Positions 1-64,000 are shown, counted from the first letter of the stretch. The stretch: DNA of 64,000 bases from Rheinheimera sp. SA_1 (GCF_001669775.1 NZ_LXWK01000015.1:434001-498000), one strand, 5' to 3'. Numbers and translations: made by a program. Notes: generated from the letters alone by a model not told the origin.

Positions 1-1
1 T

Positions 2-1333
2 TTTATCGCCGGACAACTGGCCACGCGTGCCAGTATCAGTGGCAATAATCCACTGTTGATCAATTTTATGCGTCCGGATCCGCTGCTTGATGAAGACAGC
101 AAACTCGTTGCACCCCATCCGTTTGACGTCCTGCGCACTTTACAACATCAGCTTAAAAATCAAAGTGATGAACCCTTTGCGATATTTTTAGGTGGGGTGA
201 TTGGCTATGACATGGTGGCGACAGTAGAAGAGTTACCCCAGGTGCCAACTGCTGAAAATCAGTGCCCGGATTATTTGTTTTATCTCGCCGAAACCGTGTT
301 GGTGCTGGATCATCAAACACAGCAAAGCCGGTTGATTGGCAACATTTTTTGTGGCGATACCGCCATGGCCAACTGTTTTGTCGTTGGCAAACGTTTAGAG
401 CAACTCAGTCAGGCGTTAAAACAACAACCGGTGTTTGTGCCAGCGACTGCCAGTATTTCAGTTTCGGCAGGAACGACCAGCGGCGCCATCGTTGATATCG
501 CAGACAGCGATTTTGTGGCGCAAGTGGAAATGCTGAAACACAATATCGTCGCTGGTGATGTGTTTCAGGTGGTGCCAAGCCGTTGTTTTAGTTTGCCCTG
601 CCCTTGCCCGCTCAGTGCTTATGCCAGGTTAAAAACCCAAAACCCCAGCCCTTATATGTTTTTCTTACAAGATCCAGCCTTCACGCTGTTTGGTGCTTCG
701 CCAGAATCGGCACTTAAATTTGATGCACTAAGCCGTCAGGTAGAGATTTATCCGATTGCTGGTACTCGTCGCCGTGGTTTTAATGCCAAAGGTCAGATTG
801 ACCGTGATCTTGATAGCCGGATTGAGCTAGAACTGCGTCAGGACGAAAAAGAAAAAGCTGAACATCTGATGCTGGTGGATTTAGCCCGTAACGATGTAGC
901 GCGCATTAGTGTGCCGGGCAGTCGTTATGTCAAAGAACTGCTAAAAGTCGACCGCTATTCGTATGTGATGCATTTGGTGTCACGCGTAGTCGGCACGCTC
1001 AAACCGCAGCTTGATGCGCTGCATGCCTATCAGGCTTGTATGAATATGGGCACTCTAGTTGGTGCACCGAAAGTTCGGGCGGCCGAACTGATCCGGCAAG
1101 TTGAAGGAAAAAAACGCGGCAGTTATGGCGGCGCTGTTGGCTATCTCGCTGGCAACGGCGATTTTGATAGCTGCATCGTCATTCGCAGTGCTTATGTCGC
1201 CAACGGTACCGCCTATATTCAGGCCGGCGCAGGCGTGGTCTTTGACTCCGTGGCGCAAGCTGAAGCCGATGAGACCCGCAGCAAGGCGCAAGCAGTGATT
1301 AGCGCCATTCTGGCTGCCGGAGGTGCCAAATGA
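2..1333 (+). CDS. trpE: Anthranilate synthase component I (5' end outside window)
   Basis: Makes anthranilate from chorismate with ammonia supplied by TrpG, the first committed step of tryptophan synthesis. The frame is open from base 2, so the N-terminal roughly 75 residues of a ~520-residue TrpE lie upstream. A TTG at 56 is only an internal codon. The C-terminal chorismate-binding domain is complete, with family signatures such as IAGTRRRG, the LMLVDLARND stretch, GTLVGAPKVRA, and the glycine-rich GAGVVFDS near the end. The stop overlaps the trpG start (ATGA), which indicates translational coupling. The leader and any trp attenuator are outside the window. Confidence 0.96.
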   Translation, partial: FIAGQLATRASISGNNPLLINFMRPDPLLDEDSKLVAPHPFDVLRTLQHQLKNQSDEPFAIFLGGVIGYDMVATVEELPQVPTAENQCPDYLFYLAETVLVLDHQTQQSRLIGNIFCGDTAMANCFVVGKRLEQLSQALKQQPVFVPATASISVSAGTTSGAIVDIADSDFVAQVEMLKHNIVAGDVFQVVPSRCFSLPCPCPLSAYARLKTQNPSPYMFFLQDPAFTLFGASPESALKFDALSRQVEIYPIAGTRRRGFNAKGQIDRDLDSRIELELRQDEKEKAEHLMLVDLARNDVARISVPGSRYVKELLKVDRYSYVMHLVSRVVGTLKPQLDALHAYQACMNMGTLVGAPKVRAAELIRQVEGKKRGSYGGAVGYLAGNGDFDSCIVIRSAYVANGTAYIQAGAGVVFDSVAQAEADETRSKAQAVISAILAAGGAK

Positions 1334-1989
1334 GTACTTTAAATACGAACACCAGCACTGCTAAAACCATCGTTTACCTGTTGGATAACAAAGACTCTTT
1401 TACCTACAACCTGGTCGACGAACTGGCGCAGCTCGACTGCGAACTCAAGCTGTACCGCAACACCGTACCCGCAGCATTTATCTTCGACAAAATGCTGCAA
1501 GATCAACAAACAGACGCCAACATCGTGCTGCTGTTGTCACCTGGTCCTGGCGCGCCGTCAGAAGCCGGTTCCATGCCTGCATTAATTGCGCTTTGCGCCG
1601 GTAAATTCCCAATGTTGGGCATTTGTTTAGGCCACCAGGCTTTGGTAGAACACTATGGTGGCGTGGTGGGCCGGGCCGGTGAAACTGTGCATGGTAAAAC
1701 ATCGTTGATTGAGCTTACTGATCATCCGGTATTTGCCGGTTTGCCAAGACCCTTTCCGGTGGCGCGTTATCATTCTTTAATGGCCACCGAAATGCCTAAT
1801 GCTTTGCAAGTGATTGCCAATTATCAACATATTCCGATGGCCATTGTGCATGAAACCGATTGTGCTTTGGGTTTTCAATTCCACCCGGAATCGATTTTAA
1901 CCACTTTAGGTAAACCACTACTGGCGCAAAGTCTGGCGTACCTTACGCAAATTAGGACTCAAACACACATCGCCGGAGGTGCGGTATGA
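1330..1989 (+). CDS. trpG: Anthranilate synthase component II (glutamine amidotransferase)
   Basis: Class I glutamine amidotransferase that passes ammonia to TrpE. The nucleophile Cys sits in GICLGHQ, the oxyanion strand reads SPGPGAPSEAG, and the His/Glu pair is in FHPES near the C terminus. At 219 residues it is a stand-alone TrpG, not fused to the phosphoribosyltransferase as in E. coli. A roughly 12-residue Ser/Thr/Asn-rich N-terminal extension precedes the conserved start of the domain (YLLDNKDSFTYN). It overlaps trpE and trpD by 4 nt each (ATGA), consistent with equimolar production. Confidence 0.96.
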   Translation: MSTLNTNTSTAKTIVYLLDNKDSFTYNLVDELAQLDCELKLYRNTVPAAFIFDKMLQDQQTDANIVLLLSPGPGAPSEAGSMPALIALCAGKFPMLGICLGHQALVEHYGGVVGRAGETVHGKTSLIELTDHPVFAGLPRPFPVARYHSLMATEMPNALQVIANYQHIPMAIVHETDCALGFQFHPESILTTLGKPLLAQSLAYLTQIRTQTHIAGGAV

Positions 1990-3038
1990 CTGCAGTTTTA
2001 ACCGAAGGCGCAACTTTTGTCGCTCAGCCTTTTTTGCACCAGCTACTTAGCGGCGAAAGCCTGAGTCAGCAGCAAAGCGAAACCTTTTTCAGCGCTGTCG
2101 CGCATGGTGATGTCGACCCGGTGTTGTTATCGGCGGTATTAATTGCGCTAAAACTTAAGGGTGAGACAGCTGACGAAATCGCCGGTGCGGCGCTGGCTTT
2201 TCGCAAGGCCGCCACCAGGTTTCCAAAAGTTAATTTTGCCAGTATTGATTGCTGCGGTACCGGTGGAGATGGCAGCAATACCATTAATATCTCGACCACC
2301 GCCGCGTTAGTGGCACCAGATTTTGGCCTGAAAGTGGCCAAACATGGCAATCGCAGCGTATCTTCGCAAAGCGGCTCTGCCGATTTACTGGAGCAGCTGG
2401 GTGTAAATATCCAGCAAAGCCCGGCAACAGCGGCAACTGCGCTTGATGAAGCTGGAGTGAGTTTTTTATTCGCGCCGCAGTACCATCCGGGCATTCGCCA
2501 TGCGATGCCGGTACGTACCGCGCTGAAAACCCGTACTTTATTTAATTTATTAGGGCCACTGTTAAACCCGGTCGCGCCTAAGTTTCAATTACTTGGCGTG
2601 TACGATGCAGCGCTTTGCGATTTGATGGCACAAGCATTATTGCAACTGGGTGTCGAGCGCGCCTGGGTAGTACATGGCGCTGGTTGTGACGAAATCGCTT
2701 TGCATGGCGTGACCCAAGTGACAGAAGTGAAAGACGGTCAGTTGCACAAATTCACCCTCACGGCCGCCGATTTTGGCCTGGCACCAATTCAACTTAGCGA
2801 TTTAGCCGGTGGTAAACCTGCCGAAAACGCGGCCGCCAGCCGGGCTATTTTACAAGGCTCAGCGCCTTTAGCCCATCTGGCTGCTATTGCTGCCAATGTC
2901 GCTGCAATGCGTAAAATTGCCGGACAAGGTGAAGATTTAGCCGGATTGACGCAGCAAGTGCTGCAACATTTACAACAAGGCAAAGCAGGTACAGCGCTGA
3001 CGCTATTACAGGAGATCAGTCATGGCCAACGTGCTTGA
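1986..3038 (+). CDS. trpD: Anthranilate phosphoribosyltransferase
   Basis: Transfers phosphoribose from PRPP to anthranilate. The 350 residues match the family length. The PRPP-binding glycine-rich loop is CGTGGDGSNTINIST, followed by KHGNRSVSSQSGSAD and the anthranilate-site region RTLFNLLGPLLNP. The N-terminal helical bundle (about residues 15-75) is present. The gene overlaps trpG by 4 nt and trpCF by 17 nt, so all three are translationally coupled. Confidence 0.96.
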   Translation: MTAVLTEGATFVAQPFLHQLLSGESLSQQQSETFFSAVAHGDVDPVLLSAVLIALKLKGETADEIAGAALAFRKAATRFPKVNFASIDCCGTGGDGSNTINISTTAALVAPDFGLKVAKHGNRSVSSQSGSADLLEQLGVNIQQSPATAATALDEAGVSFLFAPQYHPGIRHAMPVRTALKTRTLFNLLGPLLNPVAPKFQLLGVYDAALCDLMAQALLQLGVERAWVVHGAGCDEIALHGVTQVTEVKDGQLHKFTLTAADFGLAPIQLSDLAGGKPAENAAASRAILQGSAPLAHLAAIAANVAAMRKIAGQGEDLAGLTQQVLQHLQQGKAGTALTLLQEISHGQRA

Positions 3039-4401
3039 CACTATCATCAGCCATAAACGGTTGGAACTGGTGGCGCAAAAAGAACAACGACCGCTGGAGA
3101 CTTTTCAGAGCGAAGTGAGGCCAACCTCGCGTAATTTTTTACAGGCACTGCTAAAACCTGGCGCGCGTTTTATTCTGGAATGCAAAAAAGCATCCCCCTC
3201 CAAAGGCCTAATTCGTGCCCATTTTGATTTGGACGAAATTGCCGCGGTGTATGGCAAATACGCCGACTGCATTTCGGTACTGACCGACAATAAATTTTTC
3301 CAGGGCAGCTACGGCTATCTGGCGCAAATGCGGTTAAAAGTGCAACAACCGCTACTGCACAAAGACTTTATTATTGATCCTTATCAGATTTACCTCGGTC
3401 GACTGCTGGGTGCCGATGCGGTGCTGCTGATGTTGTCGGTGCTGGATGATGCCGAGTACCGGCTGCTGGCGGATACTGCGCATAGTCTGAATATGACGGT
3501 GCTGACCGAAGTCAGTAATGAGCAAGAAACCTTTCGCGCCGTTGAACTAAAAGCTGAACTTATCGGTATTAATAACCGCGACTTACGTACACTGGAAACC
3601 AATCTCGAAACCAGTTTCCGGCTGGCACGGCTTGTTCCACCTGGAACTCCGGTTGTATCCGAATCCGGTATTTACCACAACCATCAGGTGCGGCATTTAC
3701 GTAAAGTTGCCAAAGCCTTTTTGGTGGGTAGTTCGCTGATGGCACAGCCGGATTTAGAATCTGCGGTACGGGCTTTAGTGCTGGGTGAACACAAAGTGTG
3801 TGGCTTGACGACGCCGGAACAAGCGCAGCTGGTAGAACAAGCCGGCGCCTATTTTGGCGGGCTGATTTTTTATCCCAAATCACCACGTTTTATCAGTATG
3901 GCGCAGGCAAAAAGCATTATGGCCGCCGCCCCGCTGCGCTACGTTGGAGTTTTTGTCAATGAAGCGCTGGCGCAAGTAGCGCTAGTGGCTAAAGAACTAG
4001 GGTTGGCGGCGGTACAATTGCATGGTGACGAAGATGAAAGTTACCTGCATCAACTTCGGGAACTTCTACCAAAAGCAGTGCAGATTTGGAAAGCCTACCG
4101 GGTAAAAGACCGCTTGCCACAATTTAGTCGTTTTGCCGATCGTATTTTACTCGACAGTTTTACCCCCGGTATTCCGGGTGGCACCGGCCTGAAATTCGAC
4201 TGGAGCTTATTGCAGCAACAACTGCTACAAAAACCAGTAATGCTGGCCGGTGGCCTGACTCCGGAGAACCTGACCGCCGCGTTGCCGCTGGCTATAGCCG
4301 GATTGGATATGAACTCGGGACTGGAGTCTGCCCCTGGGGTAAAAGACCCAGCCAAAATCGCCCTTGCCTTTTCACAGATCAGAGAATTCAGTTATGACTA
4401 A
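3022..4401 (+). CDS. trpCF: Bifunctional indole-3-glycerol-phosphate synthase / phosphoribosylanthranilate isomerase
   Basis: Catalyses two successive steps, PRA isomerisation and ring closure to indole-3-glycerol phosphate. Residues 1 to about 255 form the TrpC barrel ([12 protein letters not shown] with the catalytic Lys pair, [22 protein letters not shown]). Residues about 256-459 form the TrpF barrel (KVCGLT at its start, [31 protein letters not shown]). The fused form is usual in enteric and related gammaproteobacteria. The start lies inside trpD and the stop overlaps trpB by 8 nt. Confidence 0.96.
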
Positions 4402-5641
4402 GCACACACTTAACCCTTATTTCGGCGAATATGGCGGCATGTTCGTGCCAGAACTGTTAGTTCCGGCACTGCGCCAGTTGGAGCAGGCCTTTATTGATGC
4501 CCAGGATGATCCGGCTTTTCACGCCGAATTTCAGCACTTATTAACCCATTATGCCGGCCGGCCAACACCGTTGACCTTATGCCGCAATATCAGCCCCAAT
4601 CCGCTGGTAAAAATTTACTTAAAACGCGAAGACTTATTGCACGGCGGCGCCCATAAAACCAACCAGGTGCTGGGCCAGGCTTTGCTTGCTAAGCGAATGG
4701 GCAAAAAAGACATCATTGCCGAAACTGGTGCCGGTCAGCATGGTGTCGCCACGGCATTGGCCTGTGCGCTACTTGGGCTGAACTGCAAAATTTATATGGG
4801 TGCCAAAGATATCGAACGTCAGCAACCGAACGTGTTCCGGATGAAGCTGATGGGCGCAACGGTTATCCCGGTCACGGCCGGCTCCGGTACGCTGAAAGAT
4901 GCGGTGAACGAAGCGATGCGTGATTGGTCGGGCAGCTATGCCACCAGCCATTATTTGCTGGGCACAGCGGCTGGCCCGCACCCGTTCCCAACCATAGTGC
5001 GGGAATTCCAGAAAATGATTGGCGAAGAAGCCAAACAGCAAATTCTGCTGGCCGAAGGTAAATTACCTGACGCTGTGCTGGCTTGTGTTGGCGGTGGTTC
5101 GAATGCGATTGGCATGTTTGCCGATTTTATTCCAGATGAACAAGTCAAACTGATTGGTGTTGAACCAGGTGGCATGGGCATCGACACCCATCAACATGGC
5201 GCGGCGCTATCGACCGGCAGTTTTGGCATATTGCACGGCGCTTATACCGCCATTATGCAAACCGCCGATGGCCAGATTGAAGAATCATATTCAATTTCTG
5301 CAGGCCTCGACTACCCGGCTGTTGGCCCGCAGCACACTTTTCTGGCATCGATTGGCCGGGCGCAATATGTCGCGATCAACGACGATGAAGCCCTGGCCGC
5401 CTTTCAGCTGCTGGCGAAAAACGAAGGCATTATTCCGGCGCTGGAAAGTTCACACGCCCTGGCGCACGCGATCAAAATGGCTGCTGCGGCCACTGAACCT
5501 ACGGTATTACTGGTGAATCTGTCTGGTCGTGGCGACAAAGATTTAGGCCATGTGATGGCGGTGCTTGCTGAACAAAAAGCTGCTGAAGACAAACTGGCGG
5601 CGCAGCTGCAGGCGAAACAACAACAGCAGCAACAACAATAA
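4394..5641 (+). CDS. trpB: Tryptophan synthase beta chain
   Basis: PLP enzyme that joins indole and serine to give tryptophan. I use ATG 4394 because [20 protein letters not shown] matches the usual TrpB start; the frame is open to 4364, inside trpCF. The PLP lysine is in HGGAHKTNQ, the substrate loop is ETGAGQHG, and the phosphate-binding loop is GGGSNAIG. The protein is 415 residues, about 18 longer than E. coli TrpB. The excess is a C-terminal tail of a short Lys/Ala/Glu helix ending in seven glutamines, outside the conserved fold and possibly a replication-slippage product. Confidence 0.96.
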
Positions 5642-5733
5642 ATTTTGCGAATGCCCGTGCCAGATGCAGAGATTTGTACGGGCTGATCCAGACGAACAAT
5701 GCGGCAGCACAAGCGCCGCCAAGGAACCATAAA

Positions 5734-6540
5734 ATGCAACGTTATGATGTGATGTTTAAACGCTTAGCCGAACAACAACAAGGAGCCTTTGTGCCCTTCG
5801 TCACTATCGGCGATCCAAATCTGGAGTTGTCTTTTGACATCATCAAAACCCTGATTGACCAGGGTGCTGATGCGCTGGAACTGGGTATTCCGTTTTCTGA
5901 TCCGATTGCTGATGGCCCGACTATTCAAAATGCCAATATCCGCGCTTTGGCTGCTGGCGTAACTCCGGCACATTGTTTTGATTTAATCAGCAAAATCCGT
6001 GCTTACCATGCCGATATCCCAATCGGATTGTTGCTGTACAGCAATTTGGTGCTGGCGCGCGGTATTGATACTTTCTACAGCACCGCCAAAGCGGCAGGTG
6101 TTGATTCCATTTTGATTGCCGATGTGCCGCTGCATGAAAGCAAAATGTTCCGGACCGTGGCACAAAACCACGACATTGCGCAGATTTTTATCGCACCGCC
6201 GAACATCACCAAAGATGGACTGAACGAGCTCGCCAGCTATGGTCGTGGTTATACTTATTTGCTCAGCCGCGCTGGTGTCACCGGCACTGAAACCGCTGCC
6301 GCTATGCCAGCGTCGCAACTAGTACAGCAGCTGCGGGATGTGAATGCTGCGCCGACATTACTTGGTTTTGGTATTTCCAAACCAGAACACGTCAAAGCAG
6401 CGCTGGAAGCCGGTGCCGCCGGGGCTATTTCCGGTTCAGCGATAGTGCAAATTATTGAAAAATATCAGCAAGATAAACCTAAGTTGCTGCTAGAACTTGG
6501 TGCTTTTGTCGCTGCGATGAAAGCAGCTACCCAGCGCTAA
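5734..6540 (+). CDS. trpA: Tryptophan synthase alpha chain
   Basis: Cleaves indole-3-glycerol phosphate and channels indole to TrpB. Start ATG 5734 has AAGGA about 9 nt upstream and gives 268 residues, the same as E. coli TrpA; the frame is open to 5674, but that extension is not TrpA-like. The catalytic Glu is in [10 protein letters not shown] and the second acid is in [22 protein letters not shown] and [10 protein letters not shown] form the phosphate site. It lies 92 nt after trpB, the only sizeable gap in the operon. Confidence 0.95.
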
Positions 6541-6548
6541 TTGGCAAA

Positions 6549-6577
6549 GGCAGCCGGTTTAATCACTACCGGCTGCC
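6549..6577. terminator. Stem-loop after trpA
   Basis: A perfect 10-bp inverted repeat (GGCAGCCGGT / ACCGGCTGCC) with a 9-nt loop begins 8 nt after the trpA stop. It is placed like a terminator but no T-run follows, so it may instead stabilise the 3' end or work with Rho. Confidence 0.5.
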
Positions 6578-6782
6578 ATCATCAAGCACACGTCAGCCTA
6601 TACCTGCTAAATGATAAAAATGTATTGCATCGAAATTTCGCAAGTTTCTGCTTTGTATAAATTTTATTCGCCAGAATGCTAATCAGAAGCGACCACGACC
6701 GCAATCTGCTCAAAATTTATCTCGGAGCACTCGATGAATTGCGCTAAAATGCGCTTCTTTTTTGCACTATCCTGAGATTAGC

Positions 6783-7862
6783 TTGAAGAAGTTCCCTTGC
6801 CGTTTGAAAGCTGTTCATTTATCTCCCTTGCTGGCAGTCACGTTTTTGGCTGTTGCGCCATCATCCTATGCAACGCCAACCAAAAGAGTCACCATCGAAG
6901 TCGTCACCCATCACAGCAGCGATGTGATCCACGTGCTGCCTTGCGTCGTGGCCGCTCCAGTAACTTACCGGATTGCCAGCCACGCCAGTGCGGAATTATT
7001 GCAATTATTACCGGTCGGCAGCTCGGTCAAAAAAGGCCAGCTGGTGGCTAAGCAGGATAATGTCTATTTAAGTCAGCAACTTGAATTGATTAAAACCGAT
7101 ATCGAATCCGCAAGGGTGGCCAGAGCCTTTGCCGAAGACGAATACAACAAAGCGCTGATGCTCAGCAAAAAAGGCCTGGCTTCCTCATCAGAACTGAACA
7201 GATTTAAGCTGCAACTTGATAGCGCTTCGTTAAAAATGCAGCGGCTGCAGCTGGAATTAAAAACCGCTGAAATCCGCACCAAACGTTTGAATCACCATGC
7301 CCCCTTTGATGCACAGGTTACTGAAGTCAGTTCAGAGCCTGGCGCGCAACTGGCCGAAGGTCAGCCGATCTTGCAACTGATGTCGACCCAAAACAAACAA
7401 CTAGAATGTAAATTACCGGTGCTGGCGTATCAGAACAGTCTGGCGCTTAAAGGCCATCGTTTTGATTTTAACGGTAAACCACTCAAATTACGTGAAGTCA
7501 GCCAACGGCTGGACAGTACGGCTGAAAATCTGACCTTGTATTTTGATCATCCAGCCAAAGATCGACGCGATATTTTAGTCGGTTACCGCCAGGAAATTAC
7601 CATGGCAGTCAAAGCCGACAATATCACCCGCGTGCCTTATGACGCGGTGGAACTGGAAGGTAGTACTTATCGCACCTGGCGGGTCAATAAAGACGGCAAA
7701 GCCGAGCGGCTGGAAGTTGACGTGTTAGGTACCGTTGATGCCTATTACATCGTGCAATCAGAGATCAAACCTGGCGATCAATTGGTCGTGCGTGGCCAAC
7801 AAGGCTTAAGCGTCGGCCAATTAGTCGAGTTAATCAGCCGCGACGCCCCACCACCGCCTTAA
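6783..7862 (+). CDS. HlyD/RND-type periplasmic adaptor protein
   Basis: Probable membrane-fusion (adaptor) subunit of an efflux pump. From TTG 6783 the protein opens with a Sec signal peptide (basic start, hydrophobic stretch, SSYA cleavage region). A short lipoyl half follows (residues about 75-95, GSSVKKGQLVAKQD), then a helical hairpin (about 100-165), the second lipoyl half (HAPFDAQVTEVSSEPGAQLAEGQP), and a C-terminal beta domain. Another TTG at 6762 is in frame but lacks a ribosome site. No pump or outer-membrane channel gene is adjacent; the next gene is on the opposite strand. The substrate is unknown. Confidence 0.75.
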   Translation: MKKFPCRLKAVHLSPLLAVTFLAVAPSSYATPTKRVTIEVVTHHSSDVIHVLPCVVAAPVTYRIASHASAELLQLLPVGSSVKKGQLVAKQDNVYLSQQLELIKTDIESARVARAFAEDEYNKALMLSKKGLASSSELNRFKLQLDSASLKMQRLQLELKTAEIRTKRLNHHAPFDAQVTEVSSEPGAQLAEGQPILQLMSTQNKQLECKLPVLAYQNSLALKGHRFDFNGKPLKLREVSQRLDSTAENLTLYFDHPAKDRRDILVGYRQEITMAVKADNITRVPYDAVELEGSTYRTWRVNKDGKAERLEVDVLGTVDAYYIVQSEIKPGDQLVVRGQQGLSVGQLVELISRDAPPPP

Positions 7863-7866
7863 GCTG

Positions 7867-7934
7867 TTAACATCGGGGTCAGAGTCAATTGTTAACGGAA
7901 TTCCGTTAACAATTGACTCTGACCCCGATGTTAA
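7867..7934. repeat. 68-nt perfect palindrome (2 x 34 nt)
   Basis: Two 34-nt arms match perfectly with no spacer, centred on GGAATTCC at 7900/7901. The arm contains GGGGTCAGAGTCAATTG. It lies between the convergent HlyD-type and M14 genes, ending 5 nt from the peptidase stop, so as RNA it could terminate both. From memory, similar GGGGTCAGAGT motifs flank IS200-like/REP-associated transposase genes in gammaproteobacteria; no such gene is nearby. Confidence 0.85.
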
Positions 7935-7938
7935 TAAA

Positions 7939-9708
7939 TTACCGTTCCAGTAGTACCGGATATTTCAGATACTGTTCATCATAAAACGGTGAACGTTGAT
8001 AAAACCAGTCCAATCGCGCCTGACCGTCTTTTTGCAGTGTTGCATCTGCTTTCACTGCCTCATCAAACTGTTGTTTCAGTTTAGGATCGGCGACCAGCTG
8101 TTGTTCAATCCACGGAATAATAGCGTAAGTTTCAAAGTACTCAGTCCGTTCAAACATGCCGTGGAAAAAACCCCAGCTAAAGAAAGAATCCGGTGCCTGC
8201 GGTTGCAACAATGCCACAGCCAAAGCGCCCAACGGCTGATCGGTACTGACGCGCACTGATCCAGGAGCCAGCTCAAGCTGTCGCCATTGAGGCGTAAAGG
8301 TGGCACTGACCCCCACCCGACCTTCAAACGACTTGCCGGCAAATTCGGGCTTCGACGCCACCAGTTGCTGTAATTCCAATGTCTTCGCTGCGGTAAGCCG
8401 GCTCATTTTTACGCCGTGGATTTCCAGTCGTTTAATGACATCCTGGTACTGTGGTGGGATCCAATAAGCCGACGGAACTTCGGTTTCAATTGCCGGTACT
8501 TTTTCCCAGTACACCGGAAAATCAACATAATCTTTGGCCTGACCGGTCCATTTGACATAAGGCGCTTTGCTGATGTCGCTTTGCGCTATTTCGTAGCTTA
8601 TGCCCTTAAAATGAATCAGCTCAGGTTGCTCGGCTGCTTTAAACAATAATACTTGCTGCTGCGGCCGGAAATTTTCATCGGCTTTTTTTGCCAGTTGCAA
8701 CGCTTTGCCCTGATCCTGGAGCAGTTTTAACGTTTGCTCCAACAACACATAAGTACCCAACACCCGTTGTTTATAGGGTTTTAAACTGTGATTTTCGACC
8801 AGAATAGTCGGTAAATGCCGCACGTCACCATAACCATTGGAAAAACGCGGTGTAGAGGTGGAGCCGCTTAAACCTTTGCTAAAATCCATCCGATCCAGGC
8901 CAAACACCAAAGGCCCCGGAATATGCCCCTGACGGCTGAGTTGCCGATCCAGATAAGGCCGGTACACTTGCGCCAGCCAGCTGGCACCATTCGGGCTTAA
9001 ACTGGCAAACGGCTCGTTAAAACCATAAGTAATATCATATTGATAGTCTTCGCCGTCTGTAACATGCACATCCATGTACAGGTCTGGCTGATACTGATTC
9101 AGTACCTTTAACAGCGCCTGCATTTCCAGGCTGTCGGCCTTGGCGTAATCGCGGTTTAAATTCAGATTAGAAGCATTACTGCGCCAGCCTTGTTGCAATG
9201 GTCCGCGCTGATTCATCCGGTGATGTTCACCACGACGCTCGTGGGCATCCACTGACAGTACCGGAATGAATAACAAATCCACCTGCGCCAACAATCCGGC
9301 TTTATCACCATGGGCAATATCCCGCAGTAACATTAAACCGGCATCTTTGCCGTCAATTTCACCACTGTGAATTCCGGCTTGCACCAGCAAAGTAGGCCGA
9401 CCTGATTTGCCAACCAAGTCCGGCTGCGTACTGGCTTTCACCAGATAAATATCGCGGCCTTGCGGGCTTTGACCCACCACTTCCAAGCGGAACAGCGGCG
9501 AACTTTCGACCAGTTTTTTCAGATAACTAATAGTTTGTGCATAATCAGGAGTCGCTGTTAAATCGGTGAGCTCCGCCGGCGTCACCCAAGGATGTTGTGG
9601 TTGGATCAGCGCTTGGGTTGGGCCATCCCAGGGTAACAATGGCGGTAAATGATCGGCGGCAGCCACGGGTAAAACCAGAGTGGTGGCGAACAGGAAGAGA
9701 GCTTTCAT
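7939..9708 (-). CDS. Secreted zinc carboxypeptidase (M14 family)
   Basis: A 589-residue exported metallopeptidase with an N-terminal signal peptide ending near VAAA. The M14 zinc site is visible as HSGEID (His and Glu) and the later His in MDVHVTDG, separated by about 85 residues. TILVENHSLKP holds the probable catalytic Glu. The last ~230 residues are an extra domain of unknown role. It likely trims peptides or peptidoglycan-derived peptides in the periplasm, but the substrate cannot be read from sequence. Its start overlaps the stop of the solute-binding gene by 4 nt (ATGA), so the two are cotranslated. Confidence 0.85.
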   Translation of the reverse strand: MKALFLFATTLVLPVAAADHLPPLLPWDGPTQALIQPQHPWVTPAELTDLTATPDYAQTISYLKKLVESSPLFRLEVVGQSPQGRDIYLVKASTQPDLVGKSGRPTLLVQAGIHSGEIDGKDAGLMLLRDIAHGDKAGLLAQVDLLFIPVLSVDAHERRGEHHRMNQRGPLQQGWRSNASNLNLNRDYAKADSLEMQALLKVLNQYQPDLYMDVHVTDGEDYQYDITYGFNEPFASLSPNGASWLAQVYRPYLDRQLSRQGHIPGPLVFGLDRMDFSKGLSGSTSTPRFSNGYGDVRHLPTILVENHSLKPYKQRVLGTYVLLEQTLKLLQDQGKALQLAKKADENFRPQQQVLLFKAAEQPELIHFKGISYEIAQSDISKAPYVKWTGQAKDYVDFPVYWEKVPAIETEVPSAYWIPPQYQDVIKRLEIHGVKMSRLTAAKTLELQQLVASKPEFAGKSFEGRVGVSATFTPQWRQLELAPGSVRVSTDQPLGALAVALLQPQAPDSFFSWGFFHGMFERTEYFETYAIIPWIEQQLVADPKLKQQFDEAVKADATLQKDGQARLDWFYQRSPFYDEQYLKYPVLLER

Positions 9709-10490
9709 TCTTCTTTTTTGACTCCAAAACCAAAAATTTGCAAATCTGCTCCGGTTTGCTGCAATTGCAACAATGCCTGATTAAAACTCTGGATCACGGC
9801 AAAACAGGGCAGGAAGTTACGGGAACATACCAGATAAGCAGGCTGTGCTGTCAACAGCGGTTTCGACAGAAACTTTAATTTGGCAGTTTTCGGCGGCAAC
9901 TGTTGCCACATCAGCTGCGCGACTATTGGATCCATCAAGATCACATCGACCCTTCCGGCCAGCAAATTTTGCAGACTGGCGTAGTCAGAAACCGCTTCGG
10001 TTAAGCGAAAATCCTTACGCTGCGCTGCGAACTCAGATCCATAAAAATGGCCTTTGGTGCTGCCGATCCGGTACGGCCGCAATTCATCAAAACGTTGCAG
10101 GTTGGATTCAAACTGGCTGGTGGTCACCAACATCTGTCGCAGTTCGACAATAGGTTCTGAAAATATCCAGTTTTGCTCTAGCTCTGGGGTTTTAAACCAC
10201 AAAAATGACGCCCGATTGGCTTGTGCTGCTTCGACCGGCACCTTGGGCCAGGGTTGAAAAGAAAGTTCGGTGGCCACACCGGCCGAGGCAAAGGCCTGGA
10301 TCACCAATTGGCTTAACACGCCTTGTTCCGGTGCTAATTCGTCGATATAAGGCGGGTAATTGTCTACGACTAACGTCAGTACAGAATTCGTGGTAGCTGA
10401 CTTAGCGGCTGTAATGGCTGGTGCTGCCGCGTCTGCAGCCTGGATCATCCAGCAGCAACAAAGCAGAAACAGGCTGAAGTAATATTTCAT
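9705..10490 (-). CDS. Periplasmic solute-binding protein, SBP_bac_3-like
   Basis: A 261-residue exported protein with a Cys-rich signal peptide. The mature part resembles amino-acid-type binding proteins or their orphan relatives: VDNYPPYIDE near the start, EPIVELRQMLVTT in the middle, and a hinge region LLAGRVDVILMD. No ABC permease or ATPase is adjacent. This favours a free-standing sensor-like or scavenging protein linked to the downstream M14 peptidase. A strong hairpin plus T-run lies directly before the ATG, listed separately. Confidence 0.7.
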   Translation of the reverse strand: MKYYFSLFLLCCCWMIQAADAAAPAITAAKSATTNSVLTLVVDNYPPYIDELAPEQGVLSQLVIQAFASAGVATELSFQPWPKVPVEAAQANRASFLWFKTPELEQNWIFSEPIVELRQMLVTTSQFESNLQRFDELRPYRIGSTKGHFYGSEFAAQRKDFRLTEAVSDYASLQNLLAGRVDVILMDPIVAQLMWQQLPPKTAKLKFLSKPLLTAQPAYLVCSRNFLPCFAVIQSFNQALLQLQQTGADLQIFGFGVKKEE

Positions 10491-10544
10491 AAAAAAATCC
10501 CGGACTTACCTTAAGCGCGCAGCACAGCCTAAGGTAAAGTCCGG
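10491..10544 (-). terminator. Terminator-like hairpin abutting the start codon of the solute-binding gene
   Basis: On the minus strand a 14-bp stem with one bulged base (arms 10530-10544 and 10500-10513, 16-nt loop) is followed by GA, seven T, and then the ATG at 10490. The only plausible ribosome site (GGGA) is partly in the stem. It could terminate upstream read-through or attenuate expression of the two-gene operon. Confidence 0.6.
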
Positions 10545-10550
10545 AAAATG

Positions 10551-10595
10551 TATAGCCGCATCCTTGAAGATGCGGGGTTGTTGCCTTCGTTCGCC
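10551..10595. repeat. Partial copy of an ERIC-like repeat
   Basis: It shares ATCCTTGAAGATGCGGGG followed by TTGTTGCC with the left end of the element at 33914-34043. Only this end is recognisable here; the partner end is missing. Confidence 0.6.
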
Positions 10596-10641
10596 ATGAT
10601 TGATAAAACAGGCTGCAGCAAGGATCGCCTGCAGCGACCAT

Positions 10642-10664
10642 AAAAAAAGCCCCGCGAACGGGGC
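10642..10664 (-). terminator. Rho-independent terminator of the outer-membrane protein gene
   Basis: GCCCCG/CGGGGC stem with a 4-nt loop, followed on the minus strand by seven T. It lies 46 nt after the stop of the barrel protein gene. Confidence 0.85.
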
Positions 10665-10709
10665 AATCAGCAATTTAATACAGGTTAACTGCGCAAAACG
10701 GTGCAACCT

Positions 10710-11504
10710 TTAAAAACGGTAGCTGGCACCAACCTGGTAGGCAGTTTCGTCAAGGCTGACATCATCAAGGAACACCCGACCGACTGAAGCGTTCAGCGCC
10801 AGGTTTGGCAGCACATACCAGTTACTACGCACTTCAAAACCATCGTTGTCGCTTTGGAACACACCTGCAGAAATCCAGTGATAACCTATACCCACTGACA
10901 AGTTTTTGCCGAAGTAATAATCTGCACCCACCTCATAACTCGTTAGCGTGGAATCATCATGGTTGCGCAGGCCACCCGTGATGGCAATAAAGTCGCCGGT
11001 GTTTAAGTCCAGTAATTTTTTGGTGCTGGCACCGTATTCCAGTGCAGTACGACCCAAATCGTCTTTAGTGTGGTAAATATCAGCCGTCACTAACCAGTCG
11101 TTTTGGACAAAGTAACCAAGTTTGGTAGTTGCTTCATACGCCTTGTTGTTGTTGATAAATTGCATATCAACCGCAGCATAATAATTGTGGCTGCGATCCA
11201 TGTATTCGCCGCCGACCGACCAGGCGTTGTTGTGTACATCCTGACCCGCAGCATCAACAGTCGCTTGGGTAAAAGTTGCCGCCAGGCTTGATTGACGTTG
11301 CATAAAAGCAGCTTCTGCCAATGGTACAGCGCCATCAGTCGAGACTGGTGCTAAAAAGAATCGATGTTTGGCTTGCCAGGCATTGATATCAACATTGCCG
11401 ATATCAACCCAACCGTAATTCAGGTCGGTTTGTGACTGGTAAGAACTGGCCATAGCAGGGATAGCAATCACGGAGAATAATGCAGTTAACATAAAAGATT
11501 TCAT
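10710..11504 (-). CDS. Outer-membrane beta-barrel protein, putative porin
   Basis: A 264-residue exported protein: signal peptide ending near AMAS, then alternating beta-strand pattern rich in Tyr, Asn and Asp. The last strand, YQVGASYRF, ends in Phe, the usual BAM recognition signal. The barrel size suggests 10-12 strands. The function could be a small porin or an adhesin-like barrel; I recognise no specific family. It is monocistronic, with its own promoter and terminator and two palindromic operator-like sites upstream. Confidence 0.7.
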   Translation of the reverse strand: MKSFMLTALFSVIAIPAMASSYQSQTDLNYGWVDIGNVDINAWQAKHRFFLAPVSTDGAVPLAEAAFMQRQSSLAATFTQATVDAAGQDVHNNAWSVGGEYMDRSHNYYAAVDMQFINNNKAYEATTKLGYFVQNDWLVTADIYHTKDDLGRTALEYGASTKKLLDLNTGDFIAITGGLRNHDDSTLTSYEVGADYYFGKNLSVGIGYHWISAGVFQSDNDGFEVRSNWYVLPNLALNASVGRVFLDDVSLDETAYQVGASYRF

Positions 11505-11581
11505 AAAAATGCCCTCTGGCTGGTGATGAATTCGAGGGCAAGCTTAACGTGGTCAAACTTAATCAAAAATGAATACAACTA

Positions 11582-11611
11582 ATTTTATCGATTAAATGCG
11601 CATATTTACAA
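11582..11611 (-). promoter_or_regulatory. Candidate promoter of the barrel protein gene
   Basis: On the minus strand TTGTAA, an 18-bp spacer and TAAAAT. It lies in AT-rich DNA about 80 nt before the ATG at 11504. Confidence 0.4.
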
Positions 11612-11659
11612 AATACATTTTGTTACATTTAGAAATCAATAAGATACAAATTCATTTGT
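11608..11659. promoter_or_regulatory. Two operator-like palindromes upstream of the barrel gene
   Basis: ACAAAATACATTTTGT (11608-11623) and ACAAATTCATTTGT (11646-11659) are perfect inverted repeats apart from a 2-nt centre, with centres 37 bp apart. The first overlaps the candidate -35 box, as a repressor site would. Confidence 0.4.
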
Positions 11660-11715
11660 AAATAATACTCAGCAAAAATGCCGATAAAACCAGCATTCAT
11701 TTAAAATTCATCTTA

Positions 11716-13719
11716 TTAAATCTCCAGCAATGCCTGTCGTAACGCATGAACCTGATCACGCAGCATAGCAGCCTGCTCAAACTCCAGATTTTTCGCGTGT
11801 TGCAGCATCTGCGTTTCTAATTTTTTAATTTCCGCCTGAACTTGATACGGTGTTTTTCCTTTGATGAGTTTCAGATGCTCAGCCACTTTTGGCAGTGCGT
11901 TATCATTCTTCGCGTCCTGGCCTAAATCCATCACATCGCCGATTTTTTTCGAAATCTGCGTTGGGGTTATACCGTGTAATTCGTTATAAGTGACTTGCTT
12001 AGCACGACGCCGGTCGGTTTCATCGATCGCCCTTTGCATTGAACCGGTGATCCGGTCCGCATACAAAATCGCCTTACCATTGATGTTACGTGCTGCACGG
12101 CCAATGGTTTGGATCAAGGATCGCTCGGAGCGCAAAAAGCCTTCTTTATCGGCGTCGAGAATCGCCACCAGCGACACTTCCGGAATATCCAGACCTTCCC
12201 GCAGTAAATTAATACCGACCAACACATCAAACACGCCCAGCCGTAAATCGCGAATAATTTCCACCCGCTCCACCGTATCGATATCCGAATGCAGATAACG
12301 CACTTTTACATTATGGCCGGACAAATAATCGGTTAGATCTTCGGCCATTTTTTTGGTTAACGTCGTCACTAACACCCGTTCACCGCGTTTGGCACAGCGA
12401 TATGCTTCAGATAACAAATCATCAACCTGCGAGCCCACCGGCCGGATTTCAATCACCGGGTCAATTAATCCGGTTGGCCGCACCACCTGCTCCACCACTT
12501 CACCGGCCGATTTTTCCAGCTCATAAGCTGCCGGCGTCGCAGAAACATAAATCCGCTGCGGCGCTATGGCTTCAAACTCATCAAATTTCAGTGGCCGGTT
12601 ATCCAGTGCTGATGGCAGCCGGAAACCATAATTCACCAGATTTTCTTTGCGTGAGCGATCGCCTTTAAACATGGCGCCAATTTGTGAAATAGTGACGTGT
12701 GATTCGTCGATAAACATCAAACCATCGGCCGGAAAATAATCGAGCAAAGTTGGCGGTGGCTCGCCATCGGCGCGACCGGACAAATACCTGGAGTAGTTTT
12801 CGATGCCGGAACAATAACCCAGCTCAATCATCATTTCCAAATCAAACTGGGTGCGCTGACCAATACGCTGTTCTTCAATCAGTTTATTGTCAGCCAGTAA
12901 CTGGGCGCGACGACTGGCCAGTTCAACTTTAATCTTCTCGACCGCTTCGAGGATTTTCTCGCGTGGGGTGACGTAGTGCGTTTTGGGGTAAATGGTATAG
13001 CGGGTGACGGTACGATCAACAACACCGGTCAGCGGATCAAAAATACTGATCCGTTCTATTTCTTCATCAAACAATTCCAGCCGCACTGCCAGCTCGTCAG
13101 ATTCGGCCGGGAAAATATCAATCACGTCGCCACGCACCCGATACGTTGCACGCTCAAACGCCATATCGTTACGGGAGTATTGCAACTCTGCCAGCCGGCG
13201 CAGAATAAAACGTTGGTCAACAATATCGCCCACTTTGAGATGGAGCAGCATCTTCATATAAGATTCGGGATCGCCCAGACCATAAATCGCCGATACCGAG
13301 GCAATAATCACAACGTCGCGTCGCTCCATCAGCGCTTTGGTCGCCGACAACCGCATTTGTTCGATATGTTCGTTAATCGATGCATCTTTTTCGATAAAAG
13401 TGTCGCTGGCCGGGACATAAGCTTCAGGCTGGTAATAATCGTAATAAGACACAAAATATTCGACCGAATTATTCGGGAAAAACTCTTTCATCTCGCCATA
13501 GAGCTGCGCCGCCAGCGTTTTATTGTGCGCCATAATCAAGGTCGGCCGATTCACGCCGGCAATGATATTGGCCATGGTAAAAGTTTTACCTGATCCGGTG
13601 ACGCCTAATAAGGTTTGATGCGCCAGCCCGGACTCCAGGCCGTCAATCAATTTAGCAATAGCGGTCGGTTGGTCGCCGGACGGCTGGTAAGGTGAATGCA
13701 GTTCAAAATCGCGCGACAT
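11716..13719 (-). CDS. uvrB: Excinuclease ABC subunit B
   Basis: Damage-verifying helicase-like subunit of nucleotide excision repair. I choose ATG 13719, which has AAGGA 7 nt upstream and gives the usual [18 protein letters not shown] start (667 residues); the frame is open to 13737. Walker A is GVTGSGKTF. The beta-hairpin region is [12 protein letters not shown], the DEAD-like box is MFIDESH, and ISVSATPA and QTIGRAARN are motifs IV-VI. The C-terminal UVR/UvrC-binding helices are present ([13 protein letters not shown]). It lies just after the MATE gene, with no SOS box seen between them. Confidence 0.96.
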
Positions 13720-13729
13720 CACAACATCC

Positions 13730-15103
13730 TTAGGCATTGACCGGCACGGTACCGGTTTGCAATTCAGCTAAAGTACGACGAAACCAATAAAAGGCAATGG
13801 CGGCGATAATCACGTTCGCCAGCAAAGCCCCACTATAGACCCCGAGTACACCAAATAATTTACCGCCAAGCCAGGCCATCGGCACATAAAACACAAATAA
13901 CCGGATGAGGCTTAAGCCCAGCGCCCGCATTGGTAAATGCAGCGCATTAAAAGAAGAGTTGGTCAGAATGACAATGCCCTGTAATCCATAACCCAGAGGT
14001 AAAATCCAGATAAAGCTGCGAATCAGACCAACCACTGCCGGGTCTTCAGAGAACCACAACGCAATCCACCAGGCACCAACTGCCAACAGCAGGTAAACCG
14101 CAAACTGCCAACCTAACACAAAACGGATACACATCTGATAACCAGCCTGTACTCTGGACATCTGCCCAGCACCGAGATTCTGGCTGACAAAAGGCGGTAA
14201 TGTCATCGACAACGCCAACACCACTAAACTGGCAATACTTTCAATACGGGCACCAACACCATAAGCTGCGACTGCATGGGCGCCATAACTAGCCATCACC
14301 GCAGTGAGAATGGCCATCGCCAGTGGCGTCAGCATATTGGCGCCCGCGGCAGGCAAACCAATGTGCAAAATACGCCGACTGATGGCGATAAACTCTGTAA
14401 ACGGTTGGTGGCCTTTATCAATCAATTGCCGCCGATAGACAATTAAATAAAGAATGAGCCCAAAGCTCACCAGCCAGGAAATCAGACTGGCGATAGCCGC
14501 ACCTTCCACGCCCATCGCCGGTACCGGTCCCCAGCCAAAAATTAAGATCGGATCGAGCACCGCATTGATCACGCCGGAGCACGCCATCATTAAACTGGGT
14601 GTTTTGGTGTCTCCGGCAGCCCGCAGCACCGCATTGCCGATCATTGGGGTAATCAGAAATACTGCGCCGAAAAACCACCAATTCATATAGTCGTGGATAA
14701 AAGGCAAGGTATCGTCTTTCGCTCCCAACAACCGGAACAACGGATCCATAAACAAGTAACCCACTAACGACAATGCCATAACGAGATAGGCTGACAACCA
14801 CAAAGCTGCCAGTCCATCTGCTTTGGCGGCACTGCTGTCACCACTGCCATGTGCTTTGGCAATTAAGGCAGAAGTACCAATGCTCAGGCCAATCGCCAGA
14901 CTGATTACAGTAAAAGTTATCGGAAAGGTAAAACTGACGGCAGCCAGCTCTTTGGTGCCGAGCATACTGATAAAGAAGGTGTCGACCAGATTAAACGACA
15001 TCAGGGTGATCATGCCAAATAACATCGGGACCGTCATCCGGATCAGGATCTGGCGAATATCACCGTCGGTCATCGTCATTTTAGTTACAGCTTTTTGGCT
15101 CAT
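13730..15103 (-). CDS. MATE-family multidrug/Na+ antiporter
   Basis: A 457-residue inner-membrane protein with about 12 hydrophobic segments in two homologous halves, typical of MATE exporters. Family-like stretches include [20 protein letters not shown] at the start and [15 protein letters not shown] opening the second half. It probably expels cationic drugs or metabolites in exchange for H+ or Na+. Its stop lies 10 nt upstream of the uvrB start, so both are probably cotranscribed. Confidence 0.88.
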
Positions 15104-15671
15104 AGCGCAGGCTTAAAGGCGTGGGTGCGCCATTGTAGAGAAAAGCGCGCCCCAGCTCCATTCACCTTTGCAAATATCTCGCGAATGCTCAAAGCCACGA
15201 ACACCAGACATTTGATCATTGTGTTACTAATTTGTACCGAAAATTATTTTTTCCCGGGCAAACTCTGCTATTTATTGGTCGTTCCGTGGAAAAACAGTTC
15301 ACAATGGTCATGGAACGGACATATCTGCAGCAGATCCGTTAATTGGCGGGAATGTCATTGGTCGCAAATTTATAAGTCATTGTATTAAAACAAATAAATA
15401 TTTTTCAATTTAGATATTGATCTGGCTCCAGCCCGCATTGTTATTGACTTCACACAGGCGCGACACCGGTCATCCACAAAGATATCCACAGATTCTGTGA
15501 GTAAAGTGCTGCAAGCCTTACCGGCTCTACGCTGGCGCAAGATCGATAAAACCACCGGCATTCAACAGGGATAAAATTGGCAGTAAAGCATCGAATTCAG
15601 GCACTTTTTGCGCACTTTGACTAAACAATCAGCAAGTGAATCAGAATGGGCGATTTGTGCGGGTGAAACTG
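15104..15671. other. Non-coding stretch before the tRNA cluster
   Basis: No convincing gene on either strand. An imperfect inverted repeat lies near 15280-15320 (CGTTCCGTG / CATGGAACG) without a T-run. Two DnaA-box-like words (ATCCACAAA, ATATCCACA) lie near 15468-15490, too few to call an origin. Confidence 0.5.
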
Positions 15672-15700
15672 TTGACAGCCTCGAATCATGGCATTAGTAT
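15672..15700 (+). promoter_or_regulatory. Promoter of the tRNA-Asn cluster
   Basis: Perfect -35 TTGACA (15672-15677), 17-bp spacer, -10 TAGTAT (15695-15700), followed by a GC-rich discriminator (GCGCC). That layout is typical of growth-rate-controlled stable RNA promoters. Confidence 0.75.
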
Positions 15701-15722
15701 TGCGCCCCGTTGCAGACACAGT

Positions 15723-15799
15723 TCCTCAGTAGCTCAGCCGGTTAGAGCGGCGGACTGTTAATCCGTAGGTCGTTGGTTCGAGTCCAACCTGGGGAGCCA
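15723..15799 (+). tRNA. tRNA-Asn (GTT), copy 1
   Basis: A 77-nt cloverleaf with encoded CCA. Acceptor TCCTCAG pairs with CTGGGGA; the D-loop has AGCTCAGCCGGTTAGAGC; the anticodon loop is CTGTTAA; the T-arm has GGTTCGAGTCC. Confidence 0.97.
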
Positions 15800-15826
15800 C
15801 TGTAGTTTACAACACGTTATTTCAGT

Positions 15827-15903
15827 TCCTCAGTAGCTCAGCCGGTTAGAGCGGCGGACTGTTAATCCGTAGGTCGTTGGTTCGAGTCCAACCTGGGGAG
15901 CCA
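15827..15903 (+). tRNA. tRNA-Asn (GTT), copy 2
   Basis: Mature sequence identical to copy 1; a 27-nt spacer separates them. Confidence 0.97.
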
Positions 15904-15934
15904 ACTGAAATAACATCAAATAACCGCGTACAAT

Positions 15935-16011
15935 TCCTCAGTAGCTCAGCCGGTTAGAGCGGCGGACTGTTAATCCGTAGGTCGTTGGTTCGAGTCCAAC
16001 CTGGGGAGCCA
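15935..16011 (+). tRNA. tRNA-Asn (GTT), copy 3
   Basis: Mature sequence identical to copies 1 and 2; the 31-nt spacer before it differs from the first. No clear terminator follows. Confidence 0.97.
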
Positions 16012-16250
16012 CCTAAGTCATATTTTCAACAAAATATCCACTTCGTTCCAAACTGCACGCCTGACTCAATTCCACCCTAACTGCCTGTTTTCGGCCGATC
16101 TGCGCTAATTTAGCCTGTTGTACGTAAAGTATGTTTATTTTGCTGCAATTTTTTGTTTTAATTGAATTTATATAACTCCTAGTTCCTGATCAATCAGGAT
16201 GCCGTCTATAGTTGAGTTGATTCCTTGCTGAATTGGAAAATTACACCGCT

Positions 16251-18173
16251 ATGAAAATGTTACGGACCCTGTTCATTGCTCAGCTGTTGTGCGCTTTATT
16301 ACTGATTGCAGTGGTACTTAGTGCGTTAATCATGACGGAAAAACAATCTGTCAAACAAAGTTACGACAGCCAGAAAAATACTATCAGTCATCTGCTGAAA
16401 AATTTTGTTGGGGACGACTATAAGAATCTGGTCCAACAAATCCGCAGCAGCGTCAATCCTCAGATGCTGGAAATCAGTAAAGCAGACGGCTCTGTCGTCC
16501 ATGAGCACAATAATGCGACGGCCCGCTCTGCTCTGTTAGATACCATTCAGGAATTAGGTGGCATTGAGCAGCAACCCGCGCTGTTAAAGTCCGATGAGCA
16601 TGATCTGCAAATCAAATTCACCCCCAATTTTGACCAAAGCAACGCCACTTTTATGCAAGCGTTTTGGCTGATGCTGATTGCACCTTTATTATTGTTTTTA
16701 TTACCGGCCATTATGGGCCCGGTGCTGATCGGCGGGATGCTAAAAAAAGCCAATCACACCATCAGCCAAGCGATCGAACGTTTTATGCGAGATCCTGCCG
16801 CCGATTTGCATGTACAGGAATTGCCGGCTGACTTTCATGACGTCACCCAGTCTTTAAACACATTTGCCAGCTTCAGCCAGAAACAATTTAATGAAATGGC
16901 GCAAACCGCGAAGCAAGTCACCGAAGATGCTTTTAAAGACGGCGTCACCGGGTTACCGAACCGCAACCGTTTTGTGCAATATTATGAAGATCATCTGCGT
17001 GATGGCAGTCAGGTCGATTTTGGCGTGTTTGCCATTACCCGCTGTACTGAATTGCAAAACATTAATCAAAGCCGTGGTTATCACGAAGGTGATAAATACG
17101 TACAGGCAGTGGCAGAACTGGTACAAAAAGTCGCGGCAACCTATCGCGATAATAAAGTGTACCGCCTCAACAGCAGCGATTTTGGCATTATGCTGCCACG
17201 GGTCACCCCCAAAGAGTCTGAAAATTTTGCGATGCAACTGCAAAGCAAATTTAACGAATATCAAAAACTGACCGAGCTCGATTCAGTGGCCTACACCGGT
17301 TTGGTCAGCTACGAAACTGGCAAGGCACTGGGTGAATTGCTTGCCATCGCCGATACCTCAATTAGCCTCGCACAAACCAAACAACCCAATGCCTGGCATA
17401 TTCAAAAAGAAAGTGCTGCGGGTGAAGTTGGTGTGGGTGGTTATGGTAATCAAAACTGGCGTAATGTCATCGATGATGTATTAGCCAATAATCGCATCAG
17501 TTTGCTGGTGCAAACGGTACAGCCGGCAAACCGCTCGTCAAAAACCTATTCTGAAATTCTGGTGCGCTTTAAAACAGTGGAAAACCAGATTTTACCTACC
17601 GCCTCCTTTTTAGCTATGGCGGAAAAACTTGATAAAATTATTGCTGTGGACCGTTTAATCATTGAAACAGCGCTAACCACCATCAAAAATCGCAATATTC
17701 AGGATCAATATTTCGGCCTCAACCTATCGCCACGTTGTGTGCATGACGATCAGTTTGTGATCTGGCTGGAACGCCGATTACTGAAAGATGCCTCGATCGC
17801 CAGTAAACTGGTATTTGAAGTCACTGAATTTGGCCTGCAACAGAACTTAAAAACCAGTAAGCGTTTTATCGATATGGTGCATCGTTGTGGCGCCCGCTTA
17901 ACGGTGGAAAAATTTGGCGTTGGCATCACATCCTTTAAATTTTTCCGCGACCTTAAACCAGATTTTGTCAAAATGGACGGCAGCTATACCCGTCATATCG
18001 ATGAAGACAAAAACAATCAGTATTTTATGCGGTTGATGATTGATTTAGCCCATCGCATCGGTGTGGGTGTGCTGGCGGAAAGTGTCGAGTCGCAGGAAGA
18101 AAAACATATGCTCGAATCGCTGTTTATTGACGGCACACAGGGCTATTACATCGGTAAACCTGCAGCGATGTAA
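16251..18173 (+). CDS. csrD: CsrD/MshH-type degenerate GGDEF-EAL membrane protein
   Basis: Probable counterpart of E. coli CsrD, which targets the CsrB/CsrC small RNAs for RNase E decay. Two membrane segments (about residues 5-28 and 135-160) flank a periplasmic loop. A coiled/HAMP-like stretch follows, then a GGDEF domain whose signature has become NSSDF (start VTGLPNRNRF), then an EAL domain with EILVRF instead of EALLR and VEKFGVG instead of DDFGTG. Both sites look catalytically dead, as in CsrD. The length, 640-646 residues, matches. I use ATG 16251; the frame is open to a TTG at 16233. Confidence 0.8.
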   Translation: MKMLRTLFIAQLLCALLLIAVVLSALIMTEKQSVKQSYDSQKNTISHLLKNFVGDDYKNLVQQIRSSVNPQMLEISKADGSVVHEHNNATARSALLDTIQELGGIEQQPALLKSDEHDLQIKFTPNFDQSNATFMQAFWLMLIAPLLLFLLPAIMGPVLIGGMLKKANHTISQAIERFMRDPAADLHVQELPADFHDVTQSLNTFASFSQKQFNEMAQTAKQVTEDAFKDGVTGLPNRNRFVQYYEDHLRDGSQVDFGVFAITRCTELQNINQSRGYHEGDKYVQAVAELVQKVAATYRDNKVYRLNSSDFGIMLPRVTPKESENFAMQLQSKFNEYQKLTELDSVAYTGLVSYETGKALGELLAIADTSISLAQTKQPNAWHIQKESAAGEVGVGGYGNQNWRNVIDDVLANNRISLLVQTVQPANRSSKTYSEILVRFKTVENQILPTASFLAMAEKLDKIIAVDRLIIETALTTIKNRNIQDQYFGLNLSPRCVHDDQFVIWLERRLLKDASIASKLVFEVTEFGLQQNLKTSKRFIDMVHRCGARLTVEKFGVGITSFKFFRDLKPDFVKMDGSYTRHIDEDKNNQYFMRLMIDLAHRIGVGVLAESVESQEEKHMLESLFIDGTQGYYIGKPAAM

Positions 18174-18356
18174 GACCTGATGGCTGATAAATGCATCAAC
18201 TAAACCTTTAGCACAATAACCCTGCTTCAAGTCGGGTTGTCTGGCGGACTCAAAGCACGCATAATACGCAGCTATTCCAGAACGGTTGGTTGCTGCGACT
18301 TTTCTGATCTGATCCAGGGGTCAACAGACCCTGTTTGACCACCTGAAGATATACAT

Positions 18357-18941
18357 ATGATGACTGAATTTTTCGTGTTACTGCTCAGTACCATCCTGGT
18401 CAATAACTTTGTGTTGGTCAAATTCCTGGGTTTGTGCCCGTTTATGGGAGTTTCCAACAAACTGGATACCGCCATCGGCATGTGTCTGGCGACCACCTTT
18501 GTCCTGACACTCGCTTCGTTATGCAGTTATCTGGTGGAATTTTACATTCTGGCGCCGCTGGAGCTCAGTTATCTGCGCACTTTAAGTTTTATTCTCGTCA
18601 TTGCCGTGGTGGTACAGTTCACCGAGATGGTGGTCCACAAAACCAGCCCAGCGTTGTACCGCTTACTTGGTATCTTTTTGCCTCTGATCACCACCAATTG
18701 CGCCGTGCTCGGCGTCGCGTTACTGAACGTCAATGCCAATCATGGCTTATTTGGTTCAGTGATCTATGGTTTTGGCGCCGCCGTAGGCTTTTCACTGGTA
18801 TTAGTATTGTTTGCCGCGATGCGCGAGCGGTTAGCAAGCGCCGATGTGCCGGTAGTATTTCGTGGTGCCGCTATTGGTTTAATCACCGCAGGTTTAATGT
18901 CGCTGGCCTTTATGGGCTTCACCGGTTTGGTTAAGGTATGA
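18357..18941 (+). CDS. rsxA: Electron transport complex subunit RsxA
   Basis: Integral membrane subunit of the Rsx/Rnf complex, which couples ferredoxin and NAD redox to ion movement and in enterics keeps SoxR reduced. It has about six membrane segments and the family signature [17 protein letters not shown], plus [11 protein letters not shown] in the second half; these Cys-containing half-helices pair with those of RsxE. ATG 18357 or the adjacent ATG 18360 may start it; the latter gives the 193-residue enteric length. First gene of rsxABCDGE-nth. Confidence 0.96.
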
Positions 18942-18942
18942 G

Positions 18943-19515
18943 ATGTCGATGCTTGTTGCCCTGATTGCGATTGGCTGCCTGGCGCTGATTTTCGGCGCTG
19001 TTCTGGGATATGCCGCGTTACGTTTTAAAGTGGAAGCTGATCCGCTGGTAGATCAGATTGACGATATTCTGCCACAAACCCAATGTGGGCAATGTGGTTA
19101 CCCTGGCTGTCGCCCTTATGCCGAAGCTATCGCTAATGGCGATGCCATCAATAAATGTCCTCCCGGCGGTGAAGCTGCCATTAAAAAACTGGCCGATTTG
19201 ATGGGTGTTGCAGCAACACCACTCGATAGCGCTCAGACGCCTGCGATTAAACGTGTAGCCTACATTCGGGAAGATGAATGTATTGGCTGCACCAAATGTA
19301 TTCAGGCCTGTCCGGTCGACGCTATTGTCGGCGCTTCCAAGCTGATGCATACCGTGCTTATTGATGAATGTACCGGTTGTGATTTATGTGTCGAGCCTTG
19401 CCCGGTTAATTGTATTGATATGGTGCCGTTACCCGGTACTGTTGAGCGCTGGAAATGGAATTTAGAAGCCATTCCGGTGCATGTGGTAGAGAGCAACGTG
19501 TTGGAGAGCAGGTAA
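18943..19515 (+). CDS. rsxB: Electron transport complex subunit RsxB (iron-sulfur)
   Basis: Electron-entry subunit. One N-terminal membrane helix is followed by a 4Fe-4S-binding region ([16 protein letters not shown] with a later CPPGG) and two ferredoxin-type motifs, [12 protein letters not shown] and [12 protein letters not shown]. At 190 residues it matches the enteric protein. It starts one base after rsxA ends and its stop directly abuts the GTG of rsxC. Confidence 0.96.
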
Positions 19516-21852
19516 GTGCAGTCGTTGTTTCAGCAAATCAAAGCCGGTCAGCTGTGGGATTTTCACGGGGGAATTCACCCGCCCGCCCGCAAACAACATA
19601 CCAGCCAAAAACCGATTGGCCGCCTGGCGTTACCAGACCGTTTATACGTCCCGTTACGTCAGCATATTGGTGTGCCTGGCGCGTTGTTAGTTGCCGTAGG
19701 TCAGCACGTTTTAAAAGGTCAGCCGCTGACGTTTGCTAATAACGCTATGGCCGTGCCGGTGCATGCACCAACGTCCGGAACTGTGCTGGCGATAGAGCCG
19801 CATATTGCCCCGCACCCGTCGGCATTGCCAGAGCTTTGTGTGGTGATCGCTCCCGATGGCCTGGAGCAATGGCGCGAACGTCACCCTTTGCATCTGCCGG
19901 AATGTGATCGATTAAGCTTGTTACAGCGCATTCAGGACGCCGGTATAGCCGGCATGGGTGGTGCCGGTTTTCCCACTCATTTAAAAACCGGTGCCGCCAG
20001 CGGTGTCGATTATCTGATTATAAATGCCGTGGAATGTGAACCTTATATCAGCGCCGACGACGTGCTGATGCAGGAATTCGCCACCACCATCGTCAAAGGC
20101 ATTGATATTCTGTGCGAATTGTCAGGCCCAAAAGCGGTGTTGATTGGAATTGAAGATGACAAACCACTGGCAATTGCCGCAATGCAGGCCGCCTGCAGCC
20201 AGCGCGAACAATATCTGGTGAAAACGGTACCGGCCAAATATCCGTCCGGTGGCGAAAAACAGCTTATTCAACTACTGACCAGCAAAGAAGTTCCAGCCGG
20301 TCGCCGACCGCTCGACATCGGTATTGTGATGCAAAACGTCGGTACCGTGTTTGCCATCGCCCAGGCCGTGTTGGAAGATATGCCGCTGATTTCACGGATC
20401 GTCACAGTGGTGGGCGATTCACTGACACAACCGCAAAATGTGTTAGCGCTGATCGGCACGCCTGTTGGTTATTTACTGGATGCCTGTGGTTTTAGCCCGG
20501 AACCCGCGCAGCGTATTATCATGGGCGGCCCGATGATGGGTTTCACCCTGCCCTCGGTGTCAGTACCGGTGGTAAAAACCAGCAACTGTATTCTGGCGCC
20601 ATCGCAAGCGGAATTACCTTCAGCCAGCAACGAAATGGACTGCATCCGTTGTGGTGCCTGCGCTGAAGTCTGTCCGGCAGTATTATTGCCGCAGCAACTG
20701 CTGTGGTATAGCAAAGCCAAAGATCTGGATAAACTCAAAGAATACAATTTGGCCGACTGTATCGAATGTGGCGCCTGTGCTTATGTCTGCCCGAGCGAAA
20801 TTCCGTTGGTGCATTATTATCGGGTGGCCAAAGCCGAAATTCGCGAACAAAGCCGCGACGAACTAAAAGCCGAACAGGCCAAAGCCCGCTTTGAAGCGCG
20901 CAATGAACGGCTGGAGCAGGAAAAACAACAACGTGCTACCCGCAATCAGGCACTGGCGTTACAACGTCAGCAACTGATGGCTGAGCAACAAAAAAACCGT
21001 GAAATTGAGCAGGCCCAGCAACGGGTTGCTGCGACTTCAGACACGGCAACTGAACTTAGCAAAGAGCAAATTATCGCACTGCGTGAGCAGAAAAAAGCAG
21101 CGGCGAGAGCTTATCAGGCAGAAAAAGCAACGCAGCAGTCAATGCAACATTCAGCGGACACTGCAGACGCGGCCGCAGCTAATGAACCTGCAGCTGCGTC
21201 ACTGCCGGCCACTCAGCCGGCACAAAGTCAGCCTGAAATAACCAGCGATCCACGTGCTGCTGCCGTCGCAGCCGCAATTGCCCGTGCCAAAGCGAAAAAA
21301 GCGCAGACTGAACCCGGGGAGACATCCGTTGTGGTGCCCGCTGCAACTGCGGTTGCCGCAGAGCCAATACTCGATACCAGAGCTGCAGCTGTTGCCGCTG
21401 CAATCGCCCGCGCCAAAGCAAAAAAGGCGCAGGCTGAACCAACACCACAACCACTACCAGCGCCAACTGCTGCACCTGTCAAGCCGCAAAGTGATGACTC
21501 AGGAGCAAGCAGTCACGACGCTGCAGCGAGCAGCGATACCGATCGAGATGCCAATCGCGAAACCGCTAAACGGCAAGCACTGGCAGCAGCTATTGCCAGA
21601 GCCCAGGCCAAGCGACAACAGACAGATGCCGGATCTGTCGCTATGTCTCATGTCCCGCAGAGTGCCCATAGCACAGCAACGACCACAAAAATAACAGATA
21701 CGCCGGATACTTCTGCACTCGCAAAGTCCACTGCTGCGACTCCTGACACGCCTGCGGATGATCCGCGTAAAGCGGCAATTGCTGCCGCTATCGCCAGAGC
21801 AAAAGCCAAACAACAACAGTTATCAGCTACCGATCCTAAGGACCAGGCATGA
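19516..21852 (+). CDS. rsxC: Electron transport complex subunit RsxC
   Basis: Peripheral NADH/FMN-binding subunit. The GTG start is directly after the rsxB stop, with GGAGAGCAGG upstream. Residues about 1-440 form the conserved core: GGIHPPARK at the start, GMGGAGFPTHLK flavin/NAD region, and two cluster motifs CIRCGACAEVCP and CIECGACAYVCP. After residue ~460 comes a long Gln/Glu/Ala-rich coiled region. Within it about four copies of an Ala-Arg-Lys repeat (AAAIARAKAK core) occur in the last ~215 residues. The 778 residues slightly exceed E. coli RsxC because of this tail. Confidence 0.96.
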   Translation: MQSLFQQIKAGQLWDFHGGIHPPARKQHTSQKPIGRLALPDRLYVPLRQHIGVPGALLVAVGQHVLKGQPLTFANNAMAVPVHAPTSGTVLAIEPHIAPHPSALPELCVVIAPDGLEQWRERHPLHLPECDRLSLLQRIQDAGIAGMGGAGFPTHLKTGAASGVDYLIINAVECEPYISADDVLMQEFATTIVKGIDILCELSGPKAVLIGIEDDKPLAIAAMQAACSQREQYLVKTVPAKYPSGGEKQLIQLLTSKEVPAGRRPLDIGIVMQNVGTVFAIAQAVLEDMPLISRIVTVVGDSLTQPQNVLALIGTPVGYLLDACGFSPEPAQRIIMGGPMMGFTLPSVSVPVVKTSNCILAPSQAELPSASNEMDCIRCGACAEVCPAVLLPQQLLWYSKAKDLDKLKEYNLADCIECGACAYVCPSEIPLVHYYRVAKAEIREQSRDELKAEQAKARFEARNERLEQEKQQRATRNQALALQRQQLMAEQQKNREIEQAQQRVAATSDTATELSKEQIIALREQKKAAARAYQAEKATQQSMQHSADTADAAAANEPAAASLPATQPAQSQPEITSDPRAAAVAAAIARAKAKKAQTEPGETSVVVPAATAVAAEPILDTRAAAVAAAIARAKAKKAQAEPTPQPLPAPTAAPVKPQSDDSGASSHDAAASSDTDRDANRETAKRQALAAAIARAQAKRQQTDAGSVAMSHVPQSAHSTATTTKITDTPDTSALAKSTAATPDTPADDPRKAAIAAAIARAKAKQQQLSATDPKDQA

Positions 21853-22913
21853 GTTTCAGAATCGCCAGCTCGCCGCACCATCACAGTCAGCAACACACCT
21901 CTGTGCTGATGCAAAAAGTGATCTTGGCTTGTCTGCCTGGTATCGCTTGTCAGGTTTATTTTTTCGGCTACGGCGTGTTGCTGCAGCTGGTTCTGGCAAT
22001 TATCACCGCCTGGGCCAGTGAAGCACTGGTACTGCGGTTAAGGCAAAAACCAGTGTTGCCAAGGTTAAAAGACCACAGCGCCATGTTGACTGCCGTCTTG
22101 TTGGCCGTGTCTATTCCGGCTTTTGCGCCCTGGTGGATCATCGTGTTGGGCACTGCTTTTGCCATTATTATCGTGAAACAGCTGTATGGTGGTTTAGGTC
22201 ATAACCTGTTTAATCCGGCAATGGCGGCTTATGTCTTTTTGCTGGTGTCCTTTCCACAGCAAATGACCAGTTGGTTGCCACCGCTGACGTTACAGGCGCA
22301 GCAACAACAAGTGCTGGATCCGGTGTGCGCGGTATTTACCGATTTCAGCTGCGCAGGTTATAGCCTGACCCAGCTGAAAACCGATATCGATGGCATGACG
22401 ATGGCAACACCACTCGACACCTTAAAAACAGATTTGTCGACCGGTAAAACCATCTCTGAAAGCTTGCAACAACCAGTATTTGATAGCATTGGCGGCCTTG
22501 GCTGGAACTACGTCAATCTGGCATTTTTAATCGGTGGTTTGTGGCTGCTACAACAAAAAGTCATCCAGTGGCGAATTCCGCTGGCGGTACTGGGCAGTCT
22601 CGGGCTTTGCAGTTTAATCGGTTATTTAATTGACCCGGATTTACACGCCAGCCCACTGTTTCATTTGCTCAGTGGTGGCACCATGTTAGCGGCATTTTTT
22701 ATCGCCACCGATCCGGTGTCGGCGTCCACCACCTTACGTGGCCGTTTGTATTATGGAGCCTTAATTGGGCTGTTGATTTATTTGATCCGCAGTTTTGGCG
22801 GTTTTCCGGACGCCGTGGCATTTGCGGTGATGCTGGCCAATTTAGCGGTACCGTTGATTGATTATTACAGCCGCCCGCGAACTTACGGTCATAAGCCTAA
22901 AGGATCCTACTGA
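21849..22913 (+). CDS. rsxD: Electron transport complex subunit RsxD
   Basis: Multi-pass membrane subunit carrying a covalently bound FMN in the Rnf family. It has about nine hydrophobic segments; GGLGHNLFNPAMAAY and the C-terminal FIATDPVSAST region are family signatures, with a candidate flavinylation Thr in SGGTM. It overlaps rsxC by 4 nt (ATGA), and its stop shares a base with the rsxG start. Confidence 0.95.
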   Translation: MSFRIASSPHHHSQQHTSVLMQKVILACLPGIACQVYFFGYGVLLQLVLAIITAWASEALVLRLRQKPVLPRLKDHSAMLTAVLLAVSIPAFAPWWIIVLGTAFAIIIVKQLYGGLGHNLFNPAMAAYVFLLVSFPQQMTSWLPPLTLQAQQQQVLDPVCAVFTDFSCAGYSLTQLKTDIDGMTMATPLDTLKTDLSTGKTISESLQQPVFDSIGGLGWNYVNLAFLIGGLWLLQQKVIQWRIPLAVLGSLGLCSLIGYLIDPDLHASPLFHLLSGGTMLAAFFIATDPVSASTTLRGRLYYGALIGLLIYLIRSFGGFPDAVAFAVMLANLAVPLIDYYSRPRTYGHKPKGSY

Positions 22914-23539
22914 TGCTGAAATTTGTCAGTAAAAACGCCCTGTTACTCGGTGCAGCCGCGGCGGTATGTGTGTTGTTGGTTGCCAGCGTTAACCAGTTGA
23001 CTGCGCCCAAAATCGCGCAGCAAGCAGAGCTGCAAAAATTAAAGTTGCTGCAGGAAGTGCTGCCACCTGGTGCAGCTTCTGCAGAACTGCTGCAAGATTG
23101 TCTGGTGCTGCAACAATCCGATGTGTTTTTTCAACGCGAGGCAAAAACTTATCGCTGGCGGCAAAACGATGAACTGGCCGCTTATGTTGTTGAAACCACT
23201 GCGCCGGACGGTTACAGCGGCAATATTCAGTTATTAGCGGCTATCACGCCGGATGGTACTGTGCTGGGTGTGCGGACGCTGAGCCACAAGGAAACGCCGG
23301 GGCTGGGTGATAAAATTGAGATGCGTAAAGGGAACTGGATGGACAGTTTCCGCCAGCGCCAAGTGCAAAGTGCCGACGATAAACGCTTCGGCGTGAAAAA
23401 AGATGGCGGCGAGTTTGACCAGTTTACCGGTGCGACGATCACGCCAAGAGCGGTGGTAGCCGCAGTCAAACGCACGGCACTTTATCTGAAACAACACCCG
23501 GAACTGGCAGCGGCTCCGGCCAACTGCCAGCCGCAGTGA
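22913..23539 (+). CDS. rsxG: Electron transport complex subunit RsxG
   Basis: One N-terminal membrane anchor, then a periplasmic FMN-binding domain. The covalent flavin motif is TGATIT in [14 protein letters not shown] near residue 175, and [15 protein letters not shown] is the other hallmark. At 208 residues it is normal for the family. Confidence 0.95.
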
Positions 23540-23546
23540 GGCTTTT

Positions 23547-24257
23547 ATGAGCGATTATCGCAACATCATCCATCAGGGGTTGTGGCAAAATAACCCTGGG
23601 CTGGTACAGCTTCTGGGCCTCTGCCCTTTGCTTGCCACCAGTTCGACCATGACCAACGCACTTGGCCTGGGTTTTGCCACTATGCTGGTGCTGGTCAGCA
23701 CCAATTTGGTGGTGTCGCTGATCCGCAGCCAGGTGCCGAATGAAATCCGCATCCCGATTTTTGTGATGGTGATTGCTGCGGTGGTCACCGCCATTGAACA
23801 ACTAATGCAAGCCTACACCTACCAGCTGTATCAATCGCTTGGCATTTTTATTCCGCTGATTGTCACCAACTGTATCGTAATTGGCCGGGCTGAAGCTTTT
23901 GCCTCGAAAAACCCGTTGTTGCCGTCAATTGTCGACGGTTTGATGATGGGACTTGGTTTTACTTTGGTCCTGTTTTTACTTGGCACCTGTCGTGAGCTGC
24001 TGGGTCAGGGCACCTTATTTGACGGTGCCGAAGCCTTGTTTGGCCCTTGGGCCACGGTACTGCGGGTAGAAGTGTTCAAAACCGAAAGCCATTTCCTGCT
24101 GGCTATTTTGCCGCCGGGAGCTTTTATGGTGTTGGGCTTTTTAATCGCCGCCAAAAATGCCGTTGATGCGCGGCAAAAAAGCCGCCAGGTGCAAACCGCC
24201 GGCATCACCCGCGCCAGAGTCACTCATGTGGCCAGCAACGAGACTTCCGCCGGATGA
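23547..24257 (+). CDS. rsxE: Electron transport complex subunit RsxE
   Basis: Membrane subunit homologous to RsxA. The signatures are [17 protein letters not shown] near the N terminus and [18 protein letters not shown] centrally, with about six membrane spans in 236 residues. Its stop overlaps the nth start by 4 nt, which fits the widespread rsxE-nth pairing. Confidence 0.95.
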
Positions 24258-24913
24258 ATCAGCAAAAACGTATCGCTATTTTATCCAGGCTACGTGATGC
24301 TAACCCGAAGCCGACCACTGAACTTGAATACAGCTCGCCGTTTGAACTGCTGATTGCGGTGCTACTTTCAGCACAAGCAACCGATGTTGGCGTGAATAAA
24401 GCCACCCGCCCCTTGTTCGCCATTGCCAAAACACCGGCGGCGATGCTGGCGCTGGGTGTCGATGGCGTAAAGCACTATATCAAAACCATTGGTTTGTTTA
24501 ATACCAAAGCTGAAAACGTCATTAAAACCTGTAGGATTTTAGTGGAGCAACATCAGGGCGAAGTGCCGGAAAACCGCGAAGCGTTAGAAGCTTTGCCTGG
24601 GGTTGGCCGCAAAACCGCGAATGTGGTGCTCAATACCGCCTTCGGCTGGCTAAAAGATAACGAAGGTAGATACTTCATCGCCGTCGATACCCATATCCAG
24701 CGCGTGGCAAATCGTACAGGCTATGCCAAGGGCAAGACGGTTGAAGAAACCGAACAAAGCATCATTAAAAACACCCCGAATAAATCTGAGTTTATGTTTA
24801 ACCTTCACCACTGGCTCATTCTGCATGGCCGCTACACTTGCGTGGCACGTAAACCTAAATGTGGTTCTTGCATCATTGAGGATTTGTGCGAGTTTAAAGA
24901 CAAATCTGAATAA
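24254..24913 (+). CDS. nth: Endonuclease III (hybrid with foreign-looking 3' part)
   Basis: Base-excision-repair glycosylase/AP lyase for oxidised pyrimidines. The helix-hairpin-helix [11 protein letters not shown] holds the catalytic Lys120, the catalytic Asp is in AVDTH (residue 145), and the 4Fe-4S Cys set is in [17 protein letters not shown]. Up to about residue 132 (GW) it looks like a normal Nth. After that it has LKDNEGRYF instead of the usual PT before IAVDTH, so the catalytic Asp is displaced by 7 residues from its E. coli position. The following ~50 residues are divergent. A decayed copy of a standard nth 3' end lies beyond the accessory island, suggesting this 3' part arrived with the island. 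Confidence 0.92.
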
Positions 24914-25048
24914 CGAGCGAGCTAGGCGGAAAGAGTTTTGCAATATCATTGCATTATCTTTCGAATACCAATAAGGTTTATTTGCATGATTCAGAGAGAT
25001 TTCCCCATAAATAATGGTGAAATTCACCAAAGTTAAACGGAATGCGTG

Positions 25049-26851
25049 ATGAAAGCAGAGACAGTGTCAATAGTTAATGACTTAAAAAGAGTAACCGTCA
25101 ACCAAGTCGTCTACGAAGCTATTACTAATTCTATCCAAGCAGACGCAACTCAGATTGAACTGTCTATCAATAGTTTAAACTCGGATTTTGATGATGTTGA
25201 AAATCAGTATGTCAGCGAAATACAGGTAGTAGATAATGGGCATGGTTTTAAAAGTGATGATTTAGAATCATTTCAGACATATAGAAGTAGACACAAAAAA
25301 GCCAGATTTGGTGCGAAAGGTGTTGGTAGATTCTTATTTTTAAAACTTTTTGAAAATGTCCATATTTTATCCCAAGATAAAGAAATCAATTTCAATATTG
25401 ACAACGATGTCACGATTTCAGTGATAGATAGGATTTCTGATAAAACAAAACTACGCATCTATACTCCTCGAGAACAATGCCAAGTTAATAAACTTGATTT
25501 AGTACAAGCTATCAAGCTTCACTTTCTACCATTTTTTAAACTCCTAAACCAAAATAAAACAAAGAAAGTCATCAATATTCAGATCAAATTTGACAACGCG
25601 GACTTTGCAAGTTTAAGAAGTGATGATATTCCTTGGTTTGAAGAAAGTGAATTCTCCGTTGATGGTCAAACATTTAAGTTGAGCTATCTGTTAAATACTC
25701 CAGGTTTCAAAACTGGTGACGGAGCTTATTGTGCAGGTGGAAGAGTTGTTTGCTTCAATAGCCAAATGGACGGAAATAAACGATTTAAAGCATTTAAAGG
25801 AGTTAATTTCTTTTATTTGCTTTCTGCTCAGTACTTCGATAACAACTTAAATAATGAACGAGATGAACTGACTATCAACGCAAAAAGAAAACATCAACGT
25901 GACTGGACAAGAACATTATCTTGGGAAGATATTAATTCAGCGCTCGGAGACAAAATTAAAAATATTTGTCTAGAGCACGGAATAGACATTGAAGAGCAAT
26001 CCGATCAATACCTTAAAAAAGCTATAGATAAAGCCCCCTTTTTATCCAGCTATTTTATGAAAAATGAATTAATGCTTGGCGAAGAAGATTTACTTAAAGA
26101 GGCTCAAAAATTATTCAATGATGATAAAGACATAATAAGATCTGGACATCTTAAGATTACATCTTCCGAGAGGCAGATAATTTTAAATAGAGTTGTTCAA
26201 GCTGAATTAGCTGAATATGTGTTTGACCGACAGAAGACTATCGAAAAATTAAAATCGCTAGAAGATAGGGACGCATTAGAGAGCGAAATCCACAACCTCT
26301 TCGCTGAACGATTCACTCAAAGTGATACTGTTGACTACAGAACGAATAATCTTTGGTTGTTTGATGACAGGTTTATGACCTTTGACAAGGTATTTAGCGA
26401 CAAACAAATTAAAGCTATTTTCCCGGAGCTTCACAAATATTTAGATAAACCTGACATTCTAACGCTCTCTAGTAATACCTTTAAAAAAGAAGAAATTACA
26501 GATGTCGTAATAATTGAGCTTAAAAGACCTAATGCAAAGAATGACGTTGCTATAGCTGAGTCTGAACTTCTAAAATATTCTCGATATGTCAGAGAAAGTA
26601 ATTTGTCAAATATCAGAATTTGGACATATGCATTTATTAGCTTTGACGAAGAAGCAGATCTTGCATTAGACGATAAGAGTTACAACCGAATACCAGTACG
26701 TAACGGATGGCCTATTCGCTATAGCTATCATAAAGCACACAATACCATAATAAATTTTATAGATTATCGTGCCTTGGCATTTGATGCAGAATCCAGAAAC
26801 AACACATTCCTTAATATCCTTAAGGCTAAACACTATAAAGAAAAAAGCTAG
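25049..26851 (+). CDS. GHKL-type ATPase with C-terminal PD-(D/E)XK-like region, putative defence protein
   Basis: A ~600-residue soluble protein. The N-terminal GHKL fold is clear: N-box E23/N27/D32 in YEAITNSIQADA, G1 box VDNGHGF (D62), G2 box GAKGVGRFLF (about 88-97), as in MutL, Hsp90 and MORC. A helical middle follows. Near residues 465-495 PDILTL is followed about 20 residues later by VVIIELKRP, the D...ExK pattern of PD-(D/E)XK nucleases. ATG 25049 has CGGA about 7 nt upstream; GTG 25046 is an alternative. DNA is visibly AT-rich against the rsx genes. The darT gene starts 9 nt after its stop. The function is inferred; a DNA-acting ATPase/nuclease is most likely. Confidence 0.65.
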   Translation: MKAETVSIVNDLKRVTVNQVVYEAITNSIQADATQIELSINSLNSDFDDVENQYVSEIQVVDNGHGFKSDDLESFQTYRSRHKKARFGAKGVGRFLFLKLFENVHILSQDKEINFNIDNDVTISVIDRISDKTKLRIYTPREQCQVNKLDLVQAIKLHFLPFFKLLNQNKTKKVINIQIKFDNADFASLRSDDIPWFEESEFSVDGQTFKLSYLLNTPGFKTGDGAYCAGGRVVCFNSQMDGNKRFKAFKGVNFFYLLSAQYFDNNLNNERDELTINAKRKHQRDWTRTLSWEDINSALGDKIKNICLEHGIDIEEQSDQYLKKAIDKAPFLSSYFMKNELMLGEEDLLKEAQKLFNDDKDIIRSGHLKITSSERQIILNRVVQAELAEYVFDRQKTIEKLKSLEDRDALESEIHNLFAERFTQSDTVDYRTNNLWLFDDRFMTFDKVFSDKQIKAIFPELHKYLDKPDILTLSSNTFKKEEITDVVIIELKRPNAKNDVAIAESELLKYSRYVRESNLSNIRIWTYAFISFDEEADLALDDKSYNRIPVRNGWPIRYSYHKAHNTIINFIDYRALAFDAESRNNTFLNILKAKHYKEKS

Positions 26852-26860
26852 GAGGGTGGA

Positions 26861-27466
26861 GTGAACCCTGATGTATTTCATATTACCCACATCAATAACC
26901 TGACTAGTATTATTCAAAATGGTGGGTTGATGTCTGATTCCGAACGAATTACAAGAAGCTTGGCTAATGAAAATATTGGGTATAGCCATATAAAGCAACG
27001 TCGTTTAAATCACGCTGTAACAGTTTCACGTCGAGGTTTTATTGGAAATTATGTTCCATTTAATTTCTGCCCTCGCTCTGTCATGCTATATGTCGTCAAT
27101 ATAGGGCATGAGAACTATAGAGGTGGACAAAATGAAGTTATCCATTTGGTCACTGACGTAAACACAGTCAGACACATGAATCCAGACTGTTTTTTCACGG
27201 ATATACATGCAGATCTAGGATATGCAGAACAAATTTCGGATTTCAGCCGTTTGAATGAACTTAACTGGAATTCCATTAATCAGAAATATTGGACTGCCGT
27301 TAAAGAAGAAAAGCAAGCTGAGTTTTTAGCATTTCAGCATGTACCTTGGACTACAATTAAGGAGATAGGTGTAATGAATCAACAAGTTGCGCAAAGAGTA
27401 AATCAGATCCTTGCTGTAGTTCCACACCGACCTCCCGTAAATGTTCGCACAAACTGGTACTACTGA
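26861..27466 (+). CDS. darT: DarT-type DNA ADP-ribosyltransferase toxin
   Basis: Uses NAD+ to ADP-ribosylate bases in single-stranded DNA; DarTG systems are known phage-defence toxin-antitoxin pairs. Hallmarks: FHITHINNL at the N terminus (NAD-binding His), SHIKQRRL (catalytic-type Arg region, residues 42-49), VPFNFCPRSVMLY (65-77), and KQAEFL with the probable catalytic Glu at residue 154. The 201 residues match the DUF4433/DarT length. GTG 26861 follows a strong AGGAGG. DarG begins 14 nt downstream. No truncation or frameshift is visible, so the toxin should be active. Confidence 0.92.
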   Translation: MNPDVFHITHINNLTSIIQNGGLMSDSERITRSLANENIGYSHIKQRRLNHAVTVSRRGFIGNYVPFNFCPRSVMLYVVNIGHENYRGGQNEVIHLVTDVNTVRHMNPDCFFTDIHADLGYAEQISDFSRLNELNWNSINQKYWTAVKEEKQAEFLAFQHVPWTTIKEIGVMNQQVAQRVNQILAVVPHRPPVNVRTNWYY

Positions 27467-27480
27467 GTGGAGGCAACTAA

Positions 27481-28545
27481 ATGATAACTTATCAGAAAGG
27501 AAGTATCTTACATGAGCAGTCTGACGCTATTGTAAATACAGTTAATACCGTAGGTGTTATGGGTAAAGGTTTAGCTCTTCAATTTAAAAAAGCTTTCCCT
27601 AGAAACTTTGAGGTTTATAAGGCTGCATGTGACCAGAAATCGCTTGTTACTGGTTCAGTTCTTTCAGTCTCTATGGAAAGTATGAATCCTCCTTTTTATA
27701 TAATTAATTTTCCAACAAAGGCACATTGGAAAGGTGACTCAAAAATTGAGTACATCGAATCAGGCTTAGACGCGCTAATAAATGAAGCAAAACGATTAGG
27801 CTTACATTCGGTCTCTGTTCCTGCGCTTGGAAGTGGTTTAGGAGGGTTAAAGTGGGATTCTGTAAACAAATTAATTGTAGAAAAACTGTCTAAAGTTCCA
27901 GAAATCGAATGGCGCGTTTTTCCTCCGCAGGCTGCCCCAGATGCTAAATCAATGACTAACAAGACCAAAAAGCCGAACATGACAGTTGGCAGAGCTGCGG
28001 TATTGAGTTTAATCGATAGGTACTTAAATAAAGGGCTCGCATACAGCTTATCTTTATTAGAAGTTCAAAAACTCGTTTATTTTTTGACAGCATCAGGCGA
28101 GCACCTAAACCAAGTAACTTTTACTAAGCATCACTATGGCCCATATGCTGACGTTTTGCGTCATGTGCTGAATAAAATGGAAGGGCATTTTATTAGCGGT
28201 TATGCCGATGGCCAAAACAAACCTGATACGTCGATCGAGTTATTCCCTGATGCTGCCCATCAAGCACGTGAATTTCTATTTGAAAACAAAGAAACTCTCA
28301 ATAAATTTGAACAAGTATCTGATTTAGTTGAAGGATTTGAATCACCATATGGTATGGAGCTATTGTCTACCGTCCATTGGGTTGCAACCCAAGAGCTATT
28401 AGACAGACAAAACGACCTTGATGCTATTGTTCAAGCAATACATGCTTGGAGTGATCGGAAGAAGGCAATGAAGCCAGCTCATATCAAAACCGCCTGGGAA
28501 ACTTTGAATTCGAAAGGTTGGTTAAATAAGAGCGCCCAAGTGTAA
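27481..28545 (+). CDS. darG: DarG antitoxin (macrodomain ADP-ribosyl-DNA glycohydrolase)
   Basis: Removes the ADP-ribose that DarT puts on DNA and also binds the toxin. The N-terminal macrodomain (about 1-150) has AIVNTVNTVGVMGKGLA, the DarG-type INFPTKAHWKGDSK (with a probable key Lys) and VPALGSGLGGLKW. After a linker, residues about 165-330 look like a DUF4065/Panacea-type domain (LLEVQKLVYFL, then FTKHHYGPYADVL), a fold used to neutralise toxins. Start ATG 27481 has GGAGG upstream. The 354 residues match known DarG proteins. Confidence 0.9.
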   Translation: MITYQKGSILHEQSDAIVNTVNTVGVMGKGLALQFKKAFPRNFEVYKAACDQKSLVTGSVLSVSMESMNPPFYIINFPTKAHWKGDSKIEYIESGLDALINEAKRLGLHSVSVPALGSGLGGLKWDSVNKLIVEKLSKVPEIEWRVFPPQAAPDAKSMTNKTKKPNMTVGRAAVLSLIDRYLNKGLAYSLSLLEVQKLVYFLTASGEHLNQVTFTKHHYGPYADVLRHVLNKMEGHFISGYADGQNKPDTSIELFPDAAHQAREFLFENKETLNKFEQVSDLVEGFESPYGMELLSTVHWVATQELLDRQNDLDAIVQAIHAWSDRKKAMKPAHIKTAWETLNSKGWLNKSAQV

Positions 28546-28603
28546 ATTGCACCGGCTCTGGTTCAAGCCGACACTTTCCAGTATCGACGGCGACATTGCG
28601 ATA

Positions 28604-28849
28604 TTTAGCTGGCCAACCATCGCTGTCGATACCCATATTTTCCGCGTCAGCAACCGGATGAACTTTGCCCCTGGTGCCAATGTTGATCAGGTCGAATAAA
28701 AATTACTGAAAGTGGTGCCGGCAGAATTCAAACTGGATGTGCATCATTGGCTGATTCTGCATGGTCGTTATACTTGCGACGCCCGCAAACTAAAATGTGG
28801 CAGCTGTCTGGTGGAAGATTTGTACGAATATAAAGAAAAAGCCGAATAG
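28604..28849 (+). pseudogene. nth: Relic of a second nth 3' end
   Basis: An 82-codon frame reads like the last third of a standard Nth: SWPTIAVDTHIFRVSNR, the GANVDQVE stretch, [20 protein letters not shown], and the 4Fe-4S Cys region ([11 protein letters not shown]). It is broken by TAA at 28697-28699 where the family has GAA (Glu). It lacks the 5' two-thirds of the gene. It ends 61 nt before gloA. It is best explained as the displaced original end of the host nth, left behind when the ATPase-darTG island arrived. Confidence 0.85.
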
Positions 28850-28910
28850 AAACATAGCAGCCGACATATCCACCATCGGCTTGCATACCAACCATAAACA
28901 GGACATTGCC

Positions 28911-29312
28911 ATGCGTATTTTACACACCATGCTGCGCGTGACGCAGTTACAACGCTCCATCGACTTTTATACCCAGGTGCTGGGCATGAAGTTACTGCGT
29001 CAGTCAGATAATCCTGAATATAAGTACACCCTGGCCTTTGTTGGTTTTGGCGATGAGCGTGAAGGCGCGGTACTGGAGCTGACGTATAACTATGGCGTCG
29101 AGCAATATGAATTAGGCACGGCTTTTGGCCATATTGCACTGGAAGTGGATGATATCTATCAGGCTTGTGCCGACATTAAGACCCGTGGTGGCGTGGTCAG
29201 CCGCGAACCGGGACCGGTCAAAGGTGGCACCACCGAGATCGCCTTTGTGCGGGATCCGGATAATTACGCCATTGAACTGATTCAGAAAAAATCAAACTAT
29301 CAGGCGTTGTAA
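28911..29312 (+). CDS. gloA: Lactoylglutathione lyase (glyoxalase I)
   Basis: Metal-dependent isomerase that converts the methylglyoxal-glutathione adduct to S-lactoylglutathione. Start ATG 28911 has AGGA about 7 nt upstream and gives 133 residues, as in enteric GloA; the frame is open to 28797 through the nth relic. The four metal ligands are visible: His5 (MRILHTML), Glu in AVLELTYN, His in [10 protein letters not shown] and Glu in NYAIELI. Confidence 0.95.
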
Positions 29313-29374
29313 CAACGTCTGAGCGTTGCTTAGTATGAAACTACCTGGCTATGTATGAAGTACTCGGACAGGTA

Positions 29375-31657
29375 TCACGGTACTTGCTGCAGCTGCTGCG
29401 TAATAACGTCTGCTGACTGCGGCCTGGCCAGATAATAGCCTTGCAAAAACTGACAACCGAGCCCGGTTAACGCCGCGGCTTGTTCCTGCGTTTCCACCCC
29501 TTCCGCCACCAGTTGTAGCTGCAAACTTTGTCCCATCGCGACAATAGCCCGCACTAAATCACGGCTGCGATCGTTGTCGCCCATCGCCTGTACAAAGGAG
29601 CGATCGATTTTTAAAGTCTGCAGCGGAAAACGGCTTAAATAACTAAGCGAGCTATAACCGGTACCAAAATCATCCAGCGAAATTTGCACGCCAATGACCG
29701 TGAGCATTTGCAAAACCGCGCTGACTTCGGCGCTGTCATCCAGCAACACCCGCTCGGTGATCTCCAGTTCCAGCTGGGCTGGTTGTAAGTGATACTGCTG
29801 CAGCAACTGCTCGACAACATCAGCAAAACCCGGCTGGTTCAACTGCAGCGCCGAAACATTCACACTCATCACTAACAACGACGGGTGATGTTGTTGCCAC
29901 AACGCCAGCTGCAGACAAGCCTGCTGCAACACCCAATGCCCCAGCTGCACGATATAACCACTTTCTTCGGCCACCGGAATAAACCGATCCGGGCCCACCA
30001 CCCCAAGACTTTGACTATTCCAGCGCAGCAAAGCTTCCATCTTGGTAAAGGTTGGGGTGCCGCTTTGATAAATCGGCTGATAAACCAAGGATAATTCCTG
30101 GCGCACAATCGCCTGTTTTAACTCAGTATCAATAAACAACAGTTGTCTGGAGCGTTCCAGCATCGGCTGGCGGAAACACACCCAGCGCTGCCGGCCTTGT
30201 TGTTTCGCCTCGTACATCGCGATATCGGCATGCTTGAGCAAGGTGTCGCTGTCGCAACCATCTGTTGTGGACTCGCAGCTACCGATGCTAATCGACAGCG
30301 GCAATACCAGCCCCTGTAACTGAAATGGTTGACTAAACAGCTGCAGTAATCTGCTGGTTATTTGTTGCAACAGGAAAGGAGGTGTGTCGGTTTCTGCCGG
30401 ATCTGCGGTTGGTATTGCAAATGACAGCGCCAACGCAAATTCATCACCTCCAAGGCGAGCCAATGATAAGTCCGCAAATTCCTGCTGCAGCCGCCTGGCA
30501 ACTTCCACCAGCAACTGATCACCAATCTGCGGGCCAAAGTTATCGTTGATCCGCTTAAAATGGTCCACATCAAATACCAACACCGCCACAGCCAGTTTCG
30601 GTAACAGCGAGTCAATGTGCTGACCAAAAGCGTTGCGGTTGAGCAAGCCGGTCAGCCGATCGGTTGCTGCAGCCTTTTGCAAAGCCGCCTGCTGCGCCTT
30701 ACGTTCACTGACGTCCAGCAATTGCACCAGACAAAACAGTTGCCCGCGCTCAACATAAGGAGAGCTAATCAGTTCGGCCTGCAAGGTCTGGCCATTGTGT
30801 AGCAACAGTTCCGCTTCATCGATATAAGGAGGTTTGGCATCAGCTGCTGCCAACCGTTGAAAGTATTGGTCCGCCATCGCTCTGGTGAGTCGTGGCAACA
30901 CTTCAGTGACATGTTTACCCTGCAATTGCTGGCGGGAGCTATAGCCCAACAATCTGGCACCGCGGGTATTGGCAGTTCGGATATATCCGGCTTTATCCCG
31001 GATCATAAAACCATGACTCAGGCTATCCAGCGTCGCGCGGTAACGCTGGCGGATTTGATCCAGCACCAGATAAAAAAATCCAAACAGACAGGCAATTTTG
31101 GCGGCGGCCGCCACCGCCAGTACCGAAGACAGATGCCATTGATATTCACTGGCCAGCGGCATCACCAGGGTCACCAGTGCGCGCGTTAGTAAAATAGCAC
31201 CGAGCCAACGGTACTCAGGCAACCGACGCCAAAACCAATAGCCACTGAGAGCGAATAATACCGCCATCACCCCATAATGCAGCAGTGCCATCGGAGACAA
31301 CAACGACTCAAAAGGATCGCCCCATTGCACAGTGGAACGCAGCACCAGCGCGGCAATCAGCAACACCCAGAGTTCACGCCGCCAGTGGGTTAAATCTGCG
31401 CCCAGCGCCCAACGGCTGCCAAACCAATAACCACACCAACCGCCTAACGCCAACAGCGTGACAATTTCATAACGCCAGGCATAACCCGGTAGCAACGGCT
31501 GTGGTAAATACCAGTATAAAACCATGAAGGTCAGACTGAGATGTCCAAGCCCCCAATACAGTGCATGAAAATCCCGCCGCTGCAGCCACCAAAGGAAAAT
31601 CAGCAACACACTCAGGAGTACATCCACTACAAAGGAAACCAGTGCCATATCCTGCAT
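29375..31657 (-). CDS. Membrane PAS-GGDEF-EAL cyclic-di-GMP enzyme
   Basis: A 760-residue signalling protein. About seven membrane segments (residues 1-200) form a MASE-like sensor, then a PAS domain (about 210-325), a GGDEF domain with intact LGGDEF (about 330-500), and an EAL domain with intact MEALLRW, DDFGTGYSS and LVAEGVET (about 505-755). Both catalytic signatures are conserved, so it may make or break c-di-GMP depending on the signal. It differs from the degenerate CsrD at 16251. It converges with gloA with a 62-nt gap. Confidence 0.92.
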   Translation of the reverse strand: MQDMALVSFVVDVLLSVLLIFLWWLQRRDFHALYWGLGHLSLTFMVLYWYLPQPLLPGYAWRYEIVTLLALGGWCGYWFGSRWALGADLTHWRRELWVLLIAALVLRSTVQWGDPFESLLSPMALLHYGVMAVLFALSGYWFWRRLPEYRWLGAILLTRALVTLVMPLASEYQWHLSSVLAVAAAAKIACLFGFFYLVLDQIRQRYRATLDSLSHGFMIRDKAGYIRTANTRGARLLGYSSRQQLQGKHVTEVLPRLTRAMADQYFQRLAAADAKPPYIDEAELLLHNGQTLQAELISSPYVERGQLFCLVQLLDVSERKAQQAALQKAAATDRLTGLLNRNAFGQHIDSLLPKLAVAVLVFDVDHFKRINDNFGPQIGDQLLVEVARRLQQEFADLSLARLGGDEFALALSFAIPTADPAETDTPPFLLQQITSRLLQLFSQPFQLQGLVLPLSISIGSCESTTDGCDSDTLLKHADIAMYEAKQQGRQRWVCFRQPMLERSRQLLFIDTELKQAIVRQELSLVYQPIYQSGTPTFTKMEALLRWNSQSLGVVGPDRFIPVAEESGYIVQLGHWVLQQACLQLALWQQHHPSLLVMSVNVSALQLNQPGFADVVEQLLQQYHLQPAQLELEITERVLLDDSAEVSAVLQMLTVIGVQISLDDFGTGYSSLSYLSRFPLQTLKIDRSFVQAMGDNDRSRDLVRAIVAMGQSLQLQLVAEGVETQEQAAALTGLGCQFLQGYYLARPQSADVITQQLQQVP

Positions 31658-31877
31658 TAAAGGCTCCGGGAATAACTTTGGGAAAAAGCATGCGACAGCA
31701 ATGCCACAACAAGTTCGATGATAATAAACTGATATTCAAACTAAAACTGTATGGCAGCAAGTATTTAAGCTGGAAAAACAAAAATAAATAATGATGAAAG
31801 CAACGATAGTCTAGATCTGTTGAAATTAGAGTCGACAGCGGCAGGAAGCCAAATAGTCGTTTTAATTGGTGACCTGC

Positions 31878-31985
31878 GGCGGACTACCTTCGGTGAGTCC
31901 GCCCTACGCTCTGGATACGCTTAACATATTGTTATTAAAATAGAAAACCGTAGGGCGTACTCACGGCGTTAGCGGTAGTACGCCG
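31878..31985. repeat. Pair of inverted REP-like hairpins (REPIN-like)
   Basis: Unit 1 (31878-31908) folds as GGCGGACT...AGTCCGCC and ends CCTACG. Unit 2 (31949-31985) begins CGTAGGGCGTACTC and folds as GGCGTACT...AGTACGCC. The two are imperfect inverted copies about 40 nt apart, in the 338-nt gap before the aspartoacylase stop. The rest of that gap (31658-31877) shows no gene. Confidence 0.7.
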
Positions 31986-31995
31986 AACAGGCCAA

Positions 31996-32919
31996 CTACA
32001 CCTCCGGATAAACCTCTATCCAGACTTTTTCATTCAGCGACATCGCCAGATTATTATCGTAATAAGCAGCTTCGTTGATAAAGGTCGGATAAACCACCTC
32101 ATTGCCGTCATAAGCAACTTCTTCGCCGCTAAAAAGCGTAAAGAGCGGTTGCCCAGGCTGGATCGGCTGATAATCGCGGTCCTGGATATTTTTATGCACC
32201 ATGCCAAGTCGTTCGCCATTGGCGGTTACTGGCAACTTCAGACTATGCAGATATCGAAAGGCCTCTACCCGCGCTGGTAATTGTGGCAGAGTACCCAGAT
32301 TGTAATGCTCGATAAAATCCAGAATATGCTGGGTCATCTCATGCATTTGTTCCAGCACGTCCTGACGTATCACCGACTGCGGCTGGGGTCCGACTTCGAC
32401 AATCACCCCGAAAGTACCGACAGTACAGAGCAGTGCATGATCTTCAGCTTTGAAATGGTCTTCATCCCGTGAAATCACCGCTTCCGGCATTTTCAGCGCA
32501 ATATAACCGGCCAGCAAATTATAAATGGCACCGGGCTGGGTCAGAATTAAACAGGCTCCCATATTGCTGGTGGTGTTATGTAAATCAATGAGAAAATCTG
32601 TTTTGGCGGCGCCTTTTGGGCCCAACTCGGCATTAATGACCTTGGCACGGCTTTGTTCATAATTAGCAAGTGCGGGATTGGCTAAATCAACGGTTTTGAA
32701 CTGCCGGTTTAAATCGCTGTCGAGGTATCGTTTATTGGCCTGATGCGCCATCGGATTGGCCAACAGAGTGCGGCAACTGAAACTGGATCTTGTTTTCAGT
32801 TCTGGTGCTGCACGGTAACGTTTTTCAAGATAAATACCTGAGAATTCATTGCCATGAGTGCCGCCAACAATAGCGACAGTGCGGATAGGTTTGGTTGCAG
32901 CGATGGCTGAAAAATCTGA
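31996..32919 (-). CDS. Aspartoacylase/succinylglutamate desuccinylase family hydrolase
   Basis: Zinc hydrolase likely to deacylate an N-acyl amino acid. The zinc motif is GGTHGNEFSG. DSDLNRQF, DFLIDLHNTTSNMG (second His ligand) and VIVEVGPQP (catalytic Glu) are aspartoacylase signatures. From ATG 32919, which has CGGAGC upstream, the product is 307 residues, close to animal aspartoacylase; the frame is open to 32994. Gene neighbours give no pathway. AspA-like and AstE-like functions cannot be separated with certainty, though the motif spacing looks AspA-like. Confidence 0.82.
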   Translation of the reverse strand, partial: SDFSAIAATKPIRTVAIVGGTHGNEFSGIYLEKRYRAAPELKTRSSFSCRTLLANPMAHQANKRYLDSDLNRQFKTVDLANPALANYEQSRAKVINAELGPKGAAKTDFLIDLHNTTSNMGACLILTQPGAIYNLLAGYIALKMPEAVISRDEDHFKAEDHALLCTVGTFGVIVEVGPQPQSVIRQDVLEQMHEMTQHILDFIEHYNLGTLPQLPARVEAFRYLHSLKLPVTANGERLGMVHKNIQDRDYQPIQPGQPLFTLFSGEEVAYDGNEVVYPTFINEAAYYDNNLAMSLNEKVWIEVYPEV

Positions 32920-33090
32920 CATGAAAAGCTCCGGCATGTTGGCGAAACATTGGGTGATGCCGGGGAGTATGTTGGCATCAACAAAGACGGCCATTATGCC
33001 CTAGCTATCGTTGCTTTTGAATGGAAATAAGATATTCATGCAGATAATGTGGATATAAATAAGAATTTTGCGTTAAACACCCAAACGACA

Positions 33091-33303
33091 TCAAGCCGCT
33101 GGACGTTGTTCCAGCACGTTGCAAGGGATGCGCATTTGCTCAGTCAGACTGCGGTTTAACAGATCTTGCGCTGCTGAAGTACATTTGCCACATTGACTGC
33201 CAACACCTAAGCATTGTTTTAGCTCACGCATCGAACAAGCACCTTCTGCCACGTGTTGGCGGATCGCTTTGTCGGTCACAGCTTTACAAACACAAATGTA
33301 CAT
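33091..33303 (-). CDS. bfd: Bacterioferritin-associated ferredoxin
   Basis: A 70-residue [2Fe-2S] protein that helps release iron from bacterioferritin. The four Cys ligands are in CVCKAVTD (residues 4 and 6) and QCGKC (38 and 41). A bacterioferritin gene is not adjacent. A Fur-box-like sequence lies 39 nt upstream, as expected for an iron-starvation gene. Confidence 0.9.
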   Translation of the reverse strand: MYICVCKAVTDKAIRQHVAEGACSMRELKQCLGVGSQCGKCTSAAQDLLNRSLTEQMRIPCNVLEQRPAA

Positions 33304-33341
33304 AACAGCCTACTCCTGAAAATCGCCGTCATCTTAATCTA

Positions 33342-33360
33342 ATTAAGAACAATTATCAAT
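33342..33360 (-). promoter_or_regulatory. Candidate Fur box upstream of bfd
   Basis: On the minus strand ATTGATAATTGTTCTTAAT, a partial match to the 19-bp Fur consensus GATAATGATAATCATTATC. Confidence 0.45.
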
Positions 33361-33400
33361 ACTGTCGTACAAAATTGCTGCAAGTGGCTGACCGGCCAAT

Positions 33401-33436
33401 AAAAAAGCGAAACAGTTGTTACTATTTCGCTTTTTT
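33401..33436 (-). terminator. Rho-independent terminator after the DUF2750 gene
   Basis: Perfect 12-bp arms AAAAAAGCGAAA / TTTCGCTTTTTT with a 12-nt loop. It would work in both directions, but only the minus-strand gene ending at 33491 points into it. Confidence 0.85.
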
Positions 33437-33490
33437 GTCGCTTCTGCTGTTGTTGTCACCCGCCACTTCAAGTGGCCAGCTATCTACAGC

Positions 33491-33889
33491 TTAGTGGCTG
33501 CTATCTTCTTCCATCGCTTCAAGCAGGGTTTCCTGCAGTTCGACCGGAGAAATCACGATACCTGGTTCATCCGCATGCGGGAATACCGCGATGGACAGCT
33601 CATCGCCGTCTAAACCAGAGGTCCACTTGTCGAGCCAGGTGCTGATATCAACGGCCTGCGCTGAACAATTTGCCCAATCGCCTTCAATCCACAGCTGCGC
33701 CACTTCGGCATGTGGCCACACCGGAATACAACGCTCGTCTTCGGCAGTAACCAGGACAAAACCTTCTTCATCGGTCAGGATCCAGATTTTTTCCAAATCA
33801 GCTACTGCGGTAATAAAATAATCGTAACGCTGTTCAGCGTCCAATTGGGTCACTTTTTTCAGTTCGTCCGCAGACAATGTGTATTCCAT
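33491..33889 (-). CDS. DUF2750 family protein
   Basis: A small acidic cytosolic protein of 132 residues. I place the start at ATG 33889 (MEYTLSADE), with AAAGG upstream. The frame is open to 33973, but the extra 28 residues come from the repeat element listed next. Features: YDYFITAVADLEKIWILTDEEGFV, a buried-looking IPVWPH loop, and an acidic C terminus. No catalytic motif is evident and no function is known to me. Confidence 0.75.
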   Translation of the reverse strand: MEYTLSADELKKVTQLDAEQRYDYFITAVADLEKIWILTDEEGFVLVTAEDERCIPVWPHAEVAQLWIEGDWANCSAQAVDISTWLDKWTSGLDGDELSIAVFPHADEPGIVISPVELQETLLEAMEEDSSH

Positions 33890-33913
33890 AATTTTACCTT
33901 TCACTTGGTTATT

Positions 33914-34043
33914 GGTATACCCGTCATCCTTGAAGATGCGGGGTTGTTGCCATCTCTCGTCCGCCCTGGTCACATAGACAGCTATGCTCCCAGGGACGCA
34001 CTCATTCGGCGCCTACCCGCATCTTCAATGATTTTGGGTATAG
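33914..34043. repeat. ERIC-like intergenic element with terminal inverted repeats
   Basis: A roughly 130-bp element between two minus-strand genes. Left end GTATACCCGTCATCCTTGAA continues GATGCGGGG; the right end, read on the other strand, is TATACCCAAAATCATTGAA plus GATGCGGG. The termini therefore form an imperfect inverted repeat of about 27 bp. An internal repeat (CCTGG...CCAGG, near 33965-33993) would let the transcript fold. A partial copy lies at 10551-10595. There is no coding content. Confidence 0.75.
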
Positions 34044-34095
34044 ATACCCGCTATGATGACCCAAACTCGGACTTTCGCCTAGTTTTTTGTCGATG

Positions 34096-34986
34096 TCAGC
34101 GCGGCTTTAACCGCACTGGCACCTGGCTATAACAAATATCCAGCGCACCGTTCCCTTTGTGTTTAAAGAAGTCATTGCCGCGCGTCCGACGCTGCGCCAA
34201 AGCGTCGATAAAAGCCGGGCTGCTGGTGTCCTGCCATTGCAAAGCTAAACGAGCGCTTTCGGGTAAATCACTGCCCAGCGTGGCGCTGATAATCTTACTA
34301 CGCGCCTTCGGATCAGTGATAATCCCGCCGGACTGTGCCGGAGCATACTTGACGCCGTTTAACAGCTCAGCGCCCCACACGACTTTGGCAAATACCGACA
34401 TATTCTGATCCAAATGCCGCGGTGCCTGACCACGCATCAAGGCAAAATCGGTGGTGCCACTATCGGCATTGGTGTCGCGCGCCATATTGACGGTCAATGG
34501 GCAACTCAGCAGCCATTCCTGTCCATTGTCCCTTCCCACCGCAAACCCCTGATTAAAACCCGTTTCAGCGGCAAACATTTCAGGTTTTTGCACTAAGGTA
34601 TAGCGATCGGCGGCTTTCACCGGCCAGCTGAATTCAGCTTTGACCCCAGGCCAGTTTTGGTTGGTCAGTGTTGGATGTTTTTCATCTTCCGGCAAACCGG
34701 CTTGCAACACAAATTGATCAATCACCCGGTAAAACGTGAGTCCCTGATAAAAACCAGCCCGAACTAATTGCCGGAACCGTTCAGTGTGGCGTGGTGCAAA
34801 TTGGTCAGCCAGTTTGAACACCACAATGCCATGCTCTAATTGCAGATAAACCAGTTCCGATTGGGGTATATCCAGCCAGATTTCCTTTGCTGCGACTTCT
34901 GCGGCATTCGCCTGCGCCATCATACAAAAGCTGGTCATCAAACTAACACCAGCTAGCAACCTGCTCACTTTACCAATTAACTTCAT
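34096..34986 (-). CDS. Periplasmic cyclophilin-type peptidyl-prolyl isomerase
   Basis: A 296-residue exported protein with a signal peptide ending near ANAA. The cyclophilin core includes HTERFRQLVRAGFYQGLTFY and the active-site-type motif FYRVIDQFVLQAG. FAKVVWGAELL matches the later conserved strand. Compared with short bacterial PpiA (~190 residues) it has an insert after the first motif and a ~60-residue C-terminal extension. A folding role in the periplasm is likely. Confidence 0.85.
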   Translation of the reverse strand: MKLIGKVSRLLAGVSLMTSFCMMAQANAAEVAAKEIWLDIPQSELVYLQLEHGIVVFKLADQFAPRHTERFRQLVRAGFYQGLTFYRVIDQFVLQAGLPEDEKHPTLTNQNWPGVKAEFSWPVKAADRYTLVQKPEMFAAETGFNQGFAVGRDNGQEWLLSCPLTVNMARDTNADSGTTDFALMRGQAPRHLDQNMSVFAKVVWGAELLNGVKYAPAQSGGIITDPKARSKIISATLGSDLPESARLALQWQDTSSPAFIDALAQRRTRGNDFFKHKGNGALDICYSQVPVRLKPR

Positions 34987-35034
34987 CCGTTAATTCCTTG
35001 TTCGCTAAGACTTCATTGAAATACGTAACACACA

Positions 35035-35490
35035 TCAACCGGCTGGCAAAGGCAACAACTGATCGGCAGCCAGCAACAACACCGCATAACGGCCGCCTTT
35101 GGCGACAAATACCATCAGCACAAACAACGGCAAGCGCATCCGCATCACCCCAGCGACGATGGTCAGTGGATCACCAACGATCGGTAAAGAGCTCAGTAGC
35201 AAGGCTGGCGTGCCAAACCGGCCAAACCATTGTTGTGCGCGCGCCATTTGCGGCGCTTTGACCGGAAACCATGACCGGTCCGAAAAGCGTAGCGCCTGTG
35301 ATCCTAACCACCAATTAACACATGATCCCAACACATTACCAAAAGTGGCCACTCCCCATAATAAAACAGGGGTAAAACCATGCCACCACATGCCCGCCAT
35401 CACCACTTCTGAACTACCTGGCAACAAAGTCGCCGAGGTAAATGCGCTGACCAGTAGTAACAGCCAGGGCCATATAAACCAATCAGTCAC
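35035..35490 (-). CDS. yqaA: YqaA-family small membrane protein (DedA/VTT-like)
   Basis: A 151-residue membrane protein with about four hydrophobic segments. It resembles YqaA-type SNARE-associated/VTT proteins: SAFTSATLLPGSSEVV at the N terminus, NVLGSCVNWWLG, and the RxQQWFGRFG / LPIVGDPLTIVAG pair. The family is related to DedA lipid-handling proteins. It is 3 nt from the MAPEG-like gene upstream, so probably cotranscribed. Confidence 0.78.
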   Translation of the reverse strand: MTDWFIWPWLLLLVSAFTSATLLPGSSEVVMAGMWWHGFTPVLLWGVATFGNVLGSCVNWWLGSQALRFSDRSWFPVKAPQMARAQQWFGRFGTPALLLSSLPIVGDPLTIVAGVMRMRLPLFVLMVFVAKGGRYAVLLLAADQLLPLPAG

Positions 35491-35493
35491 CCG

Positions 35494-35910
35494 CTACACC
35501 AATAACATTAATATAAAACGGACCCAGAATGCCCATAACACCACACAGCTGATTAAAAACAGATTAAACCGCCTTCTGACATGGTTGGAGGTAATATGCA
35601 CGATGCTGTGTAACAAGCGCAGAGCCATATAGAGCGCACCTAGCAGCACAAACACCAGATCGGCCAGTTGAAAGTGCAGGACAAACAACACGCCGAACAT
35701 AAACAACATCGGCATCTGGAACTGATTGTCGAAATTGCGGCTGGCGGTGATCACCCCTTCATTGGCGCCAGCCAAATCCATGGTGCGAAAGGCGCCCAGA
35801 CTGATTTCTTTATTTCTGGCAGCGCTGAAACGCCGCCGCCCCATAATCACCATAATGACGCTGATTAACAGCACCTCGGCCACCACAGTTAACACTAAAA
35901 GTTTATCCAC
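35494..35910 (-). CDS. MAPEG-family membrane protein
   Basis: A 138-residue, four-helix membrane protein resembling MAPEG (membrane-associated eicosanoid/glutathione metabolism) proteins: RNFDNQFQMPMLF in the second segment and ALYMALRLLHSIVH in the third. I use GTG 35910, which has AAGGAG 8 nt upstream; the open frame to 36015 has no better site. The enzymatic role in bacteria is unknown. Confidence 0.75.
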   Translation of the reverse strand: MDKLLVLTVVAEVLLISVIMVIMGRRRFSAARNKEISLGAFRTMDLAGANEGVITASRNFDNQFQMPMLFMFGVLFVLHFQLADLVFVLLGALYMALRLLHSIVHITSNHVRRRFNLFLISCVVLWAFWVRFILMLLV

Positions 35911-36075
35911 AATCTGCTCTCCTTCTGTTTGTGATCTCAGAGTAATGCATTCAGCCCGTTGACTCCACTGCAAAATTTGTCTGTTTGGTGGCCTGGTGAA
36001 AGCCGCTGACAACACTTCTGTATTGGCAGAGCAACCGGTTATACTGTGGTCTTTTCCAGCAAGTACGGGCTCACC

Positions 36076-36666
36076 ATGGCACAGTTGTATTTTTATTATT
36101 CGGCGATGAATGCCGGCAAATCCACAGCCTTATTACAAAGTGCATATAACTATCAGGAACGTGGCATGAATGCGGCTATTTTTACCGCCGCGCTGGACGA
36201 CAGGTACGGTATTGGCAAAGTCAGTTCACGGATTGGTCTGGCGATGGATGCGCTGTTATTTGACGCCGAGTTGAATTTCCTGACGCAATGTCAGAACTTA
36301 AAACAACAAGGACGGCTCGATTGTGTGCTGATTGATGAAGCACAGTTCTTATCAAAGGCACAAGTTCGGCAGTTAACCGATGTGGTTGATAGCTTACATG
36401 TACCGGTGCTGGCGTTTGGCTTACGGACCGATTTTCTCGGAGAAACCTTTGCCGGCAGTCAGGCGCTGTTGGCCTGGGCCGATAAACTGATTGAACTCAA
36501 AACCATTTGTCATTGCGGCCGCAAAGCGAATTTTGTGGTACGACTGGATCAAGATGGACAAGCTTCAACAGCGGGTTCGCAGGTACAAATTGGCGGCAAT
36601 GACAAATACGTTTCCATGTGTCGCAACCACTTTAAACAGCTGGTGTGGCAACCTTCGGAAAGTTAA
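36076..36666 (+). CDS. tdk: Thymidine kinase
   Basis: Phosphorylates thymidine for salvage. Start ATG 36076 gives [17 protein letters not shown], the usual N terminus with the P-loop. LIDEAQF is the Walker B region, [10 protein letters not shown] forms the thymidine site, and the zinc Cys are in CHCG with a later C-x2-H. At 196 residues it is near the enteric length. It is divergent from the MAPEG-like gene and converges with the WbpM-type gene. Confidence 0.95.
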
Positions 36667-36736
36667 TTTAGTTGCAGTAGGTTGTTATGGCATGAGGAAA
36701 GCTGGTGCACGGATACACCGCTGTTATACAAAGCAA

Positions 36737-36769
36737 ATCGCCACAGCCTTTAAACAAAGCTGTAGCGAT
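36737..36769. terminator. Stem-loop between convergent tdk and WbpM-type genes
   Basis: ATCGCCACAGCCTTT and AAAGCTGTAGCGAT pair with one bulge and one wobble position around a 4-nt loop. No T-run on either side, so terminator activity is only plausible. Confidence 0.4.
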
Positions 36770-36793
36770 CCTGACATCAGTTCATTAAGTCTT

Positions 36794-38767
36794 TTAACTA
36801 GCGCGCACCACTGCGGGCACTTCGCTAACCGGCTTAAATACCGGGCGCACCGGACTATGGTTTTTATCGCTGTTTTTGTCGGCAGTTTTATGCCCGGCAT
36901 CCACCAAATCGCTGATCGGACTACTGTGATTAAACCCGGTCGGCGCTTCGGTAATAAGCTGCACAATTTGCGTCACGGCAAAGTTTTCACAATGATGCTC
37001 GAGCTGCCGTAGTAATTCCGCCATTTCTTTCCACGACATCGACACTTCATCGGCGGCCATAATCCGCGGATGGGCGGTTTGCCGGACATTTTCGCCAATC
37101 AGCAACTCTTCATACAATTTTTCACCTGGTCGTAAACCAGAAAACGAAATCTCAATGTCGCCATCCGGATGTTGCTGATCTTTGACTTCAAGCCCCATCA
37201 AATGCACCATGCGTCGTGCTAGATCAGCGATCCGTACTGGCTCGCCCATATCCAGCACAAACACATCACCGCCCTTGCCCATAGCGCCGGCTTGAATCAC
37301 CAACTGGGCAGCTTCCGGGATGGTCATGAAATAACGGATAATTTCCGGATGGGTCACCGTCAGCGGCCCACCATTACGAATTTGTTCGCGAAATAACGGC
37401 ACCACTGAACCAGAAGAACCCAGCACATTACCAAAACGCACCATACAAAAACGGGTGTGATGCTGACGCGTCGACAACCCTTGTAATACCAATTCTGCCA
37501 GGCGTTTAGACGCGCCCATAATATTGGTTGGCCGCACCGCTTTATCGGTCGAAATCAACACGAAGGTTTCAACACCGGCGGCAATTGCTGCTTCTGCCGC
37601 ACACCAGGTGCCAAACACGTTGTTACTGACCCCTTCAACGATATTGTACTCAACCAACGGTACATGTTTGTAAGCTGCAGCATGGTACACCGTTTGCACC
37701 TTAAAGCTTTGCATCACTGCCTGTACTCTGGCTTGTTTTTGTACGTTGCCAAGAATAGGTTTTAACTTTACATCGACGCCAAGTTCTTGAATATAAGCGG
37801 CTAACTCTTGCTCAATGCTGTAAAGTGCAAATTCTGACGCTTCAAACAACACCACCATCGTCGGTTCGTACTGGACGATTTGGCGACATAATTCCGAGCC
37901 AATCGAGCCACCGGCACCACTGACCATTACCACTTTTTCTTTAATATTAGCGTGCATCAGTTTTAATTTTGGCGCGACCGGGTCGCGGCCGAGCAAGTCT
38001 TCGATTTTGACATCCTGCAGTTCATCAATCCGCATCGAGCCATCCACAATATCGCTCATACCGGGCACGGTTTGTACTGGAATTGGTAAATTATCTAAGG
38101 ACTCAAGTACTTCTCTGCGCCGCGCACGACTGGCCGAAGGCATCGCCAATAAAATTCGACTGACATTTTTTGATTTTACGATAGCAGCAATTTGCGCCGG
38201 GCTACCAACATGCATACCGAGGATGGTTGAGCGTTGTAAGGTCGCATCGTCATCCACAAAGGCTACAGGATGAAATTGTTCGCCATTCAAAAGCGCTTGT
38301 GCCAGTTGGCGACCTGAAGACCCAGCACCATAAATAAGTACGCGCTGCTTGTGACCATTATGACGCTGGAATAAAAACATCCGAGCCACCAGGCGTAAGC
38401 CACCACTGGTCACTAACGCCAGAATGGCATACACAAACACCAGATTACCCTTATCGGCAATACCAACCAGCTGAAATAACATCACCAGGATCATCGCGTT
38501 ACTCAAAATACCCGCGAGCACCGCGCCAAGTGCATGCTGCCCGATATAACGAATAACCGCACGATATAAACCCAATTTGGTGAAAGCCAGAATCGTAGCA
38601 GGTACAGATAACAAAAAAATTGGGAAGGTTTGCAACAAAGCTGCGAGTGGAATTTCCTGAGTAACGTAAACAGCAACCAACATTGAGAATGTCAAAAACC
38701 CAACATCAGCAATTACTGAAATTGCACGTTTGGCATAACGTGGCAAAGACAAAAGCCATTCAAGCAT
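36794..38767 (-). CDS. Membrane-anchored nucleotide-sugar 4,6-dehydratase (WbpM/CapD type)
   Basis: Makes a 4-keto-6-deoxy sugar nucleotide (probably from UDP-GlcNAc) for O-antigen or capsule. Four N-terminal membrane helices (about 10-125), a CoA-binding-like domain with GAGSSGRQ (from about 145), then the SDR domain with GAGGSIGSE (from about 292) and STDKAVRPTNIMGASKRLAE. In that stretch Met replaces the usual Tyr, as in the long WbpM class. The C-terminal ~60 residues are disordered-looking. It is the last gene of the minus-strand surface locus. Confidence 0.9.
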   Translation of the reverse strand: MLEWLLSLPRYAKRAISVIADVGFLTFSMLVAVYVTQEIPLAALLQTFPIFLLSVPATILAFTKLGLYRAVIRYIGQHALGAVLAGILSNAMILVMLFQLVGIADKGNLVFVYAILALVTSGGLRLVARMFLFQRHNGHKQRVLIYGAGSSGRQLAQALLNGEQFHPVAFVDDDATLQRSTILGMHVGSPAQIAAIVKSKNVSRILLAMPSASRARRREVLESLDNLPIPVQTVPGMSDIVDGSMRIDELQDVKIEDLLGRDPVAPKLKLMHANIKEKVVMVSGAGGSIGSELCRQIVQYEPTMVVLFEASEFALYSIEQELAAYIQELGVDVKLKPILGNVQKQARVQAVMQSFKVQTVYHAAAYKHVPLVEYNIVEGVSNNVFGTWCAAEAAIAAGVETFVLISTDKAVRPTNIMGASKRLAELVLQGLSTRQHHTRFCMVRFGNVLGSSGSVVPLFREQIRNGGPLTVTHPEIIRYFMTIPEAAQLVIQAGAMGKGGDVFVLDMGEPVRIADLARRMVHLMGLEVKDQQHPDGDIEISFSGLRPGEKLYEELLIGENVRQTAHPRIMAADEVSMSWKEMAELLRQLEHHCENFAVTQIVQLITEAPTGFNHSSPISDLVDAGHKTADKNSDKNHSPVRPVFKPVSEVPAVVRAS

Positions 38768-38872
38768 TCATTAAACTCCCTGGTTCCGCGATGATTACAA
38801 ACTGAAGACAACGGAAATCGTTGCTAGTATAACGGATAACGCTATTGTTACACCATCGAATGCTACAGTCTG

Positions 38873-40045
38873 TCACTTAACCTGCTCTGAACTTGCTTTC
38901 AAACCATTAGCAACGGCAACGACGACTTGTTGCCATAATTGTTTGCTTTGGGTTTGATAATAGTTGATGGCAGCTTGAGCTTGTTCGGTGTTTGCCAAGG
39001 CTATTGCAAGTAAAAATAAAGCTTCCAGCTGCGCCGCGTCAACATCTGGCTGTAACAGACAACCTGCCTGCTGATATTCGCTGAACAAAGCTTCGTATTT
39101 ATGACTCCAACTTGTACCAAGGCATGGTACGCCGGACGATAACGCACTGACACAACCGTGGAAACGTGAACAAACCACCAATTTACTGACAGTAATCCAG
39201 CCTTTCACTTGACGCGGATCCGGCTCGTTAATCACTCGTAGTGGTGGCTGATATTTGCTTGCTATCAACTGACAGATGGCGGCATCCGCTATACCTTCAT
39301 GGTTCAGTAACACCGGTTCAAGTTGCTGGCTAAAAGCTGTATTAACCGCTAATTCCAACACCCGTAGATAATTTGCCTGCCATTGCAGATTGAGATTTTT
39401 TTTACTTAACATCGCCGCATTCGGAATGATCAGGCAAAGCGGTTTTTCAGGCTGTTCTTCAGGCAGCTGCGGCTTTACCAGATTGGTAAAATCTGCAAAC
39501 TGCTGCAGGTTTGCACTGCCGCCCAACAATGGATGCAAATGCTGAAAACTGGCATCGTCTCTTGGGCAGACCAGCCAGGCAGCTGGTAAGGCAGTTTGCA
39601 GCTGCAGTTGTTCACTCTGACCAGTAAAAGGTCCAAAGGCCTGTGGTAGCAACACATAACCTTTGTGATGCCGCTGCAGTCTTAAGATCTCATCCGTCAA
39701 CACCTTGATGTTACGTCCACCCCATTGATCACCATAGGCAAAACCAGACGCATCCAACACCCAGTCGATATCGACTTCAAACACCACTCCAAGCCAATGG
39801 CGCAGGAAACTGCGAAAACGTTTTGGCAGCCAGTAACTCAGCGCATTAAAATCATAACCTTTAAAGCGTAACGGCAGTTTTTGCAGCGCACCTAATAATG
39901 CTCTGGCCTGATAAGGCGAGTTTTTATTCGGCGCCAATGCAACCTGCGCTTGTGGCCAGTGTTGTTGAATTTGCTCCAAACAAGCATGCAGCATGAGCTC
40001 AGCACCTTTGTTGACAAATTGCACACCTCGAATTTCAATCAACAT
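38873..40045 (-). CDS. Polysaccharide pyruvyl transferase family protein
   Basis: A 390-residue protein resembling CsaB/WcaK-type pyruvyl transferases, which add ketal pyruvate to surface glycans. Signatures: NKGAELMLHACLE near the N terminus, LDASGFAYGDQWGG, VLLPQAFGPF, and CSRFHGCVSALSSGVPCLG with the conserved RxHG. It overlaps the nitroreductase-like gene by 11 nt. The acceptor sugar cannot be read from sequence. Confidence 0.82.
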   Translation of the reverse strand: MLIEIRGVQFVNKGAELMLHACLEQIQQHWPQAQVALAPNKNSPYQARALLGALQKLPLRFKGYDFNALSYWLPKRFRSFLRHWLGVVFEVDIDWVLDASGFAYGDQWGGRNIKVLTDEILRLQRHHKGYVLLPQAFGPFTGQSEQLQLQTALPAAWLVCPRDDASFQHLHPLLGGSANLQQFADFTNLVKPQLPEEQPEKPLCLIIPNAAMLSKKNLNLQWQANYLRVLELAVNTAFSQQLEPVLLNHEGIADAAICQLIASKYQPPLRVINEPDPRQVKGWITVSKLVVCSRFHGCVSALSSGVPCLGTSWSHKYEALFSEYQQAGCLLQPDVDAAQLEALFLLAIALANTEQAQAAINYYQTQSKQLWQQVVVAVANGLKASSEQVK

Positions 40046-41117
40046 GCTGAATTTCCCTGACTAACAATTGATCATCTTTCTTTTGAGAATACGCAATACC
40101 ACCGTCGGGATCGGCATAACCAACCGCTAATAACATGACAGGCCGTTCATAGATTTCCAACTCTAATTTCTGCTGCATCAATTTTTCACGAAACTCAATG
40201 TCCGGCCAGTTAATTGGGCAAGTCGATAAACCTAATGTTTCCAGCGCGAGCATCAATTGCATGGTGGCAAGGGATGAATCAATATAAATTACATGACGAT
40301 CTCTTTCAGCTGGATAGCAACTTAAATCTCCGACGACCACCAACAGACAAGGAATATTCTCAGCAAAACCTGTGGTGCCCATTGCCAGACTGGCAATTTT
40401 TGCAGCATTCTTGCTACCATTAATCACGTCAAACCGAAACGGTTGACGGTTGCAAGCTGAAGGTGCCTGATTTGCGATATTTACCGCCTGGCGAATGATT
40501 GTGACGTCTACAGCCGTTGGTAAAAACCAACGTACCGACCTTCGTTGTCTAAATAACTTAGATAACGACGCAAAGCTTACTTCGGCACGTACCGCCTCAC
40601 GTTTGGTATATGGTGACGCTTGCGTCGTGTCCTTTGCGGCGACGACAGGCAAGTTAATAAATTGCTGTCGGGCCAAATCAACCAGCTTGTTCCGACCGTC
40701 ACTCACCACAGAAAAGTAACACGTCAGAACTTGAAATGCCCAATTTAACTCGGCCTGATCGAAGTCGGGATAACGATGAAGATCAGCATAATGATGAACA
40801 GTTTCGCCGATATAATCACTTGCAAAAACGGGTCTGCGAGGCTGCATGATCAGGCCTTTCTCCAGACGATGAATATTCCGTCTCAACAAAGCGCTACTGT
40901 TCACCACCTGATTCAGCTTCTGCCGATAAGCTGACCGACCTTTTAATATCGCCAGATGTTCACGATGGAACTGACTGCTCAGCAAAAAATAGTAAAAAGA
41001 GGCTAGCCAACGATGGCTGGCAAAAAAATAACTAAAAGCTGCCGAAACAGTCTCGAGTTTTTGTTTAATGGATACTTTTTGCTGTTCGCTGAACAGACTC
41101 ACCAGAAGTTTTCTCAT
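40035..41117 (-). CDS. Nitroreductase-family FMN protein in polysaccharide cluster
   Basis: The C-terminal ~180 residues form a nitroreductase domain: RRSVRWFLP at its start (FMN phosphate contacts), NQAPSACNRQPFRF, and a dimer-interface LALETLGLSTCPINWP. The N-terminal ~180 residues are an extra helical region with LLRRNIHRLEKGLIMQPRRP. Its role in glycan assembly is unknown; it may be redox modification of a sugar or of an amino-acid decoration. I use ATG 41117, just after the upstream stop. ATG 41186 is an alternative, and neither has a good ribosome site. Confidence 0.72.
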   Translation of the reverse strand: MRKLLVSLFSEQQKVSIKQKLETVSAAFSYFFASHRWLASFYYFLLSSQFHREHLAILKGRSAYRQKLNQVVNSSALLRRNIHRLEKGLIMQPRRPVFASDYIGETVHHYADLHRYPDFDQAELNWAFQVLTCYFSVVSDGRNKLVDLARQQFINLPVVAAKDTTQASPYTKREAVRAEVSFASLSKLFRQRRSVRWFLPTAVDVTIIRQAVNIANQAPSACNRQPFRFDVINGSKNAAKIASLAMGTTGFAENIPCLLVVVGDLSCYPAERDRHVIYIDSSLATMQLMLALETLGLSTCPINWPDIEFREKLMQQKLELEIYERPVMLLAVGYADPDGGIAYSQKKDDQLLVREIQHVD

Positions 41118-41142
41118 GAACACCAAATTGCGCCAACGCGCT

Positions 41143-42738
41143 TTATTTCTCTTGAAGGTCTCTGCCGCATTCTCGTTGGTGGGCATTATGGTAACGATGC
41201 CTGTCAGCAAGCAAAAGCGTTTTCTCCGCAAGATAGCCGAATAAATTGCCGCTGTGTTTTGTAAGACGGAGCCGATAAAGCAACCAACGATGGAAAGGAA
41301 CAACAGTCAACAGTCTGTTTCTGTCAGTAAAATAATCCAGTACAGCACCGACCCTTTCCAAAGTTTTATGACGTTTGGGCTTTTTCGGTGGAGCCTGATA
41401 GCCAGGTAATAATTGTAACGAAAACTCGTTAACCCATTCCTGCCACAGTATCTGATTTAGCCTGAACTGCTGCGGAACTGCCTGCCAATAATTGACAAAA
41501 TCGCGTTGCCAGAATGGCATCCACCATTCAAGCTGAAAAAACTCATAATAACGATTTGAATTCACTATTAGTTTCGATTGGCGTTCCCTAAAATTCCAAG
41601 CTTCAGCCAGATCTGCAGCGTCGATACCAGATTGTTGTTCGGAAATCTGTATTAACTGGTCGCGTAGTTTTGCTTGTAATTTTAGTTTATCAGGACAATA
41701 TCGTCTGAGCTGATAATGAGTTTTCCACAAATAGTTCATAGCAACATCTTCTATCGTAGAACTGAGCGAGGTTGTATGTGGACGATGTGCACCACTGACA
41801 AAGTCCCCGGTATGTCCCGGGATAATCAGCGCATCCGATTGAATAATACCTTGGCCTGACAATATGCGAACGGCCGGAAAGACTTGGATATTAGGCACCG
41901 ATACGCCACTATGAACAAATAACGAATACTGCTCAAACTCGGCATCGAAGCGGAGTGAACTGAAAGTCAGCGAGTCGTAATAAACCGGATACCAAGTCAC
42001 ACCCAATTGATTGCAGAGATTACGAGCATTGACCAACTCCCAGCTATCAGCGGCACCAAACGTAAAGCAACAAATGTTGGTATACCCAGCTTGAAACAAA
42101 CTCAGCAATAACGCCTTGGAATCCAATCCGCCACTGAGCGGAACGACAATTTGCCGGCCGGCTGCTTTACTCATTAATTGCTGGGTTAACGAACACATGA
42201 TGGCTGATAATTCTTGTTTAAGGTCTGGCTTGGTCAATTGCCGCCCTGGCGTCGGCAAAAATTCAAAGCAACTTTCTATCGTGACTGCGCTACCATTCCA
42301 ATCTACACAACTTGCGGCAGGAACTTGTGACACACCAGCCATAGTCGTTGCGGCACCAGTGACATAACCCAATTGTAAAAACTCAGATCTGGATAGCGTA
42401 TCTGGTGAATTTAATCCCAATTGCGCCACAAGCAGTTCAATATCATCCGATATCCATAAATCGACAGCAGTAGAAACATAAAAGAGTGGATAACTACGTA
42501 ATCTATCACTGACAAGATAGACGTTGGTCGCGGTGCACCATATAAAAGAAAAAAATCCATCAAGAGATTCTAAATATGAAGTAAGCGTTTTTTCTGACAA
42601 TAATTGAAGTTGATTCAATAGAGCTTGTGGACTTAACAACTTGCCGTCTCGTATCGCTTGACCTGCACAGGTAAAACTGCAGTCAACAGTCTGATATTTT
42701 GTATATTTATGGGTTATGTTGATATTAGGTTGCAGCAT
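41143..42738 (-). CDS. Asparagine-synthetase-like amidotransferase lacking the N-terminal Cys
   Basis: A 531-residue protein with the asparagine synthetase layout. The N-terminal Ntn-hydrolase-like part (about 1-165) begins MLQPN and not MC, so it should not release ammonia from glutamine. The ATP-pyrophosphatase domain has the loop VVPLSGGLDSKALL and a later GHTGDFVSG. Such proteins may form an amide with another amine, as in lasso-peptide cyclases or beta-lactam synthetases, or decorate a polysaccharide. It overlaps the flippase gene by 14 nt, so it belongs to the surface glycan operon. Confidence 0.78.
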   Translation of the reverse strand: MLQPNINITHKYTKYQTVDCSFTCAGQAIRDGKLLSPQALLNQLQLLSEKTLTSYLESLDGFFSFIWCTATNVYLVSDRLRSYPLFYVSTAVDLWISDDIELLVAQLGLNSPDTLSRSEFLQLGYVTGAATTMAGVSQVPAASCVDWNGSAVTIESCFEFLPTPGRQLTKPDLKQELSAIMCSLTQQLMSKAAGRQIVVPLSGGLDSKALLLSLFQAGYTNICCFTFGAADSWELVNARNLCNQLGVTWYPVYYDSLTFSSLRFDAEFEQYSLFVHSGVSVPNIQVFPAVRILSGQGIIQSDALIIPGHTGDFVSGAHRPHTTSLSSTIEDVAMNYLWKTHYQLRRYCPDKLKLQAKLRDQLIQISEQQSGIDAADLAEAWNFRERQSKLIVNSNRYYEFFQLEWWMPFWQRDFVNYWQAVPQQFRLNQILWQEWVNEFSLQLLPGYQAPPKKPKRHKTLERVGAVLDYFTDRNRLLTVVPFHRWLLYRLRLTKHSGNLFGYLAEKTLLLADRHRYHNAHQRECGRDLQEK

Positions 42739-43990
42739 TGTCGGGGACTACCTGTGGACTAGAGTTTTTGGCGACAGCCTTAAAAGCTATCCCAATAATA
42801 ACAAGATTATGAATACAGCCTGCCGCACCGTACAATCCCAACGCCCACCAGACAGATTTGAAAACAATTGCCCCGGCAGCTATAGCCGAACACCTGATGA
42901 TAAAGGTAAAAATATTGAGGTAAAAACTAACTTTTTGCTGACGCAACACCATCAGTGTCTTTAATGCCGGTGCATTGAGGCATACAAGGAAATACCATGG
43001 CACTAACCACAAAGCATAGTGCCCAGCAGATTGCCATTCGTCACCAAACAAGAAAGCATAAATAGCTTCTGCATAAAGCCCCAACAATGAAAATGGCAAC
43101 AACAATACTATAAATAGTGCTCCGGTGCATTGTAACAAAAACTTACACAATACCCTTCTATTATCAAGCAATCGAGCGGCAAGTGGATAATAAACATCAC
43201 CAGCAGCTTTGTTGACCAGCATAGATGGCGCGACCAACAATAATACAGCGATGTTTAGAAAAGCGAGAACATCAAGCCCAAACCAGTAACTAAATAGCAA
43301 TAACGGAATGCTTTGTGACCAGGCATTAAACGCCAGCTGACTTGCCTGATACGTTGGAAAAACCGAGAATTGCTGGTAGGTTTGCTTTAGATCAGACCAG
43401 CGCCAACATAAATTTTTTTCAGTAGTTTTGGCTGCCGCCAAATAATATAAACACGCCAAAGCTACGGGTTGCAATATGGCCGTCACGAGCAGCCAATGTG
43501 CATCTGCTTGATAAAGCCCTAATAAGACACGGCTCATACAAAACAAAAATGCCACCGACAGCACGACCACAGCCTGCTGTTTTAAACGGCCAGCCAACAA
43601 ACATCTCTGCTCAGCCAGGCTAGCAATCCCGGCGCCACATATTGCAATAAAAGGGCCGTACAGAAAAAGCGGATTGGCATTCTGGTAATAAAACCAATAC
43701 CCCCAAAACAATAGCTGCACGAGAGTGGCTGTGGTGATTGTGGCGAAGACGGCTAGTTTTGAAAGATATAGTCGTTGAGCTTCGTTATTTACGAGCGCTA
43801 ATGCTGAAGGAAAAGCGAGTGAAGCCCAAGGTAAAAACAACAACATGATTGCATTAAACTGAGCGAACGCCCCTAGCTCTGTTGCATTATAATTGCGGGT
43901 TAAAACCAGGTAACTAGCCAGCTGTAACAGCTGACTAAACAGCGCCACTCCAACCATTAAAACGGCTTGACGTTTGAACAGGCTGAACAA
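42725..43990 (-). CDS. Wzx-like polysaccharide flippase
   Basis: A 421-residue membrane protein with about 12 hydrophobic segments and few charged loops, consistent with the MOP-type flippases (Wzx/RfbX) that move lipid-linked oligosaccharides across the inner membrane. ELGAFAQFNAIMLLFLPWAS in the first half is typical in style, though the family is hard to prove by eye. It is the first gene of the operon running toward the WbpM-type gene. A terminator-like hairpin lies 30 nt upstream of its ATG. Confidence 0.75.
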   Translation of the reverse strand: MFSLFKRQAVLMVGVALFSQLLQLASYLVLTRNYNATELGAFAQFNAIMLLFLPWASLAFPSALALVNNEAQRLYLSKLAVFATITTATLVQLLFWGYWFYYQNANPLFLYGPFIAICGAGIASLAEQRCLLAGRLKQQAVVVLSVAFLFCMSRVLLGLYQADAHWLLVTAILQPVALACLYYLAAAKTTEKNLCWRWSDLKQTYQQFSVFPTYQASQLAFNAWSQSIPLLLFSYWFGLDVLAFLNIAVLLLVAPSMLVNKAAGDVYYPLAARLLDNRRVLCKFLLQCTGALFIVLLLPFSLLGLYAEAIYAFLFGDEWQSAGHYALWLVPWYFLVCLNAPALKTLMVLRQQKVSFYLNIFTFIIRCSAIAAGAIVFKSVWWALGLYGAAGCIHNLVIIGIAFKAVAKNSSPQVVPDNAAT

Positions 43991-44021
43991 CAGTAACTGT
44001 ACCTCAAGGTCAAATTTCTGA

Positions 44022-44054
44022 TAAAAAAAAAGCTCAACAAACGGTTGTCGAGCT
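44022..44054 (-). terminator. Terminator/attenuator hairpin upstream of the flippase
   Basis: On the minus strand a 10-bp stem with one mismatch (AGCTC-ACAA pairing with TTGT-GAGCT) and a 4-nt loop is followed by a T-rich run. It sits between the S-layer-like gene and the flippase. Confidence 0.6.
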
Positions 44055-44260
44055 CATAAATGAAATTGAATTCTGTCAACTTTTATTCTATAACAACCGT
44101 CGCAAAAAAGCCCAACTTATTTGAACTATTTTTGCTTAATTAAACCAATAAAAACAAGTAACTGCCTTTCATGCATGATCTGCAGATGTAGTAAGTAACA
44201 AATATGACAAAAGAGTGGATGCCTCTACGCAAAATAATATGGCAGCATAGGACTATAGGT

Positions 44261-44290
44261 AAAAAAAAACGGGCCTGATGGCCCGTTTTT
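44261..44290 (-). terminator. Rho-independent terminator of the S-layer-like gene
   Basis: AAAAACGGGCC / GGCCCGTTTTT perfect 11-bp arms with a 4-nt loop, then further T on the minus strand. It lies 14 nt after the stop of the surface protein gene. Confidence 0.9.
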
Positions 44291-44304
44291 AGCAACTCAT
44301 ATAA

Positions 44305-45669
44305 TTATGGGTTAACAACTTTAGTAGCAACTACTGGTGAATCGTTGTTCACGATTGCACGCTCAGAAGTAGCATTGTCAACATAAGCAGAGTATACAGA
44401 AACTGAATCAGCTTTTACATCAGTGATTAAACGGATAGCAACTGTACCATTGATGAATGGAGTAGCAGCTTCAGCCATCTTCTGACGAATCACGCCTGCC
44501 AGTTTAGCAGTTGCTTTCGGGTGAGAAGTACCAACTGTTACGTTCGACAGAACTGGAACTGATTTACCAGTAACAGCATCTGTAGCCCATACGTCAGCAT
44601 AGATAGTACCAGTCTGTGAACCGTTGTTGGTCAGGTTAACAACTTGACTGAACAGTTTCTCACCAACAGTACCGTACACCATGTATGGAACAGTAACTAC
44701 TGAACCGTTTACAGTCCAAGCACCAGCATTCAGAGCAGCTTGAGTTAATGAAGCAGTAGATGCACCGTAACCATGTGTAGCAACTAAAGAGAACGAAGTT
44801 GGGTTAACTGCAACAGTGTCAGCACCCTGATCGATATCTAAAGTAAGAGTTGCGCCAGTTGTAGCAGCATTACACGCAAACGTATAGCTCGTTGCAGTGA
44901 TTGCTGGAGTTCCAACAACAGCACCAGCTGTACATACTGGAGCAGCAACAGTTGCGTCTTCAGCCCAAGAGAAATCGCCATTTACTACAAATGTAGTTGT
45001 GCCTTTAGCAACAGCGCTGGTGTCACCTGAGTTGTTGGTCAGACCAATAGTCAGCACGTCAGTAGTAACAGCACCAGTGAAAGCCTCACGGTCAGCAGCA
45101 ACATCTAAAACACCGTCAAAACGGTTTACAGCAGTGACAGCAGCAACAAACTGGTCACGAACGTTAAACAACGCGCCTGAAGTCAGATCAGCATCAGCGT
45201 TATATTCAACTGGTGTATCTAAAGCACTTGTAGATGTGCCCAGAGTAGCACCATAAGTTACGTTCACTTTACCCAGTGCTACTACGTCAGCACCCTTGAA
45301 CACGAGCGCTGTAGCGCCAGTGAAGGTGAAAGAACCATGAACAGCACCAGCGCCTGTAATTTCAGTTACACGATAAGTAGCTGAAGTAGCTGTCTGACCT
45401 GTACGGCCCAAGGTCACAGCGTTTGCGCCAGATGACGTGATGCTAAGAGGAGCAGTTTTCAAACCACCAGTGAAAGTAAAAGTAATTGTGTCGCCTACTG
45501 CGTAAGCAGCTTCAAGTGCAACAACTACGTTACCAGCAGTCAAATCACCAGCAGTAGAACCTTGTTTAGATACGTTTACTACGTTTGTAGTTACGTCAGC
45601 TGCGAAGGCCGAGAAGCCGAAGCCGGCTAATGCTGCAGCTACGAGAGTCTTTTTGAACATTGTCTTCAT
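44305..45669 (-). CDS. Abundant exported surface protein, S-layer-like
   Basis: A 454-residue exported protein, very rich in Thr, Ala, Val and Gly with few basic residues, a composition typical of S-layer or fibrous surface proteins. Signal peptide (KKTLVAAALAGFGFSAFAA) then a beta-rich body; the central region has just two Cys (about 30 residues apart), probably a disulfide. I use ATG 45669, which has GGAGA 8 nt upstream; the frame is open to 45711. A consensus-like promoter and strong terminator suggest high expression. From memory, Alteromonadales S-layer proteins such as Slr4 look similar, but I cannot verify homology. It directly follows the type II secretion genes. Confidence 0.65.
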   Translation of the reverse strand: MKTMFKKTLVAAALAGFGFSAFAADVTTNVVNVSKQGSTAGDLTAGNVVVALEAAYAVGDTITFTFTGGLKTAPLSITSSGANAVTLGRTGQTATSATYRVTEITGAGAVHGSFTFTGATALVFKGADVVALGKVNVTYGATLGTSTSALDTPVEYNADADLTSGALFNVRDQFVAAVTAVNRFDGVLDVAADREAFTGAVTTDVLTIGLTNNSGDTSAVAKGTTTFVVNGDFSWAEDATVAAPVCTAGAVVGTPAITATSYTFACNAATTGATLTLDIDQGADTVAVNPTSFSLVATHGYGASTASLTQAALNAGAWTVNGSVVTVPYMVYGTVGEKLFSQVVNLTNNGSQTGTIYADVWATDAVTGKSVPVLSNVTVGTSHPKATAKLAGVIRQKMAEAATPFINGTVAIRLITDVKADSVSVYSAYVDNATSERAIVNNDSPVVATKVVNP

Positions 45670-45681
45670 TAGAACATTCTC

Positions 45682-45697
45682 CAATTTCATGAAATTG
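45682..45697. promoter_or_regulatory. Palindrome in the leader of the S-layer-like gene
   Basis: CAATTTCATGAAATTG, a perfect 16-nt palindrome. On the transcript its last G is the first base of the GGAGA ribosome site. Confidence 0.6.
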
Positions 45698-45767
45698 AAA
45701 CTTATCGGCATCTTGCCTTAGTTTCTTGTTTTATAAAGAAGCTGGGGCAACCCAATTTCTAACCCAC

Positions 45768-45795
45768 ATTCTATTACCGCGACAGAGATTGTCAA
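45768..45795 (-). promoter_or_regulatory. Strong promoter of the S-layer-like gene
   Basis: On the minus strand perfect TTGACA, a 16-bp spacer and TAGAAT, with an A/T-rich tract upstream that could be an UP element. The predicted leader is about 90 nt. Confidence 0.75.
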
Positions 45796-45845
45796 CGATA
45801 AATTTTTAAAAAACCTCAAGAAAATCACAGCAACTTGTATAGAAG

Positions 45846-47945
45846 TTACTCAGTAAGCCGTAACAACGACATTTGTTGACTTAGCTTATCACTGATCGCC
45901 TGCCACTGAGTAGTATTATCTAAAACTTTTGGCGTTATCAAGATAATAAGCTCAGTCTTAGTCACGTTATCTTTTTCACTTTGAAATAACTTACCTAATA
46001 TCGGCAAGTCTGCTAGAAACGGCACCTTAGAGTGAGATTTGGTATTATTCTCCGACATCAGGCCTCCTAACAGGATGCTTTGACCACTCTGCGCTATGAC
46101 TTCAGTTTTTATACTACGTTCAAAAAAAGATGGGCTACCCGCAACTTGTACACCACCATCGACCGTGTTCGATATTTTCTGTTCAATCGCCATCACTACC
46201 AACCCTTGCGCGCTGATCGTCGGCGTCACTGAAAACTCAACACCGGTTTTCCGATAAGCAACTGTGGTGCTTTGGGTATCGGTACCAGGGTTGATCGTAG
46301 TGGTACCAACCGTTGGAATATCGGAACCAACACCAATGACCGCGTTAACACCATCACGCACGACAATCGAAGGGCTAGACAACAAATTAACCCGACTATC
46401 GGTTGCGGTGAGTTGCAAAAGAATTTTATCTAAGCCGTTATTGTAACCAATATTCAAGCCGCCTATTTTGGCGACGCCTAACGCCCCGGAAGTTCCCATA
46501 CCCAGCATGCCATTTCGAATTGCGAACTCGACTCCCATTGCAAACTCATCGGTTAATGTTACTTCGGCAATAGTCGCTTCTAACAAGATCTGTTTTGGCA
46601 TCACATCAAGGCGTTTTACCATAGGCAGAATGTTTTGGTACTTTTTACCTGTCGTGTAGAAAATCAATGAGTTCGAGCGGCTATCCACCGTCATCATCAG
46701 ATCATCGGTACTGACCTGAATATCATTTTGACTACCTGTCCCAGCACCTGGTCGCACATTGGCGCTATTTTGAGGTGTCGTCACTGGCATTTCTTGTGCC
46801 GACTGCGTATCTCGGGTTTGGTTTGCGCTGCTATTCTGTTGGCCGAATAACGCGCCTACCGACTCACCTAAGTCACTGGCACGGGCATAACGTGGATGAT
46901 AGATAAAATAACTTCTGGCGCTACCCTGGCTCGGTTGATCAAGTTTACTTGCCCAAAATTGCACGCGGTCAATATAAAGATCGTCGGCAGCAAACAGCGC
47001 TACAGCACCAATTTGCTCAAGGGGGATCACCACCATGTTGCGGTTGCCCGGTTTACCAATATCGACTGGTAGGCCTTCACTCAATAACAGCTCATTCAGT
47101 TGTTTAACAAACTCTTCGACTGAAATATAAGTTAACCGTAACAAACCGACGTGTTTACCTCTGGCTGCTGGCGCATCAAGGATGTTGAGCAAATCAAGGG
47201 CGCGCAATATCTCTGTGCGCTCGCCCTGAATTGAGTAAGCACTTTGCCCCTGAACTTCTTCCACTCTGGTATTGGTCAATTCGGTCAACACCCGTTCAAT
47301 TGACAAATCGCGGTTATATAAAATAGGGACTATTTGGGTGAGTGTACCTGGCATTTGCGGCACGTCATTTGGGTTTCGGCCAAAACCGAGGGCGATACTC
47401 GCGGTCTTCGCCTGTTCAGCTTTGTGAATATAAAAAACATCTTCCCGCTCGGTGATTGCCACTTGTTTATCAGCGAGGATCTGCATGGCCATGGTAAAAA
47501 GCTTCCGCGCACCCACCGGCGTTTGTACCTGCAGACTGACCTTTTGTCCGGTCGCTGCGACATCGTCAGCAATAACGTAGTTCACTTTAAGTAAATCACC
47601 AAAAACGAGGTGGATAAACTGAGCCAGTTCCATATTTTCAGCCGCGAGTTCAAGCTCACCTTGTTGGCTGAATTTACTGGTTAAATCCATCTGACCTGCA
47701 AATCGTCTTTGTTGTTGTTGTAGCGGCGTCAACGACTGATAACCAAGCGTACTGGAGTTTTCAATTTCAGAAACTACCGGCTGGTTAGTCTGTTCGGCAA
47801 AGTCATCACCATTCGCAATTCTGGATTGCTGAACTGAATAGGTTTTTGGATCGGAATTTACACAACCGCCGAGACAAAACGACAGCGCAATCGCAACCAC
47901 GATGCGACGACGGAAACCAATTACCTCTGAAACCAAAAAACTCAT
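45846..47945 (-). CDS. gspD: Type II secretion secretin GspD, lipoprotein form
   Basis: Outer-membrane channel of a type II secretion system. A lipoprotein signal ends in LGGC (Cys28). N domains follow (LELAAENMELAQFIHLVFGD start), then the secretin barrel with VNLLSSPSIVVRDG, VGVEF-type and GQSILLGGLMSEN, and LPILGKLFQ near the end. At 699 residues it matches GspD. A lipidated secretin may reach the outer membrane by itself, so no separate pilotin is required. It overlaps the small inner-membrane gene upstream by 4 nt; the S-layer-like gene is next downstream. Confidence 0.9.
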   Translation of the reverse strand: MSFLVSEVIGFRRRIVVAIALSFCLGGCVNSDPKTYSVQQSRIANGDDFAEQTNQPVVSEIENSSTLGYQSLTPLQQQQRRFAGQMDLTSKFSQQGELELAAENMELAQFIHLVFGDLLKVNYVIADDVAATGQKVSLQVQTPVGARKLFTMAMQILADKQVAITEREDVFYIHKAEQAKTASIALGFGRNPNDVPQMPGTLTQIVPILYNRDLSIERVLTELTNTRVEEVQGQSAYSIQGERTEILRALDLLNILDAPAARGKHVGLLRLTYISVEEFVKQLNELLLSEGLPVDIGKPGNRNMVVIPLEQIGAVALFAADDLYIDRVQFWASKLDQPSQGSARSYFIYHPRYARASDLGESVGALFGQQNSSANQTRDTQSAQEMPVTTPQNSANVRPGAGTGSQNDIQVSTDDLMMTVDSRSNSLIFYTTGKKYQNILPMVKRLDVMPKQILLEATIAEVTLTDEFAMGVEFAIRNGMLGMGTSGALGVAKIGGLNIGYNNGLDKILLQLTATDSRVNLLSSPSIVVRDGVNAVIGVGSDIPTVGTTTINPGTDTQSTTVAYRKTGVEFSVTPTISAQGLVVMAIEQKISNTVDGGVQVAGSPSFFERSIKTEVIAQSGQSILLGGLMSENNTKSHSKVPFLADLPILGKLFQSEKDNVTKTELIILITPKVLDNTTQWQAISDKLSQQMSLLRLTE

Positions 47946-48424
47946 AATGACTCTCTTTCCTGTGGGCTTGAATTGTCAAACAAACGCAATTTTATTGATC
48001 GATCATGATGTTGCATCTCGACTAGTTTGCCTTGCACGCGAGAAACAGAGATGCCGGAATATTGTTCGCCTTCCATCAGTTTAATAATTTCATCTTTATT
48101 GTTTTTAATGTCCTTAGCGGACATCACAGCAGTGTACTGCCCCGATTTGAAGAAAATCGCCAGTAAAGTAAATTTATATTGTGCCAGAACAGCGGAATCA
48201 AAATTTTGGCTCTGCGCATTTTCACCCTTTGTTGACGATTTAAAATTTGCGATCAGTTTTTTCAATTCTGCAGGTATGGCTGTTGGAACTACGACTTCTG
48301 GTATCGATGCTTCAGTCATTTGCAGGTCTTTTGCATCGACATCCAGATAAATTCGGCTGAAAAAGTCAGCACTGAAAATCATCGACAATATACAAATCGT
48401 AATGAAGATTGCAGACTTATTCAC
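47942..48424 (-). CDS. Small inner-membrane protein with a GspC-like homology region
   Basis: A 160-residue protein: one N-terminal membrane helix, a variable linker, then YKFTLLAIFFKSGQYTAV, a turn with GEQYSGISVSRVQGKLVEM, and SIKLRLFD. That order resembles the HR domain of GspC, which contacts the secretin. No PDZ domain is present. Its position next to gspM-like and gspD genes suits a clamp linking inner and outer membrane parts. The assignment is by layout and pattern, not strong motif identity. Confidence 0.5.
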   Translation of the reverse strand: MNKSAIFITICILSMIFSADFFSRIYLDVDAKDLQMTEASIPEVVVPTAIPAELKKLIANFKSSTKGENAQSQNFDSAVLAQYKFTLLAIFFKSGQYTAVMSAKDIKNNKDEIIKLMEGEQYSGISVSRVQGKLVEMQHHDRSIKLRLFDNSSPQERESL

Positions 48425-48966
48425 GGTGCCACCACTTGATAGAGAAGCTCTATATTAAAAGTAACATTCGTTTTTTTATCCAGAGCCAGGTTGCCACGCC
48501 AGTCAAAATTCATCGAGATAACCTTTAACCCGAGTTGCTGATCTAACTGGTGGCCAAAAGATACAATGTCTGTTAACGCTCCCGAAACACGGAACGTAAA
48601 AAGACCTCGTTGTAAGCCAGAGGGCTGATCATTTCCCTGCACACCCCAGTTAAAAAACTCCAACTGCAGGTTGTGATCCGCAACTCTTTTGTTGAAATCC
48701 TGTTGTATGCGCAAGCCTAGTGTCTGTTCGTCTTCGGCAACCAGCAATAAAGCAAGCTGGTCACTATACACCTTTTTGAGTTGCACTAGGTCAGTGCTGA
48801 CCTGCTCTTTTTGCTCCAGCAAACGTTCAATTTTCATCTGGCGTGTTAATACGGTAGTTGTTTCCAGAACTTTCTCTTGTTGGGCGTCATACCAAGGTAC
48901 CCACAAAAACTGCAAACTCGCCAAAACCAGAATAACTGCAATCATCAAAGGCTTATTTTTTAGCAT
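48421..48966 (-). CDS. gspM: GspM/PilO-like inner-membrane assembly protein
   Basis: A 181-residue bitopic protein: short cytoplasmic end, one membrane helix (about 8-24), a coiled-coil (about 30-75), then a ferredoxin-like periplasmic domain (LGLRIQQDFNKRV onward). This is the GspM/PilO architecture; primary sequence is weakly conserved in the family. It overlaps the gspL-like gene by 14 nt. Confidence 0.65.
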   Translation of the reverse strand: MLKNKPLMIAVILVLASLQFLWVPWYDAQQEKVLETTTVLTRQMKIERLLEQKEQVSTDLVQLKKVYSDQLALLLVAEDEQTLGLRIQQDFNKRVADHNLQLEFFNWGVQGNDQPSGLQRGLFTFRVSGALTDIVSFGHQLDQQLGLKVISMNFDWRGNLALDKKTNVTFNIELLYQVVAP

Positions 48967-50101
48967 CTTCGGCCTCTAATCGGAATTCAATTTTAATACT
49001 GAACGAGTCCAAATCGCGTTCTCGGCGAGTTGGGTCAGTAAAGGTTGCTCTGCTCACATAGGATAACTTCGTGAGCGCTTCGATAAGTCCGGTAGCTACT
49101 GGTGTTGTGCCTTTTACAATCAGATGGCCATTTTGCCACTGAAATGAGGAAAGGCTCACACCATTGTCTAACAAATGCAATAATGTTGACCACACAGGCC
49201 AGGTATTTTCATGCTGCAACAACAGCTGCTGAGCCTTATTTAGTTTTAATTGTAATTCTTCGACCTGTTGTTTTTCAGTCATAACCAGATCTACATCCGA
49301 ACCAAAACTTGCTACTATTTTTGAAGCTGAGCTCTCGGTCCAATGCAGATAAAAACTTGAAAGTGAGAGGTAACAAAGCAAACCTGCAACAGTTGATACT
49401 CCAATTTCTCGCCACGGTAATGGCTGAGCTTGCTGTCGTTTATAGCGGATGAAATTCAGCAACGACGTAGGAGATATACTCTTAAGCCCTTTCATCAACA
49501 ATGCAGGTTTATCGCTAGGCTGAATGTCAATTTCCTCAATATCTTGCGGGACGCCATTTACCATAGAAAAGGTGTCAAGATCTCCACAAATTATGTTTGA
49601 AATTTGTGAGCTGAAATGTGCTGCCCTGACATACAAAAACCACGACTGCCCCTCGTCTCTAATGACCGACTTACAATGCCGGTCTTGTAAAGCTGCATGG
49701 AGAACCACGGACTCAGGCAGCAGAATACTAAAGGCAGGTAATGCAGATATTAATTTTGTGTCAAAAATAAAGGTTTTCACCAAACTTTGATGATTAGCTG
49801 TCTTCTGAATTAGATGAATACAGTCACGCCCTTCAAACTGTTGATTTAACACAGCCTTTAAGTCAGAGCTACTTTCGATTGGATACACTTTTTCAAACTC
49901 GAGATATGATCGACGCGCCGCAATGTAGACCAGGCCTTTACTGGGACTGGCCTGGGTGCCGATGCGCCACTTATAAGATTCGACAGCAAATACATAACAA
50001 TCTTCAAGTGTTTGAAATCGAAGCATTGGAGTGATGAAACGAGCGACAATGCCAGCCAACTTACTGCTGAACATCGGTGATCTATCTGGATTAGTTGACA
50101 T
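48953..50101 (-). CDS. gspL: GspL/PilM-PilN-like inner-membrane protein
   Basis: A ~380-residue protein with a cytoplasmic actin-like region, one membrane segment near residue 250 (GVSTVAGLLCYLSLSSFYL), a coiled-coil (VEELQLKLNKAQQLLLQ), and a small periplasmic fold, the layout of GspL, which recruits the GspE ATPase. I use ATG 50101, overlapping gspK by 11 nt; the frame is open to 50161. Confidence 0.65.
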   Translation of the reverse strand: MSTNPDRSPMFSSKLAGIVARFITPMLRFQTLEDCYVFAVESYKWRIGTQASPSKGLVYIAARRSYLEFEKVYPIESSSDLKAVLNQQFEGRDCIHLIQKTANHQSLVKTFIFDTKLISALPAFSILLPESVVLHAALQDRHCKSVIRDEGQSWFLYVRAAHFSSQISNIICGDLDTFSMVNGVPQDIEEIDIQPSDKPALLMKGLKSISPTSLLNFIRYKRQQAQPLPWREIGVSTVAGLLCYLSLSSFYLHWTESSASKIVASFGSDVDLVMTEKQQVEELQLKLNKAQQLLLQHENTWPVWSTLLHLLDNGVSLSSFQWQNGHLIVKGTTPVATGLIEALTKLSYVSRATFTDPTRRERDLDSFSIKIEFRLEAEDAKK

Positions 50102-50984
50102 GGCTATATTTTTGATATTCCCAGAAATAAAACGGAATTGTTTCGTAAGGATTAATGACAACCGTCAATTTACGCGTTAGCTTAACATCGTTAAGAACGG
50201 CTGTGAAGCTTAGCTCCAGTGCGTTGCCGGGCAAAGGACTGAAACCCTGATCATATTCCAACCCCGTCAGTTCCAAAAAACTTTCCGGGGTCAATTTGCC
50301 TTCGTTTCTCAAAGAAAGAACCAGCGACAAGGAAGGTTCGCTAATGTACAACGCCATCTGTTCAGCTGTCATCGCAGCTGGATTCAGAGTTTTTGATGGA
50401 TAAGTCGTAAGATTCGGAGCTAACTGCCGAAAAATCGTGTCATCTACACCTTGAATAAACCGAAGTTCGTCGACTAATTGCAGACCGGCATTTCTGATCG
50501 GGAGTGGTTCAGTAGATTCAATATAACGCTGCATATATTCAGGGATAACAGCACGAGGCAATATAAGTACATTCAAATCATTTGACGCCTTCGTGGCTTC
50601 GGCAGCGTTAATACCATGCAAATCAAATATATATTTCATTTGTTTAATATTATAAATAGAAAAAAAACCCGCTACATCACGTATTTGAACTTCACCATGT
50701 GGGATAGCAATAGACTCCCCATAAAAATTCCAGCGATTTGGCAACTCCAGCACACTGCTTTGCTGCTTGCGACTATGTGTCAGTAACGAAAACAACAGCT
50801 CAGATTCCTGACTGTGCAGTCTAACCATCGCGTCAGCTCGGTCTTGAATTTTCTCAGCTTCGATGAGTTGCGACTTTGAATTAAAGACCACTGAAATCAT
50901 GAGTACCGACAACATCACGCTTAGCAATAATACCTGTATCAGCGCTACACCACGGTGTCGCCCCACGTCAATGGAAGTAGTCAA
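50091..50984 (-). CDS. gspK: GspK-like minor pseudopilin
   Basis: A 297-residue pseudopilin with the leader GRHRGVALIQVLLLS. Val stands where the classic Phe follows Gly, as in GspK. The large domain contains VAGFFSIYN and, later, LVDELRFIQGVDD, typical of GspK. It caps the pseudopilus tip with I and J in canonical systems. It overlaps gspJ by 4 nt. Confidence 0.78.
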   Translation of the reverse strand: MTTSIDVGRHRGVALIQVLLLSVMLSVLMISVVFNSKSQLIEAEKIQDRADAMVRLHSQESELLFSLLTHSRKQQSSVLELPNRWNFYGESIAIPHGEVQIRDVAGFFSIYNIKQMKYIFDLHGINAAEATKASNDLNVLILPRAVIPEYMQRYIESTEPLPIRNAGLQLVDELRFIQGVDDTIFRQLAPNLTTYPSKTLNPAAMTAEQMALYISEPSLSLVLSLRNEGKLTPESFLELTGLEYDQGFSPLPGNALELSFTAVLNDVKLTRKLTVVINPYETIPFYFWEYQKYSHVN

Positions 50985-51658
50985 AAAGCCTCCGTCGCAA
51001 CTTTTGCAGCAACAGCCTCTGCCCGGCTTGCAATGCTGGCATATATTGGAAAACCGGCAATGTTGATCTGTACTTTTTCAGGATGAGTAAAAGCTGTTAA
51101 CCCGTCGTGCACATGAAGCCACCTGCGCCGGTCAATTATTTGATCATTTTCATCCATTTCGACTGGTTCGCTTGCATTCGGAATTGCAAAATATTGAAAC
51201 TCGATATCTTTAATATCACGCAAAACGACCAGTCGCTCTGAAAAATTTAACCGCTGATTTGCCCCAACCAGCCATGTATTTTTCAGGCTAGCTTCTTCAT
51301 AGACAAGACGATATTGTCCTACATCATCCAATTCAGTAAAAATTCTAATCACTGCCGGATAGCCAGTATTGACGATTGGATTGGTCGTTATCGCGGTAAA
51401 TCCATCTTGCTTGCCGAGAAAATAAAAACCAACTTTTTCTTTTTCATTAACCAAATACGGCACGATGCCATGTAATGCGCTGTTAAATAAATCAAAAGTT
51501 TTGAGTTGGGTAAATGCAATACTGACGTTGTCTTTTTCCTTCCGCCACTGTTTGTCGTACAGTTGGTAGCCGAACATCGCCATCACCAACATCATCAACA
51601 TGATGCTGGTCGCAATTAACAATTCAATCAGAGTAAACCCTTGTTGGTGCTTACTCAT
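50981..51658 (-). CDS. gspJ: GspJ-like minor pseudopilin
   Basis: Type IV pilin-like leader HQQGFTLIELLIATS, then a 200-residue globular part. At 225 residues it is in the GspJ size range, and its position between I and K supports it. It overlaps gspI by 8 nt. Confidence 0.75.
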   Translation of the reverse strand: MSKHQQGFTLIELLIATSIMLMMLVMAMFGYQLYDKQWRKEKDNVSIAFTQLKTFDLFNSALHGIVPYLVNEKEKVGFYFLGKQDGFTAITTNPIVNTGYPAVIRIFTELDDVGQYRLVYEEASLKNTWLVGANQRLNFSERLVVLRDIKDIEFQYFAIPNASEPVEMDENDQIIDRRRWLHVHDGLTAFTHPEKVQINIAGFPIYASIASRAEAVAAKVATEAF

Positions 51659-52085
51659 CTTGTGGCACCGCCATTTTTAACCAAGCTATTTCTTTGAAGT
51701 TAAATTCTCGCGTTTTGCTAAGGTACTGCAACTGCAAATTGACGTTATAAAGTCTAAACCGTGGTTGATAAGTCACAGTTTGTAAATTTTCGACAATCAT
51801 CGACTCAGGCGGCGGCAGAAAGTGTTCTGTTGTTGCAGACCAGCGAAACTCGACCTGCTGAAAAGCACCATCACCATGAAGTTCTGCGATAGGATTGTCC
51901 CGAATTTGCTGTCGGATCGTATCGAGAATAAAAGGCAATGGCGCATGTAACAACACCACATTTTCAGCTTGCTTACTGTTGATTCTCGATTGACTAAATG
52001 TATTTGCCGTTAAAGAAAGTACCGTCAAAAGAATCACTGAAGCTATTAATACTTCCACCAAAGTAAAACCCTTTGACTTCGTCAT
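51651..52085 (-). CDS. gspI: GspI-like minor pseudopilin
   Basis: Prepilin leader KSKGFTLVEVLIASVILL (the TLVEVLIA form typical of GspI) and a small 144-residue body. It overlaps gspH by 4 nt. It should bind J and K in the pseudopilus tip. Confidence 0.75.
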   Translation of the reverse strand: MTKSKGFTLVEVLIASVILLTVLSLTANTFSQSRINSKQAENVVLLHAPLPFILDTIRQQIRDNPIAELHGDGAFQQVEFRWSATTEHFLPPPESMIVENLQTVTYQPRFRLYNVNLQLQYLSKTREFNFKEIAWLKMAVPQDE

Positions 52086-52534
52086 AATACATTCGTACCT
52101 GTTCTTTCGCGGTTGGTATTAAACCGGTACTCCACTTTTTTTGACCGAATAAAAGCATCCACCCCAGCGGACATTACATAACCATGATGATTAAAATGAA
52201 TTTCTTGTTTAGGGAAAAATACATAAGTGTACTGATAAGTTTTTTCTTTCGTAGCATTCCCCTTGGTAAGGCTTAGCTCGGTACCATCGAGGTGCAAAAT
52301 ATAACTTTCGCCGTCCAGATAGGCCTCTTTAGCGACCAACTCGAATACCCGTTGTACTTCCATCCATTCCGCAAAAGCTTTACTTCGTTCAACCTGAGTC
52401 TGAGACAATGGGCCAACCAACATCATGACTACACTTATCACAGCCATGACCACGATCAGCTCTATCAACGTAAAACCACGGCTGCCTTTACTAAAAAGTA
52501 GGGTTTTACTGTGTAGCTGAGGCGAAATAAACAA
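52082..52534 (-). CDS. gspH: GspH-like minor pseudopilin
   Basis: A 150-residue protein with a longer leader (about 20 residues) before GSRGFTLIELIVVMAVIS. The body is beta-rich with an RVFELVAKEAYLDGESY helix/strand region. The assignment rests on gene order (F-H-I-J-K). Confidence 0.72.
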   Translation of the reverse strand: MFISPQLHSKTLLFSKGSRGFTLIELIVVMAVISVVMMLVGPLSQTQVERSKAFAEWMEVQRVFELVAKEAYLDGESYILHLDGTELSLTKGNATKEKTYQYTYVFFPKQEIHFNHHGYVMSAGVDAFIRSKKVEYRFNTNRERTGTNVL

Positions 52535-52536
52535 GA

Positions 52537-53739
52537 TCAGATCCCAATGTCGGTAACAGTCGTGATACTAAGCATCATGATCACCACAACACCCCCAACT
52601 AAACCGCCCATCACCACAATCAACAAAGGTTCCAGTAAACTGGTAAGACGGGTTACCCACTGCGAAAACTCGCGCTGACTACGTAGGGCAATTTCCTGAA
52701 AAATGCGTCCCAACTGCCCACTTTCCTCACCAACAGCAAGCAAAGACGCAAAAAAATCAGGGAACAATGCACTTTGCCTTAAACAAACTGACAATAACTC
52801 GCCTTGTTTTACTTTCGAAATGGCAATATTAATCTCACGTCTAACCTCGCCATTTTTAATATTATTACTCGAAAGATCCAGTGCGCGATCGATAGCGACT
52901 CCGGCGTTAAGCATCATCGATAAACCAGAATTAAAACGAATTCGCTCAACCAACAGCACTGCAGTGCGGAACATTGGCAAGCGGATTATAATTTTTTGTA
53001 AAGCGGCCTGAGTTGCGGGTTGTCGCATTAACGACGCTGAAGCTATACCAGTCACAATCAGTCCAAGTAGAAGATACCATTGATAATTAATCAGCCAAGT
53101 CGACATTCCCAACAACATCGAGGTGTACCAAGGCAGTTCCAGATTACCTTCAAATAAACCAGACATATTTGGTACGACATAATTAAAAATAAACACCACT
53201 GACAACAAACAAACTACGAGGATGATCATTGGATACATTAATGCGGTAATTATTTTCTGCTGCAATTCGCGCCTGAAGACCAGGTCAGTAGCCAGCTCAC
53301 GAAATACGTTTGCAAGATTCCCGGTTGCTTCACCGATACCCACCAGATTAATGTAAAGCGGATCGAATAAGCTACCGGTGGCTGCGAGTGCTTGCGACAG
53401 TTGCTTGCCGCTTTTCAGTTCAGAGCTAAGTTTTGTAAGGAGCTTGATCAGGGCAGGTTTTTTGCTGGTTTTCCTCAGTAGCTCAATCCCTTTGTCTATC
53501 TTAAGACCTGCATCCAGCAACACTGATAACTCAGACGTCAGGAACTCAATATCAGCCAAACCAAGTTTTTCTTCACCAAATATCGACTGTTGTTGTTGAC
53601 CGCTGACTGCAGTAATCGACTTCACCATAATCCCACGCGCACCGAGGGTTGCTCTTGCTTCCGCTATTGATGCAGCGTCAATATCACCGGAAGCTTTGGC
53701 ACCGGACTGATCAAATCCCTGATAAGTAAAAGATGCCAT
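52537..53739 (-). CDS. gspF: Type II secretion inner-membrane platform GspF
   Basis: A 400-residue integral membrane protein with two repeated cytoplasmic helical domains (ELSVLLDAGLKIDKG and GLSMMLNAGVAIDRA) and three membrane segments (about 165-190, 215-240, 370-395). GIGEATGNL and AVGEESGQLGRIF are the paired family signatures. The start shares the last base of the gspE stop. Confidence 0.92.
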   Translation of the reverse strand: MASFTYQGFDQSGAKASGDIDAASIAEARATLGARGIMVKSITAVSGQQQQSIFGEEKLGLADIEFLTSELSVLLDAGLKIDKGIELLRKTSKKPALIKLLTKLSSELKSGKQLSQALAATGSLFDPLYINLVGIGEATGNLANVFRELATDLVFRRELQQKIITALMYPMIILVVCLLSVVFIFNYVVPNMSGLFEGNLELPWYTSMLLGMSTWLINYQWYLLLGLIVTGIASASLMRQPATQAALQKIIIRLPMFRTAVLLVERIRFNSGLSMMLNAGVAIDRALDLSSNNIKNGEVRREINIAISKVKQGELLSVCLRQSALFPDFFASLLAVGEESGQLGRIFQEIALRSQREFSQWVTRLTSLLEPLLIVVMGGLVGGVVVIMMLSITTVTDIGI

Positions 53740-55397
53740 TAGCCTGCGACCCTCAAAACTTCTTCAATGGTTGTTGAGCCTTGCAGTACTTTTAACATAC
53801 CGTCTTCGAGCAGATTGCGGCCTCCACGATTTTTATTTACTTCGCGGGCTTTCAGAATAAAATTTTCGTCTTTGGGTATATGGCGGATTTCATCATCACA
53901 GCGTAGGTACTCAATCATCGCCAAACGACCTTTATAACCAGTGTGGTTACATAAGTCACAACCAACGGCTGTTCTGACATTAACCGGCGAGATTTCAAAT
54001 TTTGTCGCTATATTGGCTAGTCGATATTTATCTACAATTTCTTCCGTATTAGCTGCCGGAACACTGCAGTGTGGACATAGACACCGAACGAGCCGCTGCG
54101 CCACGATCGACACTAAAGCGGCATTAAGCAAAAACTCTTCGACGCCTAAATCTAACAATCGGGTGTAAGCACTGGGCGCGTCATTGGTGTGTACCGTCGA
54201 AAAGACCAAATGTCCGGTGAGCGCTGATTGCATAGCGATGCTGGCCGTTTCTTTATCACGGATTTCACCCAGCATAATAATGTCCGGATCTTGCCGGACG
54301 ATACTACGTAAACCAGCCGCAAAATCAAAACCAATATCGGACTGAACCTGAACCTGGTTGATCCCGGTAAGCTGATACTCAACCGGGTCCTCAAGGGTAA
54401 TAATCTTAACTTCCGGGCTATTCAGTCGGTTCAAAAACGTATAGAGACTGGTTGTTTTACCCGAGCCTGTAGGACCTGTTAATAACACGACCCCTGCAGT
54501 TGTTTTAATGTCTTCAAGAATTTTCTGTTCAATGTCCGCAGAAATGCCTAAAACTTTCATGTCGTAATTAATCGCATCTTTACGCAAAAAACGCATTACA
54601 ACGCTCTCACCATCATTCAACGGCAACGCTGACACCCGGATATCCAGATCGATACCACCAATCCGCATTTCGATTTTTCCATCCTGCGGCCTGCGCTTTT
54701 CGGCAATATCCATACTGCTAAGAATTTTTAATCTTGTGGTGACAGGTAATACCAGGTGCGTTGGAACTGTATCAATATCCTGTAGCACCCCATCAATACG
54801 GAAGCGGACTTTCGCTTTGCCCTGATTTGGCTCTATATGCATGTCAGACGCCCGCATACGTAGAGCTCGTGTGATCAAAGAGTTCAGTAGGTTTACTGTT
54901 GGAGCTTCAGCAGCGAGCTCGCGAAGACGCGCTTCCTCGACCGAATTTAAGGCTGCGGAATCAGCAAAATTGTCGGAAAGCTCAGACTTACTACGCAACA
55001 GATTAAATTGATCTTGATTGACTATTTTGATAGTAAAATCAATGTTATGCGCCGTAATAATTTCCTGTGCATCCTTGTTAAACGGCGCATAGGTTGCAAA
55101 ACAAAATTGATCACTTTCAACACTAAAAGGTAACCAGCCCCGGTCATACAATTCACCTAGGGCCAGTGCTTTACAACGTTCAGGAAAAACCCAATCAGCT
55201 AAATCTTCATCATTTAAGTATGGCAAATCAAGCAGTTTTGCATACAACTCTGGCAAAACCTCTGTTGATAAACTGCCCATACTGATCAGAATATTTTCCA
55301 GCTGCCCACTGTACTTCAACTGATAACTTTTGGCTTTTTCCACTTCAGCCCGGGAAACACCAAATTGTTCTTCAAGCAGGGATGCCAGATCTATCAT
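53739..55397 (-). CDS. gspE: Type II secretion ATPase GspE
   Basis: Hexameric secretion ATPase, 552 residues. N-terminal N1 domain (about 1-110), Walker A GPTGSGKTTSLY (about 310-321), Asp box region ASDMHIEP, Walker B DPDIIMLGEIRD and the His-box STVHTNDAPSAYTRL. A tetracysteine zinc motif is visible in CLCPHCSV and CDLCNHTG. It overlaps gspG by 4 nt. Confidence 0.93.
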   Translation of the reverse strand: MIDLASLLEEQFGVSRAEVEKAKSYQLKYSGQLENILISMGSLSTEVLPELYAKLLDLPYLNDEDLADWVFPERCKALALGELYDRGWLPFSVESDQFCFATYAPFNKDAQEIITAHNIDFTIKIVNQDQFNLLRSKSELSDNFADSAALNSVEEARLRELAAEAPTVNLLNSLITRALRMRASDMHIEPNQGKAKVRFRIDGVLQDIDTVPTHLVLPVTTRLKILSSMDIAEKRRPQDGKIEMRIGGIDLDIRVSALPLNDGESVVMRFLRKDAINYDMKVLGISADIEQKILEDIKTTAGVVLLTGPTGSGKTTSLYTFLNRLNSPEVKIITLEDPVEYQLTGINQVQVQSDIGFDFAAGLRSIVRQDPDIIMLGEIRDKETASIAMQSALTGHLVFSTVHTNDAPSAYTRLLDLGVEEFLLNAALVSIVAQRLVRCLCPHCSVPAANTEEIVDKYRLANIATKFEISPVNVRTAVGCDLCNHTGYKGRLAMIEYLRCDDEIRHIPKDENFILKAREVNKNRGGRNLLEDGMLKVLQGSTTIEEVLRVAG

Positions 55398-55795
55398 TGC
55401 AAAACAATATCCGCATTGTCATCGGCGCCACCAACTCGGCCATCTTTCCCATAAGACATTAAAGAGAATGTCTTGCCGTCGATGCCAGGCACTGTATAAA
55501 CATAAGGATTACCCCATGGGTCCAACGGAATGTCCTTTGGCAAATAAGGACCATCCCAGTTTTTCTTACTGCTTTTGATCAATTCGTCGAGATTTTCCGG
55601 ATGTTGGCCTAAATCAAGACGATAGGTATCCAGTGCAGTTTCGATTAATTTTAACTGAGTCTCAGCCGTCTTAATCTTTGACGAATCAACTTTTGAAAAC
55701 ATTTTTGGTGCTACCAGGGAAGCAAGTAACCCAAGGATAACCAGGACTATTAACAGCTCAATCAAGGTAAAACCTTTCATTTTACTTACTTTCAT
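55394..55795 (-). CDS. gspG: Major pseudopilin GspG
   Basis: A 133-residue main pseudopilus subunit. The prepilin leader is MKVSKMKG with cleavage before FTLIELLIVLVILG. The C-terminal part has DPWGNPYVYTVPG and FSLMSYGKDGRVGGADD, the calcium-binding GspG signature. First gene of the secretion cluster. No prepilin peptidase (GspO) gene is present nearby, so it must share one encoded elsewhere. Confidence 0.93.
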   Translation of the reverse strand: MKVSKMKGFTLIELLIVLVILGLLASLVAPKMFSKVDSSKIKTAETQLKLIETALDTYRLDLGQHPENLDELIKSSKKNWDGPYLPKDIPLDPWGNPYVYTVPGIDGKTFSLMSYGKDGRVGGADDNADIVLQ

Positions 55796-55832
55796 TCATA
55801 ACCTCATTCTGCAGGATTCAAGCTAAAATTCA

Positions 55833-56672
55833 CTAAATATCGTAACCAATTTTACGCAGTAAATACACCTTTAACGCGACCAGCATCTGGCTATAAGGCG
55901 CTGCTTTCAATAACGCCAGCAATCCTGGCCGCTGAGTGTATAACAACTGATAAAACCTTTGACTAGCTTTTTGAGATTCGTTCATCAAATGCTGATGTTT
56001 ATTAAATAAGTACTCATAACCCTGCCTACGACGCATATGATTAGAGATCCTTTCTGAACCATGGTCCTGATGAACAATATAACTTGTTTGATGGCAGCGC
56101 TGACCAGACCCGAAACGTTCCACCAGCCGGATCCAAGTGTCATAATCCTGACAAGACGGCAGATTAATGTCGAAGCCGCCAATGTCTCGCAAATAATATG
56201 TTTTCGTAAGAATTTGATTTCCAACAACATTAGCAAATAACAAAGCGTTCAAGTCAATCTCACGCGCACCTTTGTTGCTGGTAAGGATTTGACCGCTGGC
56301 AGTTTTGATGATGTATCCGGAGCTCACAAACGACCGGGTTGGATTATTTTGGAACAGTTCGAGTAACGACTCAATTCGCTCTGGTGTAAATTCATCATCG
56401 TCGTCCAGACCTGCCAAAAACTCGCCACTGGCTATCGCTATGGCGCGATTACGCGCCGCACAAGCACCTACGGGTTCGTTTTGTAAAATGACACTAATTC
56501 TCGGGTCTAATTGAGAAAGCTGCATCACTTGCTGTTGGATAACGGCATCTGAACCATCGTCGACGACGATTATCTCCAGGTTCTTATGCGTCTGTGCCAG
56601 ACAACTGAGCACCGCACGTTTGAGTAAATCGTATCTGTTACGGGTTGGAATATAGACTGTCACTAACGGCAT
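55833..56672 (-). CDS. Family 2 glycosyltransferase
   Basis: A 279-residue GT-A type transferase: VTVYIPTRNRYDLL at the start, VVDDGSD (first Asp pair), GACAARNRAI and the metal-binding LDDDDEF. It has no membrane segments, so it acts at the cytoplasmic face. The sugar specificity is unknown. It ends 37 nt before the gspG start, so glycan and secretion genes may share a transcript. Confidence 0.88.
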   Translation of the reverse strand: MPLVTVYIPTRNRYDLLKRAVLSCLAQTHKNLEIIVVDDGSDAVIQQQVMQLSQLDPRISVILQNEPVGACAARNRAIAIASGEFLAGLDDDDEFTPERIESLLELFQNNPTRSFVSSGYIIKTASGQILTSNKGAREIDLNALLFANVVGNQILTKTYYLRDIGGFDINLPSCQDYDTWIRLVERFGSGQRCHQTSYIVHQDHGSERISNHMRRRQGYEYLFNKHQHLMNESQKASQRFYQLLYTQRPGLLALLKAAPYSQMLVALKVYLLRKIGYDI

Positions 56673-56894
56673 CTTGAAACCTGACTTCCAGATCCAGTAT
56701 ACGACCGTGCCACGATTAAATGTTTCACTAGCAATTACTCTGGAAGTTATTAAAAAATTACTTTCGCAAGGGGGCGCTATTCTACTGCCATCTCGAGATT
56801 CTGCAACCGAAGTAGCAATATCAAACCTTGCTCGCCAGCCTGTGAACCTACACAGACACTTAAGTCCCGAAAAATTACGTTATACCACATCACT

Positions 56895-57911
56895 TCAGCA
56901 ACTGTCCTTACCTGCTCGATAATGATGTGCCAAATACAACAACGGTGAATATGCCAATATCAGGGCAATTGCACCATCTAAGTCATAAAAAACTACCAAC
57001 CAGCTCCAAGGTGCCAGCCAGCACAGGTTAATGAGGCAAACCCCGTAACTGACAGGCCAGTGTTTCCCAAAACGCAATGCAGCATGTTGATATGCATGAG
57101 AACGATGGGCTTGATAAAATTTCATTCCCCGCATTGAACGTGCGACTAAGGTGTAGGTAGCATCAACGATAAAAACACCCAGCATAATGAGCCAGGCCCA
57201 CAACAAGTCAGCAGATACATTCGCCGATAACAGAACCAGCGCCGCAATACTCAAGCCGACAAAACCGCTACCAGCATCCCCCATAAATATTTTTGCTGGC
57301 GGATGATTCCAGATAAGAAAACCGGTGACACAACTCGCTAAACCCAGATGTAGCAGCAGCAAGTAATCATGACGATTTCCAAAATAAACCAGCAATACCA
57401 TAACGATACAAACAGACACGGCTTCAATTGCTGCAATACCGTCAATACCATCCATAAAATTGTAAAGATTAAGCACCCAAACGACACCAAGTACTGCCAG
57501 AATATAGGCGAGTTGGCCAAAATCAATTTGATAGCCAAACATCACCAACTCTGGCAATGGCCCTGCCACAAAAACCACTATTGATGCAGCTGTAAAATGT
57601 ACCATCAAGCGCAATGATGCCTTCACATGACCGTGATCATCAAGAAAACCGATAAACGCGACCAGTATACCACTCAGGACTAATCCCAAAGCCATCGGCC
57701 ATGACATGAAATTTAAGCCAGCAATGACTGATGTAAACGCCAAATAACAAATAACGACTGCAAGTCCACCACCGCGCGGAGTCGGTATCTTGTGAGAACT
57801 ACGTTGATTTGGAACGTCAAGGACATTCCGCTTCACGGCGTAAGCACGCAGGATTGCGGTTAGCAACCAGCTTAGAAATATCAGGAGCACATATACCCAT
57901 GGCTTTAACAT
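56895..57911 (-). CDS. WecA/WbpL-type undecaprenyl-phosphate sugar-1-phosphate transferase
   Basis: Starts a surface glycan by moving a sugar-1-phosphate onto the lipid carrier. A 338-residue membrane protein with about ten helices. Signatures: PTPRGGGLA, the Asp pair in GFLDDHG, NLYNFMDGIDGIA, and FMGDAGSGFVG with a later His-rich loop HRSHAYQHA. It overlaps the epimerase gene by 7 nt. Confidence 0.9.
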   Translation of the reverse strand: MLKPWVYVLLIFLSWLLTAILRAYAVKRNVLDVPNQRSSHKIPTPRGGGLAVVICYLAFTSVIAGLNFMSWPMALGLVLSGILVAFIGFLDDHGHVKASLRLMVHFTAASIVVFVAGPLPELVMFGYQIDFGQLAYILAVLGVVWVLNLYNFMDGIDGIAAIEAVSVCIVMVLLVYFGNRHDYLLLLHLGLASCVTGFLIWNHPPAKIFMGDAGSGFVGLSIAALVLLSANVSADLLWAWLIMLGVFIVDATYTLVARSMRGMKFYQAHRSHAYQHAALRFGKHWPVSYGVCLINLCWLAPWSWLVVFYDLDGAIALILAYSPLLYLAHHYRAGKDSC

Positions 57912-58873
57912 CGGCGTTTTCCTTCGGCTAAAAATGCCGCAACTGTTTGGGTAATACCAAGCTTCACCGATACAGGAGGCCGCCAGTCAAGAGTTTTCAA
58001 AGTGTCCGTCATGTCAACTTGTAGCGAACCGCATAGTCGGTCAATAACCGCCGATTTTCCGGTTATATTGCCTATAAACTTCAGCAAACTGACTGGTACC
58101 GGCACTAACCAAGCGCGTTTTTCAAGTGCTTCTGCAATCAACTGCATTAACTCCGGAGTCGACAAATCATGGTTATCACTCACCATAAAGGTGCGATTGG
58201 CGGCTGCTGGGTGATTTATGCAACACAGGATTAAATCAACCAAATTAGGCAATGCAACCAAACTACGCTTATTGTCAACAGAGCCTAGCGGTAACGGCAG
58301 TTGCCGTGACATTAACGCGATAAGTTGACGGAAATTTGCCTTAACACCAGGACCGTAGACCAACGGCGGACGAATAATGACAACTTCCATACCGGTCTGG
58401 CTGGAAATCTCCATAAGCCCCTGCTCAGCTTCAAATTTTGAAATACCGTAAGGATCACTCGGCATTGGTGATTGTTTGGCATCAAATGCCTGTTGATTGG
58501 CCTTGGCGTCACCCATCACTTTAAGCGAACTTAAAAAAATAAAGCGTTTTACGCCAGCCACTGCGGCTTGACGTGCCAAAGTCAGTGTTGTTTCTGTATT
58601 CATTTGGCGAAATGCCGCCAATGGATCTGCTGCTTTATCATTCATCATATGAACACGTGCCGCCGTATGGATCACCACATCAATCCCCGACATCGCCACG
58701 CTACAATCGCTTTCATGACTAAGTTCGACCACAAAATGTGATTGTTCGGCTAATGCCCTGCGACCAATGGTAACTAATTCATATTGCTCTGAAGCGCACA
58801 GATGCTGGCGCAACGCAGACCCAACAAAGCCATGGCTACCGGTTAACAAGATCCGGACTACATTATTCTGCAA
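57905..58873 (-). CDS. NAD-dependent sugar epimerase/dehydratase (WbpV-like SDR)
   Basis: An extended short-chain dehydrogenase: dinucleotide loop LLTGSHGFVGSAL, VIHTAARVHMM, catalytic-type SSLKVMG and Tyr-x3-Lys in DPYGISKFEAE, and RPPLVYGPG. Such proteins next to a WbpL-like enzyme often reduce the 4-keto intermediate to a quinovosamine or related sugar. I use TTG 58873, with GGAG 7 nt upstream; the first ATG (58939) lies deep in the previous gene. Confidence 0.78.
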   Translation of the reverse strand: MQNNVVRILLTGSHGFVGSALRQHLCASEQYELVTIGRRALAEQSHFVVELSHESDCSVAMSGIDVVIHTAARVHMMNDKAADPLAAFRQMNTETTLTLARQAAVAGVKRFIFLSSLKVMGDAKANQQAFDAKQSPMPSDPYGISKFEAEQGLMEISSQTGMEVVIIRPPLVYGPGVKANFRQLIALMSRQLPLPLGSVDNKRSLVALPNLVDLILCCINHPAAANRTFMVSDNHDLSTPELMQLIAEALEKRAWLVPVPVSLLKFIGNITGKSAVIDRLCGSLQVDMTDTLKTLDWRPPVSVKLGITQTVAAFLAEGKRRC

Positions 58874-59999
58874 CTTTTGACTCCGTAAGTAACTGGCTAT
58901 AAAGCTCCATGTAAATATGACCAATTTGATTTTGACCATATCGGCTCTCTGCCAACTGTCGTCCAGCCAAACCGAACTGTCGCCTCATGGTATCATCTGC
59001 CACCAATGTCACGATTGCTTCTGCCAAAGCATCGGCATTTTTTACCGGTACCAACAGCCCGGTTTGTCCAGCGACAATCACATGCCGGCAACCTGGCACA
59101 TCAGAAGTAATGACCGCTCTTCCACATGCAGCAGCCTCAATTAACACTTTAGGTAAACCTTCCCTGTAAGAAGGTAAGACAATGATATGGCTAGACTTAA
59201 ATAAGTTAGCTATGTCATGGCAATACCCTAATACCTGTACTTTACCTGTGGATTTGATATCCATAAGCTCATTCTCAGATAAAGATGCAGGATTGTCATG
59301 GTCTGTGTCACCGGCAAGGATAAAATCCACGTGGTCAAGGTGCGCCAATTTTGCGGCGGCCGATAGAAATTCAACGACCCCTTTGTCTTTTAATAAACGC
59401 GCGGCAAACACAACTCTAATGCGCCCATGCGGCTCAGGTAAAACGTCAAACTTCTCAAGATCAACACCGGCCCCATGGACCACAACTGTTTTATCAGGCT
59501 GAACAATGCCGCTTTGGCAAAAATTATGACAATCAGCTTCATTTTCAAATAAAACCCGAATATTGGGATGACCAAAAACATAACGATACATACCCGAAAC
59601 GAGTCTTTTCAAACCAGAAGTTTTGCCTTGTTGATTGATAAAAACATAACCAAGCCCAGTGACTGCTGACAATACGGCTCGTACACCAGTAACACGAGCA
59701 GCAATTCCGCCATAAATCACTGGTTTAATTGTGATTAAATGGACGAGCTCTGGCTTCAGTATACGAAAAAGTCTACACAGCGCCCACAAACTAGTAAGTT
59801 CCTGATACAGGTTTCGACCACTACGATTCAAAGGAATTAGGTGATGTATCAGTCCAACAGCTTTGATTTGGTCAATTTCGGGTCCATCCATTGTGGCGAC
59901 ATGTACTTGATATCCAGCAGTCTGAGCGGTCAGTGCAATGTTCAGCCAATGAGATATGAAAAATTTTGGTATGTTAACGACAATCAGAACTTTTTTCAT
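58863..59999 (-). CDS. Family 4 glycosyltransferase
   Basis: A 378-residue GT-B enzyme. The N-terminal domain has VVNIPKFFISHWLNIAL. The C-terminal domain begins near VVFAARLLKDKGV and has the E-x7-E motif in YREGLPKVLIEAAACG. The next gene upstream ends at its start codon. The donor and acceptor are not determinable by eye. Confidence 0.88.
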   Translation of the reverse strand: MKKVLIVVNIPKFFISHWLNIALTAQTAGYQVHVATMDGPEIDQIKAVGLIHHLIPLNRSGRNLYQELTSLWALCRLFRILKPELVHLITIKPVIYGGIAARVTGVRAVLSAVTGLGYVFINQQGKTSGLKRLVSGMYRYVFGHPNIRVLFENEADCHNFCQSGIVQPDKTVVVHGAGVDLEKFDVLPEPHGRIRVVFAARLLKDKGVVEFLSAAAKLAHLDHVDFILAGDTDHDNPASLSENELMDIKSTGKVQVLGYCHDIANLFKSSHIIVLPSYREGLPKVLIEAAACGRAVITSDVPGCRHVIVAGQTGLLVPVKNADALAEAIVTLVADDTMRRQFGLAGRQLAESRYGQNQIGHIYMELYSQLLTESKVAE

Positions 60000-61154
60000 T
60001 CAATGACTCAATAAATCGCAATAGATAGTTTTGTAGTGCTGACTCACGTTTTCAATAGAGTACAACTGCTCAACGCGCTTACGCCCAAGCGAACCTTTCT
60101 GTGCTAGTTCATCAGGCGATTGTTGCGACATCTCAACGATGGCATTCGCGAGTGCGTTGACGTCACACGCCTCAACAAAAACTGTGTCTGGGCCACCTAA
60201 CGCTTTAGAATCGCCGACATTAGTCGCAACACATGGTAAACCAGCTAACATTGCCTCCCCTAACGCTACCGGAAAAGCTTCGCTTCGCGACGGCATGCAA
60301 AAAAGATCAAATTCTGGCAGCAAGTATGGGACGTCATCACGTTCGCCAAGTAACACCATTTGCTCTACAACACCACAACTTGCAATCAATTCCATCAATT
60401 CCACATTGTGCTTATCACAACCTCGTCCAGCCAGAACAAATTTAACGTGTGGAACTTTTTGTGACACCAATTTGATGGTTTGAACCAGAATATCCTGCCC
60501 CTTATCGGGATGAAACCTACCAACACATCCCACAACAAACATCGACATGGTTATCCCATGAGCTGAAAGGATTGGCTTCGGTTGTGAGATTGTTTTCTGT
60601 AAAGTTGCCGCTGAAAACCCATTTGGGATTATCACCATCTTATGGTCGACATAACCGTACTCAATATGATTTTGCCTCGCCGCTTCAGCAACACATACAA
60701 TTTTAGCTGGCAACCAAGCAGACAATCTGGCACAACACTGCATCACCAGCTTTGTCAACGGTCGGCCAATCGGCAATTTACTGCAATGAATCCCCCAGAC
60801 AATATGGCGGATCCCACAATAATAAGCAGCTAACCCGCCAAGTAAATCGGCATGATACATCCAAGTTTGCACCAAATCAGGTTTAAACTGTCGGAGTAAT
60901 CGGCTTAAGTTCCAAAACGCGGCAGGGAAAGCCAACTTCCCTTTCATGTCTAAAGCATAAACAGAAAAACCCTGTGCTATTAACTGTTCACCAATTTTGC
61001 CGATTCCTGTTAGCGAAATAACCAAAATTGAATTTCTTTCATCAATTTGTTGTTCAAGCAAGCGCTTCAACATAAATTCCGCTCCGCCAACATCAAGGTC
61101 AGTAATGATGTGGCATATTTTATGAGCACTACTACAAATTTCGTTCTTTGTCAT
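60000..61154 (-). CDS. Family 4 glycosyltransferase
   Basis: A 384-residue GT-B enzyme: GGAEFMLKRLLE glycine-rich N terminus, CVGRFHPDKGQD opening the C-terminal domain, and SRSEAFPVALGEAMLAGLP with the E-x7-E donor motif. It abuts the next glycosyltransferase without a gap and lies 41 nt after the asnB stop. Confidence 0.88.
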   Translation of the reverse strand: MTKNEICSSAHKICHIITDLDVGGAEFMLKRLLEQQIDERNSILVISLTGIGKIGEQLIAQGFSVYALDMKGKLAFPAAFWNLSRLLRQFKPDLVQTWMYHADLLGGLAAYYCGIRHIVWGIHCSKLPIGRPLTKLVMQCCARLSAWLPAKIVCVAEAARQNHIEYGYVDHKMVIIPNGFSAATLQKTISQPKPILSAHGITMSMFVVGCVGRFHPDKGQDILVQTIKLVSQKVPHVKFVLAGRGCDKHNVELMELIASCGVVEQMVLLGERDDVPYLLPEFDLFCMPSRSEAFPVALGEAMLAGLPCVATNVGDSKALGGPDTVFVEACDVNALANAIVEMSQQSPDELAQKGSLGRKRVEQLYSIENVSQHYKTIYCDLLSH

Positions 61155-61195
61155 TTCGCAAGTCCTAACGAGCTCTTGGAACCATTTAACAATCT

Positions 61196-63136
61196 CTAGT
61201 TCTTGTGATGATTTTGGTCACTAAGCCAGTGTTGAAAAATAAGAACATTCCAAAGCTGAAAATGCCAATCAGCAACGCCACTCTGATGTTGCATCCACAT
61301 TTGTCGGACGATTTTAGGATCAAGATATTTTTGGTTGTAAATCAGCTCTGGATCCAACAACGATTCAGCCCACTCTTTTAACGGGCCTCTGAGCCAGGCA
61401 GCAAGCGGTACCCCGAATCCTTTTTTTGGACGTTCAATAAGTTTTTTAGGTACGTACTTATCCAGGATCTGCCGGAGACACCATTTATTTTGACCTGCGT
61501 TAACTTTCAGATGCTGCGGCATTTGTTGCGCAAATTCAACGATTCGATAATCCAGCAACGGGATCCGGCTTTCAAGTGAAACAGCCATTGAGGCGCGATC
61601 TACTTTGGCCAAAATATCGTCAGGAAGATAAGTCAAACCATCAACCAACATTAACGATTCTAATTTGGGTGGTAGAAATTTGCAGTCCGTAAACACCGTA
61701 CTCACTGGATTACTGAATATAACTAACTGGTGCGCCAGTGTTGTGTGCGAAAGCATCGACTGGTAATAGCTTATAAAGTCATCAGCGTTACTGACGTTGG
61801 CCATTTTCGCAAGTCGATGTCCAGCATTGCGGCCTTCAGGTTGAATACGAAATAAATGACTGATCTGATTACATACAAAGGGTGATACGAATCTTGCTAG
61901 GGGCATCAACTTGCGGGTAACAGGATGACTTTCCTGCAATCGTCTCCAGGTATCAGCACAATGTTGATATCTGGAGTATCCAGAAAACAGCTCATCGCCG
62001 GCATCACCGGAAAGCGCGACGGCAACTTTACTTTTCGCCAACATCGACACTAAAAAAGTAGGGATCTGTGACGAGTCCGCAAATGGTTCGTCATAGATAG
62101 ATGCCAATTTGGGAACGACATTTAAGGTATCCTGATCACTTAAATATAGTTCTGTATGATCAGTACCAAGGTGAGACGCAACTTTACTGGCAAAATGCGC
62201 TTCATCAAACTCGCGCTGGTCAAATCCAATGGTAAAGGTTTTCACTGGTGACGAAGATAGAGACTGCATTAATGAAACTATCAACGAAGAATCCACACCA
62301 CCCGACAAGAAAGCGCCAACGGGCACATCGGACATCAGCTGTGCCTGAACAGAACCTTTGATCATCTGATGCAGTTGTTCAATTATTTCTTGATCCGAAT
62401 AATGTGCTGACAGCTTAAGCTCTCTAGCGTGAATTTGCTGCAAACTCCAGTAGGTTCTCACCTCAACATCGCCGGGATGTTCCAAACTCACTTTCAACAT
62501 ACACCCCTGCTGCAATTTACTCACAGATTTGTAGATTGAGTAAGGCGCTGGTACATAGCTGTACTGCATATACAACGCCAGCGCATCGCGGTTAATTTCG
62601 GCGTCAAACGCTGGATGACATCGCAGTGCTTTTAACTCTGAGCCGAATAAAAAAACGCCCTGACACCAGCCATAATAAAGGGGTTTTTCTCCCATCCGAT
62701 CACGAACCAGTACGAGTTCTTTTTGCTGTAAATCCCATACCGCGATACTAAACATTCCGACTAGTTTTTCGACTGTTTGCTCAATGCCCCAATGGTCAAA
62801 AGCAGCCAGAATAGTTTCCGTATCAGAATGGCCGCGCCAGACGGCAAAAGAGCATTTTTCCGCCAGTTCATCACGGATCGCCAAGTGATTGTAGATTTCG
62901 CCGTTGAACGCAATCACATAACGTTTGGATAAAGAAGCCATAGGCTGATGGCCTGCAGGCGATAAATCAACAATCGCTAAACGTCGATGAGAGAGTCCAA
63001 TACCATCTGCAGGATGGTACCACTGCCCTTGGTCATCAGGTCCTCGATGGGAGATGGAATTTCCCATTTTTATCAACCAATTATTGGCAATTTCTGCATC
63101 TTGCATTTTGCTCAGAAAACCTGCGAATCCACACAT
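61196..63136 (-). CDS. asnB: Asparagine synthase (glutamine-hydrolysing) family
   Basis: A 646-residue enzyme from ATG 63136 (MCGFAGFL), chosen because Cys2 must be the N-terminal nucleophile; the frame is open to 63169. The glutaminase domain has SHRGPDDQG and FNGEIYNH, and the synthetase domain has FLSGGVDSSL and LSGDAGDELFSGY. In capsule and O-antigen loci such enzymes are common and may amidate a uronic acid instead of making free asparagine. Its complete catalytic Cys contrasts with the related gene at 41143. Confidence 0.9.
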   Translation of the reverse strand: MCGFAGFLSKMQDAEIANNWLIKMGNSISHRGPDDQGQWYHPADGIGLSHRRLAIVDLSPAGHQPMASLSKRYVIAFNGEIYNHLAIRDELAEKCSFAVWRGHSDTETILAAFDHWGIEQTVEKLVGMFSIAVWDLQQKELVLVRDRMGEKPLYYGWCQGVFLFGSELKALRCHPAFDAEINRDALALYMQYSYVPAPYSIYKSVSKLQQGCMLKVSLEHPGDVEVRTYWSLQQIHARELKLSAHYSDQEIIEQLHQMIKGSVQAQLMSDVPVGAFLSGGVDSSLIVSLMQSLSSSPVKTFTIGFDQREFDEAHFASKVASHLGTDHTELYLSDQDTLNVVPKLASIYDEPFADSSQIPTFLVSMLAKSKVAVALSGDAGDELFSGYSRYQHCADTWRRLQESHPVTRKLMPLARFVSPFVCNQISHLFRIQPEGRNAGHRLAKMANVSNADDFISYYQSMLSHTTLAHQLVIFSNPVSTVFTDCKFLPPKLESLMLVDGLTYLPDDILAKVDRASMAVSLESRIPLLDYRIVEFAQQMPQHLKVNAGQNKWCLRQILDKYVPKKLIERPKKGFGVPLAAWLRGPLKEWAESLLDPELIYNQKYLDPKIVRQMWMQHQSGVADWHFQLWNVLIFQHWLSDQNHHKN

Positions 63137-63232
63137 AAAAAATTCAACTCCACAGTATTCCCACTGCACTTTTGTATTAAAGTATTATCCAGAAAAGCAA
63201 AGGATCTTCAGGAAAACCGAGCATCCAGCTGT

Positions 63233-64000
63233 TTACTGTAGGCTTTGAAAAATCTCTTCCCAGACTAGCACCACTGTTTCCAAATTGTATTTACCATGGA
63301 CAGCCTCCTCTGCAACGACACCTAATTGGATCCGAGTATCGTCATTAGCCATCAGTTCACGTAACACTTCAGTGAGTGTTGATTGTTCATTTAGAGGTAC
63401 TAACCTAGCAATTAATCCGCGTTCAGTGATCTCGGCAGGTCCGCTTGGACAATCGTAAACAATTGCTGGAACCGCCAGACCCAAGGCTTCCAGCAGGGCA
63501 TTTGGAAAGCCTTCAAAACACGATGTCATCATAAAAATATCGGCGTCTACAAGTTTATTCCATGGTTCCTTAGTATCTCCACAGAGCTTGATTTGCGACT
63601 GACATGAAGACTGACGGATTAAATCTTCTAGATTTTGTCGACATGGGCCATCACCGTAGATGTTTAACTGCCAATCCGGAAATAATTCAGCTACAGCAGC
63701 AAATGCATTAATCACGTGTTCTGTCTGTTTACTTGCGGTCAGTCGCCCTAGGCTGACAACCGTCTTGCCGATTGATAATGCGGATTTCCGATACTCTGAG
63801 CGTGAGAACGGTAGCGGATTTGCGACAACTCTGATTTGGCTAATGTTATTGAATAACTTTGGCACTTTTTTGGCGACAGCATCGGTTTGTACTGTGAGCA
63901 CATCTGCGTACTGATACAAATACTTACAGAGCTTTTTCCACAATAACGGCTGTGGAAAAAACTCTGGGTCGGTCCGTTCACTGACAATGACGGGTACTCG
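63233..64000 (-). CDS. Family 4 glycosyltransferase (5' end outside window)
   Basis: The frame stays open to the window end, reading VIVSERTDP and then LLWKKLC, so the TTG at 63943 is not the true start. The visible 255 residues hold the GT-B C-terminal domain: VVSLGRLTASKQTEH, IYGDGPCRQNLE and SCFEGFPNALLEALG with the E-x7-E motif. It continues the minus-strand glycan cluster; a 96-nt gap separates it from asnB. Confidence 0.87.
   Translation of the reverse strand, partial: RVPVIVSERTDPEFFPQPLLWKKLCKYLYQYADVLTVQTDAVAKKVPKLFNNISQIRVVANPLPFSRSEYRKSALSIGKTVVSLGRLTASKQTEHVINAFAAVAELFPDWQLNIYGDGPCRQNLEDLIRQSSCQSQIKLCGDTKEPWNKLVDADIFMMTSCFEGFPNALLEALGLAVPAIVYDCPSGPAEITERGLIARLVPLNEQSTLTEVLRELMANDDTRIQLGVVAEEAVHGKYNLETVVLVWEEIFQSLQ

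Follow-up and report, generated by a model that had tools for sequence, protein, structure and literature searches.

The slr4 locus of Rheinheimera sp. SA_1: a candidate S-layer cassette with an adjacent type II secretion cluster, a conserved leader element and a polysaccharide setting

The slr4 gene and the adjacent secretion genes

We analysed a 64,000-nucleotide stretch (the window) of the genome of Rheinheimera sp. SA_1, in which a gene for a surface protein and a type II secretion system (T2SS) cluster lie side by side on the minus strand. The former, slr4 (44305..45669), encodes a 454-aa protein with a signal peptide (mature mass ~43 kDa by composition), which a profile search places in the Slr4 family PF19526 (E 2.7e-93; 313.6 bits against a curated cut-off of 25), the match spanning positions 1-370 of the 370 in the profile. 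The initial annotation had read the gene as S-layer-like and its product as exported and rich in Thr, Ala and Val, and both descriptions are borne out: a signal peptide is present, the composition is 16% A, 15% T and 13% V, and the family is one whose member in Pseudoalteromonas tunicata forms a square S-layer, as established by microscopy and knockout (Ali et al. 2020, PMC7821379). By analogy with this characterised homologue, Slr4 of the window would also form an S-layer. The 5.16-Mb genome carries a single slr4 copy, whose codon bias is the strongest among the window genes tested (Nc 35.9 vs a median of 51.9), and we infer that it is highly expressed. Its start codon is likely to be that at 45669 rather than 45711, since a Shine-Dalgarno GGAG stands 9 nt before it and the in-frame codons further upstream fall within a leader that is conserved as nucleic acid. 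A terminator-like hairpin, with an 11-pair stem followed by a T run, lies after the gene (44265..44290, minus strand).

The AlphaFold model of Slr4 (35 homologues; pLDDT 86, pTM 0.79) predicts two Ig-like beta-sandwiches, at residues about 20-171 and 173-320, and then a C-terminal domain. The sandwiches are similar to surface adhesins and to shaft pilins (for the first one, Z 8.6 with an rmsd of 3.0 across 127 residues), and Z values as modest as these would reflect a common arrangement, not kinship; a PDB sequence search returned no solved relative. Threading in the 2020 report had proposed an RsaA-like beta-helix (PMC7821379). Our model, which is a prediction, does not look like a beta-helix of that type; RsaA is absent among the fold matches, an absence that is no evidence against an RsaA-type fold. 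The modelled Ig-like fold would revise the published proposal and is, as far as we have checked, new.

Immediately upstream of slr4, eleven minus-strand ORFs (45846-55795) make up a complete-looking T2SS cluster in the order G-E-F-H-I-J-K-L-M-C-like-D, as first annotated. The genes are tightly packed, with overlaps of 4 (G/E), 1 (E/F), 4 (H/I), 8 (I/J), 4 (J/K), 14 (L/M), 4 (M/C) and 4 (C/D) bases; F and H do not overlap, 2 bases lying between them, and the K/L overlap is 71 bases as listed, or 11 if gspL begins at an internal ATG near 50101, which may be its true start. Four components with strong profile matches all lie within this one cluster: the secretin gspD (45846..47945; PF00263, E 2.3e-42), an outer-membrane channel with a lipobox (GGC); the secretion ATPase gspE (53739..55397; TIGR02533, E 3.3e-153, and the tree described below); the inner-membrane platform protein gspF (52537..53739; PF00482, E 3.5e-53); and the major pseudopilin gspG (55394..55795; TIGR01710, 134 bits, above cut-off). 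The minor pseudopilin set is also present. Its H, I and J members are recognised mainly by their prepilin signals, and by position for H (52082..52534; PF07963, E 2e-8) and J (50981..51658; PF07963, E 9.6e-8); the protein at the I position (51651..52085) adds a weak XpsI match (E 8.8e-7), and gspK (50091..50984) matches NF037980 weakly (E 8e-14, below cut-off). The gene in the gspL position (48953..50161), whose profile match is to PilN only (E 3.7e-4, below the curated cut-off), is assigned from this match, its position and its co-occurrence with slr4, and that in the gspM position (48421..48966) from position and a weak XpsM match (E 1.1e-4). The putative gspC-like gene (47942..48424) encodes a 160-aa single-span protein whose place and size suit GspC and which itself has no convincing family match; two of its 15 orthologues match T2SSC weakly and single ones PilP and HofP, and hhalign against the genome's own GspC gives a probability of 5.6%, with a short alignment in the expected HR region. 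The gspC-like, gspL and gspM assignments, based mainly on position, are thus candidate ones. No prepilin peptidase gene is found within the cluster; the genome has one prepilin peptidase above cut-off, encoded beside pilB, which probably processes the pseudopilins.

The leader of slr4

The gap between gspD and slr4 contains, in order, a promoter, a hairpin of variable sequence, the palindrome core TTTCATGAAA and a Shine-Dalgarno sequence, all on the minus strand. The promoter, TTGACA-16-TAGAAT (45768..45795), agrees with the consensus at 11 of 12 positions, in line with the strong promoter of its own first ascribed to slr4; sigma-70-like promoters scoring at least 10/12 occur in 34 of 45 homologous leaders, as against 4.9% of shuffles. 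The hairpin (45697..45725), with an outer stem GAAAC/GTTTC and an inner stem GGCA/TGCC, is called from its folding z and from covariation. It is followed by the palindrome CAATTTCATGAAATTG (45682..45697), the core of which lies at 45685-45694, and directly after this by the Shine-Dalgarno GGAG (45679-45682). The core is present in 45 of 49 slr4 leaders, where the pair flanking it is G-C, A-T or T-A with no mismatch in the 45; in one of the four exceptions (L115) the palindrome is kept, because it reads TTTCTAGAAA.

The 37 nt that precede TTTCATGAAA have a mean folding z of -3.17, and z is below -2 in 37 of the 45 leaders. For a 12-pair helix in the 11 leaders that can be aligned, the covariation score is 0.474 vs 0.260 for shuffles, a comparison inflated by the relatedness of the sequences, and vs at most 0.15 for slid controls, in which a structure derived from one sequence is favoured; the firmer part of this evidence is the double changes, with 15 cells changed on both sides of the helix. 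RNAalifold on all 40 leaders gives no consensus pairs, because the hairpin varies in sequence and length. Searching 1.8 Mb with a covariance model built on the 11 leaders gives 19 hits at E up to 0.1; every hit is at a slr4 leader, two being on the palindrome's opposite strand, and the 20 control regions described below give no hit.

For a 17-20 nt pattern of the element, this genome has a single match, at slr4; 15 of 395 genomes sampled from the order match it, 11 of them at slr4. We also considered TTTCATGAAA as the mark of a wider regulon, and dropped the idea because the long pattern is found only once in the genome and the four matches away from slr4 in the 395 genomes come close to the chance estimate of about 3; the two of these that were inspected precede unrelated genes. 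Neither the window leader nor six homologous loci match any Rfam family credibly, a literature search for the 10-mer TTTCATGAAA yields nothing on S-layers among the matches listed, and the passages of the Slr4 paper that we consulted (PMC7821379) report no leader element. Having found no earlier description, we regard the element as new as far as checked.

The position of the leader suggests that it may stabilise an abundant mRNA, control its translation, or both; the palindrome would also be compatible with an RNA-binding regulator or with a DNA operator. That TTTCATGAAA is the operator of a transcription factor, and not part of an RNA element, is a possibility to which we give a minor share of belief: it would suit a perfect palindrome that is invariant across genera and that forms a mini-hairpin of its own in only 5 of the 45 leaders in minimum-energy folds, whereas the distance from the conserved promoter down to the sequence is mostly 70-120 nt, its spacing from the adjoining Shine-Dalgarno is nearly constant, and in most leaders it is preceded by a hairpin, which covaries where it can be aligned. 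The reading we prefer is that the core belongs to a structured RNA leader.

Polysaccharide setting and related systems

Genes for polysaccharide synthesis flank the locus on both sides, again on the minus strand. The downstream flank (38873..43990) comprises a polysaccharide pyruvyl transferase (38873-40045), nitroreductase-like and asparagine-synthase-like genes, and a membrane protein without a Pfam match (42725-43990) that is flippase-like by inspection only; the upstream flank (55833..61154) contains glycosyltransferases of families 2, 4 (WecA-like) and 1, and an epimerase. When ten polysaccharide genes, supplied by five slr4 loci, were used as probes, matches were found in the flanks of 18 of 18 slr4 loci (103 of 411 ORFs), including all 13 loci that supplied no probe, and in no ORF (0 of 280) of 20 control regions, each 20 kb long and taken from the same genome group. 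The terms O-antigen and glycosyl are absent from the published Slr4 text (PMC7821379), and this systematic linkage is new as far as checked. Since surface molecules, lipopolysaccharide among them, serve to attach the S-layers of Gram-negatives (PMC7821379), it is plausible that the flanking locus is the source of the Slr4 anchor.

In the GspE tree all 56 Slr4-type sequences group in a single clade (SH-aLRT 96), to which a sister group without recognisable Slr4 is joined with a support of 100; general GspE, PilB, MshE-like proteins, SpsE of Aeromonas salmonicida and the ATPase of genome G231 fall outside, the exact places of the last two being unsure because the tree was built quickly and some of its branches are long. 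A lipobox-like cysteine stands near the N-terminus of all 53 Slr4-type GspD proteins (49 by pattern, 4 by eye) and, by pattern, of the sister-group secretins as well; none was seen in the general GspD of this genome. HxcQ is a lipidated, self-piloting secretin, and the Slr4-type lipobox fits a putative self-piloting lipoprotein secretin of that kind. The weak XpsI- and XpsM-like matches are a further, tentative resemblance to the Xps/Hxc-type T2SSs.

Four loci of the sister group (L125, L126, L132 and L134) encode an exported protein of 580-663 aa after gspD, one of the four being cut by the end of its locus, and these proteins have no convincing Pfam match. Locus L126 belongs to R. maricola. 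The C-terminal 112 residues of the sister-clade protein align with the C-terminus of Slr4 (hhalign probability 92%, E 7e-7), and it is on hhalign that this kinship rests, since the AlphaFold model of the sister-clade protein, from four sequences, reaches a pLDDT of 31. The slot after gspD is therefore filled by proteins that appear to share this domain, a candidate export or anchoring module. Both the lipoprotein-secretin clade and the second cargo family are new as far as checked.

Several known systems resemble the locus to different degrees: (i) In P. tunicata D2 the slr4 locus has the same protein family and the same adjacency to a T2SS cluster (PMC7821379); the present case differs in its Rheinheimera-type host and in an Ig-like model as against the beta-helical proposal. 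(ii) Aeromonas, cited as a precedent in the initial annotation, is functionally a good analogue. The sps genes and vapA of A. hydrophila AH-1 and A. salmonicida lie inside an O-antigen cluster, and in AH-1 a 166-aa ORF2 precedes SpsD (PMC4413209, PMC4483657), so that here too the S-layer gene comes last, after E to M, a small ORF and D, within an O-antigen locus. In an A. salmonicida genome (G424), identified by a 696-bp product of the published vapA primers that agrees exactly with the published one, SpsE has 46% identity to the window GspE over 397 aa and lies outside the Slr4-type clade on a long branch; homology of VapA to Slr4 is not convincing and was not accepted (hhalign probability 21%), and no TTTCATGAAA leader was found before vapA. 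Because the A. salmonicida system falls outside the Slr4-type T2SS clade, the likeness looks convergent. (iii) Genome G231, of the same genus as A. salmonicida, has a Slr4-family protein (E 1.9e-14) beside a T2SS of a third lineage, and upstream of them lie genes readable as rml-type sugar genes. These two placements suggest that S-layer and T2SS genes came to be paired, or were reassorted, on more than one occasion. (iv) The NpdA/gsp1 system of Paracidovorax citrulli (PMC10765051) is alike in having an S-layer protein with linked gsp genes and a second gsp set in the genome, and differs in S-layer protein and host group.

Proposed export of Slr4 and its alternatives

Ali et al. (2020) placed a T2SS cluster immediately upstream of slr4 in several species and proposed that it is dedicated to Slr4 (PMC7821379), and AnnoView (2024) repeats both the pairing and the proposal. 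The central idea was therefore published in 2020, and the locus described here is a further example. The same idea in the initial annotation, of an exporter dedicated to one abundant surface protein, is supported by a second gsp operon and by co-occurrence with slr4; as the literature search found no report of deleting this cluster's secretin, dedication itself is what we infer. The genome has four secretins and six PilT/GspE-type ATPases, and the cluster is not its only T2SS: a complete gspC-D-E-F-G-H-I-J-K-L-M-N operon lies on another contig (L031), so that the general export job is covered elsewhere. Near this operon, as read from the sequence, is a gene for a 1192-aa subtilisin-like protease.

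Within the genus, slr4 and the cluster's gspL are found in the same 6 of 22 genomes, a pattern that would arise by chance once in about 75,000 for independent genomes, which is optimistic because the genomes are related. The pair also keeps its synteny across relatives, with the T2SS adjacent in all 18 Slr4-bearing genomes among the 395 sampled from the order; the exceptions in arrangement are one cluster that is inverted and internally rearranged (G075) and one that is inverted (G151). Starting from the ATPase in a collection of named genomes, 47 Slr4-type gspD loci have enough downstream sequence, and 44 of these match the Slr4 HMM, L084 weakly (18.8 bits). The remaining loci are L077, which has a Pfam Slr4 match (E 4e-19), L087, where the exported protein is unmatched and has the same leader, and L089, which is rearranged. 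Joint transfer as a genomic island is another possible source of the adjacency and co-inheritance, and at depth the partnership is not strict, because in G231 the T2SS beside the Slr4-family protein is of another lineage.

T2SSs often carry many cargos, and the cargo examined here is that of the adjacent gene, which would leave room for a second general-purpose system that exports Slr4 along with other enzymes, slr4 being just its most abundant cargo; given the complete general operon elsewhere in the genome, the joint presence or absence of cluster and slr4 in the genus and a T2SS clade bound to Slr4, we consider this improbable. Less credible still is that Slr4 leaves by another route, such as the general T2SS, with the two neighbours brought together by an exchangeable polysaccharide island: the cassette does sit within polysaccharide loci, which are often exchanged, and is patchy within the genus, but slr4 and the T2SS keep their order and adjacency in many genera in which the flanking sugar genes differ, and the Aeromonas S-layer T2SS is reported as required for S-layer export.

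The locus is very probably a self-contained S-layer cassette whose Slr4 protein is exported by an adjacent T2SS devoted to it. Slr4 would be produced abundantly from a promoter of its own by way of an mRNA with a structured leader, cross the inner membrane by Sec and fold in the periplasm, and the folded protein would then be pushed out through the immediately upstream T2SS, whose lipoprotein secretin probably does without a separate pilotin; outside, the lattice would probably be held by surface polysaccharide made by the flanking genes. With somewhat less assurance, we think it likely that the leader, an undescribed structured element that combines a variable covarying hairpin, the invariant TTTCATGAAA and a Shine-Dalgarno and occurs a single time per genome, at slr4, governs S-layer synthesis, perhaps in coordination with export, and that the whole is part of a broader class of cassettes, in which related T2SSs located in or close to polysaccharide loci are each accompanied by a surface protein sharing the Slr4 C-terminal domain.

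S-layer proteins are among the most abundant proteins of the cell, and a dedicated exporter and an mRNA leader would therefore be natural control points of the coat. With slr4 and its own T2SS beside a separate general system, cargo recognition by T2SSs can be tested on a single cargo and a single machine. For work on strong regulated expression, the leader element is a compact target available across the lineage, and the polysaccharide setting hints at the site where the Slr4 lattice is anchored.

The slr4 leader and the surroundings of the cassette

The conserved leader element of the S-layer protein gene slr4 (window 45682-45725, minus strand) comprises a hairpin supported by covariation and the invariant palindrome TTTCATGAAA, which precedes the Shine-Dalgarno sequence. 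It occurs in one copy per genome, and comparison of the window leader and six homologous loci with Rfam gave no credible family match. The cassette formed by slr4 and its type II secretion system (T2SS) lies in a polysaccharide region and is flanked on each side by one asparagine-synthase-like gene (window 41143-42738 and 61196-63169). Elsewhere in the window, three tandem tRNA-Asn genes span less than 300 bases (15723-16011).

Variation among slr4 loci

Individual genomes show the following: (i) G375 (L041/L042) carries three Slr4-family genes in tandem, two of them with their own TTTCATGAAA leader. (ii) In G052 (L066, the same place as L074), slr4 reads as two ORFs, one of 294 aa and one of 217 aa, which looks like a frameshift or an interruption of the gene; leader and T2SS are both present. 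(iii) In G075 (L057/L058), the T2SS cluster is inverted relative to slr4, which it still adjoins, and is internally rearranged (gspH-gspD-gspI). (iv) In G231 (L069/L070), from the genus of A. salmonicida, the Slr4-family protein adjoins a T2SS of a different lineage, with rml-like sugar genes upstream.

Exported proteins of the sister T2SS

In the sister group, which lacks a recognisable Slr4, no exported protein was found 3' of gspD in four clusters (L128, L131, L133 and L135), where sugar or polysaccharide-type genes follow directly. Four others encode a large exported protein immediately 3' of gspD (L126:19514-21448, L132:19363-21354, L134:19825-21567 and L125:19745-21655). These proteins have no convincing match in Pfam, and their C-terminal domain is similar to that of Slr4.
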